The position numbers were made by a program, and so were the translations under genes. A stretch of DNA of 64,000 nucleotides, from assembly GCF_000025725.1 (NCBI RefSeq), contig NC_013943.1:124001-188000 (forward strand). Reading direction: 5' to 3'. The notes under the pieces were generated by a model. That model ran no database searches and was not told the origin of the DNA. It saw only the letters and a program-made list of their open reading frames with translations. The stretch comes from Denitrovibrio acetiphilus DSM 12809 (GTDB lineage Bacteria > Chrysiogenota > Deferribacteres > Deferribacterales > Geovibrionaceae). Below, piece after piece: positions 1-64,000 of this stretch (the stretch's first letter is position 1; every line of letters begins with the position of its first letter).

Positions 1-437
1 TGCTTAAAACTGAACCCTTTGACCTTACTAAACTGAAATGCTCTGTGCTGGCTCTGGTTGGAACTCCTAAATACGAAGAGGCTGTGCAGCTTATGCGGTT
101 CGGTGTAAGGGGGTACGGCAACAGGCTGATGCTGCCTGCCAATTTCGTTATGGCAGTGAATGCACTCAGCTCTGGTCAGGTATGGATGCCTCCGGAGATC
201 ATTAACAGACTCATTAATGCTATACCTGAAAATGTAAACAGTAACGGGGCTGGGGATATGTCCATGCTGTCTGAAAGAGAAATGGAAGTCGCACGTTATG
301 TTGCGCAGGGGCAGTCAAATATTGAGATTGCTGATAATATGGACATAACCGTACGTACAGTAAAAGCGCATCTTACATCAATATTCAATAAAACCGGACT
401 CCGTGACAGGGTCGCTCTGGCTCTCCGCCTGAAATAA
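1..437 (+). CDS. LuxR/NarL-family response regulator, 5' end outside window
   Basis: The reading frame is open from base 3 to the TAA at 435-437, so the gene starts upstream of the window. About 145 residues are visible. The last 60 or so form a LuxR-type helix-turn-helix: LSEREMEVARYVAQG, then IADNMDITVRTVKAHLTSIF, the usual DNA-recognition segment of NarL/FixJ regulators. The preceding part (MRFGVRGYGNRL) resembles the end of a receiver domain, where family members usually have GA.GYL.K. The phosphoacceptor region is not in view. The likely role is a transcription factor controlled by a sensor kinase; its target cannot be read from the sequence. Confidence 0.85.
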   Translation, partial: LKTEPFDLTKLKCSVLALVGTPKYEEAVQLMRFGVRGYGNRLMLPANFVMAVNALSSGQVWMPPEIINRLINAIPENVNSNGAGDMSMLSEREMEVARYVAQGQSNIEIADNMDITVRTVKAHLTSIFNKTGLRDRVALALRLK

Positions 438-455
438 ATCTTCAAATGCAAAAAA

Positions 456-482
456 AGCCCGCTTGATTAATTCAGGCGGGCT
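456..482 (-). terminator. Rho-independent terminator after the etf/FeS oxidoreductase operon
   Basis: AGCCCGC (456-462) and GCGGGCT (476-482) form a perfect 7-bp stem with a 13-base loop. Read on the minus strand it is followed by a run of seven T, so it ends the minus-strand operon. In the plus direction there is no T run, so it would serve the LuxR-type gene only weakly. Confidence 0.8.
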
Positions 483-504
483 GCGAGTCGTACTTATATA
501 ATGG

Positions 505-2436
505 CTATTTCGTAAGTCGCATAGCTGTCAGTTCTGCTATGTCGTGGACTCTTATATCTTCTTTACCGACATCTTTAAGTCCGTCTTCGAACATTGTCAT
601 GCAGTAGGGGCATGAAACGCATATTGAATCAGGAGATGTCTCCAGAGCCTGATTAACTCTGTCTACATTAATACGTGTTCCAAGGTCTTCCTCCATCCAC
701 ATACGTCCTCCGCCGGCACCGCAGCAGAAAGATTTGTCATGGTTACGTTCCATCTCAAGGACTGTTGCCCCTGTGCCTGTGATAACATCACGGGGGGCAT
801 CGTAAACATCATTATGCCTGCCGAGGTAGCATGAATCGTGGAAGACTATCTTCTCGTCAGTCTGGTTCAGCCTCAGTCTGCCGTCTTTGATTAGCTTGCT
901 GATAAGCTCACTGTGGTGTATCACTTCGAGTTCTATTCCGAATTGTTTATAGTCATTTTTCAGTGTGGTAAAGCAGTGCGGGCACTGGGTGATGATCTTT
1001 CTGACGCCTTTTGATTTAAAGAGCTCAACATTCTGGTTTGCCATCTGCTCAAAAAGGTATTCGTTACCAAGTCTTCGGGCGCTGTCTCCGCAGCATAGCT
1101 CGTCCTTCCCAAGGATACCGTATGATATCCCCGCTGCATCCATTATCTGCGTGAGAGCCAGAGAAATCTGTTTGCTTCTGGAGTCGAAAGAGCCTGCACA
1201 TCCAACGTAAAAGAGATATTCAGTGTCGTCACTGTACTCTTTAAGGTCGAGCAGACTGCACCATTTTGTTCTGTCGGAAGGAGCAATACCCCATGGATTG
1301 CTTCGCTGTTCGAGATTTTCAAACAGGTTCAGCAGTTCTTCGGGGAAATCAGCATCCATTTCAACCAGTTTCCGGCGCATTTTGATTATCTTAGGCGCAT
1401 GTTCTATGAAAACGGGGCAGGCAGTCATACATGCTGCGCAGGTCAGGCATGACCATATAGTATCTTTTGCCACAGAGTAGTCACTATTGCCGATGAGAGG
1501 TTCTTTTATATCGCCGGTTTTCAGCCCTTTGCCGTTGGCATTAAGGTTGTCCTTGATGGTGTGTATCAGTGTCCTCGGGTTAAGAGGTTTGTCGGTGAGG
1601 TTCGCAGGACAGTTGTCCTGACAGCGTCCGCATTCTGTGCATGTGAAGCTGTCCAGCAGATCTTTCCATGAGAATTCGTCCGCTTTGCCTGCACCGTATG
1701 TGTTGCCGTCTTCGAATTTTTCTCTTTTAGGGATTATAGGTTTGCTTTTGGCTCTGAAGTAAACATTAGGCAGAGCCGTGATAACGTGCATATGCTTGCT
1801 GTATGGGAGATAGTTCATGAACACCAGCAGCACAACAGCGTGTACCCACCATGAATAAGCATAGAAGGATTCCATATATTCAGGTGATGCACCGGCGAGT
1901 CCATTTGCGATAATGCCTGAAACAATGCTCGCTGATTTTGCGTGCCCCATAGCAATCTCTGCCCCATGCATGAAGAAGAAGGCTATCATGAGTGTTCCGA
2001 TCATACCCAGGATTGCAAAAGCTTCAAATGAGCGAGCTTCAGGGTATGGCGGGAAGAACAGCTTTCTCGCCATGGCGAAAGCGACTGTTATCAGAACAAG
2101 GACGGACACCATGTCAAAAATATTCATAAGCAGGGCATAAAGCCATGACGGGAGCAGGCCGAAAGATAAAGCAGGGATGAGTCCGTTTATAAGGAACTCT
2201 GCGTTCAGTATGACAAGGATCAGGAATGACCAGAAGAGCATGGCGTGGTTTATGCCGAATGGACCTCTGATCACCCTTGTCTGTCCTATCGCATCCCTGA
2301 ACATGTTTTTTAAGCTTCCGCCTCTGTTGTCGGGTTTCCCGAGGGCTACCAGACCGAATTTAACGTAGCAGCTGTATGCGAAAAAGAGCATCGCAGCCGC
2401 AAAGACTATATAAAATAATGTATGATTAATGATCAT
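505..2436 (-). CDS. Membrane FeS/CCG-domain oxidoreductase, probable ETF:menaquinone oxidoreductase
   Basis: 643 residues. The N-terminal third has about five hydrophobic segments (near residues 5-25, 66-88, 100-122, 138-160, 195-215), like the NarI-type cytochrome b half of this family. Two 4Fe-4S motifs follow, CTECGRCQDNCP from Cys266 and CLTCAACMTACP from Cys330. Two CCG (heterodisulfide reductase HdrD-like) domains come next, with LCCGDSARR, CPHCF, CCGAGGGRMW and CVSCPYC. Family members encoded beside etfBA pass electrons from EtfAB to menaquinone (the EMO type described in syntrophs). The ATG overlaps the etfA stop as TAATG, so translation is probably coupled. Function is inferred from architecture and the etf neighbours; quinone reactivity is not visible in sequence. 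Confidence 0.85.
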   Translation of the reverse strand: MIINHTLFYIVFAAAMLFFAYSCYVKFGLVALGKPDNRGGSLKNMFRDAIGQTRVIRGPFGINHAMLFWSFLILVILNAEFLINGLIPALSFGLLPSWLYALLMNIFDMVSVLVLITVAFAMARKLFFPPYPEARSFEAFAILGMIGTLMIAFFFMHGAEIAMGHAKSASIVSGIIANGLAGASPEYMESFYAYSWWVHAVVLLVFMNYLPYSKHMHVITALPNVYFRAKSKPIIPKREKFEDGNTYGAGKADEFSWKDLLDSFTCTECGRCQDNCPANLTDKPLNPRTLIHTIKDNLNANGKGLKTGDIKEPLIGNSDYSVAKDTIWSCLTCAACMTACPVFIEHAPKIIKMRRKLVEMDADFPEELLNLFENLEQRSNPWGIAPSDRTKWCSLLDLKEYSDDTEYLFYVGCAGSFDSRSKQISLALTQIMDAAGISYGILGKDELCCGDSARRLGNEYLFEQMANQNVELFKSKGVRKIITQCPHCFTTLKNDYKQFGIELEVIHHSELISKLIKDGRLRLNQTDEKIVFHDSCYLGRHNDVYDAPRDVITGTGATVLEMERNHDKSFCCGAGGGRMWMEEDLGTRINVDRVNQALETSPDSICVSCPYCMTMFEDGLKDVGKEDIRVHDIAELTAMRLTK

Positions 2437-3758
2437 TATGCTGTCCTCGCTTTTTCACTTTTCATCTGTACGAGAATCTTTGTGAGAGCCGGAACTATCT
2501 CGAAGAGGTCACCCACGATGCCGTATGTTGCCACCTCAAAGATGGGTGCTTCTTTGTCGCGGTTAATGGCTATGACAACATCCGAGTCCTGCATACCCAC
2601 AAGGTGCTGAATAGCTCCGCTGATCCCGCAGGCGATATAAAGTTTCGGGCGTACGGTTTTGCCTGTCTGCCCTACCTGACGTGAGTGGGGTTTCCAGCCG
2701 GCATCCACAGCACTTCTGGATGCGCCCACTGTTCCGCCTATTGCGTCAGCGAGCTCCTGCAATATTTTGAAGTTGTCAGAGTTCATCATTCCACGCCCTC
2801 CGGAAACAATGATCTCTGCACCTGCAATGTCCTCTTCGTTTGAGTGTCCTTTATCTTTTATTATCTCCAGCACTTTAGAGAATATATCCTCCTCTTTAAC
2901 GCTGGATGTCTCTCTTATTAGCTCACCGGATTTCCCTTCCTGTCTTTCCGGCATGTCCATAACATGCGGGCGCACAGTAGACATTTGAGGTCTGTGCTTG
3001 TCGCACATAATGGTTGCCATGATGTTCCCGCCGAAAGCAGGGCGGGTCTGCATCAGATTACCTTTGTCGTCGATGTCCAGCCCTGTGCAGTCGGCTGTGA
3101 GTCCGGTTGCAACTTCTGTTGCCACTGCACCTGCCAGGTCGCGCCCCATGCCTGTTGCGCCCATGAGAATTATCTCCGGTTTATATTTTTCAACCAGTCC
3201 GCACATCGCTTCGTGATATGCCTGTGTGCGATAATATTTAAATACAGGTTCATCTATGGTATAGACTTTGTCGGCTCCGTATATAAAAGACTCTTTGCAG
3301 AGACCTTCGACCCCTTCGCCTATTACGACAGCGCACAGCTCGGTTTTGAGCTTGTCTGCGAGTTTGCGCCCCTCGCCCAGAAGCTCCCATGAAACTTCTG
3401 CAACTTCGCCTTCTGTCTGCTCCACAAAGACCCACACACCGTTGTACTGTCTGAGCATCTCAGCAATAGCTTTGTCCTCATCGGAGAGTTCTTCAACTTC
3501 CGGTTCTGCACCTGCTTTTTCAAGCTCGGCCAGTATCTTCTGTTCCTCTTCGGTGAAGTACATGAAAATTGCATCCGCCGGACATACTTTTACACATTTC
3601 ACACAGCCGATACATTTTTCTTCATTTATAATGGGTGATTCATTATCGTCCATTGTGACGGCATCTACAGGGCAGGCACTTTCACACCTTGCTCCGCAGG
3701 CTATGCAGGTATCGGGCTTGAGCCTTGCAACGCCTCTTGGTTTTTTAACTTTTGCCAT
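2436..3758 (-). CDS. etfA: Electron transfer flavoprotein alpha subunit with N-terminal ferredoxin domain
   Basis: 440 residues, longer than a plain EtfA (about 310-320) because of an N-terminal bicluster ferredoxin domain: CIACGARCESACP from about residue 18 and CIGCVKCVKVCP near residue 50. The first motif is spaced C-x2-C-x3-C rather than the common C-x2-C-x2-C. The rest is a normal EtfA, with the C-terminal FAD-binding signature SGGRGM, GASRSAVDAGW, RQVGQTGKTV and IACGISGAIQH. It pairs with EtfB (14 bases upstream) and feeds the membrane FeS protein downstream. The ferredoxin domain suggests an extra electron entry or exit compared with mitochondrial-type ETF. Confidence 0.95.
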   Translation of the reverse strand: MAKVKKPRGVARLKPDTCIACGARCESACPVDAVTMDDNESPIINEEKCIGCVKCVKVCPADAIFMYFTEEEQKILAELEKAGAEPEVEELSDEDKAIAEMLRQYNGVWVFVEQTEGEVAEVSWELLGEGRKLADKLKTELCAVVIGEGVEGLCKESFIYGADKVYTIDEPVFKYYRTQAYHEAMCGLVEKYKPEIILMGATGMGRDLAGAVATEVATGLTADCTGLDIDDKGNLMQTRPAFGGNIMATIMCDKHRPQMSTVRPHVMDMPERQEGKSGELIRETSSVKEEDIFSKVLEIIKDKGHSNEEDIAGAEIIVSGGRGMMNSDNFKILQELADAIGGTVGASRSAVDAGWKPHSRQVGQTGKTVRPKLYIACGISGAIQHLVGMQDSDVVIAINRDKEAPIFEVATYGIVGDLFEIVPALTKILVQMKSEKARTA

Positions 3759-3772
3759 TTTACATTACCCCT

Positions 3773-4585
3773 TTATATACTCAGAAGGTCTTTCTCAAGA
3801 AGCTTGTCTATGAGAAGCTGAGCTGTTTCCTGCGGTTTAGTAAGACCGTCGCCGATTATTTCGCCCTTATCTCTTTCCGGTGAGAAGATTTTGCTGACCC
3901 ACGTAGGCGAGCCTTTAAGACCGATAGTGCTAACGTCAAGTTTAAGGACGTTGTTGTCCCATACTTCAACCTTTGCATTTCTTGATGCCAGCCTCATGGG
4001 CACTGTTGGGTATCTGGGTCTGTTTATCTCACGTACGACAGTTATCATAGCGGGGAGTTTGCTCTCAACTCTTTCGTAACGCCCCTCAAGCTTTCTGCGT
4101 ACAGTTGTTTTTTTTGCGTTAAAGTCCACATTTTCCACCCTGTCCACCAGAGTAAGCTGTTCCATCTCCATGCGTGTGGCTATACCTGGGCCGACCTGAG
4201 CTGTGTCGCCGTCAATAGTCTGCTTACCGCATAGAACAAAACCTACCTCGTCCTCTTCAGCAAGCTTTCTGATCGCTGCTGTGAGGACATTACTAGTGGC
4301 AAGAGTATCAGCACCGCCGAAGACTCTGTCGGAGAGGAGTATTGCTCTGTCTACGCCGAGTGCCAGAGCTTTACGGAGGGCAGCCTCTGCATTAGGAGGT
4401 CCCATAGTGAGCACGACAACGGTTGCGCCGTATTGATCTTTCAGCCGGAGGCTTTCCTCCAGAGCGTGAGTATCATACGGATTGATGATAAAGGGGATAC
4501 CGTCTCTGATAAGAGTGTTTGTTACAGGATCTATCTGAACCTGAGTGGTATCCGGTACTTGTTTGATACAAGCGATAGCTAGCAT
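3773..4585 (-). CDS. etfB: Electron transfer flavoprotein beta subunit
   Basis: About 270 residues. Recognised by CIKQVPDT at the N-terminus, INPYDTHALEESLRLK, the nucleotide-binding CGKQTIDGDTAQVGPGIA and EINRPRYPTVPMRL. ATG at 4585 is chosen because AGGACGG lies 8 bases upstream; the GTG at 4594 sits on top of that site. First gene of etfB-etfA-FeS oxidoreductase. EtfAB collects electrons from acyl-CoA dehydrogenases in the cytoplasm. No acyl-CoA dehydrogenase gene is in the window, so the donor is unknown. Confidence 0.95.
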   Translation of the reverse strand: MLAIACIKQVPDTTQVQIDPVTNTLIRDGIPFIINPYDTHALEESLRLKDQYGATVVVLTMGPPNAEAALRKALALGVDRAILLSDRVFGGADTLATSNVLTAAIRKLAEEDEVGFVLCGKQTIDGDTAQVGPGIATRMEMEQLTLVDRVENVDFNAKKTTVRRKLEGRYERVESKLPAMITVVREINRPRYPTVPMRLASRNAKVEVWDNNVLKLDVSTIGLKGSPTWVSKIFSPERDKGEIIGDGLTKPQETAQLLIDKLLEKDLLSI

Positions 4586-4594
4586 TAATAACAC

Positions 4595-5295
4595 CGTCCT
4601 ATATTATTAAGTTCATTTATAAAAAATCAGAATTCATCGTAATAATTAATGTCATACATATTTTTAGTATCATACACCGGAATTAAAGTCAAAAATGTAA
4701 ATTTAAGTTAACCTGTTTGTAGGAGGGTGTTCAGAGAAGGGGTAAATGCCCATGATGTAAATACATTGTCAGAGCATTGTTTTTTCTATTCAATGTATCT
4801 TTTTGCGACTTAAATTTTTTTTTATAAAAATTAACTGGATAACATATAGGAAAATATAATATATAGAATATAATGCTGTTTGTGTTTTAAAATCGCAGTT
4901 GTATTAAAGGTATCAAAGATTATATGTATGCTAAATTATTGTAGATATAAGCTAATGGAAATATCCTGCTGTTTCATATATTCATGTGTGCAACATTTCA
5001 TACAAAATTATACGTTAAGAAAAAAGTTTAACAACGAAGCTAGAATGACGCATTGTAAGTTGTCGTTAAAAAGTTAATTTTAAAAGTTGTTTTTTTACCA
5101 GCATATTATATGTTTTTGAGTAAAAATAAAATACTACTGTATCTTTTGTGTGGTTTCTATGTCCTACAAAAGATGGTATCAAACATTACAATTGTTGGAA
5201 TTTTTAACTGTATTATCTCTTGTGAGTTCGGTAACTAAACATTTCTATACAAATCATTCGTTGTTTATTTACTTGTTTGTGCTATATAAATACAA
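4595..5295. other. AT-rich intergenic region, no supported gene
   Basis: About 700 bases, visibly much richer in A and T than the flanking genes, between the divergent etf operon and the efflux pump gene. An open frame at 4880-5077 (65 codons, GTG start) has no ribosome binding site and a low-complexity composition, so it is not called. Promoters for both flanking transcription units must lie here, but no strong -35/-10 pair stood out. Confidence 0.5.
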
Positions 5296-6477
5296 ATGAT
5301 TAATCTTGAGAAAAATAAAGCTTTATTTATAACATTCCTCGCTCTGCTGGCATCGACGCCACCACTATCAACTGACATGTACCTATCAGCAATTCCGCAG
5401 ATAGCTGATAGCTGGGGCGTTGGGAAAGACCTGATAAACCTGACACTGGTTTTGTGGTTTGCCTCATTCAGTGTGTCTATACTTTTTGCCGGACCGCTCT
5501 CTGATAAATATGGGCGTAAACCTGTTCTTATTATTGGTTTAGCGATTTTTGTTATTTCATCGTTTATGTGCGCCTTCTCCCAGAATGCTTATCAGCTCAT
5601 AGGCTTTCGTATTATACAGGGTGCAGGAGCCGCCGCTCCGTCCGCAATAGTGATGGCGGTTATACGTGACAGATTTGCCGGCAGAGAGAGACAGCAGGCG
5701 ATGGCATATGTTATGACCATTGTAGCTGTTGCACCGATGTTAGCGCCTATGATAGGTGCTATGCTGCTGGAGTTTGCGAGCTGGCGGTTTATCTTTGCTG
5801 CGCAGGGGGCTCTGGTCTTCGTAACATTTATGATTACATTCTTTTTTCAGGAATCTATTACAGAAAAGCTTACTACAAAACTGTTGAAGCTGCTTACAAG
5901 GTATACTCTGCACTTCAAAAACAGAGAATTTATGTTTGCCAGCATAAGTATGGGGCTTCTTCCTCTTCCATTTTACGGTTTTATAGCATTTTCACCGATA
6001 TACTACATCTCTATACACGGTTTATCAGCAAGAGCCTTTGGTCTTCTATTTGGATTAAATGCACTTTGCAGTATGGCGGGGGCATATTCTTCACCGCGCA
6101 TAGTTAAAAAGCTCAGTGACAAAAGAACAATAACTTTTTCTATCATAGGCTGTATGATTGGGGGGATTGGGGTTATCTTATTTGCTGGTTTGCACTATCT
6201 CTTCTTTTTTATATTCATGGCACTGTTTTCATATTCGGTTGGTGTGAGCAGACCTCTGAGTGGTTCGTTGATACTTGGTCTCGTGAAAACTGATGTTGGT
6301 TCTGCGTCTTCTTTTCTGGTTTTCTATCAGTTTATATCAGGTGCCGTTGCCATGTCGTTTGTGACTCTGCACTGGGCAGACCCTGTTCTTTTCTACGGTT
6401 CATTAACAGCGCTTACGTCTGCTGTCGTGCTTATCCTATGGCTTTGGATAGAAAAAACTCTGAATCCCGAGAACTGA
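5296..6477 (+). CDS. Bcr/CflA-family multidrug efflux MFS transporter
   Basis: 393 residues with 12 predicted membrane segments. The family marks are TPPLSTDMYLSAIPQIADSW in helix 1, the MFS motif GPLSDKYGRKPVL between helices 2 and 3, and RIIQGAGAAAPSAIVMAVIR with RQQAMAYVM in helices 4-5. These proteins export drugs such as bicyclomycin and chloramphenicol, or metabolites, by proton antiport; the substrate here is unknown. The ATG at 5296 gives the usual N-terminus but no clear ribosome binding site precedes it. The gene stands alone, ends one base from the convergent xdhC stop, and lies beside an AT-rich gap. Confidence 0.9.
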   Translation: MINLEKNKALFITFLALLASTPPLSTDMYLSAIPQIADSWGVGKDLINLTLVLWFASFSVSILFAGPLSDKYGRKPVLIIGLAIFVISSFMCAFSQNAYQLIGFRIIQGAGAAAPSAIVMAVIRDRFAGRERQQAMAYVMTIVAVAPMLAPMIGAMLLEFASWRFIFAAQGALVFVTFMITFFFQESITEKLTTKLLKLLTRYTLHFKNREFMFASISMGLLPLPFYGFIAFSPIYYISIHGLSARAFGLLFGLNALCSMAGAYSSPRIVKKLSDKRTITFSIIGCMIGGIGVILFAGLHYLFFFIFMALFSYSVGVSRPLSGSLILGLVKTDVGSASSFLVFYQFISGAVAMSFVTLHWADPVLFYGSLTALTSAVVLILWLWIEKTLNPEN

Positions 6478-6478
6478 T

Positions 6479-7270
6479 TTATCTGGCTTTCATGTGGCGC
6501 AGGCTGCCTTTATTTTTCACAAGCATGATTTCGCTGATTATGCTGAGAGCGATCTCTTCCGGTCTTACTGATGCTATGTCAAGCCCCATGGGAGCATACA
6601 CACTGTCCAGATCTTTCTGAGGGACACCCTCTGACAGTAAGTTTTTCATTATTGTGTCGGTTTTTTTACGGCTGCCTATCATGCCGACATAGCCTGCCCC
6701 TCTGTCTACAACGGCTTTAAGAGCCTGCTGGTCTGTTGCGTGTGAGCGTGTGGCAAGGGCTATATAGCAGTTACTGTCTATGTTCATCTCTGACAATATT
6801 TTATAAATGTCACCTGATAAAACAGAAGAAGCTTTAGGGAAACTCCCTTTGTCTGCGAATTCTTCTCTGTCATCTACTATTGTCACCGCAAAACCCAGCA
6901 GAACACCCAGTTCGTAAAGCTTCTGACCGATGTGTCCGCCGCCGCATATGATGAGCCTGAGTGCCGGTGAGAATACTTTTATATAGATACGGACGTCCCC
7001 TCCGCACATCATGCCGTCTTCGGTCAGGCTGTAACTGAGCTCTGCGTTTTCATTGCCGGATATGCACTCAAGAGCTTTTTGGGTAGCTGAATGCTCCAGA
7101 CTACCCCCTCCGATTGTCCCTGCTGTTTCGCCGTTATGGAATACTGCCATTATCGAGCCTTCCTTTCCGGGGGCGGAACCTGCATGGTTCAGTACAGTTA
7201 CAAGTGCTGCGGAGATATTGTTTTGTAATGCTTTAGATATCTTTTCAAAAATTTCAGCTTCAGTTGTCAT
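6479..7270 (-). CDS. xdhC: XdhC/CoxI-family molybdenum hydroxylase maturation factor
   Basis: About 263 residues. The N-terminal XdhC/CoxI domain carries NHAGSAPGKEGS and GTIGGGSLEH; the C-terminal Rossmann domain has LIICGGGHIGQKLYELG and ends with SIGSR-like and PMGLDIA elements (MIGSRKK, APMGLDI). XdhC proteins bind molybdenum cofactor, protect its sulfurated form and deliver it to the hydroxylase. The ATG at 7270 has AAGGA six bases upstream and is preferred to the ATG at 7276. It is the last gene of the hydroxylase operon and overlaps the yqeB 3' end by a few bases. Confidence 0.9.
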   Translation of the reverse strand: MTTEAEIFEKISKALQNNISAALVTVLNHAGSAPGKEGSIMAVFHNGETAGTIGGGSLEHSATQKALECISGNENAELSYSLTEDGMMCGGDVRIYIKVFSPALRLIICGGGHIGQKLYELGVLLGFAVTIVDDREEFADKGSFPKASSVLSGDIYKILSEMNIDSNCYIALATRSHATDQQALKAVVDRGAGYVGMIGSRKKTDTIMKNLLSEGVPQKDLDSVYAPMGLDIASVRPEEIALSIISEIMLVKNKGSLRHMKAR

Positions 7271-8063
7271 TGCCATTCCTTAAGTGAAGTACAGCCTCAA
7301 GGACGCTTCCGCCAAGAGACCTTGCTTTGTCTGAGACAGTATAGCAGTTTTCAAGTTCATCCTGCCTTGGGTCTATGTCTGCAATTTTCATCCCCTGATG
7401 CACAGGGTGTCCATCCATTATCATCCCCCTGACTATTCCTTCTATTGTCGCTTTAACAGGGGTATTGTCTATTAATGCAATGGTTTCATCTTTTTGAACG
7501 ATTTCGGAGATGTCTCTTATGATTCTGAGTTTTCCTGAGCACGGAGCATGTATGACACGTTCTTTACCTATGCCTTTTATGACGCCGGGGGTGCCTGTAT
7601 CCTCAGCAGTTTTCCCAACATAGAGAACTCTGCCGAGGTTGTGACCACGCATAGTTTCTATTGCTGCATGACAGTCTGTCCCTGCTGTGAAGCCGGGGCC
7701 CAATGCTATTACGATATCAGCAAGTCCTTTTGAAAGTCCTGTATTTTTTTTTGCAATTATCGCATCTACCAGTGCCAAGGGTGAAATTATATCCAGCGCT
7801 TTCATATCCGGATCAACGATAACCGGGATATGGTCTTCCGCAGCGGTGAATTTGTTATGCAGTTCTGCTCGGATCTCTTCAACGACAGCTTCGCCATTAT
7901 ATACTGCCATGCCGAGGGAAACTGTGCGCCTTATGAATGTAGGCTTTGCTGTTTCCAGTATTGTCACCTGAAATCCACTGTTGAAGAGACGTACAGCGAT
8001 ACCAGTTGCGAGATCGCCCCCTCCGCGGAGAATTATCATATTTTTACAGGATGTTTTTTGCAT
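7260..8063 (-). CDS. yqeB: YqeB / EF2563-family selenium-dependent molybdenum hydroxylase maturation protein
   Basis: About 267 residues. MIILRGGGDLATGIAVRL near the N-terminus, FIRRTVSLGMAVYNG, ALGPGFTAGTDCHAAIET and GTPGVIKGIGKERVIHAPCSG are hallmarks of the EF2563/YqeB family. Comparative genomics ties this family, with YqeC and SelD, to molybdenum hydroxylases that carry a labile selenium ligand. The biochemical step is unproven. ATG at 8063 is chosen for GGAGG nine bases upstream; ATG at 8072 is too close to that site and ATG at 8039 has none. It overlaps the mocA stop by about 20 bases. Confidence 0.9.
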   Translation of the reverse strand: MQKTSCKNMIILRGGGDLATGIAVRLFNSGFQVTILETAKPTFIRRTVSLGMAVYNGEAVVEEIRAELHNKFTAAEDHIPVIVDPDMKALDIISPLALVDAIIAKKNTGLSKGLADIVIALGPGFTAGTDCHAAIETMRGHNLGRVLYVGKTAEDTGTPGVIKGIGKERVIHAPCSGKLRIIRDISEIVQKDETIALIDNTPVKATIEGIVRGMIMDGHPVHQGMKIADIDPRQDELENCYTVSDKARSLGGSVLEAVLHLRNGNDN

Positions 8064-8613
8064 ATTTAACATCCTCCGGTGTATCTATGTCCATGAACTG
8101 AGACTCATTGTCAAAGCATATCTCTTTGCAGAGATAACAGTTTTTGTCTATAACGTCACGTCCGCCCCTGTCACCTTTAAGGGTTGCGAGCTCATCGTAT
8201 GTACATGGGGGGAAAAGTACGGGATTTCTTCTCTTCCCGTTGCAGATAGGGATGATTATACTTTTACCATCATATACGCTGATCAGCTTATTAACTGTGC
8301 TGCGTTCGGTGAATGGCTGGTCAGCAGTAAAGAACATCAACCCGTCATAACTCCTGCACGCTTCTGTGCCGAGCTTTATTGTAGTGTTTTTCTTTCCGCC
8401 GGAAGTGTTGCGTATAGTTGTCAATCCATACACCTCTGCAATTTGTCCGACCTTTTCGTGAGCAAATACTGCAACCGTTTGCGCAAAAAGCTCGGATGGG
8501 AAGTTATTCAGAAAATGTCTTATCAGTTCTCGTCCGTTTATGTTCAGGAGAAGTTTATTTTCGCCCATTCGCAGTGAGTTTCCGGCAGCCATAATTACAG
8601 CAGATATTTTCAA
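8044..8613 (-). CDS. mocA: MocA-like molybdenum cofactor cytidylyltransferase
   Basis: 189 residues with a nucleotidyltransferase fold: AVIMAAGNSLRMGENKLLL at the N-terminus, FFTADQPFTERSTVNKLI in the metal-binding region, RRNPVLFPP and GDRGGRDVI. It matches the MocA/YgfJ group, which converts molybdopterin-type cofactor plus CTP to the cytosine dinucleotide used by xanthine dehydrogenase-family enzymes. It lies in the hydroxylase operon, with an ATGA overlap to yqeC upstream. Confidence 0.88.
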   Translation of the reverse strand: MKISAVIMAAGNSLRMGENKLLLNINGRELIRHFLNNFPSELFAQTVAVFAHEKVGQIAEVYGLTTIRNTSGGKKNTTIKLGTEACRSYDGLMFFTADQPFTERSTVNKLISVYDGKSIIIPICNGKRRNPVLFPPCTYDELATLKGDRGGRDVIDKNCYLCKEICFDNESQFMDIDTPEDVKYAKNIL

Positions 8614-9260
8614 TATCTCAGCTCCAGTACAGAACCTTTCTGCGCACTTCCAGCGAACACTCTTATGTTGTCTTTGAGCATTGGGAGAAGTTTCTTTCCA
8701 TTGGCAAGCTGCTCCGGTGTCTCTGCCTTTGCGCAGAAGATACAGTTTGCAGTGTGGTTCGAATGCCGGAACATGCCGTCTTTGTGATTAATAAGCTTTG
8801 CCATTGTCTGGACAGTTATCCTGTCCCCCATATGCAGTCCGGTCAGACTGGTAAATATCTCACTCCGGTGGATATTTTCCTCTGATGCCGTCTGTCCGAT
8901 CAGGCTTATGTCGACAACGCCTATTGTGACAGTAGCAAACTTGGGGATAACAGGCTCATCTTTCTGCCAGCCTTTGAGCCTTTTGCATGCGGCTCCGTCA
9001 GCTTCCAGAAGCGTAATGTCGTATTCTTTCATCTTTTGCAGTAGTGTGTCCATGTCTGGTGCGAGAGCTTTTTCATCTTTTATCTGAACCAGATAGTCGA
9101 ATTCGTCATCTATCTGGTGTTTGCCCAGTCTCGTTGTAGTGCTTATCAGCGGTTTCATCCCTGCGGTTTTTATCTTGCCCGCAAGGAACTTCATCAGGGT
9201 TGTCTTTCCGCCAGCACCGATCACAGCGACAGTGTCGCCTCTGGTTATGTCAAATATCAT
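8610..9260 (-). CDS. yqeC: YqeC, putative selenium-dependent hydroxylase accessory protein
   Basis: 216 residues. VAVIGAGGKTTLMKFLAG is a P-loop-like segment, followed by LISTTTRLG and LLEADGAACKRLKGW, the pattern of the YqeC family. YqeC genes travel with yqeB and mocA beside molybdenum hydroxylases, mostly in organisms with selD; the exact reaction is not known. ATG at 9260 overlaps the hydroxylase large-subunit stop as ATGA, so the two are translationally coupled. Confidence 0.88.
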   Translation of the reverse strand: MIFDITRGDTVAVIGAGGKTTLMKFLAGKIKTAGMKPLISTTTRLGKHQIDDEFDYLVQIKDEKALAPDMDTLLQKMKEYDITLLEADGAACKRLKGWQKDEPVIPKFATVTIGVVDISLIGQTASEENIHRSEIFTSLTGLHMGDRITVQTMAKLINHKDGMFRHSNHTANCIFCAKAETPEQLANGKKLLPMLKDNIRVFAGSAQKGSVLELRY

Positions 9261-11548
9261 TTATTCAGCATTCCCATCAGAACTTTTTCCGGCGTTATGG
9301 GGAGAGTCCTGTGCCAGACGCCTGTTGCGTTGTATATTGCATGGGCTATGGCTGGGGCAGGGGTGTTGTTAACAACTTCTCCGATAGATTTTGCACCGTA
9401 TGGTCCGGTCGGTTCATTGCTCTCTTCAAAAGCCACTCTAATGTTCCGGATGTCCTTTCTGCATGGTATTTTGTAAGTCATGAAACTGTCAGAGACCATC
9501 CGTCCTGTGCCTGAGTGGACGACATCTTCGTAAAGTGCAAGCCCTATGCCCATTGCTGTACCGCCTTCGACCTGTATACGGGCAAGGCTTTTATTTATGA
9601 CAGTTCCGCAGTCTGCAACAACAACAAAGTCTGTAACTTCGCATTTGCCTGTCTGGAGGTCAACTTCCACCTCGGCAAAGCCAGCCATAAAAGGTGGAGG
9701 GGATGTGTCCCCGCCGAATGTGCCTCTTGCTATAAGCTGGTCTTTACCTGCGAAAGAAGCAAGTCTGGCTGCCAGCTCGTCAAGGGTAAGGCTTTTATCC
9801 CCGTCAGTTATTATTTTGCCATCGTACGAGAGCAAGTCTTTTTCTGTTCCGAGGAATTTCGCTCCGGCTTCGAGTATCTGCCTGCGCATATCTTCACATG
9901 CCTTTATAACTGCATTTCCCGTCACATACGTTCCGCTTGAAGCATAAGCTCCGGGGTCGTATGGAGCTATGTCCAGATTGTCAGAGACATTTACTATTTT
10001 GTCTATGTCAACTTCGAGAACTTCTGCAGCCATCTGGCTCAGTATGGTATCTGAACCCTGCCCCATGTCGGACGCAGAGTGTATCAGCGTAAAATAGCCG
10101 TCATCATTCAGTTTGACTATGACCGTTGCTGTATCTATCTTTGCAATACCAGAGCCCTGCATGGTCACAGCCATACCGTAGCCTCTGACTTTTGTACTGC
10201 TTATTTTTACGGCGGGATATTTTTTGTCCCAGCCTATCATTTCCTTACCTGTTTTTATGCATTGCTGAAGAGTACTGCTTGCCAGTTGTGCGGGGTTTCC
10301 CGGTTCAGAGCCGTCAAGCTTAGGGTGTTTGTCCCCTTGTTTTATAAGGTTTTTGAGACGGAGTTCCGCAGGGTCTATCTTCAGTTTTGCAGCCAGCTCG
10401 TTTACTGCTGTTTCCTGTGCGAATGTCCCCTGTGTTGCTCCGTATCCTCGCAGAGCTCCGCCGGGCATTTTGTTTGTATATAGTGCGTGCCCGTAATATC
10501 TGCCGGCTTTTGCCTTAGAGTACATCGGCAGGGTTTTGTGCCCCACCACAAAGAAAACTGTAGGGGAGTGTTCGCCGTGTGCTCCTGCATCGGCTAGCCC
10601 ATGTATGTCCATTACCTTTATCGTACCGTCTTTGGCTGCGCCGAGTCTCACATCAAGACGCATAGCGTGCCTGCTTGTGGTTGTGCTGAAAGTTTCATTG
10701 CGGGTGTAGACAATCTTTGACGGTTTTTTGGTGAGCCATGTTACAACAGCGGGGAACATCTCAACGCTTGCTGTCTGTTTCCCGCCGAAACCGCCCCCCA
10801 GACGAGGCTTTATTATTTTGATCTTACTTTTTGGTATATCCAGTATCTTTGAGAGATGTCTGCGCACATGAAAGGGAACCTGCGTAGAGCTCATAATCTG
10901 CAGTCTGCCGTTGTGGTCAATGCTTGCTGTAGCTCTGTAGGTCTCCATCATGCAGTGACCCTGTGCCTGTGTTCTGTATGTGCTTTCTATTACGGCATCA
11001 GAGCTGTCGAGTTCCTTATCGATGTCGCCATATTCAGTGTACGATGTTGATGCAACGTTCCTTTCCGGTTGGCTTCCTATGTCGAAGTTAGTGTGAACAT
11101 CGCAGTTATGAACCCTGACAGGATTGTCCAGAGCAGTGTCGAGGTCAAGAACAGCTTCGAGCACTTTATACGTTACCTCGATAAGCCCGAGCGCTTTGAT
11201 TGCTGTTTTTTCATCTACGGCGGCTACAACTGCTACTTCGTCACCGACGTACCGGAGCGTCTTGCTGAGAAAGCTTCTGTCATAAGGCGAAGGTTCGGGG
11301 TACGACTGTCCCGCAAGGGTAAACTTGATATCTGTGGTGTTCTTATATGTCAGTACACATTCCACTCCGGCGAGAGCTTCTGCTTTCGATGTGTCTATAT
11401 TCTTTATCTCTGCGTGCGGGTGAGGGCTTCGGAGTATTTTTATTGTCAGCGCATTGTTGTTTATGTCCAGATCGCTTGTGTAAGCGGGAGTCCCCTTTAC
11501 AAGTTCTATGCCGTCGATCTTGGGCACCTGTTTGCCTATATATCGCAT
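9257..11548 (-). CDS. xdhA: Xanthine dehydrogenase-family molybdopterin-binding large subunit
   Basis: 763 residues, close to the E. coli XdhA length. MRYIGKQVPKIDGIELVKG opens the aldehyde oxidase/xanthine dehydrogenase a/b hammerhead domain. PRLGGGFGGKQ and MPGGALRGYGATQGTFAQE bind the molybdopterin, and GPYGAKSIGEVVNN near the C-terminus contains the catalytic Glu. ATG at 11548 has GGAGG seven bases upstream and overlaps the 2Fe-2S gene; an open frame reaches further upstream but lacks family similarity. A purine substrate is suggested by the adjacent purine permease, and selenium use by yqeB/yqeC; neither is proven by sequence. Confidence 0.9.
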   Translation of the reverse strand: MRYIGKQVPKIDGIELVKGTPAYTSDLDINNNALTIKILRSPHPHAEIKNIDTSKAEALAGVECVLTYKNTTDIKFTLAGQSYPEPSPYDRSFLSKTLRYVGDEVAVVAAVDEKTAIKALGLIEVTYKVLEAVLDLDTALDNPVRVHNCDVHTNFDIGSQPERNVASTSYTEYGDIDKELDSSDAVIESTYRTQAQGHCMMETYRATASIDHNGRLQIMSSTQVPFHVRRHLSKILDIPKSKIKIIKPRLGGGFGGKQTASVEMFPAVVTWLTKKPSKIVYTRNETFSTTTSRHAMRLDVRLGAAKDGTIKVMDIHGLADAGAHGEHSPTVFFVVGHKTLPMYSKAKAGRYYGHALYTNKMPGGALRGYGATQGTFAQETAVNELAAKLKIDPAELRLKNLIKQGDKHPKLDGSEPGNPAQLASSTLQQCIKTGKEMIGWDKKYPAVKISSTKVRGYGMAVTMQGSGIAKIDTATVIVKLNDDGYFTLIHSASDMGQGSDTILSQMAAEVLEVDIDKIVNVSDNLDIAPYDPGAYASSGTYVTGNAVIKACEDMRRQILEAGAKFLGTEKDLLSYDGKIITDGDKSLTLDELAARLASFAGKDQLIARGTFGGDTSPPPFMAGFAEVEVDLQTGKCEVTDFVVVADCGTVINKSLARIQVEGGTAMGIGLALYEDVVHSGTGRMVSDSFMTYKIPCRKDIRNIRVAFEESNEPTGPYGAKSIGEVVNNTPAPAIAHAIYNATGVWHRTLPITPEKVLMGMLNK

Positions 11549-11997
11549 TTGCAAGCCTCCAGATATTTCATGACAGCTCTTGTCTGCCCCATATAACCAG
11601 TGCATCTGCAAAGGTTTCCGGACAGGTAGTGTTTAACATCTTCTTCTGTGGGGTCTGCCAGCTCACGTTTCATGGCGAGAACTGTCATTGTAAATCCCGG
11701 TGAGCAGAATCCGCACTGTTCTGCACCCTCTGCAACCATATATTTTGCAAATTCCTCTGCCTCTTTCTGAACACCCTCTATGGTTGTGAGCTCAGAACCT
11801 TCTGCTCTGGGAGCAGGGACACAGCATGAGAGCACAGGGCGTTCATTCATCCATATCGTACAAAGACCGCAGGAGCCTGTGTCGCAACCTTCCTTTAGCC
11901 CGAGGTATCCGTGTCTGCGCAGTACAGTTGAAAGCTGTTCCCCTGCGTCACAGTCGAGAGTAACTTCCCTGCCGTTTATATAGGTTTTAAACTGCAT
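11536..11997 (-). CDS. Xanthine dehydrogenase-family 2Fe-2S subunit
   Basis: 153 residues from ATG 11997, the normal length for a separate small subunit (E. coli XdhC type). The first 2Fe-2S cluster uses CDTGSCGLC plus a later Cys in RPVLSC. The second uses CGFCSPGF and CRCTGY. GAGGAGG lies six bases before the ATG; a longer open frame to 12120 runs into the FAD gene and is not used. It relays electrons from the molybdenum site to the FAD subunit. It overlaps the FAD gene by 11 bases and the large subunit by 13. Confidence 0.93.
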   Translation of the reverse strand: MQFKTYINGREVTLDCDAGEQLSTVLRRHGYLGLKEGCDTGSCGLCTIWMNERPVLSCCVPAPRAEGSELTTIEGVQKEAEEFAKYMVAEGAEQCGFCSPGFTMTVLAMKRELADPTEEDVKHYLSGNLCRCTGYMGQTRAVMKYLEACKCDI

Positions 11998-12772
11998 TGA
12001 TAGCCTCCTCGCCTGCACGCTGTACGATTGCTTTGCATATTGCCTTACGGTAATCAGCGGAACCTCTGGTATTATCGCCGAAGATGAGTTCTGCCGCCGC
12101 TGCTCTGCCTGTATCCTCAAAGCTTCTGCCGGAGTTCAGCACATCTTCCGCCTCCGGAGCACGAACGGCTTTTTGCGGTCGGGCGCCTACGAATATCTTA
12201 TAGTCACCGTTTTTTATCCCGACTGCAGCATTTAATATGGCATAGTCTGTTTCAGAATGTCTCATAGAAGCAAACCCTGCCTTCTGACCATTTTTAGGTA
12301 TAGATATCTTTTCGACTACGTCTCTTATAGCCTTTTCGGTCATATATTTTTCAAGGCTTATCTTGCCGCTTTCTGCAAAGTGGATGTTGGTCTCCAGTGC
12401 CATCAGTACAGGCAGGATGTCAGAAAACGGATACCTCCCTGCAACTGTTCCGCCAAGGGTGACAACATTGCGGAGTTGAACTCCGACAATACCCTCTGTG
12501 CTTTTTCGCAGTGCCGAGCCGTATGTTCGCTCAATAAGGCTGCTGGTTTCAATGTCACGAAGGGGTGTCATTGCTCCAATTTCTATGGTGGTGGGTGTTT
12601 CAGTTATGTAGGATAGGCTTAAGAGTGATAGGTCTATGGCTGTGGAAATCTTTTTTCTGCCTAAACGCAAATATCCGCATCCGCCGAGAATACATGCCGC
12701 CTTGTCTTTTCTGAGTATATCGGAGGCCTCATACAGTGAAGAAACTCTGACATACCTGTCGATGTTCATCAT
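11987..12772 (-). CDS. Xanthine dehydrogenase-family FAD-binding subunit
   Basis: 261 residues of the CoxM/XdhB FAD domain family: ACILGGCGYLRLG near residue 25 corresponds to the pyrophosphate-binding loop, IEIGAMTPLRDIE and LRNVVTLGGTVAGRYPFSD to the second FAD-contact region. It starts the hydroxylase operon, at ATG 12772 or 12769; a weak GGA-type site precedes them. In this family the FAD passes electrons to NAD+ or another acceptor. Confidence 0.9.
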   Translation of the reverse strand: MMNIDRYVRVSSLYEASDILRKDKAACILGGCGYLRLGRKKISTAIDLSLLSLSYITETPTTIEIGAMTPLRDIETSSLIERTYGSALRKSTEGIVGVQLRNVVTLGGTVAGRYPFSDILPVLMALETNIHFAESGKISLEKYMTEKAIRDVVEKISIPKNGQKAGFASMRHSETDYAILNAAVGIKNGDYKIFVGARPQKAVRAPEAEDVLNSGRSFEDTGRAAAAELIFGDNTRGSADYRKAICKAIVQRAGEEAINAV

Positions 12773-12841
12773 ATTATTATCCGTTTCAAGTTATTTGGAG
12801 TTTTTATAATATATTGAAATGTACATCTGTGGCAATAAAAG

Positions 12842-12869
12842 ATGCCCCCGCCTTTGACAACAGGGGCAT
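12842..12869 (-). terminator. Rho-independent terminator after the purine permease gene
   Basis: ATGCCCC and GGGGCAT pair (7 bp) around a 14-base loop, followed on the minus strand by CTTTTATT. It sits just after the permease stop and before the hydroxylase FAD gene, so the two units are probably transcribed separately. Confidence 0.7.
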
Positions 12870-12876
12870 AAGTTGT

Positions 12877-14180
12877 TTATTTCTTTACAGGTTTTTCTGC
12901 GGGAAGAATCAGATTCAGTACGAGAGCTATTATACCAGTGATAACGATACCGGAACCTCCGAATATCATTTTCACCTCTTCAGGAAATATTTTAAGTGCT
13001 TCCGGTACGGATCCAAGCCCGAAACCGAGCCCGAGAGCAACTGCTACTATTATAGAGTTTTTGCTGCACATACGTTCTTTCGTTACCAGGCTCATACCGC
13101 TGACAGCTATCATGGAAAAGACGATGACCATTGCACCGCCGAGGACACTGTTCGGAACCATTGCGAATACTGCGCCAAATTTAGGGAATAATCCGCTGAT
13201 GATAAGTATCGCAGCGCCCACACCAACAACATATCTGCTCATTACTTTAGTCAGAGCTACTATGCCGACGTTCTGGCTGAAAGATGTGTTTGGCATAGCA
13301 TTAAAGCACGCAGCAAAGATACTGCCCACACCGTCTGCCATGACACCGCCCCGGAAAGCTCTTTATCGGTAGCCTCTCTTCCTGCGCCCCCCATAGTTAC
13401 GCCGCTTATGTCGCCCACTGTCTCGACAGTGGTCACAACATACATAAGGCACATTGCAACAACAGCATCCATATGAAATTCGATACCGTACTGAAACGGC
13501 ATCGGGAAGCTGAAAAGAGCAGCATTGGAGATGATATCAAAGTTAAGTTTGCCCATGAAAAAGGCGACAATATATCCGACAATGATACCTATCAGTATGG
13601 ATGATACGCTTGTAAGACCTCTTGTGAACTGTTTGAAGAACAAAATAGTAATGAGAACGATAAACCCCAGAGCGAGGTTGCTGGCAGAGCCGAAGTCGGG
13701 AGCCTTTACACCGCCCGCAAAATACTGAATGCCGACAGGCAGGAGTGAAAGTCCTATAGACAGAAGAACTGTCCCTGTCACAACCGGAGGGAATAGTTTT
13801 CGCAGCGGTTTAAGAAAAGCACCTAGAAAGATCTCTACGAATCCGCCTAAAAGAGATGCACCGAGGATCCCTGAAAGACCGTGCATCTTTCCGATTGCTA
13901 TGGCTGTCGGGACGAAGCCGAAACTTGTCCCCTGCACTATAGGCAGCTTTGCTCCGATGCGCCCTATAGGATATACCTGAACCATTGTTGCCACACCTGA
14001 TGCGAACATTGCGCACTGTATCAGGAATGTTTTTTCCTGTGGCGGCAGTTTCAGAACACCTGCAATGATGATGATAGGGGTGATATTACCTACAAACATG
14101 GCAAGTACGTGCTGGAACCCGAGGGGAACTGCCTCCTTTAAAGGCGGTTTTCCGTCAAGCTCAAAAGCTGATTTACTCAT
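12877..14180 (-). pseudogene. NCS2 xanthine/uracil permease, frameshifted
   Basis: Two frames together make one nucleobase:cation symporter-2 protein. The first (13260-14180) gives PPLKEAVPLGFQHVLAMF, IVQGTSFGFVPTAIAIG and FLGAFLKPLRKLFPPVVTG, then loses similarity after about residue 276. The second (12877-13341) resumes with MADGVGSIFAACFNAMPNTS, the conserved region that follows. At the join the plus strand has four C (13349-13352). One more base there would restore ELSGGVMADG and a 434-residue protein, a normal family length. As given the gene cannot make a full transporter without slippage. It may be a true mutation or a one-base sequence error. The substrate is probably xanthine or uric acid, given the adjacent hydroxylase. 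Confidence 0.85.
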
Positions 14181-14331
14181 GAGTTTCTCCTGAGAATGAA
14201 TGAATTTATAGCCTGAATTGCTATTTTAACTTTTACAAGTCAAATAGGTATCATATAGTAAGATCATTTACAAGTTATAGAAATGTAGAAAATTTCAATC
14301 GGCAGGTTCAGCATTAAGAGCGGCGGGGCTG

Positions 14332-16974
14332 TCATGGGGCAGAGTGTTCTACTCTGTTTCTACCGTTTGCTTTTGCACGGTAAAGCAGTTTGTCTGCCTG
14401 TGCATACAGTTCGTTTGTGCAGTGAATGTCTCCGGCATATTTCGACAGCAGACCTATCGATATTGTTACAACATTGCTTGTGTCAGAGGTTTCATGAGGT
14501 ATTGCAAGTGCTTCGACATTCGATCTGATCCTTTCTGCAATGTTCTCGGCATGTTTTGCCCCTGCTGTTTTGTAGAGGATACCGAACTCTTCGCCGCCAA
14601 GCCTGAAACATGTGTCGTCAGCTCTCTGCATTGTTCCTGCGATGCACTTTGCGACCTTGCGGAGTGTTTCATCCCCTTTCTGGTGTCCATATGTGTCGTT
14701 GTATTGCTTAAAGTTATCCAGATCAAGGATTATAAAATTAGTCAGTTCGTTATGCCTTTTGGCGTAGTTGATGAATTTGGGATATATGTCGTTGAAGTGC
14801 CTGCGGTTAAAAATCCCCGTCAATCCGTCAGTGATAGATATCTGTTCAATGATCTTCTTATCAGTGATGTCCTGCGCGATCGAAGTGTATCCGCTGATAC
14901 TGCCCTGACTGTTAAACATTGGGGCAACGCTTGACTGAACCCAGTATGTTCTGCCGTTTTTACTCAGGTTTTTTATCTCTCCGCGCCATTCGCCTCCTGA
15001 GTTTATCTGGTTTAAAACTGTATCCATTTCGTACTCATTTATATCGCTATGTCTGAGTATCCTGTGGCTTTTACCGATGAGCTCATCAGCTGTGTAGCCT
15101 GAAATTCTGCAAAATGCATCAGAAACACCGGTATACCTGCCTTCATTATCTGTTGTACAGGAGATTATATGCTTATCTATCAGCTCCATATGGTCTTTGA
15201 GCTGTTTTTCTGACTGTTTTACTGTTGTAATATCTTTTGCGGTGACAAGAAATCTTTTCCTGTCCGGCATCATAACAAAAGACATGTTGACTATGACCTT
15301 TTCACCGTTCTTTTTGATATATATTTTTTCAAAGTTATCAAGGTGTCCGTGTTTAGTCAGATGACTCAGCACTTTTGATGATTTCTGTATATTTTCTTTT
15401 GCCGTTATTTTCATACAGGTCAGGTTAAAAAGCTCTTTTCTGGAGTAACCTGTAAGTTTTTCATATGTCCTGTTAAAGAAAATGAAATTAGTATCCAGAT
15501 CCATGATGGCAATTCCGTCCATAGATGTGTTGAAGACAGCTTCAAGCTCGTTTTTCTGCTGTAATAATGAGTTTTCCAGCAGTTTTTTTCTGCTTATATC
15601 CTCTGCTATGCCAATGAACCCTGTAAGAGTGCCGTCATCATCTTCAAGTTTTGTTATATGCAGACTGACAGGGAATTCATGACCGTCTTTTGTCATGAAG
15701 GTTTGCTCATTGCCGGCTGCGCCCTCGTTTAATATGTTGGTTATCATGGTTTCAAAGATTTGTGCAGGGCTGCTGTCACAAAAGGTATTTGAGTTTTTGC
15801 TGAGTATGCTTTCATTGGGCTTGTGAAATATCAATGGTGTACTGATTCCCACAATATCACTCTTTTTATATCCAAGCATTTGCTCAGCTTTTCTATTGAA
15901 CAGCGTGATTCTTCCATCTTTTTTTGTTGCAATGACCGCATGGGCTGTATTGTCGAGAATGAGCTGAAGGAACTTTTTGTTATCACGGAGTTTTCTGTTG
16001 GAGTTATCCAGTGCCGCAATGATCTTCTTAAATCCGAAATTGATGATAAGCAGTATTACTGTCATGAGGGAAGCAAGGATAATCCCCAGCTTTTCAAGAG
16101 TGTTTCGGAAATCCATTTCGGCTTTGGTGATATTATGAAAAAAGATGGCTTTTGCGGCGACATTGCTGTTTAGATCATGTATGTCAAAGGAGTAAATATC
16201 AATTGTCTCTCCTCCGGTATGCATATGCAGATATGCAGGGAAGTTGTAGTGTCTCTTTTTTAAGTTATTCAGCAGAATACGGTTGTTTGATGTTTTGTAC
16301 TGAAGAACAAACTGACCAATCTCAAAACCTGAATTTTCCCTGTATAGATTCAGTAGATTTTTTCTGACAAAAAGTGCGCCTCTGAGTCCGTTCATATAGT
16401 TCATGTCATTCAAAAAGATATCAGGACGTGACCCTATCTCAAGCGCTCCTATATATTGATTATTATAAAAAATCGGTGTGACTGTTCGGTATGAAAGGGA
16501 GTATTTGCCTGCTTCAAAGCCGGATATTGTCTTTTGTTCAGTATGAACCCGTTTTATCATGGAGTTTATGTCAGATGAATTGTCACCGTATCTGTCCGGA
16601 CGCTGCATACGGAGAAAGCATTTACCGTCAGGAGTATGGAAATTCATAATGTTCAGATACGGGTTTTCGCTTCTGAGGGTATGCCAGCGCCCTGCAATCA
16701 GACTGTATAGTTTTTCTCTATCCCTTTCTGCAAGTGCTTGTTTGACACCAAATGAGCTGATATTAGCTTTTGACCTGCTTTTGTAAAAATTCTGGTGGCG
16801 TTCCAGAAGCTTTGAAAAGATTGTTTTGACATTATCGTAATAGTTGAACTCTAAAGCTTCAAGTTTCTTCTTTTGGTCGATATATACGATACCTATCAAT
16901 ATCACAGAAAAAGCAATGAGCATGCAGGTTACAAAAAGCAGGGTTTTATTTTTTGTACTTAATTTATTGATCAT
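14332..16974 (-). CDS. Membrane diguanylate cyclase with Cache sensor and three PAS domains
   Basis: 880 residues. A membrane helix at about 11-31 and another near 292-312 enclose a periplasmic region of about 255 residues that looks like a double Cache domain (ISGFEAGKYSLSYRTVTPIF). Three PAS domains follow (about 330-455, 470-590, 595-720) and a GGDEF domain from about 725. The active-site motif is GGEEF from Gly793, with an RxxD inhibitory site (RADD) five residues before it, so the enzyme is probably active and product-inhibited. It should make c-di-GMP in response to a periplasmic ligand or cytoplasmic PAS signal; the signal is unknown. It is a single gene with its own upstream gap. Confidence 0.92.
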   Translation of the reverse strand: MINKLSTKNKTLLFVTCMLIAFSVILIGIVYIDQKKKLEALEFNYYDNVKTIFSKLLERHQNFYKSRSKANISSFGVKQALAERDREKLYSLIAGRWHTLRSENPYLNIMNFHTPDGKCFLRMQRPDRYGDNSSDINSMIKRVHTEQKTISGFEAGKYSLSYRTVTPIFYNNQYIGALEIGSRPDIFLNDMNYMNGLRGALFVRKNLLNLYRENSGFEIGQFVLQYKTSNNRILLNNLKKRHYNFPAYLHMHTGGETIDIYSFDIHDLNSNVAAKAIFFHNITKAEMDFRNTLEKLGIILASLMTVILLIINFGFKKIIAALDNSNRKLRDNKKFLQLILDNTAHAVIATKKDGRITLFNRKAEQMLGYKKSDIVGISTPLIFHKPNESILSKNSNTFCDSSPAQIFETMITNILNEGAAGNEQTFMTKDGHEFPVSLHITKLEDDDGTLTGFIGIAEDISRKKLLENSLLQQKNELEAVFNTSMDGIAIMDLDTNFIFFNRTYEKLTGYSRKELFNLTCMKITAKENIQKSSKVLSHLTKHGHLDNFEKIYIKKNGEKVIVNMSFVMMPDRKRFLVTAKDITTVKQSEKQLKDHMELIDKHIISCTTDNEGRYTGVSDAFCRISGYTADELIGKSHRILRHSDINEYEMDTVLNQINSGGEWRGEIKNLSKNGRTYWVQSSVAPMFNSQGSISGYTSIAQDITDKKIIEQISITDGLTGIFNRRHFNDIYPKFINYAKRHNELTNFIILDLDNFKQYNDTYGHQKGDETLRKVAKCIAGTMQRADDTCFRLGGEEFGILYKTAGAKHAENIAERIRSNVEALAIPHETSDTSNVVTISIGLLSKYAGDIHCTNELYAQADKLLYRAKANGRNRVEHSAP

Positions 16975-17112
16975 CCATATTTCCAGTTTGCATAATACAG
17001 ATTATGATTAACAATTAATACACTTATAAATGATAGTATATACACCTATGGTGGAGTGGGTTCCTCGGATGTTTTTATGTCGTGAAAAAAGAGAAATAAG
17101 CTGAAAAAGAAT

Positions 17113-17138
17113 CTCCGATGCCTGTGCAGACACCGGAG
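17113..17138 (-). terminator. Rho-independent terminator after nhaA
   Basis: On the minus strand CTCCG and CGGAG close a stem that continues inward through GTGTCT/AGGCAT pairing (two wobbles), 11 bp in all with a 4-base loop. It is followed by ATTCTTTTTC and lies 21 bases beyond the nhaA stop. Confidence 0.8.
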
Positions 17139-17158
17139 GGAATGCCAAAGATGCGTTA

Positions 17159-18481
17159 TTAAGTGTTTTCGCTTGATCCGGCTTTTCTCAATATAAAATA
17201 TCCTGCGATGCCCGCTATCACTGATGCTGAAAGTATGGATATTTTTGCTCCGTTCATATCCGCAGAGTCGAATGCCATGGATGCTATAAATATTGACATC
17301 GTCAGACCTATCCCTGCAAGTAAAGCCGCCCCGAGAAGGTGCAGCCTTGTGATCTCTTTCGGCAGTGATATCAGTTTGAAGTGCTCGCCAAGTTTTACAA
17401 AAGAGATTATTCCGACAGGTTTGCCTATCAGCAGACCGAATATTATCCCCAGCCCTACAGGGCTTAAGATACTGCCTAATGCGGAAGAGTCTATCGTTAC
17501 GCCTGTATTGGCAAAAGCAAAAAGAGGCATGATTATAAATGCGGAGAATCCGTGAAGGTTATATTCAAGCCTGCTCATAGGGTTATAGACGGAAAGGCAG
17601 GCGTGAATTATTTTGTTCAGTGTGTGCTTCTGGCACTTTGTTGGGATCTCTGATTTGGGTATATTTTGACAATTTGCAAGTTCTGCCTGAAATATCCTCA
17701 TAGAGCGGTTAAAAACATTAAAAGGAATTTTTGGCTCACTCGGGATGAACAGCGCCAGAATAACTCCTGCAACTGTTGCGTGTATACCGGACTTCAGGAA
17801 GAAATACCATAACATCGTACCGACAATGAGATAAGCCATTATGGAGCGCACACGACCTATATTCATAATAAAGAGAAGTATGATGATACCCGCAGCATAT
17901 GCCAGATAGACTATGTTCAGTCCGCTTGTATAGAAAACGGCTATCACGATAACTGCTATCATGTCATCCACAACTGCCAGTGATGTTATGAATATTTTTA
18001 TCTGAACCGGGACTCTGCTGCCGAGAAGAGCCATGATCCCTATGGCAAAAGCGATGTCCGTCGCCATCGGAACGCCCCATCCGTCCGGATTGCCTCCATT
18101 TCTGTTCAGTGCAAAGTAAATAAGAGCAGGCACAACAGCACCGCCCACTGCCGCGATAAAAGGCAGCAGCGCCTGACGTACGCTGGAGAGATCGCCTATA
18201 AGCACCTCCCGCTTGATCTCCAGACCGATTACAAGAAAAAACAGACCCATAAGCCCGTCATTTATCCAGTGGTGTGCGGATTTATATAGGGTGAATTCTC
18301 CTAAGGCAAAGCCCAGCTCTGTCTTCCACAGATTATGATACCAGCCTGCATACGGGGAATTAGCCAGAATGATTGCAGCAGCCATGGAGAAGAGCATGAT
18401 AATACTGCTGGAGGACTGGTTTTTGAAAAACTGGGTTGTCGGGTCGATTGCGATGGTTCTGAAAGCCTGATTAATTGTCAT
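17159..18481 (-). CDS. nhaA: NhaA-family Na+/H+ antiporter
   Basis: 440 residues, slightly longer than E. coli NhaA (388). Family marks include NDGLMGLFFLVIGLEIKRE, PMATDIAFAIGIMALLGSRV and FITSLAVVDDMIAV, whose paired Asp residues are the ion-binding site, and GLLIGKPVGI. About 11-12 membrane segments. It expels Na+ (or Li+) in exchange for protons and matters most at alkaline pH or high salt. Start ATG 18481 has GAGGT six bases upstream. It is a single gene with its own promoter and terminator. Unusually, its leader contains a yybP-ykoY-type RNA (18546-18652). Confidence 0.95.
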   Translation of the reverse strand: MTINQAFRTIAIDPTTQFFKNQSSSSIIMLFSMAAAIILANSPYAGWYHNLWKTELGFALGEFTLYKSAHHWINDGLMGLFFLVIGLEIKREVLIGDLSSVRQALLPFIAAVGGAVVPALIYFALNRNGGNPDGWGVPMATDIAFAIGIMALLGSRVPVQIKIFITSLAVVDDMIAVIVIAVFYTSGLNIVYLAYAAGIIILLFIMNIGRVRSIMAYLIVGTMLWYFFLKSGIHATVAGVILALFIPSEPKIPFNVFNRSMRIFQAELANCQNIPKSEIPTKCQKHTLNKIIHACLSVYNPMSRLEYNLHGFSAFIIMPLFAFANTGVTIDSSALGSILSPVGLGIIFGLLIGKPVGIISFVKLGEHFKLISLPKEITRLHLLGAALLAGIGLTMSIFIASMAFDSADMNGAKISILSASVIAGIAGYFILRKAGSSENT

Positions 18482-18504
18482 ATCTACCTCACTATTTTAT
18501 TATA

Positions 18505-18529
18505 GCGGGTAAGACGTTCCTTTACCCGC
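18505..18529 (-). promoter_or_regulatory. Hairpin downstream of the nhaA leader aptamer, possible expression platform
   Basis: GCGGGTAA and TTACCCGC form a perfect 8-bp stem with loop AGGAACGTC. The left arm plus loop, GGGTAAAGG..GTCTT, is also complementary to AAGACCTTTATCC (18546-18558), which is the 3' strand of the aptamer. The two pairings exclude each other, as expected for a switch. No T run follows, so it is not a standard terminator, and it does not cover the GAGGT ribosome binding site. Confidence 0.55.
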
Positions 18530-18545
18530 CGCATTTGCATGCGAA

Positions 18546-18652
18546 GGATAAAGGTCTTGCAGATTTCGCATAAGCGAAGCCCTGTTGCCGGGTGCGGAGC
18601 ACCGTAATGACGAACAACAGGCCGGAAGTGCGGCTGCTACTCCCCTTTATTC
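18546..18652 (-). ncRNA. yybP-ykoY-family (manganese) riboswitch in the nhaA leader
   Basis: On the minus strand the leader reads AATAAAGGGGAGTAGC, a GCCG/CGGC hairpin, CCTGTTG...CAACAGG enclosing TCGTCATTACGGTG and CACCCGG, a TTCGC/GCGAA hairpin, then GCAAGACCTTTATCC. The invariant GGGGAGUAGC, the CGUCAnUnCG loop strand, CACCcGGC and GCAAGACCUUU match what I recall of the yybP-ykoY consensus, in order and spacing. P1 is ATAAAGG/CCTTTAT. Characterised members bind Mn2+ and usually turn genes on. The transcript should start a few bases upstream, judging by the promoter at 18661-18689. Placement before nhaA rather than mntP, terC or a P-type ATPase is the odd point. Confidence 0.85.
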
Positions 18653-18660
18653 TGAAGAGC

Positions 18661-18689
18661 AATATATTGGCGCTTTGGAAATGTGTCAA
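18661..18689 (-). promoter_or_regulatory. Sigma-70-type promoter of nhaA
   Basis: TTGACA, 17 bases, TATATT on the minus strand. The predicted start is within a few bases of the first stem of the riboswitch, giving a leader of about 170 bases before nhaA. Confidence 0.75.
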
Positions 18690-18727
18690 GCGATACCGGA
18701 ATCAGCATAGCTGTTTTTTATCAACAG

Positions 18728-18754
18728 TTGACTTTTATTATTTCATGTTATAAA
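18728..18754 (+). promoter_or_regulatory. Possible promoter of the ehu-type transporter operon
   Basis: TTGACT, 15 bases, TATAAA. The spacer is short, so this is tentative. It would leave a leader of about 175 bases before the binding-protein gene; that leader has small hairpins (CCGC/GCGG near 18828-18842) but no riboswitch class I can name. Confidence 0.35.
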
Positions 18755-18935
18755 TTTTTAGATATGTATATTTCAAATAATCATTACTGTAAGAATGTAA
18801 ATTACAGGATGCATGGGTATTGGTCAGCCGCTTATCTGCGGCATCTATCACATCGAAAACTTAATATGAACTTCAGGTGAGGGGACGGTTGGCGTTTATG
18901 CCTATAGTAGAAACTATGATTTTTAAGGAGGAGAT

Positions 18936-19790
18936 ATGATTTTTAGAAAATTATCAAAGACCGCTTTTGTGGCGGTGCTCACGGCTGCAATTTTTATCAG
19001 TGCGTTTTCAGTGGATGCAGGGTCGCTTAATGACCGGATCAAAAAAGGGGACAGCATCAGAATAGGTTTCGCTAATGAAATCCCATGGGCATATCCCGGT
19101 GAAAACAATAAACCACTCGGTTTTGTTAATGCTTATATCCTTGGTGTTCTGAAGACTATGGGCTATACAAACATCGAGCCTGTTGTGACAGAATGGGGCG
19201 GGCTCATCCCCGGTCTGAAAGCAAACCGTTTCGACATAATTACAGGCGGTATGTATATATTAAACAGCCGTTGTCAGAATATCGCTTTTTCTGAACCTAT
19301 GGGGCAGGTTACTGATGCTTTTATCGTTAAAAAGGGCAACCCCGAAGGGATTAAAGATTATAAAGATATCGTAAAAAAAGGCGCTGTTCTTGCCACAGGT
19401 GCTGGTTACAACACCATAGAGGCGGCAAAGAAGGAAGGGGTTCCTGCTGATAAGATTATGGTTGTTCCAGGTCCTACAGAGATCCTTGCCGCTGTTAAAG
19501 CAGGGCGTGCTGCTGCCGGCGGTATGACTTATTTTACCGCACTGAACCTTGCGGAAGAATCAAATGACGCTGTTGAGGTCACTGACCCTGCCGCGCTGCC
19601 TGACTGGACACTGAACTATGTGGGTATCGGTTTCAGAAAGACTGATAAAGATTTCCTGAAGAAATTCAATGAGGCTCAGAAGAAATACTTAGGCACTCCG
19701 GAGATGATGGAATCCGTCAAAGAATACGGCTATACAAAAAGCCAGCTTCCAGGCAACGTGAAAACTGAATGGGTCTGTAATAACAGATAA
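18936..19790 (+). CDS. ehuB: ABC transporter periplasmic binding protein, EhuB-like
   Basis: 284 residues. An N-terminal signal peptide (hydrophobic core FVAVLTAAIFISAFS, cleavage near VDAGS) precedes a solute-binding domain of family 3. The segments IGFANEIPWAY, EWGGLIPGLKANRFDII and GGMYILNSRCQNIAFSEP match the ectoine/hydroxyectoine binding protein EhuB better than general amino acid binders. The substrate could also be another polar amino acid. GGAGGAGAT precedes the ATG. It is the first gene of a four-gene importer operon and is followed by a hairpin that may keep its mRNA more abundant than the permease part. Confidence 0.8.
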   Translation: MIFRKLSKTAFVAVLTAAIFISAFSVDAGSLNDRIKKGDSIRIGFANEIPWAYPGENNKPLGFVNAYILGVLKTMGYTNIEPVVTEWGGLIPGLKANRFDIITGGMYILNSRCQNIAFSEPMGQVTDAFIVKKGNPEGIKDYKDIVKKGAVLATGAGYNTIEAAKKEGVPADKIMVVPGPTEILAAVKAGRAAAGGMTYFTALNLAEESNDAVEVTDPAALPDWTLNYVGIGFRKTDKDFLKKFNEAQKKYLGTPEMMESVKEYGYTKSQLPGNVKTEWVCNNR

Positions 19791-19805
19791 TAAACTGAAA
19801 AATTT

Positions 19806-19828
19806 CGGGCATGCCTATGGTGTGCCCG
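19806..19828 (+). terminator. Attenuator-like hairpin between binding protein and permease genes
   Basis: CGGGCA and TGCCCG (6 bp, 7 with a wobble) around an 11-base loop, followed only by TTTAAA. It is too weak in T to stop all transcription. Such hairpins after binding-protein genes commonly stabilise the upstream message or end part of the transcripts. Confidence 0.5.
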
Positions 19829-19866
19829 TTTAAACACTACTATTAATAAAAACAAAAGAAAAATTT

Positions 19867-20535
19867 ATGACATTATTAGAGTTTCTCTCTGAATATGGTT
19901 CGAGGCTGATTGACGGCTCTCTTGTGACTGTTTTGCTTACTATTCTGGCTTCAGCTCTTGCGGTGGTGATAGCTGTTGTTATGGGGTTGATGAGAATGTC
20001 ACGGAGCAGACTGATAAGCCTGCCTGCTGCTGTATATATAGAGATTTTCCGCGGAACTTCTCTTTTGGTACAGCTTTACTGGATATTTTTTGTACTTCCT
20101 CTTTTTGGTGTTACGTTTGACAAATTCACAGCAGGTTTTGTGGCTGTTGGTATGAATCTGGGCGCATATGGAGCCGAGCTGGTCAGGGGCGCAATACTCG
20201 CTGTTCCTAAGGGGCAGTGGGAAGCAGCACTCTCTCTCGGGCTTTCGCCATTCAAAAGGATGGTGCGCATCATCTTTCCGCAGGCGCTTCTCATAATGCT
20301 GCCGCCGTGGGGTAATCTGCTTATAGAGCTTCTGAAGGGAACCGCACTTGTTTCGCTCATTTCTGTTGCAGATCTTATGTTCGAGTCAAAGCAGATTAAT
20401 GCATCGACATTTCTTTCTGCACAGTCCTTTGGCTGTGCGCTTATCATATATTATATAATGGCTAGGTTCATGCTGACTCCTACTATGCGCTGGTTTGAGC
20501 GGGTGATGGCACGCAAGATAGGGAGGATCAGATGA
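19867..20535 (+). CDS. ehuC: ABC transporter inner membrane permease, EhuC-like
   Basis: 222 residues of the HisM/GlnP permease family with about five membrane helices. YIEIFRGTSLLVQLYWIFFV near residue 60 and GAYGAELVRGAILAVPKGQW with EAALSLGLSPFKRMVRIIFP form the EAA loop that docks on the ATPase. The start ATG has only a weak purine-rich site. It ends in an ATGA overlap with the second permease gene. Confidence 0.85.
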   Translation: MTLLEFLSEYGSRLIDGSLVTVLLTILASALAVVIAVVMGLMRMSRSRLISLPAAVYIEIFRGTSLLVQLYWIFFVLPLFGVTFDKFTAGFVAVGMNLGAYGAELVRGAILAVPKGQWEAALSLGLSPFKRMVRIIFPQALLIMLPPWGNLLIELLKGTALVSLISVADLMFESKQINASTFLSAQSFGCALIIYYIMARFMLTPTMRWFERVMARKIGRIR

Positions 20536-21209
20536 GTTTCGACTGGAAATGGGGATTTGTCTGGGACATTCTGCCGAGGCTCATAGAAGCAACAGGAAAT
20601 ACAGTGATGGCAGCCTGTTTCGGGTACCTGATAGCTATTGTTCTGGGGCTGATGTTCGCTCTCGGGCAGAGAACCAGATTTAAAGTTCTGAGTGTTGTGC
20701 TGCGCGAAACTGTAGAGTTTATAAGATCTACTCCGCTGGTGCTTCAGATATTTTTTGTGTTTTATGTCGGACCTCAGGTTGGTGTGATGCTATCCCCCTG
20801 GACAGCGGGGATGATTGCTATCGGTCTGCACTACGGTGCTTATCTTTCAGAGGTTTACCGTGCGGGTATAGAATCTGTTCCCAAAGGTCAGTGGGAGGCG
20901 GCTGTTTCACTCTCTCTCAGCAGAGTGCGGACGTATACCCGGGTGATACTACCTCAGGCAGTTCCCCCTGCTTTTGCAGGTATGGGTAATTATCTTGTTG
21001 GAATATTTAAAGATACGCCGATGCTTTCTGTGATTGGTGTTGCTGAGCTTATGCATACAGCAAATTCTATAGGTTCAGAAAACTATAGGTATCTGGAACC
21101 ATATACTCTGGTGGGGGTGATATTTCTTCTTATCTCTCTGCCGACGGCATGGATGCTCAGAATTCTGGAAAGGGTGATACGTAAAAAGATGGGACTGAGG
21201 TTAAGATGA
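20532..21209 (+). CDS. ehuD: ABC transporter inner membrane permease, EhuD-like
   Basis: 225 residues, same family as the preceding gene and probably its partner in a heterodimer. EFIRSTPLVLQIFFVFYVG corresponds to the conserved helix 2 region, and GAYLSEVYRAGIESVPKGQW with EAAVSLSLSRVRTYTRVILP to the EAA loop. ATGA overlaps on both sides show tight coupling with ehuC and ehuA. Confidence 0.85.
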   Translation: MSFDWKWGFVWDILPRLIEATGNTVMAACFGYLIAIVLGLMFALGQRTRFKVLSVVLRETVEFIRSTPLVLQIFFVFYVGPQVGVMLSPWTAGMIAIGLHYGAYLSEVYRAGIESVPKGQWEAAVSLSLSRVRTYTRVILPQAVPPAFAGMGNYLVGIFKDTPMLSVIGVAELMHTANSIGSENYRYLEPYTLVGVIFLLISLPTAWMLRILERVIRKKMGLRLR

Positions 21210-22024
21210 AAAAAAATATAGAGAATTATCCGCTGAAACTGACAGGGGAAAATATCCCTATGGTAGACTTCAGAAATGTAAGTAAAGCATACGGTGATCT
21301 GGTGGTGCTTGATTCACTGAATCTGAAAGTGGAAGAGGGGGAGATGGTAACGGTTATCGGACCTTCCGGGTCGGGTAAGACGACTGTCTTGCGGATGCTG
21401 ATGGCACTGGAAAAGATAAACAGCGGCGTGATATATGTGGACGGGGAACCTCTGTCGCACATGGAGAAAAACGGAAAGCTCGTAAGGGCTAATGAGAAAT
21501 ATCTGCGCAGACAGCGTGCAGAGATAGGCATGTGTTTCCAGCACTTTAACCTTTTTCCGCACATGACTGCTCTTGAAAACTGCATGGAAGCTCCGGTTCA
21601 TGTGCTCGGTCTCACTAAAAAGCAGGCAAGGGAACGTTCCGAAGAGCTTCTAGATATGGTGGGGATGCTTGAGAAGGCAAACGAACACCCCTCAAGGCTT
21701 TCGGGAGGTCAGCAGCAGCGTGTTGCCATAGCTAGGTCTCTTGCAATGCGTCCTAAGATGATGTTGTTTGACGAAGTTACATCTGCCCTTGATCCGGAAG
21801 TCATAGGTGAAGTTACAAGTGTTATAAGGAAGCTTGTCTCAAAGCATAATCTGACAATGCTGATGGTCACTCACCAAATGGGATTTGCAAGGGAGATATC
21901 TGACAGGGTTTGCTTTTTCTATGACGGAAAGATAGAGGAACAGGGGAAACCCGATGATATCTTTGAGAATCCTCAGAAAGAGAGAACTCAGCAGTTCCTG
22001 AGTGCGGTGCTTGAAGCAGGTTAA
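21206..22024 (+). CDS. ehuA: ABC transporter ATP-binding protein, EhuA-like
   Basis: 272 residues. Walker A GPSGSGKTT, Q-loop FQHFNLFPHMTALEN, signature LSGGQQQR, Walker B MMLFDEVTSALDP and switch His in MVTHQMGFAREIS are all present, so the ATPase should be functional. The polar amino acid/opine importer subfamily is clear; EhuA is chosen from the EhuB-like neighbour. It is the last gene of the importer operon. Confidence 0.85.
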   Translation: MKKNIENYPLKLTGENIPMVDFRNVSKAYGDLVVLDSLNLKVEEGEMVTVIGPSGSGKTTVLRMLMALEKINSGVIYVDGEPLSHMEKNGKLVRANEKYLRRQRAEIGMCFQHFNLFPHMTALENCMEAPVHVLGLTKKQARERSEELLDMVGMLEKANEHPSRLSGGQQQRVAIARSLAMRPKMMLFDEVTSALDPEVIGEVTSVIRKLVSKHNLTMLMVTHQMGFAREISDRVCFFYDGKIEEQGKPDDIFENPQKERTQQFLSAVLEAG

Positions 22025-22089
22025 CAGCTTGAAAGTTGCAATACTGTTCATATCTGATATCTTAGGTAAAACTACTTATTGAGGTCAAT

Positions 22090-22452
22090 ATGGACATTTC
22101 AAAAAAGATTGCAGAACTCAAACAGGATGAGAATTTTGCCCAAAACGTTGGCATGATACTGGTTCACAACGGTGTTGTCAGAGGGACGGCAAGGGCGGAC
22201 GGCTCTCCTGTGTCAAAACTTGAGGTGCAGGCTGATTACGATAAAATCGATAGTATTGTCAAAGATATCGAGGCACTGGACGGCATATATAAAGTTGTGG
22301 TGGAAGCAAGGTCAGGTATTATGATGCCTGGTGACGATCTGCTCTTCCTTATTGTTGCCGGAGATATCAGAGAAAATGTAAAACCGGCTCTCGCCCTTTT
22401 GCTTGATCGTGTTAAATCTGAGGCAGTTTCCAAGAAAGAATATCTTGTTTAG
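22090..22452 (+). CDS. MoaE-like molybdopterin synthase catalytic subunit
   Basis: 120 residues. VGMILVHNGVVRGTARADG near the N-terminus and PGDDLLFLIVAGDIRENV near residue 80 are typical of a short, divergent group annotated as MoaE in delta-proteobacteria-like anaerobes. Classical MoaE has a catalytic Lys pair in a longer C-terminal half (RxG...V.V), which is not obvious here; KKEYLV ends the protein. The role in molybdopterin synthesis is therefore probable, not certain. GAGGT precedes the ATG. It lies alone between the importer operon and a receiver gene. The molybdenum hydroxylase operon is 8 kb away. Confidence 0.65.
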   Translation: MDISKKIAELKQDENFAQNVGMILVHNGVVRGTARADGSPVSKLEVQADYDKIDSIVKDIEALDGIYKVVVEARSGIMMPGDDLLFLIVAGDIRENVKPALALLLDRVKSEAVSKKEYLV

Positions 22453-22551
22453 ATTATTAGTGGATATATAGCAGACTCTAACCCTTTATGTATGTTATAA
22501 TTGAATTATTTTATGATTACGGTCGGATTGCGGCTTTAGAAGTGGGCAATT

Positions 22552-22899
22552 ATGAGAAATTTAAATGTCCTTTATGTTGAAGATGATGAGATTACACGAA
22601 TGGTGCTCTCCAGACAGCTTTCTGCGGAATATTCTAATATTTTTCAGGCAGCGGACGGAAAAGAAGGGCTTCGTATATACAAAGAGATATTACCGGATGT
22701 TGTTATAACAGACCTTACCATGCCTGTTATGTCAGGTATGGAGATGATTATGCATATTCTTGAGATAAGACCTGACCAACCGATTATTGTCCTGACAGGA
22801 TGCTATGATGAATCACAGCATTTTCTGGATTGTGTGGTGATAAGCAAACCTGTGGTTGCTACTGATATTTTTAAGACTGTTGAGTCGCTTGGCATCTGA
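22552..22899 (+). CDS. Single-domain response regulator (receiver)
   Basis: 115 residues forming one receiver domain. Acidic pocket EDDE at residues 10-13, phosphoacceptor Asp54 in VITDLTMP, the Thr of IIVLTG, and the Lys of ISKPV are all present. The stretch between the Thr and Lys strands is shorter than usual. There is no output domain. It precedes the histidine kinase gene by 41 bases, so it is probably its partner or a phosphate relay. Confidence 0.85.
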   Translation: MRNLNVLYVEDDEITRMVLSRQLSAEYSNIFQAADGKEGLRIYKEILPDVVITDLTMPVMSGMEMIMHILEIRPDQPIIVLTGCYDESQHFLDCVVISKPVVATDIFKTVESLGI

Positions 22900-22940
22900 T
22901 GGAAAGAAGCGGCTGAAAGCTTTGTTTCAGAGGGGGGGAG

Positions 22941-25352
22941 ATGGGCAGTCAGTATCTTCAGCGTTCTTTTGCAAGAGTTCCGGTGGGGTATCAGTCGCTG
23001 GACATCAACGGGCATATTATTGATGTGAACGCCGAGTGGTGTTCCATGTGTGGCTACGAAAAGAAAGACGTTATCGGCAGATGGATAGGGGATTTTCTGT
23101 CTGAACCCAGCAGAGAGCATTTCAACGTTAATTTCGCACTTTTTAAAGATGTAGGGATGATAAACGAAGTACAGTTTGAAATGGTCAGAAAGGACGGCAG
23201 CGTCCTTAATGTCACCGCAGATGGAAAAGTTTCTTACGACAGTTTTGGCAATTTTATCCAGACCCACTGCACACTTAAATCAACAGATGCAGAATTTTCC
23301 TTAGACAGTAGTTACCAGAACATCCTCAACAAAACAAGCGTTCCCGTTATTGTTTTTAGTCCTGACACCTCAGACATTGTTGATGTGAATATAGCAGCAT
23401 GTTTATATTATGGCTATCTTTATAAAGACTTTATAAGAAAGAGTGTGCATGATTTGAACATTGAACCAAGAGAAGTTACATCGGCAAAGATTAAGTCTAT
23501 ATATAACAAAAATGAAGTGAAATTCAGAATCCCCCACAGGCTTGCCGACGGAACTATACGCATCATAGAGACCCGCCCGAACAAGCTCACATTCGGCGGG
23601 AGAGACTACATTCTCTCAATGATTATTGATGTCACTGATGAAGTTCGTAATGAGCGTAAGCTTATGGCATTACTTGAGCTTTCCAAAAAACTTCTCGAGC
23701 CGAACATACTGATATCTGAAATAACAAAAACTGTGCTTGAATATGCAAAAGAGCTCACAGGGGCAGAAGACGGCTATGTAGCGACTATAGACCAGATAAC
23801 GAAAAATCTTGTTCTGCACGCCTTCACCGGAGCATTGAGCAAATATAGTGATGAAAGCAGACGTATAACATTTTTCGTGGATGCGAACGGAGACTATGTT
23901 ACCCCGTTCGGACAGTCGCTTGATCTTAGTAAAGCTTTTTATTCAAACAATGTTGATGAATATGTTTCATCAGATAATCTTCAAAAAAACCATCTTGATG
24001 TACACAATTTCATTTCATTTCCGGTTTATCTACAGGAGCAGCTTGTAGGGCATATTGCATTGGTAAACTCCCCTAAAGGATTCAACGATGCTGATATGCA
24101 GGTGATACAGGAGATTTCCACGATATTCGCCCTTGCGGTAAAGGGGCAGATGCAGCTTGCGGAAGAATATAAATTTCAGGAGATATTCGACAGTATAGTG
24201 GAAGGTATCGCGATCTTTAAGCCTGTCGGTAATAAGTTTATCATTACTGATATGAACAAGGCGGGTTGTAAGATCACAGGGTATTCTGCTGATGATATCA
24301 GAGGGAAGCCGTACATGGAGGTTTTTCCCGGAGCAACACCTGAAGTCGTTGATATTATGCAGAGTGTTTCAAAGGACGGTCAGCCGAGGCGTGTGAGCCT
24401 CCAGAGGTATTCTGACCAGAGAGGCACTTTTGTGATAGACGGCTATTTTTTCAGAATGCCTACGGGCTTTGTCGTTTGTCTGTTTCGTGACCTGACAGAG
24501 CTCCATACCATACAGAGTGAGCTGAAAGAGCTGAACGAAAATCTGCTGGAGCGTGTAGAGACAGAGGTTGGAATAAGGCGCAGACAGGAACAGATTATTC
24601 AGGAACAGAAGAAACTTGCCGACCTTGGGCAGATGATAAACGCTATTGCACATCAGTGGCGTCAGCCTATCAATGCTTTGGGGCTTTACTCACAGGAGAT
24701 CGTTGATCTTTACGAAAAAAATGAGATAACCGACGCCTATATTGAAGAATTTGGCAATAATACAATGAAGCTTATCAGTCATCTGTCTGGGACGATTGAT
24801 GATTTTCGCTGTTTTTTCATTTCAGACAAAGAGAAGGATGATTTTGAAGTTTTAAATGAAGTTATGTCTCTTATGAACCTCTTTATGGTGCAGTTTAATG
24901 CAAACGACATAAAAGTTACTATCTCATGTGAATGTCTGCATAAGAAGTTTACATGTGAGAATCTGACAGCTAATCCGGGCTGTGAGCATTCAATGTCTAT
25001 GGTAAAGGGGTACAGAGGGGAATTCCGGCAGGTTATACTAAATCTTCTGCATAACGCATCGGACGCTATAAAGGAGAGCATGAAGTGTGGAGCTATCCGC
25101 TCCGGCGAGATAAATATACGGGTGTTCTGTGATGATAAAGAGATACGTGTGGAGGTCGGAGATAACGGTTCAGGTATTGACGACAATATTATAGATATGG
25201 TTTTCAACCCGTACTTTACAACAAAGCCGGCGGGCAAAGGAACCGGGATCGGTCTGTACATGTCGAAAGTGGTCATAGAAGATCACATGGGGGGGAAGTT
25301 GTCTGTTTATAACAATAAGGGGGCGGTCTTTGTCGTTACTCTTTATAAATAG
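22941..25352 (+). CDS. PAS/GAF sensor histidine kinase, cytoplasmic
   Basis: 803 residues with no membrane helix. Two N-terminal PAS regions (about 10-120 and 125-235), a GAF domain (about 240-395), another PAS (about 410-525), a coiled coil, then the kinase. The phosphoacceptor is His571 in AIAHQWRQPINALGLYSQEI, the HQWRQP type of H-box. The ATPase has LLHNASDAI (N-box), DNGSGID and GTGIGLYMSK. GGGGGGAG precedes the ATG. The last 17 bases overlap the convergent flavoprotein gene. The signal is unknown; the receiver gene upstream is its likely partner. Confidence 0.88.
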   Translation: MGSQYLQRSFARVPVGYQSLDINGHIIDVNAEWCSMCGYEKKDVIGRWIGDFLSEPSREHFNVNFALFKDVGMINEVQFEMVRKDGSVLNVTADGKVSYDSFGNFIQTHCTLKSTDAEFSLDSSYQNILNKTSVPVIVFSPDTSDIVDVNIAACLYYGYLYKDFIRKSVHDLNIEPREVTSAKIKSIYNKNEVKFRIPHRLADGTIRIIETRPNKLTFGGRDYILSMIIDVTDEVRNERKLMALLELSKKLLEPNILISEITKTVLEYAKELTGAEDGYVATIDQITKNLVLHAFTGALSKYSDESRRITFFVDANGDYVTPFGQSLDLSKAFYSNNVDEYVSSDNLQKNHLDVHNFISFPVYLQEQLVGHIALVNSPKGFNDADMQVIQEISTIFALAVKGQMQLAEEYKFQEIFDSIVEGIAIFKPVGNKFIITDMNKAGCKITGYSADDIRGKPYMEVFPGATPEVVDIMQSVSKDGQPRRVSLQRYSDQRGTFVIDGYFFRMPTGFVVCLFRDLTELHTIQSELKELNENLLERVETEVGIRRRQEQIIQEQKKLADLGQMINAIAHQWRQPINALGLYSQEIVDLYEKNEITDAYIEEFGNNTMKLISHLSGTIDDFRCFFISDKEKDDFEVLNEVMSLMNLFMVQFNANDIKVTISCECLHKKFTCENLTANPGCEHSMSMVKGYRGEFRQVILNLLHNASDAIKESMKCGAIRSGEINIRVFCDDKEIRVEVGDNGSGIDDNIIDMVFNPYFTTKPAGKGTGIGLYMSKVVIEDHMGGKLSVYNNKGAVFVVTLYK

Positions 25353-26586
25353 ATGCCGCCGCTGACTGCCCTGCAAGCCTGCCTGTGCTCCAGCATATCT
25401 GAAGATTAAATCCTCCGGTGGGTCCGTCAATGTCTATTACCTCTCCGGCAAAATAAAGATTTCCTATCAGCTTTGAACTCATTGTTTTTCCGTCGATCTC
25501 TTTCAGGTCAACACCGCCGGATGTTATCACAGCCTTTTCAAAGCCTGCGAATCGTTCAACTGTCAGTTTCATATTTTTGAGCATCCCGACAATCTTTCTG
25601 CGTGCGGATTTACTGAAATGTCCTGCCCGCATATCCGGATCAATTTCCGCCTGTTGCAGCGCTAGGGGGAGCATTTTTGGAGGGAAGAATTTTTCAAGGA
25701 GCTTTTTCATAGTCTTTCTGCTGTTTTCTTCAGCATATGAAGCTACACGGCAGTCAAGTTCCTGATATTCATCTTCCGGATACTGGTCGATCCTGAGTTC
25801 GATGTCATGGTCGAGTACGTTGATCTTTCTGGTGAGGTTATAAACCGCAGGACCTGACAGCCCGTTATCGGTAAATACAGCATCATGGATGTCTTCTGCT
25901 ATCTTCTTATTCTCTTTGTAAACAGCGAGCCGTGCCCCTCGCAGGCTGAGCCCCTGAAGTTCTTTCACCCAGCTTTCTTTGACTATAACGGGCACAAGAG
26001 CGGGTGCAGGTGTGATGATGTTGTGTCCCAGATCTGCGGCATATCTGTATCCGTCCCCGCTGGAACCTGTTTTCGGGTAGGAGTTTCCGCCTGTTGTGAT
26101 GATAAGGCTTTTACAGGTAATCACTTCGTTACCTGCAAGCTCGACGGATGTAATTATGTTGTCGGCTGTATGTATGTTTTTAATAATGACACCCTGCCGG
26201 ATGTCCACCCTGTTCTCTTTCATGTAGCGTGTGAGTACAGAGAGGACTTCTGCCGCGGTTTCAGATTCAGGAAAGATTTTGAAATCTTTTTCCACTGTGG
26301 TGACGAGACCTCTGCCGTTGAAAAAGCTGATAGTATCTGTTGTGGAGAATCCGTTAAGCGCAGGATAAAGAAAACGTCCTTTCTTACCAAAATGTTCAAC
26401 AAAGTCTTTAGTGACAGTGATGGTGTTGGTCAGGTTACACCGTCCGCTTCCGCTTATTAGGAGTTTGCGTCCGAGTGAGCCCATCTTTTCCAGCAGAAGT
26501 ACACTTGCGCCGTTTTCACCTGCTGTCCCCGCAGCCATCATCCCTGCCGGACCTCCGCCTATCACTATCACATCATAAATCTTCAT
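25336..26586 (-). CDS. BaiN/HI0933 (YhiN)-family NAD(P)/FAD-dependent oxidoreductase
   Basis: About 416 residues. VIVIGGGPAGMMAAGTAGE binds the FAD pyrophosphate, followed by GRKLLISGSGRCNLTN, the family signature, and TTGGNSYPKTGSSGDGY. The C-terminus ends with GNLYFAGEVIDIDGPTGGFN. ATG at 26586 has GGGAG seven bases upstream and gives the normal start MKIYDVIVIGG. One family member reduces bile-acid intermediates; the substrate here is unknown. It is a single gene, convergent with the kinase gene. Confidence 0.88.
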   Translation of the reverse strand: MKIYDVIVIGGGPAGMMAAGTAGENGASVLLLEKMGSLGRKLLISGSGRCNLTNTITVTKDFVEHFGKKGRFLYPALNGFSTTDTISFFNGRGLVTTVEKDFKIFPESETAAEVLSVLTRYMKENRVDIRQGVIIKNIHTADNIITSVELAGNEVITCKSLIITTGGNSYPKTGSSGDGYRYAADLGHNIITPAPALVPVIVKESWVKELQGLSLRGARLAVYKENKKIAEDIHDAVFTDNGLSGPAVYNLTRKINVLDHDIELRIDQYPEDEYQELDCRVASYAEENSRKTMKKLLEKFFPPKMLPLALQQAEIDPDMRAGHFSKSARRKIVGMLKNMKLTVERFAGFEKAVITSGGVDLKEIDGKTMSSKLIGNLYFAGEVIDIDGPTGGFNLQICWSTGRLAGQSAAASIYKE

Positions 26587-26650
26587 ACTAGTCTCCCTGA
26601 ATTGATGCAACTATACTTTTAATTTCGTATAATAGCAATAAAGGTGACGG

Positions 26651-26678
26651 TTGACTGAAAGTCCCTGTGGTGTATGAT
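26651..26678 (+). promoter_or_regulatory. Sigma-70-type promoter of the cobU operon
   Basis: TTGACT, 16 bases, TATGAT, each one base from consensus. The ATG of cobU is 29 bases after the -10, so there is no room for a cobalamin riboswitch in this leader. Confidence 0.65.
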
Positions 26679-26706
26679 TATCCATTCAGTAAATTTCGGG
26701 TGAGAC

Positions 26707-27207
26707 ATGCCGGACATAACAATGATAACAGGTGGGGCAGGAGCGGGAAAGACCGCACATGCGCTGACTCTTGCAGCAGAATATGGCAGAAAGCTCTATG
26801 TTGCTACAGCCGAGTCCACAGACGAAGAGATGCAGGTAAAGATTGATGCGCATAAAGCGGAACGTGATGAAACTTATCAAACCGCAGAAGAACCTCTTGA
26901 AATACATAAAGCAGTAAATAGTGCTGATGCAGATGTTGTCATTATTGACTGTCTGACTTTCTGGGTTAATAACCTGATGCATTACGGCAAAGATTATGAT
27001 GAATATTTCGAAAAACTGATGGGTTCCCTTAAAAGATCAGCAAAACCTGTAATAATAGTGACAAATGAAGTGGGATTCGGCATCATCCCGTGGGACAAAG
27101 AAACCAGACTATATGCTAAATTATTATCAAAAATAAATAAACAACTGGCACGCAGTGCGGACAACGTCATCATGATGGTGTCGGGACTGGAGCTGAGAGT
27201 TAAATAG
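26707..27207 (+). CDS. cobU: Adenosylcobinamide kinase / adenosylcobinamide-phosphate guanylyltransferase
   Basis: 166 residues, slightly short for the family (170-180). P-loop ITGGAGAGKTAHAL, YVATAESTDEEMQVKIDAHK with the guanylylated His region, VIIDCLTFWVNNLM and TNEVGFGIIPWDKETRLYA are typical CobU. It phosphorylates adenosylcobinamide and attaches GMP, activating it for the lower ligand. First gene of cobU-cobT-cobS-cobD-cbiB-cbiR, 13 bases before cobT. Confidence 0.93.
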   Translation: MPDITMITGGAGAGKTAHALTLAAEYGRKLYVATAESTDEEMQVKIDAHKAERDETYQTAEEPLEIHKAVNSADADVVIIDCLTFWVNNLMHYGKDYDEYFEKLMGSLKRSAKPVIIVTNEVGFGIIPWDKETRLYAKLLSKINKQLARSADNVIMMVSGLELRVK

Positions 27208-27220
27208 AGGAGAATTATTA

Positions 27221-28291
27221 ATGAAACTTAACGATGTTGTTGCATCTATCAAGCCTGTTGATAAAGAAATGTATAAAAAAGCTGTTGAGCGTACAGGAAA
27301 CCTGATCATGCCCCCGAGAGCAATGGGGAGGCTTAACGACCTATCAGAACAACTGGCAGCAATCAGCGGAACTCTATCACCGGAATATACAAAAAAAGCA
27401 GTTTTTGTTATGGCAGGCGACCACGGGGTGACAGAAGAGGGGGTCAGTGCATTCCCACAGGAAGTTACAATACAGATGATGGGCGCTTTTACAGCGGGGA
27501 TGGCGACAATAAGCGTTCTCAGCCGTGTGAATGATGTTCGTGTGGTTGTCACTGACGTGGGTTCTCTTGGCGATATTCCCGAGGGGAAGATATCAGACAA
27601 GGCAGATTTTCTGGTGCGAAAAGTTGCAAATGGCACTAAAAACCTCGCAAAAGAACCGGCAATGACCCGTGCACAGGCGGAACAGTCTGTTATGACAGGC
27701 TACGAGGTTGCTGTGGAGTATATCGAGAAAGAGGGACTTGACCTCATCACCACAGGCGATATGGGGATCGCCAACACAACTCCGTCTGCGGCTATAGGTG
27801 CTGTTTACACAGGTGCTTCTGTTGACATTATGACAGGCAGGGGCTCCGGAATAGATGATCAGGCTCTTAAACATAAGACAAACGTTATCAAACAGGCTCT
27901 TGATATGCATAAGCCTGATAAAAATGATGCTATTGATGTTCTTTCCAAAGTGGGCGGTTTCGAGATTGGTGCAATAGCCGGTGCTATGCTTGCCGGTGCT
28001 GCGAAGGGGCTTCCTGTTCTGGTGGACGGTGTTATATCAACTGCCGGTGCTCTGATAGCTGCGGGGCTTTGTCCGAGCGCAAAGGAATATATGATAGCGG
28101 GACACAGGTCTGTTGAGCCGGGACAGATTAAAATGCTCGAGTATCTCGGTCTTGATCCGCTTCTGAGCCTTGGGATGAGACTCGGTGAGGGGACTGGTGC
28201 TGTTGTGGCTATGTCTATAGTGGATAGTGCGGCTGCTATAATGCGTGAAGTAAAAACCTTTGCAGAAGCGGGAGTATCAGTAAAAGAATGA
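27221..28291 (+). CDS. cobT: Nicotinate-nucleotide--dimethylbenzimidazole phosphoribosyltransferase
   Basis: 356 residues, normal length. MAGDHGVTEEGVSAFPQEVT, TTGDMGIANTTPSAAIGAVY, VGGFEIGAIAGAMLAGAAKG and AGHRSVEPGQ are CobT signatures; the catalytic Glu lies in the C-terminal LRLGEGTGA segment. It makes the alpha-ribazole phosphate of the lower ligand from nicotinate mononucleotide and a base. No dimethylbenzimidazole synthesis gene (bluB, bza) is in the window, so the base is unknown. AGGAGAATTATTA precedes the ATG. Confidence 0.96.
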   Translation: MKLNDVVASIKPVDKEMYKKAVERTGNLIMPPRAMGRLNDLSEQLAAISGTLSPEYTKKAVFVMAGDHGVTEEGVSAFPQEVTIQMMGAFTAGMATISVLSRVNDVRVVVTDVGSLGDIPEGKISDKADFLVRKVANGTKNLAKEPAMTRAQAEQSVMTGYEVAVEYIEKEGLDLITTGDMGIANTTPSAAIGAVYTGASVDIMTGRGSGIDDQALKHKTNVIKQALDMHKPDKNDAIDVLSKVGGFEIGAIAGAMLAGAAKGLPVLVDGVISTAGALIAAGLCPSAKEYMIAGHRSVEPGQIKMLEYLGLDPLLSLGMRLGEGTGAVVAMSIVDSAAAIMREVKTFAEAGVSVKE

Positions 28292-28992
28292 AAGCATTAA
28301 GGGACGCTTTGTCCTTTCTCACCATAATTAAATTCCAGAGTGACGATTTTGATGCTGTGCGTGCAATGAACGCATTTGTCTATGTCGGCTTTCTGCTTGG
28401 CGGTGTGTTCGTCACTGTTGCTCTTCTTCTGGGTGACAGCTTTCTTACTCCGCTTTTGATACTGACGTTATGGGTGTCGCTGACAGGTGCGCTGCATCTG
28501 GATGGTCTGATGGATACAGCGGATGCGCTCTTCTCACATCGTGACAGAGAGCGAAAGCTTGAAATAATGAAAGACAGCAGGTCGGGTGCCATGGCGGTTG
28601 TTGCCGCTATACTCCTTTTGCTGATTAAATTTGAGTCGATAAGCCAGCTAACCAGTCTGTACATTTTTTTCATAATACCTGCTCTGGCAAGGATAGGTAT
28701 GGTGTGGTCGATGAAGACTATGCCTTATGTCCGCAGTGAGGGGACTGGGAAGATGTTTTTCGAAGGGAGTTCCGCCGGTGTACTTTTTCAGCTTGTACCG
28801 CTGGTTGTTGTTCTGATGCTGCTTGGAATCAAACCTGTCCTCGCACTGACTGCTGTTTTTGTCGTTTCCGTGCTTGTTCTCCAGTGGTGGTACAAAAGAC
28901 AGATAGGCGGGGTCACAGGTGATCTTCTGGGTGCGCAGTGCGAAGTTACAGAGGCTGTTATGCTTGCGTTCTATGCGGGGTTTCTCCAATGA
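28288..28992 (+). CDS. cobS: Adenosylcobinamide-GDP ribazoletransferase (cobalamin synthase)
   Basis: 234 residues with about six membrane helices. SLTGALHLDGLMDTADALF with the Asp-rich metal site, KDSRSGAMAVVA and GGVTGDLLGAQCEVTEAVM are conserved in CobS. It joins adenosylcobinamide-GDP to alpha-ribazole (phosphate) in the membrane. ATGA overlaps link it to cobT and cobD. Confidence 0.95.
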   Translation: MKALRDALSFLTIIKFQSDDFDAVRAMNAFVYVGFLLGGVFVTVALLLGDSFLTPLLILTLWVSLTGALHLDGLMDTADALFSHRDRERKLEIMKDSRSGAMAVVAAILLLLIKFESISQLTSLYIFFIIPALARIGMVWSMKTMPYVRSEGTGKMFFEGSSAGVLFQLVPLVVVLMLLGIKPVLALTAVFVVSVLVLQWWYKRQIGGVTGDLLGAQCEVTEAVMLAFYAGFLQ

Positions 28993-29960
28993 GGCAGGGA
29001 GAGCACGGTGGAGACATTCATGAGGTAGCTAACTATCTGGGCGTTCCTGCAAGTGACGTCTACGATTACAGCAGTAATGTTTCACCATATCCTATTGATA
29101 TAAGTGTTGATAAAAGTGCACTTTCACGCTTGCCTGAGCCGTACAGCAGAACTCTGGCGAAAGCCTTTGCGGAGAAGTACGGCTATGATGAAAAGATGGT
29201 GTGCATCACAGCGGGTACAACAGAGGCGATAGATATCATATGCCGGATTTTTGCAGGAAAGAGTGCCTGTATCAAGAATCCAACTTATGCAGACTATAAA
29301 AAGTTTTGTAAGAATAATAAAATAACCGTCAGAAACAGTCTTCCTGTGGAGCTATACTTTATCTGCAACCCGAATAACCCCACTGGGCAGACGTGTCCAA
29401 GAGAATTTTTGCCGACTTACTTTAAAACCAGCCCCAGCACATTATTTGTTATAGATGAGTCGTATATGCCGTTTCATATTGATGAACCAATGCAGACTCT
29501 TATGGGGGAGAAGCTGGACAATATCGCTATTTTAAGATCATTTTCAAAGATATACGGACTCCCAGGGCTTAGGCTCGGCGCTGTCATAGCAAATGAGAAA
29601 CTGATAGAAAAGATGAAAAATCAGATGTCACCTTGGAGCGTGAATTCTCTGGCACAGTCAGCCGGGCTGGAACTGCTGGATGTCGACACCGCTCCAATAG
29701 CAAAAAGACTGAATGATATAAAAGTGCAGTTTTTAAAAGAACTAGAGTCCATTGATTTTCTGGAGGCTGTTGACAGCGACGTTAACTATATGATGTGTAA
29801 GATGAAGAGAGGGACATCAGACGAGCTTTTCAGACATTGCCTTAACCAGCGGGTACTCATAAGGGACTGCTCGAACTTCGAAGGGCTGGACAACAGGCAT
29901 GTCCGGTTTGCAATGGCAGACGACATGTCCCCACTGCTTGAAGCGTTGAAGAGTTTTTGA
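28989..29960 (+). CDS. cobD: L-threonine-O-3-phosphate decarboxylase (CobD/CobC type)
   Basis: About 323 residues of the PLP aminotransferase class I/II fold. MRQGEHGGDI opens it, as GxHGG does in the family. CNPNNPTGQ and RSFSKIYGLPGLRLG contain the PLP-contact Asn and the PLP lysine. It produces (R)-1-amino-2-propanol phosphate for the nucleotide loop. An upstream in-frame start (28938) lies inside cobS and is rejected; the ATG at 28989 overlaps the cobS stop as ATGA. Confidence 0.9.
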   Translation: MRQGEHGGDIHEVANYLGVPASDVYDYSSNVSPYPIDISVDKSALSRLPEPYSRTLAKAFAEKYGYDEKMVCITAGTTEAIDIICRIFAGKSACIKNPTYADYKKFCKNNKITVRNSLPVELYFICNPNNPTGQTCPREFLPTYFKTSPSTLFVIDESYMPFHIDEPMQTLMGEKLDNIAILRSFSKIYGLPGLRLGAVIANEKLIEKMKNQMSPWSVNSLAQSAGLELLDVDTAPIAKRLNDIKVQFLKELESIDFLEAVDSDVNYMMCKMKRGTSDELFRHCLNQRVLIRDCSNFEGLDNRHVRFAMADDMSPLLEALKSF

Positions 29961-29961
29961 A

Positions 29962-30921
29962 ATGGAATGGTTTATCGGGCTGAATCTTTTGTCTGTACTT
30001 TTTGCTTATCTGCTGGATGTCCGGTTCGGAGAACCAAATACGCCATATCATCCTGTTCGCCTTATGGGGCTTTTAATTGAGAATTTGGAACGGCGGTTTT
30101 ACAGCAAGGTGCCAAAGTTATATGGAGGGGTACTTCTGCTGGTCTTAACGATGGCTATGGTTGTCCTTGCTACGTGCATCATCCTTGGGATTGCAAAGTT
30201 GCTTGGTGGTTTTATCTATTTTATGGTTAGCTCGCTTATTATGTATTTTTCTATAAGCATAAAGTCCATGACAGACCATGCTGAAGCTGTTTTCAGACCA
30301 CTATCAGATGGTCATATTGAAACAGCCGGACAGAAACTTGCAATGATAGTCAGCAGGGACACTGATGGCATGGACAGTGAAATGATTGTCCGCTCCTGTA
30401 TAGAGTCTGTTTCAGAGAATTTTACCGATGGTGTTGTTTCTCCGATATTTTACAGTGTTTTTTTCGGTGGTGTCGGCGCTGTGACCTTTAAGGCTGTAAG
30501 TACGCTGGATTCTATGGTGGGTTACAGAAACGAGAGATACGAACTCTTCGGCAGGGCATCGGCGAAGGCTGACGATCTTCTTAATTTTATCCCCGCCAGA
30601 CTCTCTGTGTTGATAATATCCGTCGCTGGGTTTGTTAAAGGCGTTCCATTTACAAAGACATTTGATGTGGTTAAGCGTTTCCGGCTGTCGCATCCCAGCC
30701 CGAATTCGGCGCACAGCATGTCTGCTTTTGCCGGAGTTCTTGATGTTACCCTTGGTGGTGCTGTGAGCTATTTCGGAAAGGTGAAAGAGAAACCATACAT
30801 CGGGGACGGCAAACGTGAGCTGACTCCTGAGATTATAAGCGAAGCTGTGAATCTCTATAAAACTTCGGCACTGACTGCATTGCTGATGGCGTGTCTGCCC
30901 CTTATGTGGATAGTCTTATGA
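29962..30921 (+). CDS. cbiB: Adenosylcobinamide-phosphate synthase
   Basis: 319 residues with several membrane segments. LDVRFGEPNTPYHPVRLMG near the N-terminus, IVSRDTDGMD, SVSENFTDGVVSPIFY, GYRNERYELFGRASAKADD and HPSPNSAHSMSAFAGVL are CbiB signatures. It attaches aminopropanol (phosphate) to adenosylcobyric acid. It starts one base after the cobD stop and overlaps cbiR as ATGA. Confidence 0.95.
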   Translation: MEWFIGLNLLSVLFAYLLDVRFGEPNTPYHPVRLMGLLIENLERRFYSKVPKLYGGVLLLVLTMAMVVLATCIILGIAKLLGGFIYFMVSSLIMYFSISIKSMTDHAEAVFRPLSDGHIETAGQKLAMIVSRDTDGMDSEMIVRSCIESVSENFTDGVVSPIFYSVFFGGVGAVTFKAVSTLDSMVGYRNERYELFGRASAKADDLLNFIPARLSVLIISVAGFVKGVPFTKTFDVVKRFRLSHPSPNSAHSMSAFAGVLDVTLGGAVSYFGKVKEKPYIGDGKRELTPEIISEAVNLYKTSALTALLMACLPLMWIVL

Positions 30922-31583
30922 AGTTTATTTCTGCACCGTCTTTCATTAAACCTGCAACCCGAATTGAAAATGTCAGATACCTGAAAGGGCTCATAGACGA
31001 GGTTGAGCTTCTTTATATGTGTAGCATGTCTGATTATGATTTTCCTGATGTGCGGGAAGTTTCTGAGCTGGCTGATATTGATATCCGTTATAATATCCAT
31101 ATGCCTTACGACAGAGACTTGTCAAAACAGTCCGAGTGGGATTTTATGGCGAGGTTCGCGGATGTGCTTGGCCCGCTGGGTGCTCATACCCACACTTTCC
31201 ACATCCAGCCGGAGGATAATTTTTTTAAGGGGCTTGAGTGGTTCGTGGGGCAGACGGGGCTGCCGGTGACACTTGAGAACGGCGGTTCAGATATAGAAAG
31301 TTTCCGGCTGTCAGATGACGACATCTGTCTCGATGTCGGTCATATGGTTATGTTTGAACAGGACATTTCAGCTTTCATCGAGTGCTATGCAGAACGTATT
31401 AAGATGTTTCATCTGCACGGGGTATGTGACGGTAAAGACCATCAGAGCATCAGGCATCTGCCTGAAGATATCAGAAAATTAGTTTTCGCTTTTGCTGACA
31501 AACACAGCCTGACGGTCAGCCTCGAGGTTTTTAACGAAGCCGACCTTAAAGACAGTCTGTTATTTCTTGATTATCGCAGTTGA
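30918..31583 (+). CDS. cbiR: CbiR-type cobamide-remodelling hydrolase (AP endonuclease 2 / TIM-barrel family)
   Basis: 221 residues of the sugar phosphate isomerase/AP endonuclease TIM barrel. Metal-binding candidates are in THTFHIQPE, VTLENGGSD, CLDVGHMVM, MFHLHGVCDG and VSLEVFNE. CbiR, described from Akkermansia, removes the nucleotide loop of cobamides so that the lower ligand can be replaced, and its genes cluster with cobamide assembly genes as here. The ATG at 30918 overlaps the cbiB stop as ATGA, showing membership of the assembly operon. Its last 24 bases overlap the convergent cbiL gene. CbiR is chosen over a generic isomerase from context plus fold. Confidence 0.75.
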   Translation: MKFISAPSFIKPATRIENVRYLKGLIDEVELLYMCSMSDYDFPDVREVSELADIDIRYNIHMPYDRDLSKQSEWDFMARFADVLGPLGAHTHTFHIQPEDNFFKGLEWFVGQTGLPVTLENGGSDIESFRLSDDDICLDVGHMVMFEQDISAFIECYAERIKMFHLHGVCDGKDHQSIRHLPEDIRKLVFAFADKHSLTVSLEVFNEADLKDSLLFLDYRS

Positions 31584-32246
31584 CAGATAACCAGCCTGAT
31601 CATCAGTTATCTCTTCTTTCAGAAGGTTATATGTCCTTTCATCTTCCAGTGTTACCCTGTGAAAAAGATATGCTGCGCTCAGATCATTTTCTTTTACAAA
31701 ATCTATTAATACATTCAACTTTTTATGCACTTTCATCAGCACAACAGAAGTGAAAGATTGCAGCACTGCGGCGAGTTCCTCTTTTGTTGCGGGCATTTCA
31801 ATAACGCAGAAATTTTCACCCTTTTCGCATAGCGGCAGTGCAACACTGTTTGCCCCTGCGGAAAATGCAGAGACCCCGGGAACCATCTCCATTTCGAAAC
31901 CACGCTCAAAGAGCCTGTTGCGTAGATAGTTAAAAGTGCTGTAAACGGGTGTGTCTCCTATGGTGACGTAGCATACTTTCTTATCGTCTTTCGCCATGTC
32001 TGCCATAGTGTCCGCCAGAGCGTCATAACGGATGTCGAGGTCAGCCTTTACACCTGTCATGGGGAAGAGATACCAATGTATTTTTTCAGCAGAGATGTAG
32101 TGTTTTACTATGTCCCCTGCTATGCTTCTGCCTGTTTTATCCGACTGGGGAACAATCACTATGTCTGCATCTTCCAGAATCCTTACAGCTTTGACTGTGA
32201 GAAGCTCCGGGTCTCCGGGACCAAGCCCTATTCCAAAAATTTTCAT
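31560..32246 (-). CDS. cbiL: Cobalt-precorrin-2 C20-methyltransferase
   Basis: About 228 residues of the tetrapyrrole methylase family: IFGIGLGPGDPELLTVKA (SAM-binding loop), YVTIGDTPVYSTFNYL and VPGVSAFSAGANSVALPL, where Ser-Thr after the GD loop marks the C20 group. ATG at 32246 has GAGG six bases upstream; the GTG at 32252 overlaps that site. It is transcribed alone, facing away from cbiP, and converges on cbiR. Confidence 0.92.
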   Translation of the reverse strand: MKIFGIGLGPGDPELLTVKAVRILEDADIVIVPQSDKTGRSIAGDIVKHYISAEKIHWYLFPMTGVKADLDIRYDALADTMADMAKDDKKVCYVTIGDTPVYSTFNYLRNRLFERGFEMEMVPGVSAFSAGANSVALPLCEKGENFCVIEMPATKEELAAVLQSFTSVVLMKVHKKLNVLIDFVKENDLSAAYLFHRVTLEDERTYNLLKEEITDDQAGYLSTAIIKK

Positions 32247-32337
32247 AATCACCTCAGATGGCTAATATACGAAAAGCTCTTGTGATGTGTCTAGTTTTTT
32301 TATAACATTATTTTTCATCTAAAGGCGGTTCAAAGTT

Positions 32338-33771
32338 ATGAAAACTCCTTCTATTATGTTTCAGGGGACAGGTTCCGGTGTTGGTAAAAGCATTGTCACA
32401 GCAGGCTTTTGCCGTCTTTTGTCAGATATGGGACTGCGTGTCGCCCCGTTCAAATCCCAGAATATGGCTCTGAACTCCGGCGTGGTGAACGGAAACCTTG
32501 AGATGGGGCGGGCACAGATACTTCAGGCAGAGGCGGCGCGTGTCACTCCTGATGTGCGTATAAATCCGATATTGCTGAAACCACAGGGGAATTCATCATC
32601 TCAGCTTGTGCGTATGGGGCACGTTGCAGGTGTTTACAGCGCCAGAGAATATTACACCCTTTCGCTGGAAAATTTCGAAATTGTAAAAGAGGCATACAGC
32701 TCACTCGCTGGTGAGTATGATGTTATCGTAATAGAAGGGGCGGGGAGTCCGGCGGAGATTAATCTTCAGGCAACGGACATAGTTAATATGAAGATGGCTC
32801 AGTACGCTTGTTCTGATGTTTATATCATTGGCGACATAGACAGAGGCGGAGTTTTTGCGTGGATGAAGGGGACATATGACCTTGTGCCTGAGAAGTCAAG
32901 AGAGCTCATTAAAGGCTTTATCATAAATAAGTTCCGTGGAGATGTGACACTGCTTCAGCCGGGGATTGAGATGTTTGCAGAATATGTCCCCGTGCCTGTG
33001 CTTGGTGTTCTCCCTTTTATGTATAACACTCTGGAAGAGGAGGATTCGCAGGATATCACATCAGACAGAATTGATGTTGAGAAGCCCACTGTGGGGGTCA
33101 TCAGACTGCCGAGGATATCGAACTTCTCCGACTTCGCACCGTTGAAGGCAAATGAGAGTATAAACCTGATATATATAGAAAAACCTGAACAGATCAAAAG
33201 CTGTGATGCACTCATCATTCCCGGCAGTAAAAGTACCATTTCAGACATGCTGTATATGCGTGAAAAGGGATTTGAGAAAGAGATAAAGTCTTTTAAAGGG
33301 GGCATTGTGGGTATATGCGGCGGATTTCAGATGTTGGGTGCGAATATACACGACCCGAAAGGCATTGAAGGGGACATAACCGTAGCAGAAGGGCTGGGAC
33401 TGCTGGCGATGGATACTGTCATCACCTCAGAAAAAAGACTTGAGCAGGTTGTCTATGCAGGTGCGGGACTGCTGAGGGGCTGTTCGTTGAAAGGGTATGA
33501 GATGCACATGGGCAGGACCGAAATCAATGGCGGATACGAACAGCTTTCAGAGGCGGAAAATGCTATCATCAGAAGTGGTAATGTGGCGGGGACATACCTT
33601 CACGGCATTTTCGAAGACGGGAAAGTTACTGAAAAGATATTTGCCATAGGCGGCATAAACATAAAAGCGGATGACTACATAAACGAAAAAGAGCGGCAGC
33701 TTAATGCTCTGGCGGGGATGATAAAAGAAAACTGCGATGTTGACAGTATTATGAAAGGGGCAGGGTTATGA
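32338..33771 (+). CDS. cbiP: Adenosylcobyric acid synthase (glutamine-hydrolysing)
   Basis: 477 residues. N-terminal ATP-dependent part with MFQGTGSGVGKSIVTAGFCR and PFKSQNMALNSGVV; C-terminal glutaminase with IPGSKSTISDMLYM, GICGGFQMLG (nucleophile Cys) and GYEMHMGRTE. It amidates side chains b, d, e and g of adenosylcobyrinate diamide. It opens cbiP-sirC-cbiA-cbiC and overlaps the next gene as ATGA. Confidence 0.96.
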   Translation: MKTPSIMFQGTGSGVGKSIVTAGFCRLLSDMGLRVAPFKSQNMALNSGVVNGNLEMGRAQILQAEAARVTPDVRINPILLKPQGNSSSQLVRMGHVAGVYSAREYYTLSLENFEIVKEAYSSLAGEYDVIVIEGAGSPAEINLQATDIVNMKMAQYACSDVYIIGDIDRGGVFAWMKGTYDLVPEKSRELIKGFIINKFRGDVTLLQPGIEMFAEYVPVPVLGVLPFMYNTLEEEDSQDITSDRIDVEKPTVGVIRLPRISNFSDFAPLKANESINLIYIEKPEQIKSCDALIIPGSKSTISDMLYMREKGFEKEIKSFKGGIVGICGGFQMLGANIHDPKGIEGDITVAEGLGLLAMDTVITSEKRLEQVVYAGAGLLRGCSLKGYEMHMGRTEINGGYEQLSEAENAIIRSGNVAGTYLHGIFEDGKVTEKIFAIGGINIKADDYINEKERQLNALAGMIKENCDVDSIMKGAGL

Positions 33772-34220
33772 TAACAAGATATCCGATACTGATGAAAATG
33801 CAGGGGAAACAGCTTTTGTTCGTAGGCGGCGGTGCTGTTGCGGAGCGGAAGATAAACTCACTTCTGGCGTGTGACCCTGCTATAACTGTTCTTTCGCCGG
33901 AGATAACAGAAAAGTTGCAGAGCCTCGCACAGCTTGGAGTCATAAAGTGGACTACAGAACTCCCGACGGAAACGTTTGACTATGTCTTCATCGCCACCAA
34001 TGAACGTGAAATTAATAAGGAAGTTTATGAGTTTTACAAAGGTAAGGCTCTTATAAATATCGCAGACGATCCTGAAGCGTGTGACTTTCACCTGCCTGCG
34101 ACAATCATCCATGGTGATGTGGTGATATCTATATCCACCGACGGCACAGACCCGTCAAAATCAAAACGTATCCGTGAAAAGCTGGAAGAGTGGATAAGCC
34201 AGGGCGGACTTGAGCAGTGA
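33768..34220 (+). CDS. Precorrin-2 dehydrogenase (SirC/Met8/CysG N-terminal type)
   Basis: 150 residues, shorter than Met8/CysG-N (about 200), so it covers the NAD-binding part and a reduced second domain. YPILMKMQGKQLLFVGGGAV, AERKINSLL, FIATNEREINKEVYEF and IADDPEACDFHLPATI are typical. It oxidises precorrin-2 to sirohydrochlorin, the substrate for cobalt insertion. A separate chelatase (CbiK) is encoded at 40954. It overlaps cbiP and cbiA. Confidence 0.88.
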   Translation: MITRYPILMKMQGKQLLFVGGGAVAERKINSLLACDPAITVLSPEITEKLQSLAQLGVIKWTTELPTETFDYVFIATNEREINKEVYEFYKGKALINIADDPEACDFHLPATIIHGDVVISISTDGTDPSKSKRIREKLEEWISQGGLEQ

Positions 34221-35515
34221 AGGGGTTTATGATCGCTGCCGACAGAAGCGGCTCCGGTAAAACGACAGTCACCACTGGGATTTTAAGAGAACTCGCAAGA
34301 ACAGGGCAAAATGTCGCTCCATTCAAGTGCGGCCCCGACTATATAGACACTCTTCATCACAGCAGGGCAGCAGGCAGACCAGCCCATAACCTTGACACTG
34401 TGATGCTCAGCGAAGATCAGGTGAGAGAAGTTTTTAGAGTGGGAGCCTTTGGCGCTGACATCTGTGTTGCAGAAGGCGTTATGGGCTTCTTTGACGGGAT
34501 ACGTCCAGACGGCTTTTACGGCAGTTCTCATCACGTGGCGAGTGTTATCGGTATGCCGGTTGTTCTGGTGATGAACTGTGCTTCTACATCATATTCTGTT
34601 GCTGCGACCCTGAGAGGCTTTCAGGTTATGTCAGATGTGCCTGTTGCCGGGGTTATATTGAATAATGTTGCTTCCGGTAATCATGAGAAACTGCTCAAAG
34701 AGGCTATACGGATGCATACAGATATACCTGTGCTGGGCTGTGTGCCGAGGCAGGGGGAGCTTATCGGTTCCAGACATCTGGGGATAAAGACAGCCTTTGA
34801 GGTAGACAACAGATATATGGACAGGTGCGCAGATTTGGTGTGCGAATATATTGATATGAACCGCCTAAAAGAACTTACAGTCGATGTGGTGCCTATTGAG
34901 AAAGATGTACAGGCTCAGGATAAGGTCTGTTACGTTGCATATGATAAGGCGTTTAACTTTTATTATGAAGCTAATTTTTATGAACTTCAAAAGCGTGGGT
35001 ATAGTATTAAGAAGTTTTCACCGCTCGCTGACGAAAGAGTTGACGGTGCAGACATGGTTTATCTCGGCGGCGGATACCCCGAGCTCTATGCTGAGGAACT
35101 GGCTAAATGTACTGGCTTTCTCAGGTCTGTCAGTGATTTCTCTGAGAGTGGCAAGCCCGTTTTGGCAGAATGCGGCGGGATGATGGCTCTTACAAAAGGG
35201 ATACACACAGAGAGCGGTTTCTGTGAAATGGCTGGTATTTTTGATGCCGAGTGCCGTATGATGGATAAGAGACAGGCATTGGGGTATGTGTGTGCTTTTA
35301 ATAATGATTATGAAGGACTTGTTGGGCATGAGTTTCATTACTCGAAACTTGAAAACGTCAACGAAAACTACTTTTTCAACCTTGAAAAACTGACAAATAA
35401 AAAACTGACACAGGACGGATTCCTGAAAGGAAAGACCTATGGTGGATACGCCCATTTCCACTTTATGAGTGATCCGACCATACTTGATATTATAATGGAG
35501 AGACAGCATGGATAA
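34217..35515 (+). CDS. cbiA: Cobyrinate a,c-diamide synthase
   Basis: 432 residues. N-terminal ATPase IAADRSGSGKTTVTTGIL and PFKCGPDYIDTLHHSRAAGR; C-terminal glutaminase YLGGGYPELYAEELA, LAECGGMMALTKGI and GHEFHYSKLE. It amidates the a and c side chains. The GTG start overlaps the sirC stop as GTGA; an ATG four codons later is the alternative. The gene ends inside the first codons of cbiC. Confidence 0.95.
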   Translation: MKGFMIAADRSGSGKTTVTTGILRELARTGQNVAPFKCGPDYIDTLHHSRAAGRPAHNLDTVMLSEDQVREVFRVGAFGADICVAEGVMGFFDGIRPDGFYGSSHHVASVIGMPVVLVMNCASTSYSVAATLRGFQVMSDVPVAGVILNNVASGNHEKLLKEAIRMHTDIPVLGCVPRQGELIGSRHLGIKTAFEVDNRYMDRCADLVCEYIDMNRLKELTVDVVPIEKDVQAQDKVCYVAYDKAFNFYYEANFYELQKRGYSIKKFSPLADERVDGADMVYLGGGYPELYAEELAKCTGFLRSVSDFSESGKPVLAECGGMMALTKGIHTESGFCEMAGIFDAECRMMDKRQALGYVCAFNNDYEGLVGHEFHYSKLENVNENYFFNLEKLTNKKLTQDGFLKGKTYGGYAHFHFMSDPTILDIIMERQHG

Positions 35516-36122
35516 AGGGCTTAAGATAGAGAGCGACAGCTTTGATATTATAGAAAATATGATTAACCTTTCAAAATTCTCTGAGATGGAGAGGCTGATA
35601 GTGAAGAAGCTGGTTCATACTACGGGTGATCCGGAATTTGCTGAGCTGACAGTTATTTCTGACGGCGGCGTCAATTCCGGCGTGCAGGCGCTGAAAGCTG
35701 GTAAGCCCGTTATCTGTGACGTTACGATGGTTACGGCGGGTATCACAAAAAGATATCTGGAAAAATGCGGTGTGGAAGTGCTCTGTTTTATAAATCATCC
35801 GGATGTTCTCCGGATTTCAAAAGAGACAAACCAGACCAGATCAGAGGTTGCGATGGAATATGCCGCAGCGGAATATCCCGACGCAGTTTATGCCATAGGT
35901 AATGCGCCTACAGCTCTTTTGAGACTGCTGGAGCTGAAGCGTGGAGGGAAGGTTGACCCGTCTTTTATCGCGGGGCTGCCGGTTGGTTTTGTGAAAGCTG
36001 CGGAGTCAAAAGAAGAACTTGCAAAGAGTGATGTACCTCATGTGACTAACAGAGGCACGAAGGGGGGGAGTCCATGTGCGGCGACTGTGATTAACGGGCT
36101 TCTTACTCTGGCTGCACAGTGA
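35508..36122 (+). CDS. cbiC: Cobalt-precorrin-8 methylmutase
   Basis: 204 residues. ERLIVKKLVHTTGDPEFAEL contains the catalytic His; VICDVTMVTAGITKR, YAIGNAPTALLRLLEL and RGTKGGSPCAATVINGLL are CbiC signatures. It moves a methyl group from C11 to C12 to form cobyrinate. Last gene of its block; the final 20 bases overlap convergent cbiJ. Confidence 0.95.
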   Translation: MDKGLKIESDSFDIIENMINLSKFSEMERLIVKKLVHTTGDPEFAELTVISDGGVNSGVQALKAGKPVICDVTMVTAGITKRYLEKCGVEVLCFINHPDVLRISKETNQTRSEVAMEYAAAEYPDAVYAIGNAPTALLRLLELKRGGKVDPSFIAGLPVGFVKAAESKEELAKSDVPHVTNRGTKGGSPCAATVINGLLTLAAQ

Positions 36123-36783
36123 CCATGTCTATTCCGCACTTTTCACATGCAGATATCTTTTCTGCATAACCGCTTCCTGTTCCACTGTTTTTAGTGACAA
36201 AACAGTCAGCATTTATCTCGTGTATCAGGGCGATGTTGAATGACTCTGAAAACGGCCCCTGCATGGCGATTATCCGGGAATAATGGAATCCTGCATCAAG
36301 ACAGGCTTGTAAAGATTTTTCGAATGGGAGCACCCGGGCGTATGACACATCTGCAATACCTGCAAACTTATCTATGTTGTTGCTGCCAGTGGTTATTAGA
36401 ACTGATTTATAGCCTTTTTCCTGCACAAATGCAGCAGCATCATCGTATGATGTAAACATGTGCATCCTGTTGTAGTGAATATCTTCAAGTGTCCGTATTT
36501 TATTTATATATGGAATGTTAAGAGCGGTGCACACTTCAATAGCATTTTTTGTTATCTCTTTTGCGTGCGGGTGGGTGCTGTCTATCACCTGCTTAATTGA
36601 TTTCTCTTTGATAAATTTGGTTAAACTCCCTGTGGTAAATCTTGTATGAAGAACTTTTGACGGATATCTTTTGTTAAATTCGCTATAGCCGTATTCCGTT
36701 GTAACAGAGATAATATAGTCGCTATTGCTGAGTGTTTTAATAATTTCGTGTGTGGTTGATGTTCCGCCAAGAATTAGTATCAT
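36103..36783 (-). CDS. cbiJ: Cobalt-precorrin-6A reductase
   Basis: 226 residues of the CbiJ/CobK family: MILILGGTSTTHEIIKTL, VIDSTHPHAKEITKNAIEVC and MQGPFSESFNIALI, with TKNSGTGSGYAEKISA near the C-terminus. It reduces the macrocycle with NAD(P)H. It is the last gene of the minus-strand block cbiD-E-F-G-H-J and overlaps cbiH as ATGA. Confidence 0.92.
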   Translation of the reverse strand: MILILGGTSTTHEIIKTLSNSDYIISVTTEYGYSEFNKRYPSKVLHTRFTTGSLTKFIKEKSIKQVIDSTHPHAKEITKNAIEVCTALNIPYINKIRTLEDIHYNRMHMFTSYDDAAAFVQEKGYKSVLITTGSNNIDKFAGIADVSYARVLPFEKSLQACLDAGFHYSRIIAMQGPFSESFNIALIHEINADCFVTKNSGTGSGYAEKISACEKCGIDMVTVQPE

Positions 36784-37523
36784 GTGCTGTATTTCTCCGT
36801 GTAGCCTCGTGGCGAAACCATTTTACCTGATTTTATAAATGTTTTAGTGCTGCCGACAATCACCACTGTACTCATGTCGATCTGTTCAAAATCAAGCTGG
36901 CGAAGTGTTGTTACGCAAATCTGTTCATCTTCTCTGTCACAGTTTTTGACCCATCCGCATGGCAGGTCTCCTCTGGCAGTCATAAATTTTTCCACTGCGT
37001 ATGGCAGTTGTGTTGTACGTTTTCTGCTTCTTGGGTTATAAATTGCGCAGACAAAATCACCTATATTGACAGCGTCAATGCGCTTTCTGATAAGCTCCCA
37101 TGGAGTCAGCAAATCGCTCATAGACAATATTACCATATCGTCAGAGACTGGTGCACCCAGTTTTGCAGATGCAGAGAGAGCAGACGTTATGCCGGGGATT
37201 ATCTCTATTGCGTCTACATCTTCTGACAGTTCAAAAACAAGTGATGCCATAGAATAAAGCGAAGCATCACCGCCGCATACCAGAGCAACTTTAAGCCCCT
37301 TCGCGCAATGCTCAAGAGCAACTTGAACCCTCTCCATCTCTCCTGTCATGCCGTTTGTGAAAACTTCTGTCCTGGCATTGATTAGCGGAGTAATTTGTTC
37401 CACATAGGGTTTGTAGCCACATATCAAATCAGCGTTTTTTATGACGTCCGCTGCTTTGGGAGCAGTAAGAGAGATGTCTCCCGGACCGTTGCCTATTACA
37501 TAAAGTTTTCCTCTATTTTCCAC
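36780..37523 (-). CDS. cbiH: Cobalt-precorrin-3 C17-methyltransferase (ring contraction)
   Basis: 247 residues, tetrapyrrole methylase family. LYVIGNGPGDISLTAPKAA and GYKPYVEQITPLI at the N-terminus are typical of CbiH/CobJ, as are VALVCGGDASLYSMASLVFE and AIYNPRSRKRTTQLP. It methylates C17 and contracts the ring. The start is GTG at 37523, just inside the cbiG 3' end; no in-frame ATG precedes the SAM loop. Confidence 0.93.
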   Translation of the reverse strand: MENRGKLYVIGNGPGDISLTAPKAADVIKNADLICGYKPYVEQITPLINARTEVFTNGMTGEMERVQVALEHCAKGLKVALVCGGDASLYSMASLVFELSEDVDAIEIIPGITSALSASAKLGAPVSDDMVILSMSDLLTPWELIRKRIDAVNIGDFVCAIYNPRSRKRTTQLPYAVEKFMTARGDLPCGWVKNCDREDEQICVTTLRQLDFEQIDMSTVVIVGSTKTFIKSGKMVSPRGYTEKYST

Positions 37524-38289
37524 CTGCTAAGACCTCTCTCGCAATTGCTATTGTAACATCGCCGTATATTTTTCGTTTCAGTATCAGTTCTGCATTCACC
37601 CCTGCAAGAACAGCAGATGGCTCCGCTACTCCGGGGATGCCGAAATGCTTCATGGGCGCATCGTATGCGGTGAAGCAGTAGTTGTCGTTTTTATAGTAAC
37701 TTTCAGGTATAAATCTCAGGTAGAGCTCCAGCTCCTGTGCTGCTTCTATGATGCCTGCCTCATCTTTTTTTAGCCACGCAGAAGACATCATGCGTATGCT
37801 GTCGAGAGTGATATGAGCCTCTGCACATGCCGATTTAACTGCATTTATCACAGTGTCTTTCCCTGTGCCTCTCCTGCACCCTATGCCGAGTATATGTATT
37901 CTATTTGCTTCTGTCGCAGTGGTTATAACCGGTTGTGCTCCTGTTATCGAGCTGACTAGATGAGCCAGAATATTTGCGCCCCCTTCGTGTCCTGAAAGAG
38001 TGCTTATGGCGAATCTGCCCACTTCGTCGCATGTCACAACGGCGGGGTCTGTGTATTTAGATTTTACATGAGGGGCTATCATACGTGTCACAATTCCCTG
38101 TGCCATAACAGCTATTATGCTGTTATAATTGCTGAATATTTCGGTAAAGCAGTCGGCTACTGTTGTAAAGTTTCCGCCGAGCTTTTCGGGGTAATACAGC
38201 TTTGAGGGTATCTCTGTGTTAATGAGTTTGGCGAGTTTAAGCCCTTTTGTGGTGACAGCTATTACCGCAGTATTACTTCCTGTAGTCAT
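37513..38289 (-). CDS. cbiG: Cobalt-precorrin-5A hydrolase
   Basis: About 258 residues from ATG 38289. AVMAQGIVTRMIAPHVKSK, VVTCDEVGRFAISTLSGHEG and LGIGCRRGTGKDTV are CbiG signatures; CbiG removes the two-carbon fragment as acetaldehyde during ring contraction. AAGGA lies eight bases before this ATG. A longer frame to 38328 sits inside cbiF and is not used. It overlaps both neighbours. Confidence 0.92.
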   Translation of the reverse strand: MTTGSNTAVIAVTTKGLKLAKLINTEIPSKLYYPEKLGGNFTTVADCFTEIFSNYNSIIAVMAQGIVTRMIAPHVKSKYTDPAVVTCDEVGRFAISTLSGHEGGANILAHLVSSITGAQPVITTATEANRIHILGIGCRRGTGKDTVINAVKSACAEAHITLDSIRMMSSAWLKKDEAGIIEAAQELELYLRFIPESYYKNDNYCFTAYDAPMKHFGIPGVAEPSAVLAGVNAELILKRKIYGDVTIAIAREVLAGGK

Positions 38290-39028
38290 GAGAGAAATCC
38301 TTGTTATACAGCTTACTGTACTGTTCAAGACTGTCTGAAAGTGCTTTGCCTATTATTATCAGGGCGTGTTTGTTAATGCCTGATAAATTGTATTTTTCTT
38401 CTATGTCGGCGAAAGAGCCTCTGATGATTTTTTCGTCCTGCCAGCTCGCACGGTAAACAACTGCAACAGGTGTTTCCTCTGACCATCCGTTTGCACGGAA
38501 TCTGTTCAGTACCTCTGAGAGCCTTGTGACAGAGAGGTAGAGGGCAAATGTTCCGCCGTGCTTTGATAGCAGTTCTATCTTTTCATCGTCCGGTACAGGT
38601 GTACGCCCCTCTATGCGGCTTATGATAACCGTCTGGGACTGCTCCGGTGCTGTCAGCTCTGTCCGGAGAGCCGCCGCTGCTGCAAAAAGAGCTGTTATAC
38701 CGGGGATAACCTCATAGGTAATGCCCAGCTTGTCAAGCTCCAGCATCTGTTCTTTTATTGCTCCGTAAAGGCTCGGGTCTCCTGTGTGGAGGCGTGCGGT
38801 TTTTGTGCCTTTTGAGGCGGCCGTTTTTATTATGTTAATTATTTCGTCAAGGTTCATTGACGCAGAATCGTATATTTCTGCATCTTCTCTGCAATGAGTG
38901 AGAATATCTTTTGAAACCAGACTTCCGGCGTATATGACCGTTTTGCACTCTTTTATGCGGTTAACAGCTTTCAGGGTTATCAGCTCAGGATCGCCCGGTC
39001 CGGCTCCTATGAAAAAGACATCACTCAT
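38273..39028 (-). CDS. cbiF: Cobalt-precorrin-4 C11-methyltransferase
   Basis: 251 residues, tetrapyrrole methylase family. VFFIGAGPGDPELITLKAVN, VIYAGSLVSKDILTHC, RLHTGDPSLYGAIKEQ and VIPGITALFAAAAALRTELT match CbiF/CobM. GGAGAGAGC precedes the ATG, which overlaps the cbiE stop. Confidence 0.94.
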   Translation of the reverse strand: MSDVFFIGAGPGDPELITLKAVNRIKECKTVIYAGSLVSKDILTHCREDAEIYDSASMNLDEIINIIKTAASKGTKTARLHTGDPSLYGAIKEQMLELDKLGITYEVIPGITALFAAAAALRTELTAPEQSQTVIISRIEGRTPVPDDEKIELLSKHGGTFALYLSVTRLSEVLNRFRANGWSEETPVAVVYRASWQDEKIIRGSFADIEEKYNLSGINKHALIIIGKALSDSLEQYSKLYNKDFSHDYRK

Positions 39029-39638
39029 GCTCTCTCCTGATGCCTATCACGACTGAGAGTGAACTGTTATTAAGCTTTTCTGTATCTGTAGGGTTTTGTA
39101 TTGCAGTTATTTTCTCATTTTCAAGCCCGAGGTCTTCCATTACAAATATATCGTGGGACTCAATCAGACCGATAAGCTTGCTGACTATATTTGCTGCTGA
39201 GTTTTTATTATCGCATAGGATCAGAAATTTATCATCGATTATGCCGTCAATGACCTCTGCATCACGTCCGTGAACAGAGATGAAACGGGCGTCCTGCCAA
39301 GGCTCACACAGCTTTGCAAAGGCAAGCTGGACAACGCTTACGCCTGCAACGACGTTAACGCTTTTTCGTCCGAACTCCCTGATGATGCTTTTGCCAAGGC
39401 TGTAGAAACCTGCATCCCCTGTCACAAGCACTGCAATCTTTTTGTCTAAATTCTCTTTTACAAGCTGTATTGTGCTCTCAACAAGGTGATCGGAGGAGAG
39501 CATTACATATTCAGGGTAGAGGTCTTTAAATTTCTTTGACCCTATCAGGATGTCAGCATTATAAAGTGCCTGCACAGCCTCCCATGTCAGATGGTCTATG
39601 CTGCCAGGTCCCATTGAAACAATAGTTATATTAGCCAT
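39021..39638 (-). CDS. cbiE: Cobalt-precorrin-7 C5-methyltransferase, CbiE only
   Basis: 205 residues: the length of a stand-alone CbiE, without the CbiT (C15-methylating, decarboxylating) part found in CobL fusions. ITIVSMGPGSIDHLTWEAVQ, VLVTGDAGFYSLGKSI and VVAGVSVVQLAFAKL are typical, as is SVHGRDAEVIDG. No cbiT gene is seen beside it or elsewhere in the window. AAGGA precedes the ATG by a few bases. Confidence 0.92.
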   Translation of the reverse strand: MANITIVSMGPGSIDHLTWEAVQALYNADILIGSKKFKDLYPEYVMLSSDHLVESTIQLVKENLDKKIAVLVTGDAGFYSLGKSIIREFGRKSVNVVAGVSVVQLAFAKLCEPWQDARFISVHGRDAEVIDGIIDDKFLILCDNKNSAANIVSKLIGLIESHDIFVMEDLGLENEKITAIQNPTDTEKLNNSSLSVVIGIRREHE

Positions 39639-40605
39639 CGTAGTGTCCTTTTAGATTTCCTGCCATATCAAAGAGTACCACCTGCACTCTTTCAAATGTA
39701 TAATCTTTTTTAACTTTTTCAGAGATTTCTTTGGCAATCGGGGTGAGTTCTGCAATTTTGCATATCTCTTCGACAGTGTTGAACTCACCCTCAAGCCTAA
39801 GTCTGTCCGCTATATAGCCCTGAGCCATTGGGGACATTTTCGAATGTGTATTATAATGACCCATTGCTATTTTAGCAAGCTTGCCGGGGTGTCCCGCGAG
39901 GGTAATTTTACTGATTCCCCGTTTTTTTGCATGATCAAGGGCGAATCCGGCGTAGTTGCTCATGATAACTGTTTGCACCTCTGGCATGAGTTTCTGCAAG
40001 TGTTTTTCGCCTATTTTGCCGGGAACGAGACAGATCTCTTCTGCTCCGTTTTCGCACTGAACGTCTATCTCGCATGCAATTGTGGCAGTGAGTGCCTCTA
40101 CGCTCATGGGCTCGACTATCCCTGTTGTGCCTATGATGGATATTCCACCTATGACGCCAATCCGCGAGTTGAATGTTTGCTCTGCGAGCCTCTCTCCGTC
40201 GGGAACGCTTATGGTGACAGTGCATGAGGTGATACCTGTGCTCAAGACGTTCGCCTTTATCATCTGCATGGGCACAGGGTTTATGGCGGATCCTCCCACA
40301 GGAATCTGAAGCCCCGCTTTTGTGACCAGCCCTACACCTATTCCCCCTCTGACAGTTACACGTCCGCTATTGTCCGGAGCTACTGCGGCACAGATGAGCG
40401 CACCGTGGGTGATGTCGGGGTCGTCTCCTGCGTCTTTTATAATACACGCTCGTGAGGTGTCGCATGACTGCACTGGGATTGTGAGCTCTGAGCCGTCCGG
40501 CAGTTCAATATCAACTTTTTCGGGTTTTACCCCTGTTGAGATGAAGATCGCATGTGCCTTTGCCGCTGCCGTAGCCGCCGAGCCAGTTGTAAAACCTTTT
40601 TTCAT
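39631..40605 (-). CDS. cbiD: Cobalt-precorrin-5B C1-methyltransferase
   Basis: About 324 residues. MKKGFTTGSAATAAAKAHAI opens it, as in most CbiD proteins; KDAGDDPDITHGALI, GGIGVGLVTKAGLQIPVG and SNYAGFALDHAKKRGI follow. It methylates C1. ATG at 40605 is chosen by family match although no clear ribosome binding site precedes it; a TTG start at 40641 is unlikely. It starts the minus-strand block and is divergent from the riboswitch-controlled operon. Confidence 0.93.
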   Translation of the reverse strand: MKKGFTTGSAATAAAKAHAIFISTGVKPEKVDIELPDGSELTIPVQSCDTSRACIIKDAGDDPDITHGALICAAVAPDNSGRVTVRGGIGVGLVTKAGLQIPVGGSAINPVPMQMIKANVLSTGITSCTVTISVPDGERLAEQTFNSRIGVIGGISIIGTTGIVEPMSVEALTATIACEIDVQCENGAEEICLVPGKIGEKHLQKLMPEVQTVIMSNYAGFALDHAKKRGISKITLAGHPGKLAKIAMGHYNTHSKMSPMAQGYIADRLRLEGEFNTVEEICKIAELTPIAKEISEKVKKDYTFERVQVVLFDMAGNLKGHYDG

Positions 40606-40659
40606 AGAAACAATAGTGTTGTAAAAAAAAACGAGGGTCAAGAAAATGTTTCTTTTTCG

Positions 40660-40688
40660 TTGACTGTTTTACGCTTTTAATGTGAAAT
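40660..40688 (+). promoter_or_regulatory. Possible promoter of the cbiK operon
   Basis: TTGACT, 17 bases, TGAAAT. The -10 matches consensus at four of six positions. Transcription would begin near the 5' edge of the cobalamin aptamer. Confidence 0.45.
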
Positions 40689-40689
40689 A

Positions 40690-40868
40690 CGGGCAGGGTG
40701 TAGGCAAATTCAGGGAATTTGGTGTAAATCCAAAACAGTCCCGCTACTGTAACCGGAACGAAACTGCAATAGCCACTATTTAGGGCATCAGACCTATGGA
40801 CGAATGGGAAGGCGCAGGAGTAGGAAAGCTAACTAACTAAGCCGGAAGTCAGGATATCTGATCTGCTG
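40690..40868 (+). ncRNA. Cobalamin (adenosylcobalamin-type) riboswitch
   Basis: The core reads GGGAATTTGGTGTAAATCC, AACAGTCCCGCTACTGTAAC and, after a long peripheral arm, GGAAAGCTAACTAACTAAGC with the B12 box AAGCCGGAAGTCAGGAT. These are the conserved parts of the cobalamin riboswitch in order. Exact ends are approximate. It sits in the leader of cbiK. About 65 bases lie between aptamer and the GGAGG ribosome binding site, with an AT-rich hairpin (40899-40924) but no clear terminator, so control of translation is the more likely mode: cobamide should repress the cbiK operon. Confidence 0.93.
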
Positions 40869-40953
40869 ATAAACTTTACGAGGATAGAGGTTCCTGTTTC
40901 AACTTTAAACAACTCTTTAAAAGTTCACCCATACAAAATTCCAGGAGGTACTG

Positions 40954-41913
40954 ATGAGAATATTGTCATTAGTCGTGTTAACACTCCTTTTGTCAGGGGT
41001 GGTCTATGCATCAGGAGACGGTCATATGAAAGAGGAGAAATCTGCGATAGTTATCACAGCTTTTGGTACAAGCTACGAATCAACACTTAACTCTATTCTT
41101 GCGATAGTGAAAGATACTGAAAAGGAGTTTCCGCAAACACCTGTGAGACTCGCCTTCACATCCAACATTATCAGAAAGATATGGAACCAAAGAGACATGG
41201 ATGAAGATTATAAAAAAGAACATCCTGAAGTCCCTGCACAGCTTTATAAAGTGAAAAATGTTCTCGGCGCTGTTGCTGACCTTCAGAACGAAGGATACAG
41301 AAATATCGTTGTACAGTCCACTCATGTGGCAAACGGCGAAGAATTTCAGGATCTTGAGTCTTATGTGAACGGACTCCGCTCAATACACACTATTAAAGAG
41401 AAATTTCAGCCGTTTAATGCCATAGCACTCGGGAAACCGCTCACAGGTACAACATCCCACGCAGAAGATGTTGAAATTCTGGCAAAAACTCTGGGTGATG
41501 ACATCAAGCAGGCAGAGAAAGAGGGCGCAGCGCTTGTTTATATGGGGCACGGTAACGAACATATGGCTCAGGGTGTATACTATGAACTAGAGATCGTTAT
41601 GAACAGAATGTATGATGTGCCTGTTGCTGTCGGTCTTGTTGAAGGTCTTCCCGATCTTGACACTGTTCTTGATAAACTTAAGAACGCAGGAACCAAAAAA
41701 GTTCTGCTTAAGCCCCTGATGATAGTTGCGGGTGATCACGCCAACAACGACATGGCAGGTGATGAAGACGACGCATGGAAAACAATACTTACCAAAGCCG
41801 GTTATGACGTTGACCCTGTTCTTGAAGGGCTTGGCGACAAAGCAGGAATAAGGAAAATATTCATTAAACACATTCAGGAGGCTGCGGCTCAGGTCGGAAT
41901 CGCACTGAAATGA
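40954..41913 (+). CDS. cbiK: Exported sirohydrochlorin cobaltochelatase
   Basis: 319 residues. MRILSLVVLTLLLSGVVYA is a signal peptide with a likely cut after Ala19, so the mature protein (about 300 residues) should be periplasmic, like CbiK-P of Desulfovibrio. Metal-site segments are MGHGNEH (His199) and VAGDHANNDMAGDEDDAW (His262), with AFGTSYESTLN at the start of the fold. The family inserts Co2+ into sirohydrochlorin. AGGAGG precedes the ATG. It is the first gene after the cobalamin riboswitch, and no cytoplasmic CbiK or CbiX is seen in the window. Confidence 0.9.
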   Translation: MRILSLVVLTLLLSGVVYASGDGHMKEEKSAIVITAFGTSYESTLNSILAIVKDTEKEFPQTPVRLAFTSNIIRKIWNQRDMDEDYKKEHPEVPAQLYKVKNVLGAVADLQNEGYRNIVVQSTHVANGEEFQDLESYVNGLRSIHTIKEKFQPFNAIALGKPLTGTTSHAEDVEILAKTLGDDIKQAEKEGAALVYMGHGNEHMAQGVYYELEIVMNRMYDVPVAVGLVEGLPDLDTVLDKLKNAGTKKVLLKPLMIVAGDHANNDMAGDEDDAWKTILTKAGYDVDPVLEGLGDKAGIRKIFIKHIQEAAAQVGIALK

Positions 41914-42758
41914 AAGAGATTGAAGTATCGAACCTGACTAAAAATTTCGGCGGTGTTGCTGCTGTGGACGGGATAAGCTTTACTGTGGAAACAGGCAGTA
42001 TTCTTGCATTTCTCGGTCCAAACGGTGCGGGGAAAACCACAACGGTTAATATGCTCACCGACCTGCTTCAGCCGACATCAGGGGAGATACGCTACCGCGG
42101 TGAAGTTTTCAGCTCTGACAGAAGCGATCTGAAGCGTAACATCGGCGTTGTGCCTCAGCATAACAATGTGGACAGAGACCTCTCTGTTTACCAGAATCTT
42201 AAGGTTCATGGGATGCTGTTCGGTATGGGGCGCGGTGAGCTTGAAAGACGTATAGAAGAGGCGATGGAGTTTTCCGGTCTGGGCGGACATGCGGGGAAAC
42301 CTGCGGGGAAGCTTTCCGGCGGAATGAAGCGCAGGCTTATCATAGCAAGGGCGCTTCTGCATGAACCGTCTATCCTCTATCTGGACGAGCCGACGGCAGG
42401 GCTTGACGCATCTGTCAGGCGTACAATGTGGGACTTTATCCGCAGTATTAATGTTAATAAAAACTGCACAGTGTTCCTTACCACTCACTATATCGAAGAA
42501 GCGGAGATGCTCTCTGACAACGTGATAGTGATAGACAGGGCAAAGATCGTCGCAGAGGGTGACGCTCGGAGCCTTATGGAACGAATCGGACACTGGGCAC
42601 TTGATATACTCGTAAACGATGTGACAGAGACAGAGTTCTTTGTCACCAGAGAAGATGCTCTTGCGCGGCTTTCTGCTACAAGCGGGACGGCAAAGCTGCG
42701 TGAGACAAATCTTGAGGATGTCTATCTCTCCATTACAGGCAGGAGGATAGACGTATGA
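41910..42758 (+). CDS. ABC-2-type transporter ATP-binding protein
   Basis: 282 residues. Walker A GPNGAGKTTTVNML, Q-loop VVPQHNNVDRDLSVYQN, signature KLSGGMKRRL, Walker B ILYLDEPTAGLD and the switch His of FLTTHYIEEAEM are intact. The C-terminal extension resembles the DrrA/NodI/CcmA export group. It pairs with the permease that overlaps it downstream. The substrate is unknown; its place between cbiK and a corrinoid-type importer, all under a cobalamin riboswitch, suggests a tetrapyrrole, corrinoid or metal complex. Confidence 0.85.
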   Translation: MKEIEVSNLTKNFGGVAAVDGISFTVETGSILAFLGPNGAGKTTTVNMLTDLLQPTSGEIRYRGEVFSSDRSDLKRNIGVVPQHNNVDRDLSVYQNLKVHGMLFGMGRGELERRIEEAMEFSGLGGHAGKPAGKLSGGMKRRLIIARALLHEPSILYLDEPTAGLDASVRRTMWDFIRSINVNKNCTVFLTTHYIEEAEMLSDNVIVIDRAKIVAEGDARSLMERIGHWALDILVNDVTETEFFVTREDALARLSATSGTAKLRETNLEDVYLSITGRRIDV

Positions 42759-43498
42759 AGCTGAACGGCGTAAAGGGGATATACTACAGAGAGTTTCTGG
42801 TACTTTACAGCAGGCGCTGGAAGGTGCTGATGTCATCGTCCATCTCGCCCCTGCTTTTTCTGCTGGCTTTTGGATATGGGGTGGGGCGTTCGTCCAGTGT
42901 GGACGGTGTCGGTTATCTTGCCTTTCTCATACCAGGTCTGATAGCGATGAGCAGTATGAACCAAAGCTACGGCATATCCACAGAGATAAATATCTCACGC
43001 TTTTACTTTAAGGTCTTTGACGAATACCTTCTGGCTCCGATCAGGCGCTGGGAGATAGTTGCCGGAGAGATGTTCTATGGTGTCACACGGGGATTTATCC
43101 CTGTTTTTATAGTCGGCGTGTATGCAGTCTTTATAGGGGTAAAGCTGACCGTCACTCCGCTGTTTTTTGTGAGCATGCTTCTGCATCTTTTCATATTTTC
43201 GCTTCTGGGGCTGATTGTTGCCCTTATGGTTAAAAATCACGGCGATCAGTTCGCTGTAAATACATTTGTGATAACGCCTATGATCTTCCTTTCGGGGACA
43301 TTTTATCCGGTGGAGAAGATGCCTGTCATTGTGCAGTGGATAGCAAAAATATTTCCACTGGCGTATTCAACGAAACTTATCAGGTATTCACTTATTGGCG
43401 GACAACTTAATGTAGGCAGGTATCTGCTGATTCTTCTTCTGATATTTGCCGTTCTGTTTGCGTTTGCCTATCGTGTTGTGAGCAGGGTGGAGGCATGA
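42755..43498 (+). CDS. ABC-2-type transporter permease
   Basis: 247 residues with six predicted membrane helices, of the NodJ/DrrB ABC-2 permease type: SSISPLLFLLAFGYGVGR, FLIPGLIAMSSMNQSYG, FDEYLLAPIRRWEIVAGEM and MIFLSGTFYPVEKMPVIVQW. Members mostly export. ATGA overlaps on both sides show that it is made with the ATPase and the following BtuC-like permease. Confidence 0.85.
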   Translation: MKLNGVKGIYYREFLVLYSRRWKVLMSSSISPLLFLLAFGYGVGRSSSVDGVGYLAFLIPGLIAMSSMNQSYGISTEINISRFYFKVFDEYLLAPIRRWEIVAGEMFYGVTRGFIPVFIVGVYAVFIGVKLTVTPLFFVSMLLHLFIFSLLGLIVALMVKNHGDQFAVNTFVITPMIFLSGTFYPVEKMPVIVQWIAKIFPLAYSTKLIRYSLIGGQLNVGRYLLILLLIFAVLFAFAYRVVSRVEA

Positions 43499-44445
43499 AA
43501 ATCTTTTTTGCCGTGTTTCTGGTGATTGTTGTGGGTGTTTGTTCTCTGACAGGTTCAACAGATATCAATATAACTTCAATGACAGATATCCAGAGCAATA
43601 TCTTCTGGGCAATACGTGTGCCGAGGGTGTTATTTGCCGTTGTTATTGGCGGGATGCTCGGGCTGAGTGGTTCTGTTTATCAGCTTGTGCTGAAGAACCC
43701 TCTGGCAGACAGCTTTACTACCGGTGCGGCGTCATCGTCTGCGCTGGGTGCCGTTCTTGCAATCGCTCTTGGTTTCCCTGTGGTGCTGATATCGCCTATG
43801 GCTCTTCTGACAGGACTGTGCGGGCTTATGCTGGTTTACAGGCTGTCGTCCTCAAGGGGGCGTGTGGTGAGTCCTGTGACGATGATACTTGCCGGTGTTG
43901 TGCTGAATATCGTTGCGTCATCGGTGATCGGTTTTACCAAGTTCTATTTCGAAGAATCACTTTCGTCCATTGTTTTCTGGCTGATGGGCGGATTTTTTAT
44001 AGTTTCATATCAGAAGATTTCTGCGGGGCTTTCAGTTCTGCTGGTTGTATACGCTTATTTTTACCTGCGTTCGGGGCGGCTTAATCTGCTTTCTATGGAT
44101 GAGTATTCAGCTGAGACAGCCGGTGTGAATGTGCGTGTAGAGCGAATGTTTGCATTTGTTCTTTCTACCCTTCTGGTGGCTGTGGCAGTTAGTTTCAGCG
44201 GTCTTATCGGTTTTGTGGGGCTTATCGTGCCGCATGTAGCTCGGAGCTTTTTCGGCTCTGATATGAGGACAAATATCTACTATTCAACCATTTTCGGCGG
44301 ACTGCTTCTGGTGGTGTCGGACGCTGTGGCGAGAACTGTTATCCCTGGCGGGACAGAGCTTCCTGTGGGGATAATAACAGCTATTCTGGGCGGTTTTTTC
44401 TTCCTTTATATGTTGAAAAGACGCAGAGGGCAGGTGTGGGCATGA
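43495..44445 (+). CDS. FecCD/BtuC-family ABC importer permease
   Basis: 316 residues, about nine to ten membrane helices. RVPRVLFAVVIGGMLGLSG, LKNPLADSFTTGAASSSALG, ILAGVVLNIVASSVIGF and GFVGLIVPHVARSFFGSD are typical of permeases for vitamin B12, siderophores and heme. The riboswitch and cobamide neighbours point to corrinoid or cobalt-complex uptake. Confidence 0.88.
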   Translation: MKIFFAVFLVIVVGVCSLTGSTDINITSMTDIQSNIFWAIRVPRVLFAVVIGGMLGLSGSVYQLVLKNPLADSFTTGAASSSALGAVLAIALGFPVVLISPMALLTGLCGLMLVYRLSSSRGRVVSPVTMILAGVVLNIVASSVIGFTKFYFEESLSSIVFWLMGGFFIVSYQKISAGLSVLLVVYAYFYLRSGRLNLLSMDEYSAETAGVNVRVERMFAFVLSTLLVAVAVSFSGLIGFVGLIVPHVARSFFGSDMRTNIYYSTIFGGLLLVVSDAVARTVIPGGTELPVGIITAILGGFFFLYMLKRRRGQVWA

Positions 44446-45149
44446 TACGCACTGGAAGCATAGATTATAAAAGAGGCGGGTTTCACCTGAGCCTCGATTC
44501 GTTTGAGATAAGACGTGGCGAGAAAGTAGCACTTCTTGGTGAGAACGGCTCCGGAAAAAGCACTCTGATGCACCTCATGGTTGGTGTTCTCGGCAGTGCA
44601 GATGTGTATTATATGGAGAATTCCATCAAAAGCATGGGTTATGCAGAGCGGGCAAGAATACTGTCATTTTTACCTCAGATACCCGAGGTGTCGTTCCCTT
44701 TTACTGTTTTTGAAGTTGTGCGGTTCGGACGATTTACAGATGCGCGCAAAGCGGATGCTTCAACTGAGACAAGCCTTAAAATGGCAGACATGTACCACCT
44801 GAAAGACAGACCGTTCAGCGAGCTGTCCGGCGGTGAGAAGAGGCGGGCAATGCTCGCCAGAGTGATAAATCAGGATACCCCTGTTCAGTTCTTTGACGAA
44901 CCTGTTTCCATGCTGGACATAAGGCACAGCCTTTCCATGCTGGAGCTCATGATAGATAGTGAAAAAACTGTAATTACATCCATCCACGACGTAAACCTTG
45001 CCCTCGAATACTTCGACAGGCTGATGTTTCTGAAGGATGGAAAAATGCTGTACGATGTCTCCAGGGCAGATGTCACAGCAAAGATGATATCCGAGGTGTT
45101 TGATGTTAAGGTTGGTACTGCTGCTGGTCGTTACAGCTTTTACCTTTAG
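44442..45149 (+). CDS. BtuD/FecE-family ABC importer ATP-binding protein
   Basis: 235 residues. Walker A LLGENGSGKSTLMHLM, signature FSELSGGEKRRAMLARVI, Walker B VQFFDEPVSMLDI and switch His in ITSIHDVNLALEYFD. ATG at 44442 overlaps the permease stop as ATGA; a GTG at 44436 is the alternative. The 3' end overlaps the binding-protein gene by 47 bases, an unusually long overlap for co-directional genes. Confidence 0.87.
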   Translation: MIRTGSIDYKRGGFHLSLDSFEIRRGEKVALLGENGSGKSTLMHLMVGVLGSADVYYMENSIKSMGYAERARILSFLPQIPEVSFPFTVFEVVRFGRFTDARKADASTETSLKMADMYHLKDRPFSELSGGEKRRAMLARVINQDTPVQFFDEPVSMLDIRHSLSMLELMIDSEKTVITSIHDVNLALEYFDRLMFLKDGKMLYDVSRADVTAKMISEVFDVKVGTAAGRYSFYL

Positions 45150-45894
45150 TGCTTTTGCCGCAGAGAGAGTGGTGCTTCTGGCACCTGCTGCTGCGGATAT
45201 TATGGAAAAGCTAGGCTGCGGTGAATATATCGTAGGAAAGACAAAGAGTGTGGAAGAATTCCCAGATGCTGTGAAAGTTGGGAGCCATATCCGTCCTAAT
45301 CTGGAGCTGATAATATCTCTCAGCCCTGATCTGATAATAATTCCTTCTAATAGATTTTTTACAGAAAAGATGGTGCAGGACGCTGGTGTCCCTGTCGCTG
45401 AATACAATCCTTCAACTCTGGAAGATATCCTGAAAGATATTGATAAGCTGGGCAGGCTGATGGGAAAAGAGGCAGAGGCGAAAGAGCTTAACGGTAAACT
45501 CAGCAAAATGCTTGAATCTGTGGTTCCCCCGGCAAAGAGCCCAAGTGTGTTTTTTGAAGTTATGCAGATTCCATACACCATCGCAGGCGGGGGGAATATC
45601 GCCGTGGACATAATAAACCGTGCGGGGGGCGCTTATCATGAACATAGTAAAAAGAAGATGATAAGGTATTCCATGGAAAATGCCGTTGCAGACAATCCCG
45701 ATATATACATCTATCAGGTTGGACCCATGAATAAGAACCCTCAGCCTCCGCAGGATAGAGAGATTTTCAAAACTATGAAATCTGAATATGTTCAGGTGGA
45801 TGAGAGGGAGTTTTCAAGGGCAAACAGCCTGTCTTTTGAAAATGTACTGAAGCTGAATGCTTTATTCAACAGTTTCAGCGAGAGGTCAAAATGA
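45103..45894 (+). CDS. BtuF/FecB-like periplasmic binding protein
   Basis: 263 residues. Signal peptide LRLVLLLVVTAFTFSAFA, then VVLLAPAAADIMEKLGCGEY, IRPNLELIISLSPDLIII and GGGNIAVDIINRAGGAYHEH, the layout of class III binding proteins with two lobes joined by a helix. ATG at 45103 has GAGGTG five bases upstream; a TTG three bases earlier is less likely. It should deliver the ligand (corrinoid or cobalt chelate by context) to the BtuCD-like pair. Confidence 0.85.
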   Translation: MLRLVLLLVVTAFTFSAFAAERVVLLAPAAADIMEKLGCGEYIVGKTKSVEEFPDAVKVGSHIRPNLELIISLSPDLIIIPSNRFFTEKMVQDAGVPVAEYNPSTLEDILKDIDKLGRLMGKEAEAKELNGKLSKMLESVVPPAKSPSVFFEVMQIPYTIAGGGNIAVDIINRAGGAYHEHSKKKMIRYSMENAVADNPDIYIYQVGPMNKNPQPPQDREIFKTMKSEYVQVDEREFSRANSLSFENVLKLNALFNSFSERSK

Positions 45895-46595
45895 AAGAAC
45901 TTATAATCATAGGCGCAGGGCTCGGGCCCCAGTCTATTACCCTCCAGGGGATAAATGAACTTAAACGTGCTGATATTGTTTTATATGACAGACTTTTGCA
46001 TCCCGGCATATTGGATTTTGCCCGGGGGAAGGAGCTTGTTCAGGTTGGAAAAACTCCCTATAAGCACTGTATTCGTCAGGATGAGATAAACGACCTTATC
46101 AAAAAATGTCTTTCTGAAGGGAAGATAGTTGCCAGACTAAAAGGGGGGGACAGCACTGTTTTTGCCCGTTCTATCGAAGAGATTGAGGCGGCAGAAGAGA
46201 TGGGAGCTGACGTTATGATTGTCCCCGGTGTGACTTCCGCTGCGACACTTTCTGCAAAGATGCGAGCGGCTCTGACAGACAGGCGCACAGCGTCTGGAGT
46301 GGTGTTCATTACAGGTCACCCGAAAAACGGTGAAATAGAAGATACATATAACTGGAAAGCTCTGGCAGGACTCGGTCTGAGCATCGTCATCTATATGGGT
46401 GTTAAGAATGCCCCTAGAATATGCAGAAAGCTTGTGGAATTCGGCATGAGTGAGCTGACATCTGTTATGATCGGCGAAAAGCTGGAGACAGAACAGGAGC
46501 GGCTTTTCAGGTGTACTCTCGGAACGATTTCCGAAACCATTGAAGGCAATATGATAGAGAACCCTGCAACTATTGTTATCGGTGATGTGGGGTAG
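45891..46595 (+). CDS. cobA: Uroporphyrinogen III C-methyltransferase
   Basis: 234 residues, stand-alone SUMT. LIIIGAGLGPQSITLQGINE is the SAM-binding loop with Leu in place of the usual Pro-Gly. VLYDRLLHPGILDFARGKEL, RLKGGDSTVFARSIEEIEA and VPGVTSAATLSAKMRAALT are typical. It methylates C2 and C7 to form precorrin-2, the entry to cobamide, siroheme and heme d1. ATGA overlap with the binding-protein gene. It ends six bases from the convergent kinase stop. Cobalamin-riboswitch control of this branch-point enzyme is sensible feedback. Confidence 0.92.
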   Translation: MKELIIIGAGLGPQSITLQGINELKRADIVLYDRLLHPGILDFARGKELVQVGKTPYKHCIRQDEINDLIKKCLSEGKIVARLKGGDSTVFARSIEEIEAAEEMGADVMIVPGVTSAATLSAKMRAALTDRRTASGVVFITGHPKNGEIEDTYNWKALAGLGLSIVIYMGVKNAPRICRKLVEFGMSELTSVMIGEKLETEQERLFRCTLGTISETIEGNMIENPATIVIGDVG

Positions 46596-46601
46596 CGGCA
46601 G

Positions 46602-48971
46602 CTAAGAGATGGGGTAGGTGATGCAGATATTTAAGCCGTTGTCGTTTACAAATTCTATTTCGCCGCCCAGTTGTTTCGTTAGGGATCTGATGACAGTTAG
46701 ACCCAGAGATTTGCTCTCATTAAAGCTTGTTTCAGGCAGGAGACCGTTTCCGTTGTCTTTCAGCCACATTTTATAGCTTTCGCCGTACTGTTTGAATCCA
46801 ACCTCAATAATTTTCTCCTGTTTTTTGTCCTTAAAGGCGTGTTTGACGGCGTTGGTGAACAGCTCTGTTATTATGAGTCCGGAAGGCACAGCTTTATCAA
46901 GGGATATTGCGACATTTTCAATGTCTGTGATAAGGGTTATGTCGTCGTTGACGGCAAACATATACTTCAGGTCAAAAGTGAGCTTTTCGAGATAGTCCTT
47001 TATGCTTAGGACATCAAGTCCCTGTGTCTGGTAAAGTAGTTCGTGTATAAGAGACATGGATTTGATCCGTGCTATTGAGTCGCTGAGGTAGTTGTATTGT
47101 TTTTGGTCTTCGAGTGACTCACTTTGCAGGGACAGCAGGCTGCATATGATCTGGAGATTGTTTTTCACCCTGTGGTGCACTTCCTGAAGGAGCACTTCAT
47201 TTTCCTGAATCTGTGATACCATTTTTGCCTGAGTTGCGGTTTCTTCTGTAATATCTCTGAATATGAGTATGCATTTCTTTTCGTTATCATAATACCGCAG
47301 GAAGCTGACATAGGACTCTATAGGGAACACTCTGCCGCTTTTGCTCATCATGAAATCACGATATGAGCAGGTGTCCTCACCATTGCTTATGAAATGCATT
47401 AGCGGGCAGTCCTCTATCCCCCGATGCCCGTCTTCGCTGTCGTGGTGTATGCATTCATGGGGGTTTCTTCCGATGAGCTCAATGTCGGAATATCCGAGAA
47501 GCTTCTGAGCATAGGAGTTTACAAAGAATATATTTCCTGAATCGTCAATACCCATTACCCCTTCGTGGAGCGAGTCGAGTATTGCACTGTGAAGGGTAGT
47601 GATGTTTCTGAGCTGTTTCTGGAAGTGGGCCTCGCTTGTGAGGTCAGTGAAGCTTACATACAAGTATTGGGTATCTCCGAAAATTATTTTTGTTTTTGCT
47701 ATGAGTACAGTTTTCAGATTGCCATACCTGTCTATTGTTTTGTACCTGTAGGGGCGTTCAGCATCGCTGTCGCTGTTCCAGAACTTGACAGCTTCGTTCC
47801 GGCTGATAAAAAGGTTATCCATCCTCATGTCGCGAAGTTCTTCTATTCCGTATTTGTACAGCTCTGTGAACGGGCGGTTAGCATCTGCTATGAAGCCTGT
47901 TTCTGCATTGACGAGCATCTGCATACTGGTGGATTTCTGAAATATTGCCTCGTACCAGTCCTGTCTGTCTATGAGTGTGTCAAAGGCAAGAACATCCTTG
48001 GTTACGTCAGTGATATAGCCTATAGTTTTTTCTATTGTGCCGTCCATTCCGTAGTAGTCTGTTGATGAATACTCCAGAATGAGCTCTTTTCCTGATTTCG
48101 AAGTGGTTTCATGTATATTCGATCTTGCCGGTGTACTTGAATGCTTGTAGCTGTGTGTTCTGGCTCTCAGCAGGTAGTTCATGAAGAATGTATTCTGGAG
48201 TTCTTCTGAATAAAATATCTCTGCCACACTGTAGCCCGTAACTTTTTCCACAGAAGGGTTAACGTATTTTAGTTTCATTTCAGGCATATAATCCACAATA
48301 AAGATTATATCTCCTGAGACCTCAGCGATGCTCCGGAATACTCTTTCTCTTTCGTTAAGGTCTTTTTTAACTTTTTCGAAATGCATTAGCATTATGCCGG
48401 AAGCTGTTGTAAGAATGAGTATGAAGACTATGTGGTAGCTTACAGAGTTCAGCCATTCAACGTGTCTTATAAAAGGGTAATAAGCCTTATGCAGTCCCCA
48501 TGCAAGCATGGATATGCCTGCGACTTTTCCTCCAATGCTAAACTTTCTGGTATGCATGAAAAGAGCAAAACCACTGTAACAATAAATATATGCACTTGTG
48601 AAGAAGACAAGAAATGCTGTGATTTCAATATTTTCTATATTCAGATATAAAACAACTATCAGAGAGTACAAGAGTGCGAGAAATTCTGTCATTCTGGCTA
48701 TATGCTTGCGGGAAAGGAACTTCATTACACCCGCTAGCAGAAAATAGCTGCTTATGAAGATTAAGCTGAGCATAAGCAGAGGGGGACTGCTGTCCTTACG
48801 GGAAAGCTCTATGAAAAGCCTTATCCCGAGCAGAGCAGAGAAACATAGAGAACTCAGCCCCCATAAAAGCAGGTATGACTTTCTCTCTATTGCGTACAGC
48901 ATTATAAACATAAGGGTGAACAGTACTGACGCTGTCAGCGTGGAGAATATGTCATAAACTATATCATACAT
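46602..48971 (-). CDS. Membrane PAS histidine kinase, HisKA_2 type
   Basis: 789 residues. The first 210 residues hold about seven membrane helices in a 7TM-like sensor. PAS domains follow near residues 225-340, 350-460 and 465-590. The kinase has EVHHRVKNNLQIICSLLSLQ, the H-box of the HisKA_2/HWE-like class, and a divergent ATPase ending SLGLTVIRSLTKQLGGEIEF. It is the last gene of the chemotaxis operon, nine bases after cheB, with TAAGG before its ATG. No cognate regulator is adjacent on the same strand except CheB. Confidence 0.85.
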   Translation of the reverse strand: MYDIVYDIFSTLTASVLFTLMFIMLYAIERKSYLLLWGLSSLCFSALLGIRLFIELSRKDSSPPLLMLSLIFISSYFLLAGVMKFLSRKHIARMTEFLALLYSLIVVLYLNIENIEITAFLVFFTSAYIYCYSGFALFMHTRKFSIGGKVAGISMLAWGLHKAYYPFIRHVEWLNSVSYHIVFILILTTASGIMLMHFEKVKKDLNERERVFRSIAEVSGDIIFIVDYMPEMKLKYVNPSVEKVTGYSVAEIFYSEELQNTFFMNYLLRARTHSYKHSSTPARSNIHETTSKSGKELILEYSSTDYYGMDGTIEKTIGYITDVTKDVLAFDTLIDRQDWYEAIFQKSTSMQMLVNAETGFIADANRPFTELYKYGIEELRDMRMDNLFISRNEAVKFWNSDSDAERPYRYKTIDRYGNLKTVLIAKTKIIFGDTQYLYVSFTDLTSEAHFQKQLRNITTLHSAILDSLHEGVMGIDDSGNIFFVNSYAQKLLGYSDIELIGRNPHECIHHDSEDGHRGIEDCPLMHFISNGEDTCSYRDFMMSKSGRVFPIESYVSFLRYYDNEKKCILIFRDITEETATQAKMVSQIQENEVLLQEVHHRVKNNLQIICSLLSLQSESLEDQKQYNYLSDSIARIKSMSLIHELLYQTQGLDVLSIKDYLEKLTFDLKYMFAVNDDITLITDIENVAISLDKAVPSGLIITELFTNAVKHAFKDKKQEKIIEVGFKQYGESYKMWLKDNGNGLLPETSFNESKSLGLTVIRSLTKQLGGEIEFVNDNGLNICITYPIS

Positions 48972-48979
48972 TTAATACC

Positions 48980-50053
48980 TTAGCTGTTTTGCCTGCAAAA
49001 GTGTGTAACTGCCGCAGGTATATCTTTCAGTGGGAGGATTCTGTCAACCCCGCCATGGTCTATAGCCATCTTGGGCATTCCGAAAACGACACTGCTTTTT
49101 TCATCCTGGGCAAAGTTGAAAGCGCCGGCATCTTTAAGCTCTTTCATGCCTCTTGCGCCATCGTCCCCCATTCCAGTGAGTATAACGCCTACAGCATTGT
49201 TGCCGACATATCTTGCACCGGATCTGAAAAGGACATCAACTGACGGTCTGTGTCTGCTTACAAGAGGACCTTCTTTCGTTTCGACGTAGTACCTTGCGCC
49301 GCTTCGTTTTATCAGCAGGTGCTTATTCCCCGGCGCAAGCAGGACTCTGCCCGGGAGGACAGTGTCCCCGAATTCCGCCTGCTTTACAGACAGACCGCAG
49401 ATAGTATCCAGTCTGTTGGCAAAGGAGAGGGTGAAGTTTTCGGGCATGTGCTGTACAATGACGACACCCGGACTGTCTACCGGAAGTCCCTGAAGAAAAA
49501 CGGTAAGAGCCTCTGTTCCGCCTGTGGAAGCTCCGACAAGGATAACTTTTTCTGTTGTTTTGAGCATAGCGTGGCTTTTGGAAGGGGGGATGACTGCATC
49601 AGCCGTGAGCTTCGGAGAGATGGGAGTTCTGGGGGTTAGTCTTTTTACAGATACCTTAGCGGCTGCCTTTACGGCATCGCAGATGAGAACCTTTGATTCT
49701 TCCAGAAAAGTTTTTGTACCCATTCTGGGCTTTTGTATGATCTCAATGGCTCCGTATTCCAGTGCTTTCAGCGCTGTATCTGAATTTTCTTCTGTAAGGC
49801 TGGAGCACATTACAACGGGTATGGGGTGCTGGGTCATGATCTTCTTTAAAAACGTTATACCGTCCATACGTGGCATCTCAACGTCCAGAGTAATAACATC
49901 CGGCATGAAACTCCGCATGCGGTCGGCAGCGACAAAAGGATCTGAGCAGCATACGACCTCGCCGATGTCACTGTCTGACTGAAGAACATCAGCAATTGTC
50001 TGCCTGACCACGGCAGAGTCGTCAACAACAAGTACTTTTAATTTGCTTTTCAT
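48980..50053 (-). CDS. cheB: Chemotaxis protein-glutamate methylesterase
   Basis: 357 residues. Receiver domain with phosphoacceptor Asp57 in [13 protein letters not shown]; a linker; then the esterase domain with [10 protein letters not shown] (catalytic Ser), VQHMPENF (His) and [11 protein letters not shown] (Asp). It removes methyl groups from chemoreceptors and may deamidate them. The ATG overlaps the cheD stop region. Confidence 0.95.
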
Positions 50054-50545
50054 TTATATCCCCTGCAGTCTTGATATTTTTCTTACATAAACGATACCTG
50101 TCTCAGTTGAAAAATAAAGTTTTCTTGTGAACTGGCCGCCGATATCTTTTGCGGCTATCGTGTATTTTAGATTATCCAGTAAAGCTACAGCAGCGTTGAT
50201 GTTTTTAGCGCCTATGGTCTCAACGTTTCGGTTGTATTCAAACATATCAGAGCCGCCGAAAAGCTTAACTTCTATTTCATCTTTTATAATCTTTTTTTCA
50301 GTAAAAACTTCATTCATATAAAGTAGGGCGCAGTCAACGTATCTCATGCAGTTTTCGTTCTGCTTGATCGAATCGCAGGAGCTCGGGAGCATACTGTGGC
50401 AGATCATTCCAAAACTAAGCCTCCGTGAAAACATTGTGACAGATATACATGAACCGAGAACGGTATTTATCATTATGGGGTCACTAGACTGATAAAGCTC
50501 ACCCGGAAGCAGATATTCGCATGAGACGTCATCAAACATCGTCAT
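50054..50545 (-). CDS. cheD: Chemoreceptor glutamine deamidase
   Basis: 163 residues. NTVLGSCISVTMFS holds the catalytic Cys33, and MICHSMLPS the His50; the ELFGGSDMF-like segment (KLFGGSDMF) and ETIGAKNINAAVALL are conserved. The ATG at 50545 overlaps the cheR stop; a second ATG at 50539 is better spaced from AGGA and could be the true start. It adjusts receptor state by Gln to Glu conversion. Confidence 0.93.
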   Translation of the reverse strand: MTMFDDVSCEYLLPGELYQSSDPIMINTVLGSCISVTMFSRRLSFGMICHSMLPSSCDSIKQNENCMRYVDCALLYMNEVFTEKKIIKDEIEVKLFGGSDMFEYNRNVETIGAKNINAAVALLDNLKYTIAAKDIGGQFTRKLYFSTETGIVYVRKISRLQGI

Positions 50546-51390
50546 GTCCTGATGTAGATAGTAGGCGAAAAAGTTTTTAGCGGGAGAGTCATTCCGTGGA
50601 CAGATTCAGAATGTCCAAGGAATAGATAGCCCCCCGGTCTGATGTAGGAACAGATTTTGTTAAGGATCATTTCCTGTGTCGGTGTGTCGAAATATATTAT
50701 AACATTCCTGCAAAAGGCTATATCTATTTTCTCAGGAACCACATATTTATTTTCCTTAAGGTTATTTCTCGCAAATTTGACTTTGGAACGGATTTCAGGG
50801 CGGAACCGAACAAGCTTATCAGCCCTTTCCACAGAGCGGAGCATATACTTTTTCTTCAGGTCAAACGGGATGCTCTGAGCTTTTTCCTCTGTATAGATAG
50901 CTTTTCGCCCTGTTTCAAGTACAGCAGTGTTAATGTCTGTGGCGTACACCGCAAAGTTGCCTCTGATTCCAAAAAACTCTGCCATAACCATTGCCATTGT
51001 ATAAGGCTCTTCTCCGGTTGAGCTTGCACAGCTCCAAAGCTTAAGCTGCTGCAAAGACCCGAAACCTTTGTCCGCCAGAAGGGGGAGAATCTGGTTTGTC
51101 ATGGATTCAAAATGGTTATTCTCTCTGAAGAATTCAGTTTTGTTTGTGGTGATTACATCTATAAGGTGGAGTTGTTCTGCCGCACCGTTTTCGAGAGCCA
51201 TTACATAGTCAAGGTATTCCTTATAGCCTGACATCCCAAGTGCTCTTATCCTTTTACGAAGTCTGCCCTCCACCATACTTTTCTTTGTATCAGCTAATTT
51301 AATTCCACAGCTTTTTTCTATGAAACTCCTTAGCATAGTAAAGTTTTTAGCAGAGAGTTCCTGATCAAATATTGCATTATCAACTGTCAT
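50542..51390 (-). CDS. cheR: Chemotaxis protein methyltransferase
   Basis: About 282 residues from ATG 51390, which has AGAGGAAAAG just upstream; the longer frame to 51498 covers the hairpin and cheW end and is rejected. FIEKSCGIKLADTKKSMVEG and RLRKRIRALG make the N-terminal domain; LWSCASSTGEEPYTMAMVM is the SAM site; FCRNVIIYFDTPTQEMIL and GGYLFLGHSESVHGM complete the CheR signature. It methylates receptor glutamates. Confidence 0.95.
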   Translation of the reverse strand: MTVDNAIFDQELSAKNFTMLRSFIEKSCGIKLADTKKSMVEGRLRKRIRALGMSGYKEYLDYVMALENGAAEQLHLIDVITTNKTEFFRENNHFESMTNQILPLLADKGFGSLQQLKLWSCASSTGEEPYTMAMVMAEFFGIRGNFAVYATDINTAVLETGRKAIYTEEKAQSIPFDLKKKYMLRSVERADKLVRFRPEIRSKVKFARNNLKENKYVVPEKIDIAFCRNVIIYFDTPTQEMILNKICSYIRPGGYLFLGHSESVHGMTLPLKTFSPTIYIRT

Positions 51391-51412
51391 CTTTTCCTCT
51401 GTGGATGATATT

Positions 51413-51441
51413 TGCCCCGCACGGGGTAAAGATGCGGGGCA
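51413..51441 (-). other. GC-rich hairpin between cheW and cheR
   Basis: TGCCCCGC and GCGGGGCA pair perfectly (8 bp) around a 13-base loop. On the minus strand it is followed by AAATATC, not a T run. It may act as a partial terminator, a processing site or an mRNA-stability element separating cheW from cheR-cheD-cheB. Confidence 0.5.
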
Positions 51442-51472
51442 CAAATATGGTTCGGGTTCCCTGTGTAATTGC

Positions 51473-52012
51473 CTATACACTTGCCTCCACAGGGTCATGG
51501 GCAGGTGTTTTCGCCTGTAGCATCTCTGTGGTTGTAGCTATGTTTACCAACTCATTAGTGGAAAAAACCGAGTTGACATTAAGCAGTATAACAAATCCAT
51601 CTTCTTTTTTTGCCATCCCGTCTATAAAGGCTGTTTTGAGCTGAGTACCTATCTTCGGGGCTTCTTCAATGCTTGCTCCGTCAAACTCAACAACCTCCTG
51701 CACTGAGTCTGCAAGAGCACCGAGGACAGTTGACTCTTCATCGATATCAACTTCTACAATGATAATGCATGTATTTACCGTTTTGGCTGTCTTTTTCATG
51801 CCGAATTTTTGTTTCAGGTCTATTACAGGGACGACATTTCCCCTGAGGTTTATCACTCCCACCATGTATTCCGGTGTCTGCGGAACTTTTGTAACGCTGG
51901 TGTAGTCCAGAACCTCTCTGACAGACATTATGTCTACGCCGTATATCTCTTCCTCCAGCTTAAAGGTGAGAACCTGACAGCTTTTATGCATACTTTTCTC
52001 TTTTTCTGGCAT
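51473..52012 (-). CDS. cheW: Chemotaxis coupling protein
   Basis: 179 residues. LTFKLEEEIYGVDIMSVREV, YMVGVINLRGNVVPVIDLKQ and FIDGMAKKEDGFVILLNVN are the CheW fold signatures. It bridges receptors and CheA. AGGAGGAATCTG precedes the ATG, 11 bases from the upstream mcp stop. The C-terminal tail of about 25 residues beyond the fold is unremarkable. Confidence 0.95.
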   Translation of the reverse strand: MPEKEKSMHKSCQVLTFKLEEEIYGVDIMSVREVLDYTSVTKVPQTPEYMVGVINLRGNVVPVIDLKQKFGMKKTAKTVNTCIIIVEVDIDEESTVLGALADSVQEVVEFDGASIEEAPKIGTQLKTAFIDGMAKKEDGFVILLNVNSVFSTNELVNIATTTEMLQAKTPAHDPVEASV

Positions 52013-52023
52013 CAGATTCCTCC

Positions 52024-54063
52024 TTAAAAGCTTTCAAACTCGGCATCCAGTTTATCTTTGCCGGAGCCTTCTGTTGACATATCCAGCATAAGTCCTTCCT
52101 GTTTGTTATGTCCGTTGTTTTTAGGGGAAGCTTCTTTATCACTTTTAATATCTTTTACTTTCCCGGTTTTCTTCCCCGGGTTATTTCCGGAGGAGTTTTT
52201 TTTGGATTGTTGATATCCTTTGTTGCCTTCTGCCATTTTGAAAAATGCCACAGAGTGCTGTAGTGCCGCTGCCTGACTTGATAGTTCTTCGGAGGTGGCC
52301 GCCATCTCTTCGGAGACACCTGCGTTACGCTGGATTACTGTATCGAGCTGTTGTATTGATGTATTTATCTGGTCTGACCCTGTTCGCATTTCGTTGCTTG
52401 CTGCTGTTATTTCCTGAACCAGTTCAGCTGTTTTCTGTATGTCTGGCAGTATCTGGTCGAGGAGTCCGCCTGCTTTCACTGCGATCTCAACACTTGATGA
52501 TGAGAGTTCACTTATTTCCCCTGCTGCTTCTTGACTGCGCTCTGCGAGTTTACGCACTTCAGATGCAACAACGGCAAAGCCTTTACCGTGTTCTCCTGCC
52601 CTTGCTGCCTCAATTGCCGCATTCAGAGCCAGAAGATTTGTCTGTCTGGCGATCTCTTCTATTATAGAGATCTTATCTGCAATATCTTTCATGGCTTTTA
52701 CGGTCTGCCCCACAGCTTGTCCGCCTTCTTTAGCGTCGGATGATGCTTTGAGAGCGATCTTTTCAGTCTGGAGAGCATTGTCGGCATTCTGGCTTATGTT
52801 GGAGGCCATTTCTTCCATGGAAGATGAGGCTTCTTCTGCGCTTGCCGCCTGTTCTGTTGCGCCCTGAGACATGTCCTGAGCCGCGGAGCTTAGTTCGTTA
52901 CTGCCGGCCGCCACATTATCTGCTGCTGATTTTACGTCTGCAACTATAGACCGCAGATTATCCACCATGGCTTTCAGGTCTCCGTACAGCCCTGTTGGTG
53001 CTTTTCCTTTGTTAGTGGCGAATTCAACATCAAGATCACCGTCAGAGATGCGCTTGGTGATTTCTGCCATGTCCTTAGGCTCTCCGCCGAGGGGAGCTTT
53101 AACTACTTTGGTTATAAACCATGCGAAGAATATGCCTATGAGAAAGCCTATTACAGATATTATTGAGACTATTTGCATTGTGAGTTCATTACTCTCTTGA
53201 ACCCTTGGCCCGAGCTGATCCTGATCTGCTGTGACGCTGTGACTGACGTTTAAAGCAAGCTGCTGTAGCTCAGGTCCCAGGACCCCCAGTGCCGAGTCAG
53301 CTATTTTATGGTACTGGTTAATGTTCAGTGCCATAACTTTGAATCCTTCTTTATATTCGTTTAGCCATCTTTTAAAGTTATCAAACATTTCTTTACTGTT
53401 AGGGTTGTTGAGGTTGTTTGCCATAAGAGGGATGAGCTTGCCTATCTCTTCGTTGAGTTCTATGTTTGTTCTGTCCTCGGCGTCTTTAGCACCTGTTGTT
53501 GAAAAAGTAAATGAGTAGTATCTGCCGAGCATCAAGTGCTCCTGCATTCGTCCTGCATAATAGGCTGCTTCCATATTGCCGTCGGCGTGAGCGGAATGCA
53601 TTATGTCTGTTAGTGCTTTGCGCATATCAATGCCAAGTTTCACAAGGTTACCTAACTGAGCATTTTTATTTTTTATCGCTTTGTCGACCTGATTGAAATT
53701 ATCAGTGTACTGTTTAAGTTTTTTTTCAAGTTCAGTTAGGTACTGAACTCTTTCAGGTTTTTTTATTGAGTTTTTTGCCTGAGTCAGTTTTTTAGCAATG
53801 GCATCTGTACGGTTCATAAAAGCAAGCTGGTCTTCATCTTTATTGGAAACAAGAAAATCCTTTGCAGCCATTCTTGATAAAAGCATATCCGACAACATGT
53901 CGCTGGCAAGGTTGTTGTCTCTGGCGAGTGCCCTGTATTCTGTGAAGCCTTTAGAGGCTTTCTGAACTCCAATAAAGGAGGCTGATGCCACCACGAGGAG
54001 TAGAAACAGCACAGCTATAAAGCCGACTGCTATTTGTGTTCCAAGTTTCATGTTACTAAACAT
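52024..54063 (-). CDS. Methyl-accepting chemotaxis protein with large helical sensor
   Basis: 679 residues from ATG 54063 (GGAGGGACAAT before it). A membrane helix at about 8-30 and a second near 310-330 enclose a helical periplasmic region of about 270 residues, the size of a helical bimodular (HBM) domain as in McpS-type receptors. A HAMP domain follows ([15 protein letters not shown]), then the signalling domain with the hairpin tip [23 protein letters not shown] receptors often sense organic acids; the ligand here is unknown. The C-terminus has a Lys/Ser-rich tail and no CheR-tethering pentapeptide. Confidence 0.88.
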
Positions 54064-54088
54064 ATTGTCCCTCCGTACCTTTTGATAC

Positions 54089-56164
54089 TTATTCAATACT
54101 TGTATATATTTTTGCTATATCTATGATCAGAGCTACCGAGCCGTCACCAAGGATTGATGCCCCGGATATGCATTCAACACCTTTAAAAGCTTTGCCGAGA
54201 GATTTTATAACTGTCTGGTGGTCGCCAACGACATTATCGACAAGGAACCCGACTTTCCTTTCTTCAAGCTCGACAATCACTATCTGCTGTATAGCCGGTT
54301 CAGCTTCTCTTATACCGAATATGTCACGCATTTTTACATAAGGGACAAGGTCGTCTCTGACTTTAATTATCTTTCTACCGGATTTCCGGTGTGTAACCCC
54401 TTCGGAAAACTCTATGCATTCTTTGACTATAGAGAGAGGAATTATAAAAAACTGTTCCCCTATGCTGACAAGAAGTCCGTCAATGATTGCCAGCGTAAGG
54501 GGTAGTTTTAGGGTAATGGTAGTCCCTTCACCCTGTATGCTGTCAATGTCGATAGTTCCTCTCAGCTCTTCGATGTTTCGTCTGACAACATCCATGCCGA
54601 CGCCTCTGCCGGAGACATTAGAAACTGAGACAGCAGTAGAGAATCCAGGTGCGAAAATGAGCTCCCACACTTCTTTATCCGTAAGCTCTGCGCCTTCCGG
54701 AATAATGCCTTTTTCGATTGCTTTGTTATAAACTATATCTCTGCGTATGCCTTTGCCGTTATCTTTGATTTCGATCAGAACAGAGTCACCGGAGTGTACG
54801 GCGGAAAGGAGTATCTGCCCTTTATCTTTTTTACCGGCAGCAGCACGCTCAACGGGGGTTTCTATCCCGTGATCAAGACTGTTTCTTATCAGGTGGACAA
54901 GAGGGTCTCCGAGTTTTTCTATGACAGTTTTATCAAGCTCGGTGTCTTCCCCCTTTGTCACAAGTTCAATATCTTTTCCCAGTTCTTTTGAAAGGTCGCG
55001 TACAAGGCGTTTGTATTTATTAAATGTTGAACCTATGGGGAGCATTCTGATGCTCATTGTATTATCACGGAGTTCCCATACCAGTCTTTCGACTTCTTCT
55101 GCAATCTTGAGCAGATCAGGGTTCATGTCCTGAACAGCAGTTTGGTTCAGTCTTGCCTGAACTGTTACGAGTTCTCCGACCAGATCCACCAGAATGTCCA
55201 GTTTTTCGGACGGTACCCGCAGGGTTGAATTATTTTCTGTTGCGTTCTTTTTGGCACGGATGTCTTTAACAGTTTTTTGTTCCGCCAATGCAGCTTCGAT
55301 GGTTTCATGTGCCACTATGCCTGATTCAACAAGCATCTCTCCCAGCATTTTCCTCTCGCTGAGCAGTTTGTTTAATACTTCCGGAGTTATATCCCCTTTT
55401 TCGAGTAAGATTTCTCCCAGCTTTTTATAATTATCTCTGTCGCCGTCAAAATCTTCAATTTCAGTAATAGTAATTTCGCTGTCGTCTTCTACAAATATAA
55501 AAACATCTTTAATATCATCTTCGGTTTTGGTTGTAGTTAATATGATGTCCCATAAAGTGTAGCATTTTTCCGGGTTCATTTTCAGAGCGGAGGGTATTGA
55601 GGTTGTATGGGCAACAATCTTAGCTTCCCCCATCCCTTCAAGTTCCATAAGCAGCAGCTCCGGATCTGTCCCCTGCAACAGTATGTCTTCTGATGGACGG
55701 AATCTTATCCGGAATGTCCGTATTTCTGAAGGTTCAGGTGTTTTCTGCTTATTCTTTTCTTTTGATGCTTTGTTTTTACCGGGATCCGCGGTTTGTTGCA
55801 GTCCTCTGAAAAAAGAAAGTATTTCCGTTGCTAAAGCTGAATCAGCTTTTATTTCAGGGTCTTCAAGCATCTCTTTTATGATGTCACAGGATTTCAGTGA
55901 GTACTCAAGCATTGCCTTTGATACTTTGAGTTCGCCGTTTCTGACTTTGTCATATGCAGTCTCTATGTCGTGCACCAGGTGAGCGATATTTTCGAAGCCG
56001 AACATTGCCCCCGATCCTTTGATCGTGTGCATGGCGCGAAATACTCTTGCGACCAGTTCAATGTCGCCTGAGTTCTCTTCCAGCTCAAGGAGTGAAGATT
56101 CAAGTTCTTGAAGAAGCTCCTGAGCTTCCTGTATAAAAACTTCCTGATGCACATCTACAGCCAT
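54089..56164 (-). CDS. cheA: Chemotaxis histidine kinase with extra GspE/MshE-N-like repeats
   Basis: 691 residues. Hpt domain with His46 in [17 protein letters not shown]; a P2-like region; then near residues 250-310 two copies of a motif, [20 protein letters not shown] and [20 protein letters not shown], which resemble the N-terminal domain of type II secretion ATPases. Dimerisation, ATPase ([33 protein letters not shown]) and CheW-like regulatory domains follow. It phosphorylates CheY and CheB. The repeats are not part of E. coli CheA. GAGGT precedes the ATG. Confidence 0.94.
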
Positions 56165-56169
56165 TGTAT

Positions 56170-56535
56170 TTACCTCAGAACTTTTTTCGTTATAGTTATA
56201 AGCTGTTCCGGTTTGAAAGGTTTAACTATCCAGCCTGTTGCACCTGCTGATTTACCTTCTGACTTTTTTCCGTCCTGGGACTCTGTTGTGAGCATGATGA
56301 TAGGTATAAACTTAAACTTAGGCTGTGCTCTCAGCTCTTTGATAAGTGTGATTCCGTCCATATTCGGCATATTAAGGTCTGTCACGACCATGTCGACAGT
56401 ATTAGAGCCGGCTTTGGTGAGGGCATCCTTCCCGTCGCTTGCTTCTATGACGTTATATCCTTCTTTGGTCAGGGTAAATTTAACCATCTGTCTTATACTT
56501 GCAGAGTCATCTACTGTCAGAATTGTCTTTGCCAT
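56170..56535 (-). CDS. cheY: Chemotaxis response regulator CheY
   Basis: 121 residues, a single receiver domain. VDDSASIRQMVKF, Asp53 in VVTDLNMPNMDG, Thr in IIMLTTES and Lys in GWIVKPFKPEQL complete the active site. AGGAGG precedes the ATG. Five bases from cheA. It should bind the flagellar switch when phosphorylated. Confidence 0.95.
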   Translation of the reverse strand: MAKTILTVDDSASIRQMVKFTLTKEGYNVIEASDGKDALTKAGSNTVDMVVTDLNMPNMDGITLIKELRAQPKFKFIPIIMLTTESQDGKKSEGKSAGATGWIVKPFKPEQLITITKKVLR

Positions 56536-56536
56536 C

Positions 56537-56887
56537 TTAATGAACCTCCTTTCTTACGAGTACACAGTCGTCGTTTTTATCGTTTCCACAGCCTTTATGT
56601 CTTGTGTATCCGAGATCGTCAGTCCTTGAGTAGAGAGCTGCACAGTCACCCTCTATGCTGAAGATTTTGTCTGCGTGGGAGTAAGCTTTATGGGACGCAC
56701 AAAGCAGCTGGGCAAATGTCATATCTATTTTAGATATCTTCTCCAGTGATATGGAGAGGGAGTCAACATCTTCAAATATCTCAAGAATTTTTTTATGAAG
56801 AGGTATTGTGTTCATAACTGTAAGTTCACCGCTGAGTAAAAGCCGGGCTGTTTTGTCGTTCTTTTTTTCATATTTCATATCAAGCAT
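56537..56887 (-). CDS. STAS-domain protein of the chemotaxis operon
   Basis: 116 residues. TARLLLSGELTVMNTIPLHK and LSISLEKISKIDMTFAQLL match the STAS (anti-sigma-factor antagonist) fold, with the Asp of IDMTF where family members have the phosphorylatable Ser region (DxSG/DST); no clear Ser lies at that exact site. The C-terminus is Cys- and charge-rich (HKGCGNDKNDDC). AGGAGG precedes the ATG. STAS proteins in chemotaxis operons are known in several phyla, but the role is not established. Confidence 0.75.
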   Translation of the reverse strand: MLDMKYEKKNDKTARLLLSGELTVMNTIPLHKKILEIFEDVDSLSISLEKISKIDMTFAQLLCASHKAYSHADKIFSIEGDCAALYSRTDDLGYTRHKGCGNDKNDDCVLVRKEVH

Positions 56888-56896
56888 GTCTGCCTC

Positions 56897-58099
56897 CTAG
56901 AAAAGCTCAACATTGTCGTCTTCGTGGGCGGAGCCGTTCGACGGTTTGTTGGTTGTAGTCCCGAAGATTTCTCTTTCAGACTCCATGGTGTATATGTTTG
57001 CCATATGTTTTGCTATTTCGCTTACATCGACCTTGAGAATGCCCCCTTTATAGCTGCTGAGAGTGTTGCTGAGTTCGAGAAGGTCTGAGTTCATTATCTC
57101 AAGAGGTTCAATGACGTGTTCTATTCTTTGCCTGTTTATGTCCTGATACTGCATGGAAACGACCATGTTGTTTATCTCGTCTGCCAGCATGCTTGACGAC
57201 CCCTGGAGATCCTGCACAATGGAGTTCGAGGTGCTGATGGATTCGTTCAGGCTTTCAAGAGTGGTGCTTATCTCCGCACCTGATGAATCCTTAATTTCAT
57301 TTGCGTTCTTGACGTTCCTGACAGCGTTGACGTGGATGTTGTTTACGCTGGAAGAAACCTTCTGTACTATATTTTTAATTTCAAGAGCAAATTCATTTGA
57401 TTTTTCTGCAAGTTTACGGACTTCGTCTGCAACCACAGCAAACCCTCTGCCTGCTTCCCCTGCCCTTGCTGCTTCAATGGCAGCGTTAAGAGCGAGAAGG
57501 TTTGTCTGATCTGCGATGTATTCAACATTAGTCACAGTTTCTTGGATTTCATTTACATCATTGATAACAACAGATAGCTCATTATTGGTCTCCTCAATGT
57601 AGGAACTGATGTGTCCGATTTCTTCTACAACATTCATAAGTGTCGCACGGCTTTTATCTATGAAAGACCCGCTTGACCCTGTTGAACCTGTAAATGCAGA
57701 AACAGCCATTGCTGCATTTTCTGATTGTTCTTCTGCTCTGGATACTATCTCGCTGAATTTCTCAGAGATATTATTGTGGGCGTTTTCGCTGTCTGCGTTT
57801 GCTTTCAGAAGTTGTCCCCGCAGAATATTCATAAGCTCTGCACGCTCCTTGAGAACTTCAGAGACAGGGAAGACAGCCTTTTTTATCCCTTCGTAGCATG
57901 CCTGTTCTTTTGACTGAAACTTTGTAGTGACTTTCCCGCAGCTTTTTCTGGTGACTAAGTAAACTGCTATTAATATGACGATAGATAGAATCACACTGAC
58001 GGCAAATCTTGATCCGGATGAGGAAATGAATGCCGTGCCGGTCTGGGCAGTCAAAAGTAAAAGCAGAAAGACCATGCCCCCCTTGTCGATCTGTTTCAT
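56897..58099 (-). CDS. Small MCP-like signalling protein without a periplasmic domain
   Basis: 400 residues. Two hydrophobic segments close together (about 9-25 and 32-48) leave almost no periplasmic loop. A coiled-coil cytoplasmic domain follows with the conserved hairpin [19 protein letters not shown] and [20 protein letters not shown], then [20 protein letters not shown], a segment seen in a group of short MCP-like proteins. It may sense an internal signal or act with the receiver protein encoded just upstream. AAAGGAG precedes the ATG, which overlaps the receiver gene stop as ATGA. Confidence 0.85.
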
Positions 58100-58500
58100 G
58101 CGTTACTCCTTTGATTTGTAGGTTCTGCAAGCATTTCGTTAATTTTAGATATGAATACCGATGACAGAAATGGTTTCTGTAAAATATCCACTTTGCTCAG
58201 CCTCGAGCAGAAGAATTTGATGTCGTAGTTAATAAAACCAGTGATAACGAGGACGGGGGTATCTATATTTTTGTGAACCATGAATTCAAGGATGTCGGCA
58301 CCTGAAACCTTTGGCATCATAATATCCAGAACTATAAGGTTGTAATGTTCGTCTGAAGTCGCACTCCGTATTATGTGCCTCATGCCTTCATACCCGTCCG
58401 CAGCCTCTATAACTTTATAGCCCTGTTTCTTCAGAGCTATTTTTACACCGTTTCTGAATTGATCTTCATCATCGATCAAAAGAATATTTTTAGTTTCCAT
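58096..58500 (-). CDS. Single-domain response regulator at the head of the chemotaxis operon
   Basis: 134 residues. Acidic residues IDDED at 9-13, Asp59 in [13 protein letters not shown], Thr in VLVITGF and Lys in LQKPFLSS form a complete receiver site. No output domain. No convincing ribosome binding site precedes the ATG, and a second start is not obvious. Translation is coupled to the MCP-like gene by ATGA, so the two may work together, for example as phosphate sink or adaptor. Confidence 0.85.
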
Positions 58501-58531
58501 GTTGGTTAAAAAGCAATCAGTGTGCCATAGT

Positions 58532-58557
58532 TTAAAGGCTTATTTACCAGCAGTTTA
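58532..58557 (-). promoter_or_regulatory. Possible sigma-28 (FliA) promoter of the chemotaxis operon
   Basis: On the minus strand TAAA, 14 bases, GCCTTTAA. The flagellar sigma consensus is TAAA-N15-GCCGATAA, so two -10 positions and the spacing differ. It lies about 32 bases before the first gene. Confidence 0.3.
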
Positions 58558-58571
58558 GTGTTTTTATTCAC

Positions 58572-58602
58572 ATTGCGGATCGTCAATCATCGTTGACGCA
58601 AT
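58572..58602. other. Inverted repeat in the divergent chemotaxis/kinase promoter region
   Basis: ATTGCG-GATC-GTCAA and TTGACGCAAT are complementary apart from the four-base GATC insert, around the centre TCATCG. In the plus direction it is followed by ATTTTTATTG, like a terminator, yet no plus-strand gene precedes it. An operator for a dimeric regulator is an alternative reading. Confidence 0.45.
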
Positions 58603-58661
58603 ATTTTTATTGTGTAGTAAGTTGTTTATAATTAAGTGAAAACACGTTTGGTAAATTAAAG

Positions 58662-58689
58662 TTGACAGTAGGTAAATATGCCTTAAACT
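58662..58689 (+). promoter_or_regulatory. Possible promoter of the kinase/NtrC-type regulator pair
   Basis: TTGACA, 16 bases, TAAACT, about 29 bases before the kinase ATG. The -35 is perfect and the -10 moderate. Confidence 0.45.
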
Positions 58690-58717
58690 TTATCTATATA
58701 GATATCAGGAATACCAT

Positions 58718-60580
58718 ATGAAAAAAATATTGATTGTAGAAGATGAGATTATTATAGGACTGGATGTAGCGAGAAGGCTTGGAAAGCTTGGATATCAGGT
58801 TACTGAAACGGCAACCAGACCGGATCAGGCGCTTGAGTCAATTAAAATTGACAAACCGGATCTTATCATGATGGATATCAACCTCAAGTCTGACATTGAC
58901 GGTGTGGAGCTTGCTGCTATGATCCGCAAGGATAATGATATTCCTGTGATCTACATGACAAGCTACTCTGACGGCAGCATGATAGACCGTGCTATACAAA
59001 CGGAGCCGTACGGCTACATTATAAAACCCTATACCGACGGTATGCTTATCGCTTCTCTCAGGACGGCATTTGCCCGCAAAGAGCTTGAAAACAAAAACCG
59101 AAGCCAGCATGAGATGCTACAGGGTGTTATGGATAACATCTCTGACTCTATTGTGCTCATCAGAGGCAGCGGAGAAATTATAAGGACAAACAGCCGCTTT
59201 TCTGAACTGGTGGGTGCTGACAATCTTGTAGGTAAGAATATAGAAGATGTTCTGGGCGGTTCTCCTGATATTGAGACACTGCATAACATCGGAAGCAGCA
59301 GATCCGGGGAAATGTTTACTGCTAAGATTGGCGGGGCTGAAAAAAGCATTCTCATACATACCAGTGATTTTGTCTGGGAAGGCAGGAAGAGTACGCTGCT
59401 GACCATTACAGATCTCACTGAAATCATAGCTGTCAGGTCTGCTCTTTCGGATGCTGAACAGAGATTTACCAAAATATTCAGAAAGAAGATGATCCCTGCT
59501 GTGCTTGTTTCCTGTGAAGGTATGAGGCTGTTCGAGATGAATGATGCTTTTGCGCAGCTTTATAAAGTTAGTCAGGATGTTGAGGCAGATATAAGTATCA
59601 GTGAGTACATAGGCAGTGAAGCTTTAAAGGCTGTGGAGCAGTCGATGGACGCGGACAAGTCTTTCAGAGTGGATATGATCCGGCAGAAAGATAAAGAAGG
59701 GCGAGAGTTCTTTGCTAATTTCCGTGGGAAACGTGTGGAGTTTGACAGTGCATCTTTCTTTCTCTTTGATGTTCATGATGTGACAGAACAGGTCAGAATA
59801 TCTGAAATGGAACGCGAACTGCAACAGAAGCTTATTCATGCAAATAAAATGACATCTCTAGGTACGCTTGTTTCCGGCGTGGCACACGAGATAAATAATC
59901 CTAACAACTTTATTATGTTTAACAGCTCTCTTCTGGTGGATTTCTGGAGTGACATCTTTGATCATCTTGATGATAAAACACCCGGGCAGAGTATCGGGAA
60001 TATGACTCTGGCTGAATTCCGAAGCGATATCGAAGAGCTGATGCATGGGATAATTAATGGCTCTGAGAGAATTAAGAATATTGTACAGGATCTGAAAGGA
60101 TTTGCAAAAACAGAGAGTTCCGGTTATTCCGAAAGGCTGAATATAGAGAATACGCTTCGAACATCAGTACGTATTCTGGAGCACCAGATAAGCAAGACCA
60201 CGGGTAATTTTATAATGGATATTGCTCCTGGGTTACCTGATGTCAATGGAAATGAACAGAAGCTTGAGCAGGTTTTTATTAATATTCTTATGAACGCGCT
60301 TGAGGCTGTTGCGAGTGGTGATTCGCTGGTTGAGGTTAAGTGTTACCCATCTGCCGGGAAGGTCGTTGTGGATTTTACAGACAAAGGTGTCGGTATTCCA
60401 AGTGACCATCTGGACAGAATTACTGAACCCTTTTTTACTACCAGACAGAATTGCGGCGGAACAGGTCTGGGGCTTTCCATTGCATATGCAATTATTAAGG
60501 AGCACAAAGGCGTGATAGACATTTCCTCCACTCCCGGAGAAGGAACGTGTGTCAGAATACAATTACCGGGATGTGAGTGA
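58718..60580 (+). CDS. Receiver-PAS histidine kinase, soluble
   Basis: 620 residues without membrane helices. An N-terminal receiver (Asp53 in LIMMDINLKSDIDG; Thr in IYMTSY; Lys in YIIKPYTDGM), two PAS regions (about 130-240 and 245-360), then the kinase: H-box LVSGVAHEINNPNNFIMFN with His390, N-box NILMNALEAVASG, DKGVGIP and GTGLGLSIAYAIIKEHKG. AGGAAT precedes the ATG. The receiver at the front lets another kinase modulate it. It lies directly before an NtrC-type regulator, its probable output. Confidence 0.9.
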   Translation: MKKILIVEDEIIIGLDVARRLGKLGYQVTETATRPDQALESIKIDKPDLIMMDINLKSDIDGVELAAMIRKDNDIPVIYMTSYSDGSMIDRAIQTEPYGYIIKPYTDGMLIASLRTAFARKELENKNRSQHEMLQGVMDNISDSIVLIRGSGEIIRTNSRFSELVGADNLVGKNIEDVLGGSPDIETLHNIGSSRSGEMFTAKIGGAEKSILIHTSDFVWEGRKSTLLTITDLTEIIAVRSALSDAEQRFTKIFRKKMIPAVLVSCEGMRLFEMNDAFAQLYKVSQDVEADISISEYIGSEALKAVEQSMDADKSFRVDMIRQKDKEGREFFANFRGKRVEFDSASFFLFDVHDVTEQVRISEMERELQQKLIHANKMTSLGTLVSGVAHEINNPNNFIMFNSSLLVDFWSDIFDHLDDKTPGQSIGNMTLAEFRSDIEELMHGIINGSERIKNIVQDLKGFAKTESSGYSERLNIENTLRTSVRILEHQISKTTGNFIMDIAPGLPDVNGNEQKLEQVFINILMNALEAVASGDSLVEVKCYPSAGKVVVDFTDKGVGIPSDHLDRITEPFFTTRQNCGGTGLGLSIAYAIIKEHKGVIDISSTPGEGTCVRIQLPGCE

Positions 60581-60581
60581 A

Positions 60582-61964
60582 ATGAGTGGCGAGATGATCG
60601 TCATTGTTGACGACGAACCCGTCATAACTAAATCATACGAAATCTATTTGCGCAAAGTCGGGTATAAACAGTACAGACTTTATAACGATCCGCTTATGCT
60701 GATGGAAGAAATACACAGCCTGATGCCCGCTGTGATCTTTCTTGATCTGCGCATGCCGGGTATGGATGGTGAACAGCTTCTGGAGGAAGTTACGGGAATG
60801 TTCAGAAATGCATCTGTATTTATTGTTTCAGGAACAGAGGATGTGGAAACCGCAGTACGCTGCATAAAGAACGGGGCTCTTGATTATCTTGTAAAACCGA
60901 TTAATAAGGAGCGTTTTCAGACAGCTATCATCAAAGGTCTGGAAATATACAGGATAAAAAATGAGCTTGTGAGTGTAAAAGAAAAGCTGTCAGGTGGTTC
61001 TGCTGTAAATCCCGCTTTTAAAAGTATCATAACCCGAAGCTCTTTGATGGAACGTGTTCAGAGATATGTTGAGGCTGTAGCATCAGGGGATGCACCTGTA
61101 CTTGTCACCGGAGAGACTGGGACAGGGAAAGAGCTGATAGCGGAAGCAGTTCATAAATGCAGCGGCAGAAAAGGGGAGCTTATTCCTGTAAATGTCTCTG
61201 CGCTTGACGAAAACATGTTCAATGATACTTTGTTCGGGCACAAGAAGGGGGCATTTACCGGAGCGGATAAGGATCGTGCCGGACTGCTCGCCTCTGCCGA
61301 TATGGGGACAGTTTTTCTGGATGAGATAGGTGACCTGAGTGATCAGACGCAGGTTAAGCTTCTTCGTGTGCTGCAAAATAATGAATATCTTCCTGTGGGG
61401 TCTGATAAACCCAGAAAAACAACAGCGAGGATTATCGCGGCCACGAATGCTGATCTGAAACAAAAGGTTTCTGACGGTGCATTCCGGCAGGACTTATATT
61501 ATAGACTGGCTGCTCATACAATCAAAATTCCCCCGCTCAGAGACCGAAGAGAGGATATCGAGCTCTTACTTCACTATTTTTATGAAAAGCATCTTCTCGG
61601 TTTTTCGCTGGAGCCGGAGTGCGTTCCTCTGGGGCTTATAGAAGCTCTGAAAAAACATGATTTCCCCGGAAACGTAAGGGAGCTTGAGGCTGTTGTTGCC
61701 GATTATGTGATTATGTTCAAAAATACATGTGTTACAACAGCAGAATTGAAACAATTCCTTCAGGAGCATCATATTAAGGTTTCAAGACTGAAATCTGAGC
61801 GTTATAATACAGCATTCGAATATTCCGGTGAATTTCCGACATTCAAAGAGATGGAGATGCGCCTTATTAAAGAGGCTCTCAGGAGAACAGACGGTAACCA
61901 GAGCAGGGCAGCATCTCTGCTGGGGATCTCACGTCAGGCTTTGAATAAGCGGCTCAACTCTTAG
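60582..61964 (+). CDS. Sigma-54-dependent response regulator, NtrC family
   Basis: 460 residues. Receiver with Asp55 in [16 protein letters not shown]+ domain with Walker [18 protein letters not shown], the sigma-54 contact loop [14 protein letters not shown], Walker [12 protein letters not shown] and an arginine finger region [15 protein letters not shown]-terminal Fis-type helix-turn-helix [20 protein letters not shown]. All parts needed to activate sigma-54 promoters are present. ATG at 60582 begins one base after the kinase stop; a frame from 60549 overlaps the kinase gene. Targets unknown. Confidence 0.93.
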
Positions 61965-62299
61965 GATTTCTTTACAAATTCTGATTTAAGCTTCATCGCT
62001 CCTATGCCGTCAATTTTGCAGTCGATGTCATGGTCTCCGTCAACAAGACGTATGTTCTTAACCTTTGTTCCGACTTTTACCACTAGGGAAGAACCCTTTA
62101 CTTTCAGGTCTTTTATGACAGTTACGCTGTCCCCGTCATTAAGTTCGTTTCCGTTTGCATCCCTGATGATACTTGCTTCTTCAGCTTTGGCGGCTTCTTC
62201 GGCTGTCCATTCATGTGCGCATTCGGGGCATATCAGCAGTCCGCGATCTTCGTATGTATATTCTGATTGGCATTTCGGGCAGTTGGGCAGTTCGCTCAT
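61961..62299 (-). CDS. YjdM/PhnA-type zinc-ribbon protein
   Basis: 112 residues. N-terminal zinc ribbon [20 protein letters not shown] then CPECAHEWT, followed by the C-terminal domain with [40 protein letters not shown] and [17 protein letters not shown]. The family is annotated as alkylphosphonate utilisation protein PhnA by history, but a role in phosphonate use is not supported, and no phn genes are near. It converges on the NtrC-type gene with a 4-base overlap of stops. Confidence 0.9.
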
Positions 62300-62617
62300 G
62301 TTGTTGTCCTTTATTGAATTTTGACGGTAATAGTAGCAAAGGGGCGCGGGAAAAGCAACTATGTGTTTATTTGACTATTTATGCATAAGTGCACTGCAAT
62401 AGTCCGATTTACAGCGTGATATTTTTGTGGTCTGTCGGTGGATTTTCAGTGTAAGTAATAAACGGACTTACCAATCATGAAAAAATATGCAGAATAGTTA
62501 ATGAATTAAAGTATATTTGATGTAGCTCTATAATAATTTTAACTGTAAAGTGTTTTGACATGCTTACTTTAATGATATAAATTATATTAGATTAAACACG
62601 ATTCAGGGAGATTGAAC
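62300..62617. other. Intergenic region upstream of the DAHP synthase gene
   Basis: About 318 bases between divergent genes, AT-rich. Besides the promoter at 62555-62583 I see no gene, leader peptide rich in aromatic codons, or named RNA element. Confidence 0.5.
62555..62583 (+). promoter_or_regulatory. Probable promoter of the DAHP synthase gene
   Basis: TTGACA, 17 bases, TAAATT (or TATAAA two bases earlier with a 15-base spacer). The ATG follows 34 bases later, so the leader is short. Confidence 0.55.
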
Positions 62618-63673
62618 ATGAGCCCAAGTCAACGGATAGAAACAAACAACATTAACGTTTTTGAAGTAACACCCATAATCGAACCGCAGTATCTTAAGCA
62701 GGTGTTTCCTATGCCTCTTGACGGCGACGCCTTTGTTGATAAGTCAAGGAACGCTATTAAGGACATTCTGAACGGAAAAGATAAAAGGCTTCTTGCTGTG
62801 GTGGGGCCATGTTCCATTCATGACACTAATGCCGCTCTCGAGTATGCGGGACGGCTGAGGGAACTGTCAGAAAAGGTGCAAGACAAAATCCTTATCATTA
62901 TGCGTGTTTATTTCGAAAAGCCGAGAACAACAGTCGGCTGGAAAGGACTTATTAATGACCCTGACCTTAACGGGACATATCAGATATCAAAAGGGCTTGG
63001 GATGGCAAGACAGCTTTACTGCTCCATAACAGAGCTTGGACTGCCGATTGCAGCGGAGATGCTCGACCCTATTACACCTCAGTATCTTTCCGACATGATA
63101 AGCTGGGGAGCAATAGGTGCGAGAACCACGGAGTCCCAGACTCACAGAGAGATGGCAAGCGGGCTGTCTTTCCCTGTGGGGTTTAAGAACGGCACTGACG
63201 GCGGGCTGAAAATAGCCATAGATGCTATGTCTGCGGCATGTCGTGAGCATAGTTTCCTTGGTATAAACTATGAAGGTGTAACAGCCATCGTTCATACAAA
63301 AGGTAATCCTGATGTTCATATAGTTCTCAGAGGCGGGAACGATTCTCCTAACTATTACAAAAAAGATATAGAAGAAACAGTTACGCTGCTTTCCGATAAC
63401 CATCTTCCCCCTGCTATCATGGTAGACTGCAGTCATGCAAATTCATACAAAGATCATAAGCGTCAGGGTGAGGTGCTGGACAGTGTCGTAGAGCAGATAA
63501 GAGCAGGTCAGACAGCAATAAAAGGCGTTATGATTGAGAGCAACATATACTGCGGCAACCAGAGCATACCAGATGATCTTTCACAGCTTAAGTATGGAGT
63601 TTCTGTTACAGACAAATGTGTGGATTGGGAAACAACAGAAGAGATGCTCACTGATGCCCACCGAAGGCTCTGA
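62618..63673 (+). CDS. aroF: 3-deoxy-7-phosphoheptulonate synthase (DAHP synthase), class I
   Basis: 351 residues, the length of AroF/AroG/AroH of E. coli. VVGPCSIHDTNAALEYAGRL, RVYFEKPRTTVGWKGLINDP, IGARTTESQTHREMASGLS, VGFKNGTDGGLKIAIDAM and VDCSHANSYKDHKRQ are the conserved phosphoenolpyruvate, metal and erythrose-phosphate sites. It catalyses the first step of aromatic amino acid synthesis. Feedback specificity cannot be told from sequence by eye, so the isozyme letter is tentative. ATG at 62618 has GGGAG upstream; a TTG six bases earlier is less likely. Confidence 0.93.
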   Translation: MSPSQRIETNNINVFEVTPIIEPQYLKQVFPMPLDGDAFVDKSRNAIKDILNGKDKRLLAVVGPCSIHDTNAALEYAGRLRELSEKVQDKILIIMRVYFEKPRTTVGWKGLINDPDLNGTYQISKGLGMARQLYCSITELGLPIAAEMLDPITPQYLSDMISWGAIGARTTESQTHREMASGLSFPVGFKNGTDGGLKIAIDAMSAACREHSFLGINYEGVTAIVHTKGNPDVHIVLRGGNDSPNYYKKDIEETVTLLSDNHLPPAIMVDCSHANSYKDHKRQGEVLDSVVEQIRAGQTAIKGVMIESNIYCGNQSIPDDLSQLKYGVSVTDKCVDWETTEEMLTDAHRRL

Positions 63674-63688
63674 GAGATAAAAAGTTTA

Positions 63689-64000
63689 TCAGTCACTTTG
63701 GTGACTGGATTTTGAAACCGATGCCACAGTGTTTCGACCATTGTATTTTGCTATGTTGAGCGATTTGCTGGTTTTTGCAAGGATTGGCTCTATGTAGTCC
63801 TTCGGACGGGGTGCTTTTACGCCGAAGCTGGTGGTTTGGGCTGGTACGTTCGGTATTTGTATAGATCCTAGAGCTTTACGCAGGATATCTACAATTTCTA
63901 ATGCTTATTCAAGCGATGTCTCCGGTATGAGAACAATAAATTCCTCTCCCCCCCATCTGGCAGCATAATCTGTTGGTCTGATATTTTCCTGGAGCCGTCT
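63689..64000 (-). pseudogene. GGDEF-domain gene remnant with an internal stop, 5' end outside window
   Basis: Reading inward from the window end, the frame gives ENIRPTDYAARWGGEEFIVL then IPETSLE and a TAA at 63905-63907. Continuing in the same frame gives ALEIVDILRKALGSI, a divergent SFGV motif and IAKYNGRNTVAS, the normal end of a GGDEF domain, before the stop at 63689. A single CAA-to-TAA change would explain the break, since Gln is common at that position. The part after the stop is less conserved than usual, so decay is likely. The upstream part is outside the window. Confidence 0.7.
63690..63707 (+). terminator. Terminator between aroF and the convergent GGDEF remnant
   Basis: CAGTCAC and GTGACTG form a perfect 7-bp stem with a TTTG loop, 16 bases after the aroF stop, followed by GATTTTG. 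Read on the minus strand it is followed by CTTTTTATC, so it can work in both directions. Confidence 0.7.

Follow-up and report, generated by a model that had tools for sequence, protein, structure and literature searches.

The window analysed here is a stretch of 64,000 nucleotides from Denitrovibrio acetiphilus DSM 12809 (NC_013943.1, positions 124,001 to 188,000), and its single Rfam match is a cobalamin riboswitch aptamer (RF00174) at 40679–40879 on the forward strand, scoring 74.4 bits where the gathering score is 31.5. Two further cobalamin riboswitches occur in the genome, upstream of metE and of nrdD. The aptamer is followed by seven genes, all on the forward strand, whose neighbouring pairs overlap by 4–50 nt; a preliminary description had recognised the riboswitch and the overlaps correctly but had counted six genes. 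The first gene, cbiK (40954–41913), encodes a class II (sirohydrochlorin) cobaltochelatase with an N-terminal Sec signal peptide (residues 1–19). Next come a DrrA-like ABC-2 family ATPase (41910–42758, assigned by family profiles), an ABC-2 family permease (42755–43498; PF01061, 100.9 bits), a btuC-like FecCD permease (43495–44445; PF01032, 248 bits), a btuD-like ATPase whose nearest family by profile is the heme importer ATPase (44436–45149), a btuF-like substrate-binding protein (45100–45894; PF01497) and cobA (45891–46595; TIGR01469, 208.9 bits, above cut-off), the uroporphyrinogen-III C-methyltransferase (SUMT) that makes precorrin-2. An exporter-type pair (ABC-2), a chelator-synthesis gene (cobA) and an importer (btuCDF) are therefore united in one operon, as in metallophore systems. 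The remaining cobalt-early B12 pathway occupies 29962–40641, with cbiB, cbiP, cbiA and cbiC on the forward strand and cbiL, cbiJ, cbiH, cbiG, cbiF, cbiE and cbiD on the reverse strand. A sirC/Met8-like precorrin-2 dehydrogenase of 150 aa, a cytosolic source of sirohydrochlorin, is encoded at 33768–34220 on the forward strand (TIGR01470, 93 bits, above cut-off).

The N-terminus of CbiK, MRILSLVVLTLLLSGVVYA-S, is a classical Sec signal and bears out the signal peptide first reported for this protein; AGGAGGT precedes the ATG by 5 nt. Within the PF06180 fold (256 bits), the catalytic His197 and His262 align with His145 and His207 of the Salmonella enzyme, and these histidines are kept in 79–80 of the 84 exported CbiKs in our alignment. 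The score against the NCBIfam SiroCoChCbiK equivalog, 185.9 bits, does not reach the cut-off of 400. The nearest solved structures are the ‘heme-binding protein FetB’ (9b86) and CbiKP (2xvx). At the columns of His96 and His103, the heme ligands of Desulfovibrio vulgaris CbiKP, the D. acetiphilus protein carries Q and N, and its assignment to the heme-binding CbiKP type was rejected because both histidines are absent.

Profile searches identify a FecCD permease, a BtuD-type ATPase and a Peripla_BP_2 protein in the operon. The best NCBIfam models for the permease are those of BtuC, and the equivalog cut-offs are reached neither for BtuC (184.8 vs 461) nor for BtuF (35.1 vs 234). The AF2 model of the BtuF-like protein (pLDDT 94) has IsdE, RhuT, Vibrio cholerae BtuF and ShuT as its nearest solved folds; the model thus resembles tetrapyrrole-binding proteins, and the protein is predicted to bind a tetrapyrrole, with a fold that fits heme and B12 binders alike. 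The gene list of the window contains no outer-membrane receptor BtuB or TonB-dependent receptor within or beside the operon. Other genera share this gene order, which excludes a chance arrangement, but the conservation proposed earlier as a check is incomplete for the ABC-2 pair, which is not found beside cbiK-btuCDF in four Deferribacterota genomes (L040–L043) nor in the Bacillota operons. Since a similar pair is also present in the D. acetiphilus heme-uptake operon, the case for a sirohydrochlorin exporter is weak, and the ABC-2 pair, as candidate exporter, is the weakest link of the model presented below.

The D. acetiphilus genome is a single contig of 3,222,077 bases, all of which was covered by our chelatase and CbiM searches. 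It encodes one CbiK, the exported one; a hidden CbiX or second CbiK was sought genome-wide and none was found, the sole match of the CbiX search being CbiK itself. A CbiM with an MHIM[ED]G start is absent across the complete genome. The sole CbiM-family protein is of the NikMN type (MHMADALLS, PDGLE) and was rejected as a cobalt importer, being of that type and adjoining NikR. Thus, the lack of CbiMNQO and of a cytoplasmic chelatase, originally stated for the window, extends to the whole genome for the CbiM type and for CbiK/CbiX, and the combination named beforehand as speaking against the idea, a cytoplasmic chelatase and a cobalt transporter elsewhere in the genome, was not found.

We compared 54 genomes in which CbiK is the only class II chelatase, 43 with an exported and 11 with a cytosolic protein. 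The 80 loci were chosen as the strongest matches to this CbiK rather than sampled at random, and many of the genomes are MAGs, so that absences in them are soft. A BtuC permease is found in 40 of the 43 exported-CbiK genomes vs none of the 11 cytosolic ones; in three exported-only genomes a BtuC is lacking within 4.5 kb. On the other hand, a CbiM-type cobalt importer occurs in 0/43 exported and 5/11 cytosolic genomes (Fisher p = 1.5e-4), and in 11/17 cytosolic genomes once six CbiX genomes are added (p = 3.6e-8). The export state of CbiK changed at least five times on the tree. With 124 CbiK genes we count 16 such changes, and BtuC adjacency follows export in 7.6 independent pairs vs 1.0 (median p 0.04). 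CbiM presence on the tree alone gives 2.7 of 5 independent pairs (p 0.25), too few for significance, and the CbiM argument therefore rests on the counts and on a contrast within one genus. In that genus, G006 has an exported CbiK with BtuCDF and no CbiM, whereas in G008 and G009 CbiK is cytosolic, the cbi cluster contains a CbiM-family gene and BtuCDF is missing from the vicinity of cbiK. The CbiM-family gene shows the full CbiM motif in G009 and has its N-terminus cut off in G008, where a whole-genome search found no BtuC.

Outside Deferribacterota and ‘deltaproteobacteria’, 15 of the 18 exported-only genomes have no CbiM/NikM homologue, and 14 of these 15 encode a full CbiD. CbiD is present in 49/50 genomes carrying the exported-CbiK module, and a cobalamin riboswitch was detected at 28 of the 37 exported-CbiK loci scanned. 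The exported form spans Deferribacterota and Desulfobacterota to Bacillota, and in Bacillota and Deferribacterota the module sits inside cbi biosynthesis clusters. In 17 other genomes exported and cytosolic chelatases occur together, which counts against the reading proposed below.

Many B12-making anaerobes without the usual cobalt pump and the usual cytoplasmic chelatase thus export CbiK beside a predicted tetrapyrrole importer, which suggests extracytoplasmic cobalt loading. We give an even chance to the joint reading that the operon is an alternative cobalt-acquisition module, in which a tetrapyrrole, probably sirohydrochlorin, is loaded with cobalt outside the cytoplasm and the complex imported, and that this B12-regulated module stands in for a CbiMNQO cobalt importer plus cytosolic chelatase. 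The reading builds on the genes observed, the export signal of CbiK and its intact catalytic residues, the riboswitch, the lack of both a CbiM-type importer and any further class II chelatase, and the co-variation of traits across phyla; the BtuF model and the NEAT-like partner in Bacillota also speak for it. From these we infer the direction of transport, the identity of the cargo and the role of the ABC-2 pair. In this lineage the ABC-2 pair is a candidate exporter of the empty ring. The exported CbiK, whose catalytic residues are intact in the alignment, would load a tetrapyrrole with Co2+, the likeliest substrate being sirohydrochlorin that reaches the periplasm; the BtuF-like protein, judging from its model, may catch the cobalt complex, BtuCD would import it for CbiL and the remaining cobalt-early pathway, and CobA would supply further precursor. 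Stated in full, this would be a widespread second route for cobalt: the cell's own intermediate is exported, loaded by an exported chelatase and re-imported, sirohydrochlorin serves as a ‘cobaltophore’, metal selection leaves the cytoplasm, and CbiMNQO with cytosolic CbiK/CbiX is replaced in Deferribacterota, Desulfobacterota-type bacteria, Bacillota, Spirochaetota and others. To this full version we assign somewhat less than an even chance. Insertion outside and re-import of the complex in place of cytosolic metal selection had been the core of the preliminary description; the tracking of export with BtuCDF and with CbiM absence strengthens it, but not its ABC-2 exporter.

A second in-frame ATG (41026), missed earlier, lies just past the signal peptide together with an SD-like AGGAG (41013–41028, forward strand). 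This possible internal translation start is suggestive only; initiation there would yield a cytosolic CbiK. The chief rival to extracytoplasmic loading is accordingly a dual start, in which the first ATG gives an exported accessory CbiK and the internal ATG a cytosolic chelatase doing the real cobalt insertion. We consider it unlikely; the signal is suggestive, and in Deferribacterota alone. There, an internal ATG with an SD-like sequence (≤ −6.6 kcal/mol) is found in 13/13 exported CbiKs of families f1–f4 and in only 5.9% of 938 other internal ATGs, with codons that differ between lineages; moreover, the feature occurs in 13/25 exported-only Gram-negatives vs 0/12 with an additional cytosolic chelatase (p = 0.002, uncorrected for kinship). 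Against a dual start, synonymous-codon shuffles give p values of only 0.03–0.24 per gene, combined about 0.02, and a dual start accounts neither for BtuCDF nor for the loss of CbiM. As it is absent from Deferribacterota f6 and f8 and from 16/17 lipoprotein-type exported-only CbiKs, another answer is needed there, and we rejected it as a general one; within Deferribacterota it remains a rival and weakens the earlier core idea.

Less probable still is a riboswitch-controlled salvage importer for corrinoids or cobinamide that CbiK assists, de novo cobalt insertion being left to a cytosolic enzyme such as the SirC/Met8-like protein. Corrinoids are the normal cargo of riboswitch-controlled BtuCDF systems, and yeast Met8 and CysG chelate metals; the SirC/Met8-like protein encoded in the window is a possible cytosolic chelatase in this rival. 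NikMN might leak cobalt to the cytosol, where this protein could chelate it, which counts against the module. Against salvage stand the missing TonB-dependent receptor, BtuC and BtuF scores far under their cut-offs and the position of the module inside cbi clusters, and salvage gives no reason why export should track CbiM loss. A heme or iron system is improbable, with heme binding or porphyrin (de)chelation by the exported CbiK and uptake of heme iron through BtuCDF; the heme or metal scavenging once offered as the alternative is likewise less likely. Such activity is reported for D. vulgaris CbiKP and Porphyromonas gingivalis FetB/IhtB, the proteins of the two nearest structures, the BtuF fold is like IsdE/ShuT and Bacillota partners are NEAT-like, but the two heme-ligand histidines are replaced, a B12 riboswitch is in control, the module genomes have CbiD and D. 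acetiphilus owns a separate heme operon with a TonB receptor, HutW, HutX and its own FecBCD.

A periplasmic CbiKP in Desulfovibrio was reportedly described by Lobo et al. in 2008 and 2017. As in D. acetiphilus, exported CbiK, btuCDF and riboswitch occur together in Desulfovibrio, where cbiK and btuCDF are under a common B12 element, and the CbiK-bearing deltaproteobacteria were noted to have no known cobalt transporter (PMC545781). Unlike here, D. vulgaris has a second, cytosolic CbiK, its CbiKP carries heme-ligand histidines, and neither an ABC-2 pair nor cobA is noted for the Desulfovibrio system. The norcobamide operon of Sulfurospirillum multivorans, a B12 synthesis operon, likewise has cbiK directly followed by btuCDF, a likeness of gene order; in contrast to our reading, this set was described as an incomplete cobamide transport system (PMC7755780). 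For P. gingivalis FetB/IhtB, Mn insertion into protoporphyrin at the surface was reported (PMC13402209, PMC13227078). This exported CbiK-family protein is a precedent for extracytoplasmic metal insertion, but in a porphyrin/heme context, P. gingivalis being said to get its iron from heme. To our knowledge, no B12 riboswitch is known for it. The Salmonella type, a CbiMNQO cobalt ECF importer with cytosolic CbiK/CbiX, performs the same step, cobalt into sirohydrochlorin; there cobalt goes to the ring, whereas in D. acetiphilus the ring appears to go to cobalt. Siderophore/metallophore systems and the Isd heme relay share the FecCD/BtuCD class of importer, but here a biosynthetic intermediate, loaded by an enzyme, would carry the metal.

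Thirteen B12-producing species without a known cobalt transporter are an acknowledged gap (PMC2667541), as are the CbiK-bearing deltaproteobacteria (PMC545781), and our literature search for a sirohydrochlorin shuttle or cobaltophore found no paper. The exported-CbiK pattern offers one answer both to the missing cobalt transporters and to the role of periplasmic CbiK. If true, the metal specificity of an essential cofactor would be set outside the cytoplasm. This would matter for how cells keep from inserting iron, nickel or zinc, and also for the competition for cobalt within gut and sediment communities.

The exported CbiK of Bacillota is a lipoprotein whose partner, encoded next to it or fused with it (L110, L124, L136), is a predicted NEAT-fold lipoprotein. 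This partner matches PF05031 below cut-off by sequence; it is modelled as NEAT domains, and the best Foldseek matches are the NEAT domains of IsdH, IsdB and IsdX1, so that the likeness to Isd would extend in this version to NEAT-like and IsdE-like surface proteins. The lipoprotein version of CbiK occurs in gut and sediment communities.

A cobalamin riboswitch (40679-40879) heads the cbiK operon, whose seven genes overlap one another in the order cbiK, ABC-2 ATPase, ABC-2 permease, btuC, btuD, btuF and cobA; the riboswitch-led operon of the preliminary description is present, although that description counted six genes while listing seven. The divergent and upstream genes cover the larger part of the cobalt-early B12 pathway (cbiB, L, P, A, C, J, H, G, F, E and D), and the window also holds a SirC/Met8-like precorrin-2 dehydrogenase, the enzyme that makes sirohydrochlorin in the cytosol. 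The N-terminus of CbiK is a Sec signal peptide, with a perfect AGGAGGT ahead of the start.

We searched the complete genome (3,222,077 bases; the window is C1:124001-188000) and found a single copy of CbiK, which was also the only match of the CbiX family search. From the CbiM family the genome encodes only a NikMN fusion (MHMADALLS, PDGLE). Its gene is placed between nikR and a CbiQ-like gene, which by context makes it a nickel importer, and it was rejected as a cobalt importer on these grounds. A cytoplasmic chelatase plus a dedicated cobalt transporter elsewhere in the genome had been proposed as evidence against cobalt loading in the periplasm, and our genome-wide check of class II chelatases and CbiM found no such combination. 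Cobalamin riboswitches occur three times in the genome, at the cbiK operon, metE and nrdD; those at metE (L008) and nrdD (L007) each stand upstream of the gene for a B12-independent isozyme.

To look beyond the phylum we used 80 CbiK loci from a scan of 84,980 species; being the loci that match this CbiK best, they do not sample species at random. We assigned signal peptides with a simple rule and by visual inspection, and the set includes MAGs, in which absences are soft. Exported CbiK carries a Sec signal in Desulfobacterota-type bacteria, is in most cases a lipoprotein in Bacillota and Spirochaetota, and is repeatedly found next to BtuCDF, often within cbi clusters. CbiK copies, CbiX, CbiD and CbiM were counted in the genomes of 50 of these loci: exported CbiK is the only class II chelatase in 26, and exported and cytosolic kinds occur together in 17. 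Adding 17 Deferribacterota gives 43 exported-only genomes, compared with 11 that have only cytosolic CbiK. BtuC is present near CbiK or as a moved block in 40 of the 43 against none of the 11, and CbiM, recognised by the motif MHIM[ED]G at its N-terminus, in none of the 43 against 5 of the 11 (Fisher p=1.5e-4; 3.6e-8 with six CbiX genomes added). This contrast is if anything understated, since G002, a CbiM-negative genome by motif, holds a CbiMQO-type importer. No CbiM or NikM homologue was found in 15 of the 18 exported-only genomes outside Deferribacterota and 'deltaproteobacteria'. We consider it likely that the exported CbiK-BtuCDF module stands in for a cytosolic chelatase and CbiMNQO, a conclusion better supported than the cargo or the role of the ABC-2 pair. 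One exception is Desulfobulbus rhabdoformis (L096:9001-12684), where a CbiK with no detectable signal peptide adjoins BtuCDF and two exported CbiKs are also present.

Within Deferribacterota, where CbiD occurs in 30 of 51 genomes, the full order cbiK-ABC2-ABC2-btuCDF-cobA is found in the genus of this genome, in genus g2 and in family f6, and with a diverged CbiK in family f8; four genomes have cbiK-btuCDF-cobA lacking ABC-2, and others cbiK-cobA alone. Where CbiK occurs in the phylum it is single-copy and unaccompanied by a true CbiX, and one genus has CbiX but lacks a full-length CbiK. Every CbiK with adjacent btuCDF bears a signal peptide, and the CbiKs of Chrysiogenota-like genomes (L052-L054) and of L055, L056 and L059 have neither. 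Genus g4 has exported CbiK with no btuCDF beside it, but is ruled out as an exception, as all five genomes carry an ABC2-ABC2-btuCDF block elsewhere; the five transporter genes thus move as a unit. Both arrangements occur in genus g5. G006 carries the exported module; in G008 and G009 CbiK is cytosolic, the cbi cluster contains a CbiM-family gene and no BtuCDF lies near cbiK. A whole-genome search of G008 found no BtuC.

On a tree of 54 genomes, the starred branches hold five or more changes of export state. Of 5 independent pairs, 4.6 have BtuC changing along with export (p = 0.0625, the lowest value that five pairs allow), and in 2.7 of 5 CbiM changes opposite to export and never in the same direction, the pairs being too few for a test. 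A tree of 124 CbiK genes has 16 export changes; BtuC adjacency changes with them in 7.6 pairs against 1.0, with a median p of 0.04. The cytosolic CbiKs of the Chrysiogenota-like genomes branch from within the exported ones and apparently lost the signal peptide together with BtuC. Beside one of them, in G002, lies the CbiMQO-type importer (L220).

The best explanation, to which we give an even chance on sequence grounds, is that exported CbiK would insert cobalt outside the cytoplasm and that the cobalt tetrapyrrole would then be imported. The cargo is quite possibly sirohydrochlorin, and more tentatively the ABC-2 pair might export it. In this phylum the main rival is a dual start, by which one gene could yield a dual-targeted CbiK: a second ATG lies 24 codons on, just past the signal peptide, with AGGAG before it (41013-41028). 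An SD-like sequence precedes the internal ATG in 13 of 13 exported CbiKs of families f1-f4, against 5.9% of 938 internal ATGs, and the pair recurs in L040-L051 and L072 with codons differing between lineages; however, when synonymous codons are shuffled the combined p is only about 0.02, and this internal start sequence is absent from 16 of 17 lipoprotein-type exported-only CbiKs. It is less likely that the module salvages corrinoids while another cytosolic chelatase inserts cobalt.

Heme handling by the module is also less likely: a cobalamin riboswitch lies upstream of cbiK or its operon at 28 of 37 exported loci scanned (in Deferribacterota, Desulfobacterota-type bacteria and Bacillota), tying the module to B12 and cobalt rather than heme. 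As cytosolic cbiK loci can also be under riboswitch control, the presence of a riboswitch points to the pathway rather than to the mode. Two back-to-back cobalamin riboswitches serve cbiK and a divergent ABC2-btuCDF operon in Geothermobacter (L086:8404-8867). Unlike D. vulgaris CbiKP, which has two heme-ligand histidines, this CbiK has Q and N at those positions; the catalytic histidines are kept in 79-80 of 84 exported sequences. The genome has a separate heme operon with a TonB receptor, HutW, HutX and FecBCD (L067:1-10501, C1:839000-849500). This operon likewise includes an ABC-2 ATPase/permease pair, at its end, so that in this genome two tetrapyrrole importers are each accompanied by such a pair.

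Parts of this picture are known. In Desulfovibrio cbiK is found with btuCDF under a B12 element, and known cobalt transporters were reported absent from CbiK-bearing deltaproteobacteria (PMC545781); the Sulfurospirillum norcobamide operon holds the same four genes, cbiK and btuCDF (PMC7755780), and metal insertion at the surface is reported for FetB, a CbiK relative (PMC13402209). In a literature search made mostly without subscription journals, we found no paper uniting these into an extracytoplasmic cobalt-loading route and no report of CbiM exclusion, the Bacillota lipoprotein version or a NEAT partner.

Finally, we examined the partner proteins. The BtuF-like protein is modelled with pLDDT 94, its nearest solved folds being mostly tetrapyrrole binders (IsdE, RhuT, V. 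cholerae BtuF and ShuT). His63, Arg220 and Arg240 are invariant in the family, and His63 presumably adjoins the position of the ShuT/HmuT axial tyrosine, judging from an alignment. Bacillota B12 operons have an extra lipoprotein of an uncharacterised family between CbiK and BtuF (L108:9901-10797, L111:9923-10852, L117:9904-10542, L132:9386-10288 and L141:9855-10772), whose model matches the NEAT domains of IsdH, IsdB and IsdX1 and which is fused to CbiK in L110, L124 and L136. The simplest reading of these models is that a tetrapyrrole relay may operate on the cell surface. In L106, L125, L128 and L136 the exported CbiK consists of two CbiK domains fused in tandem.
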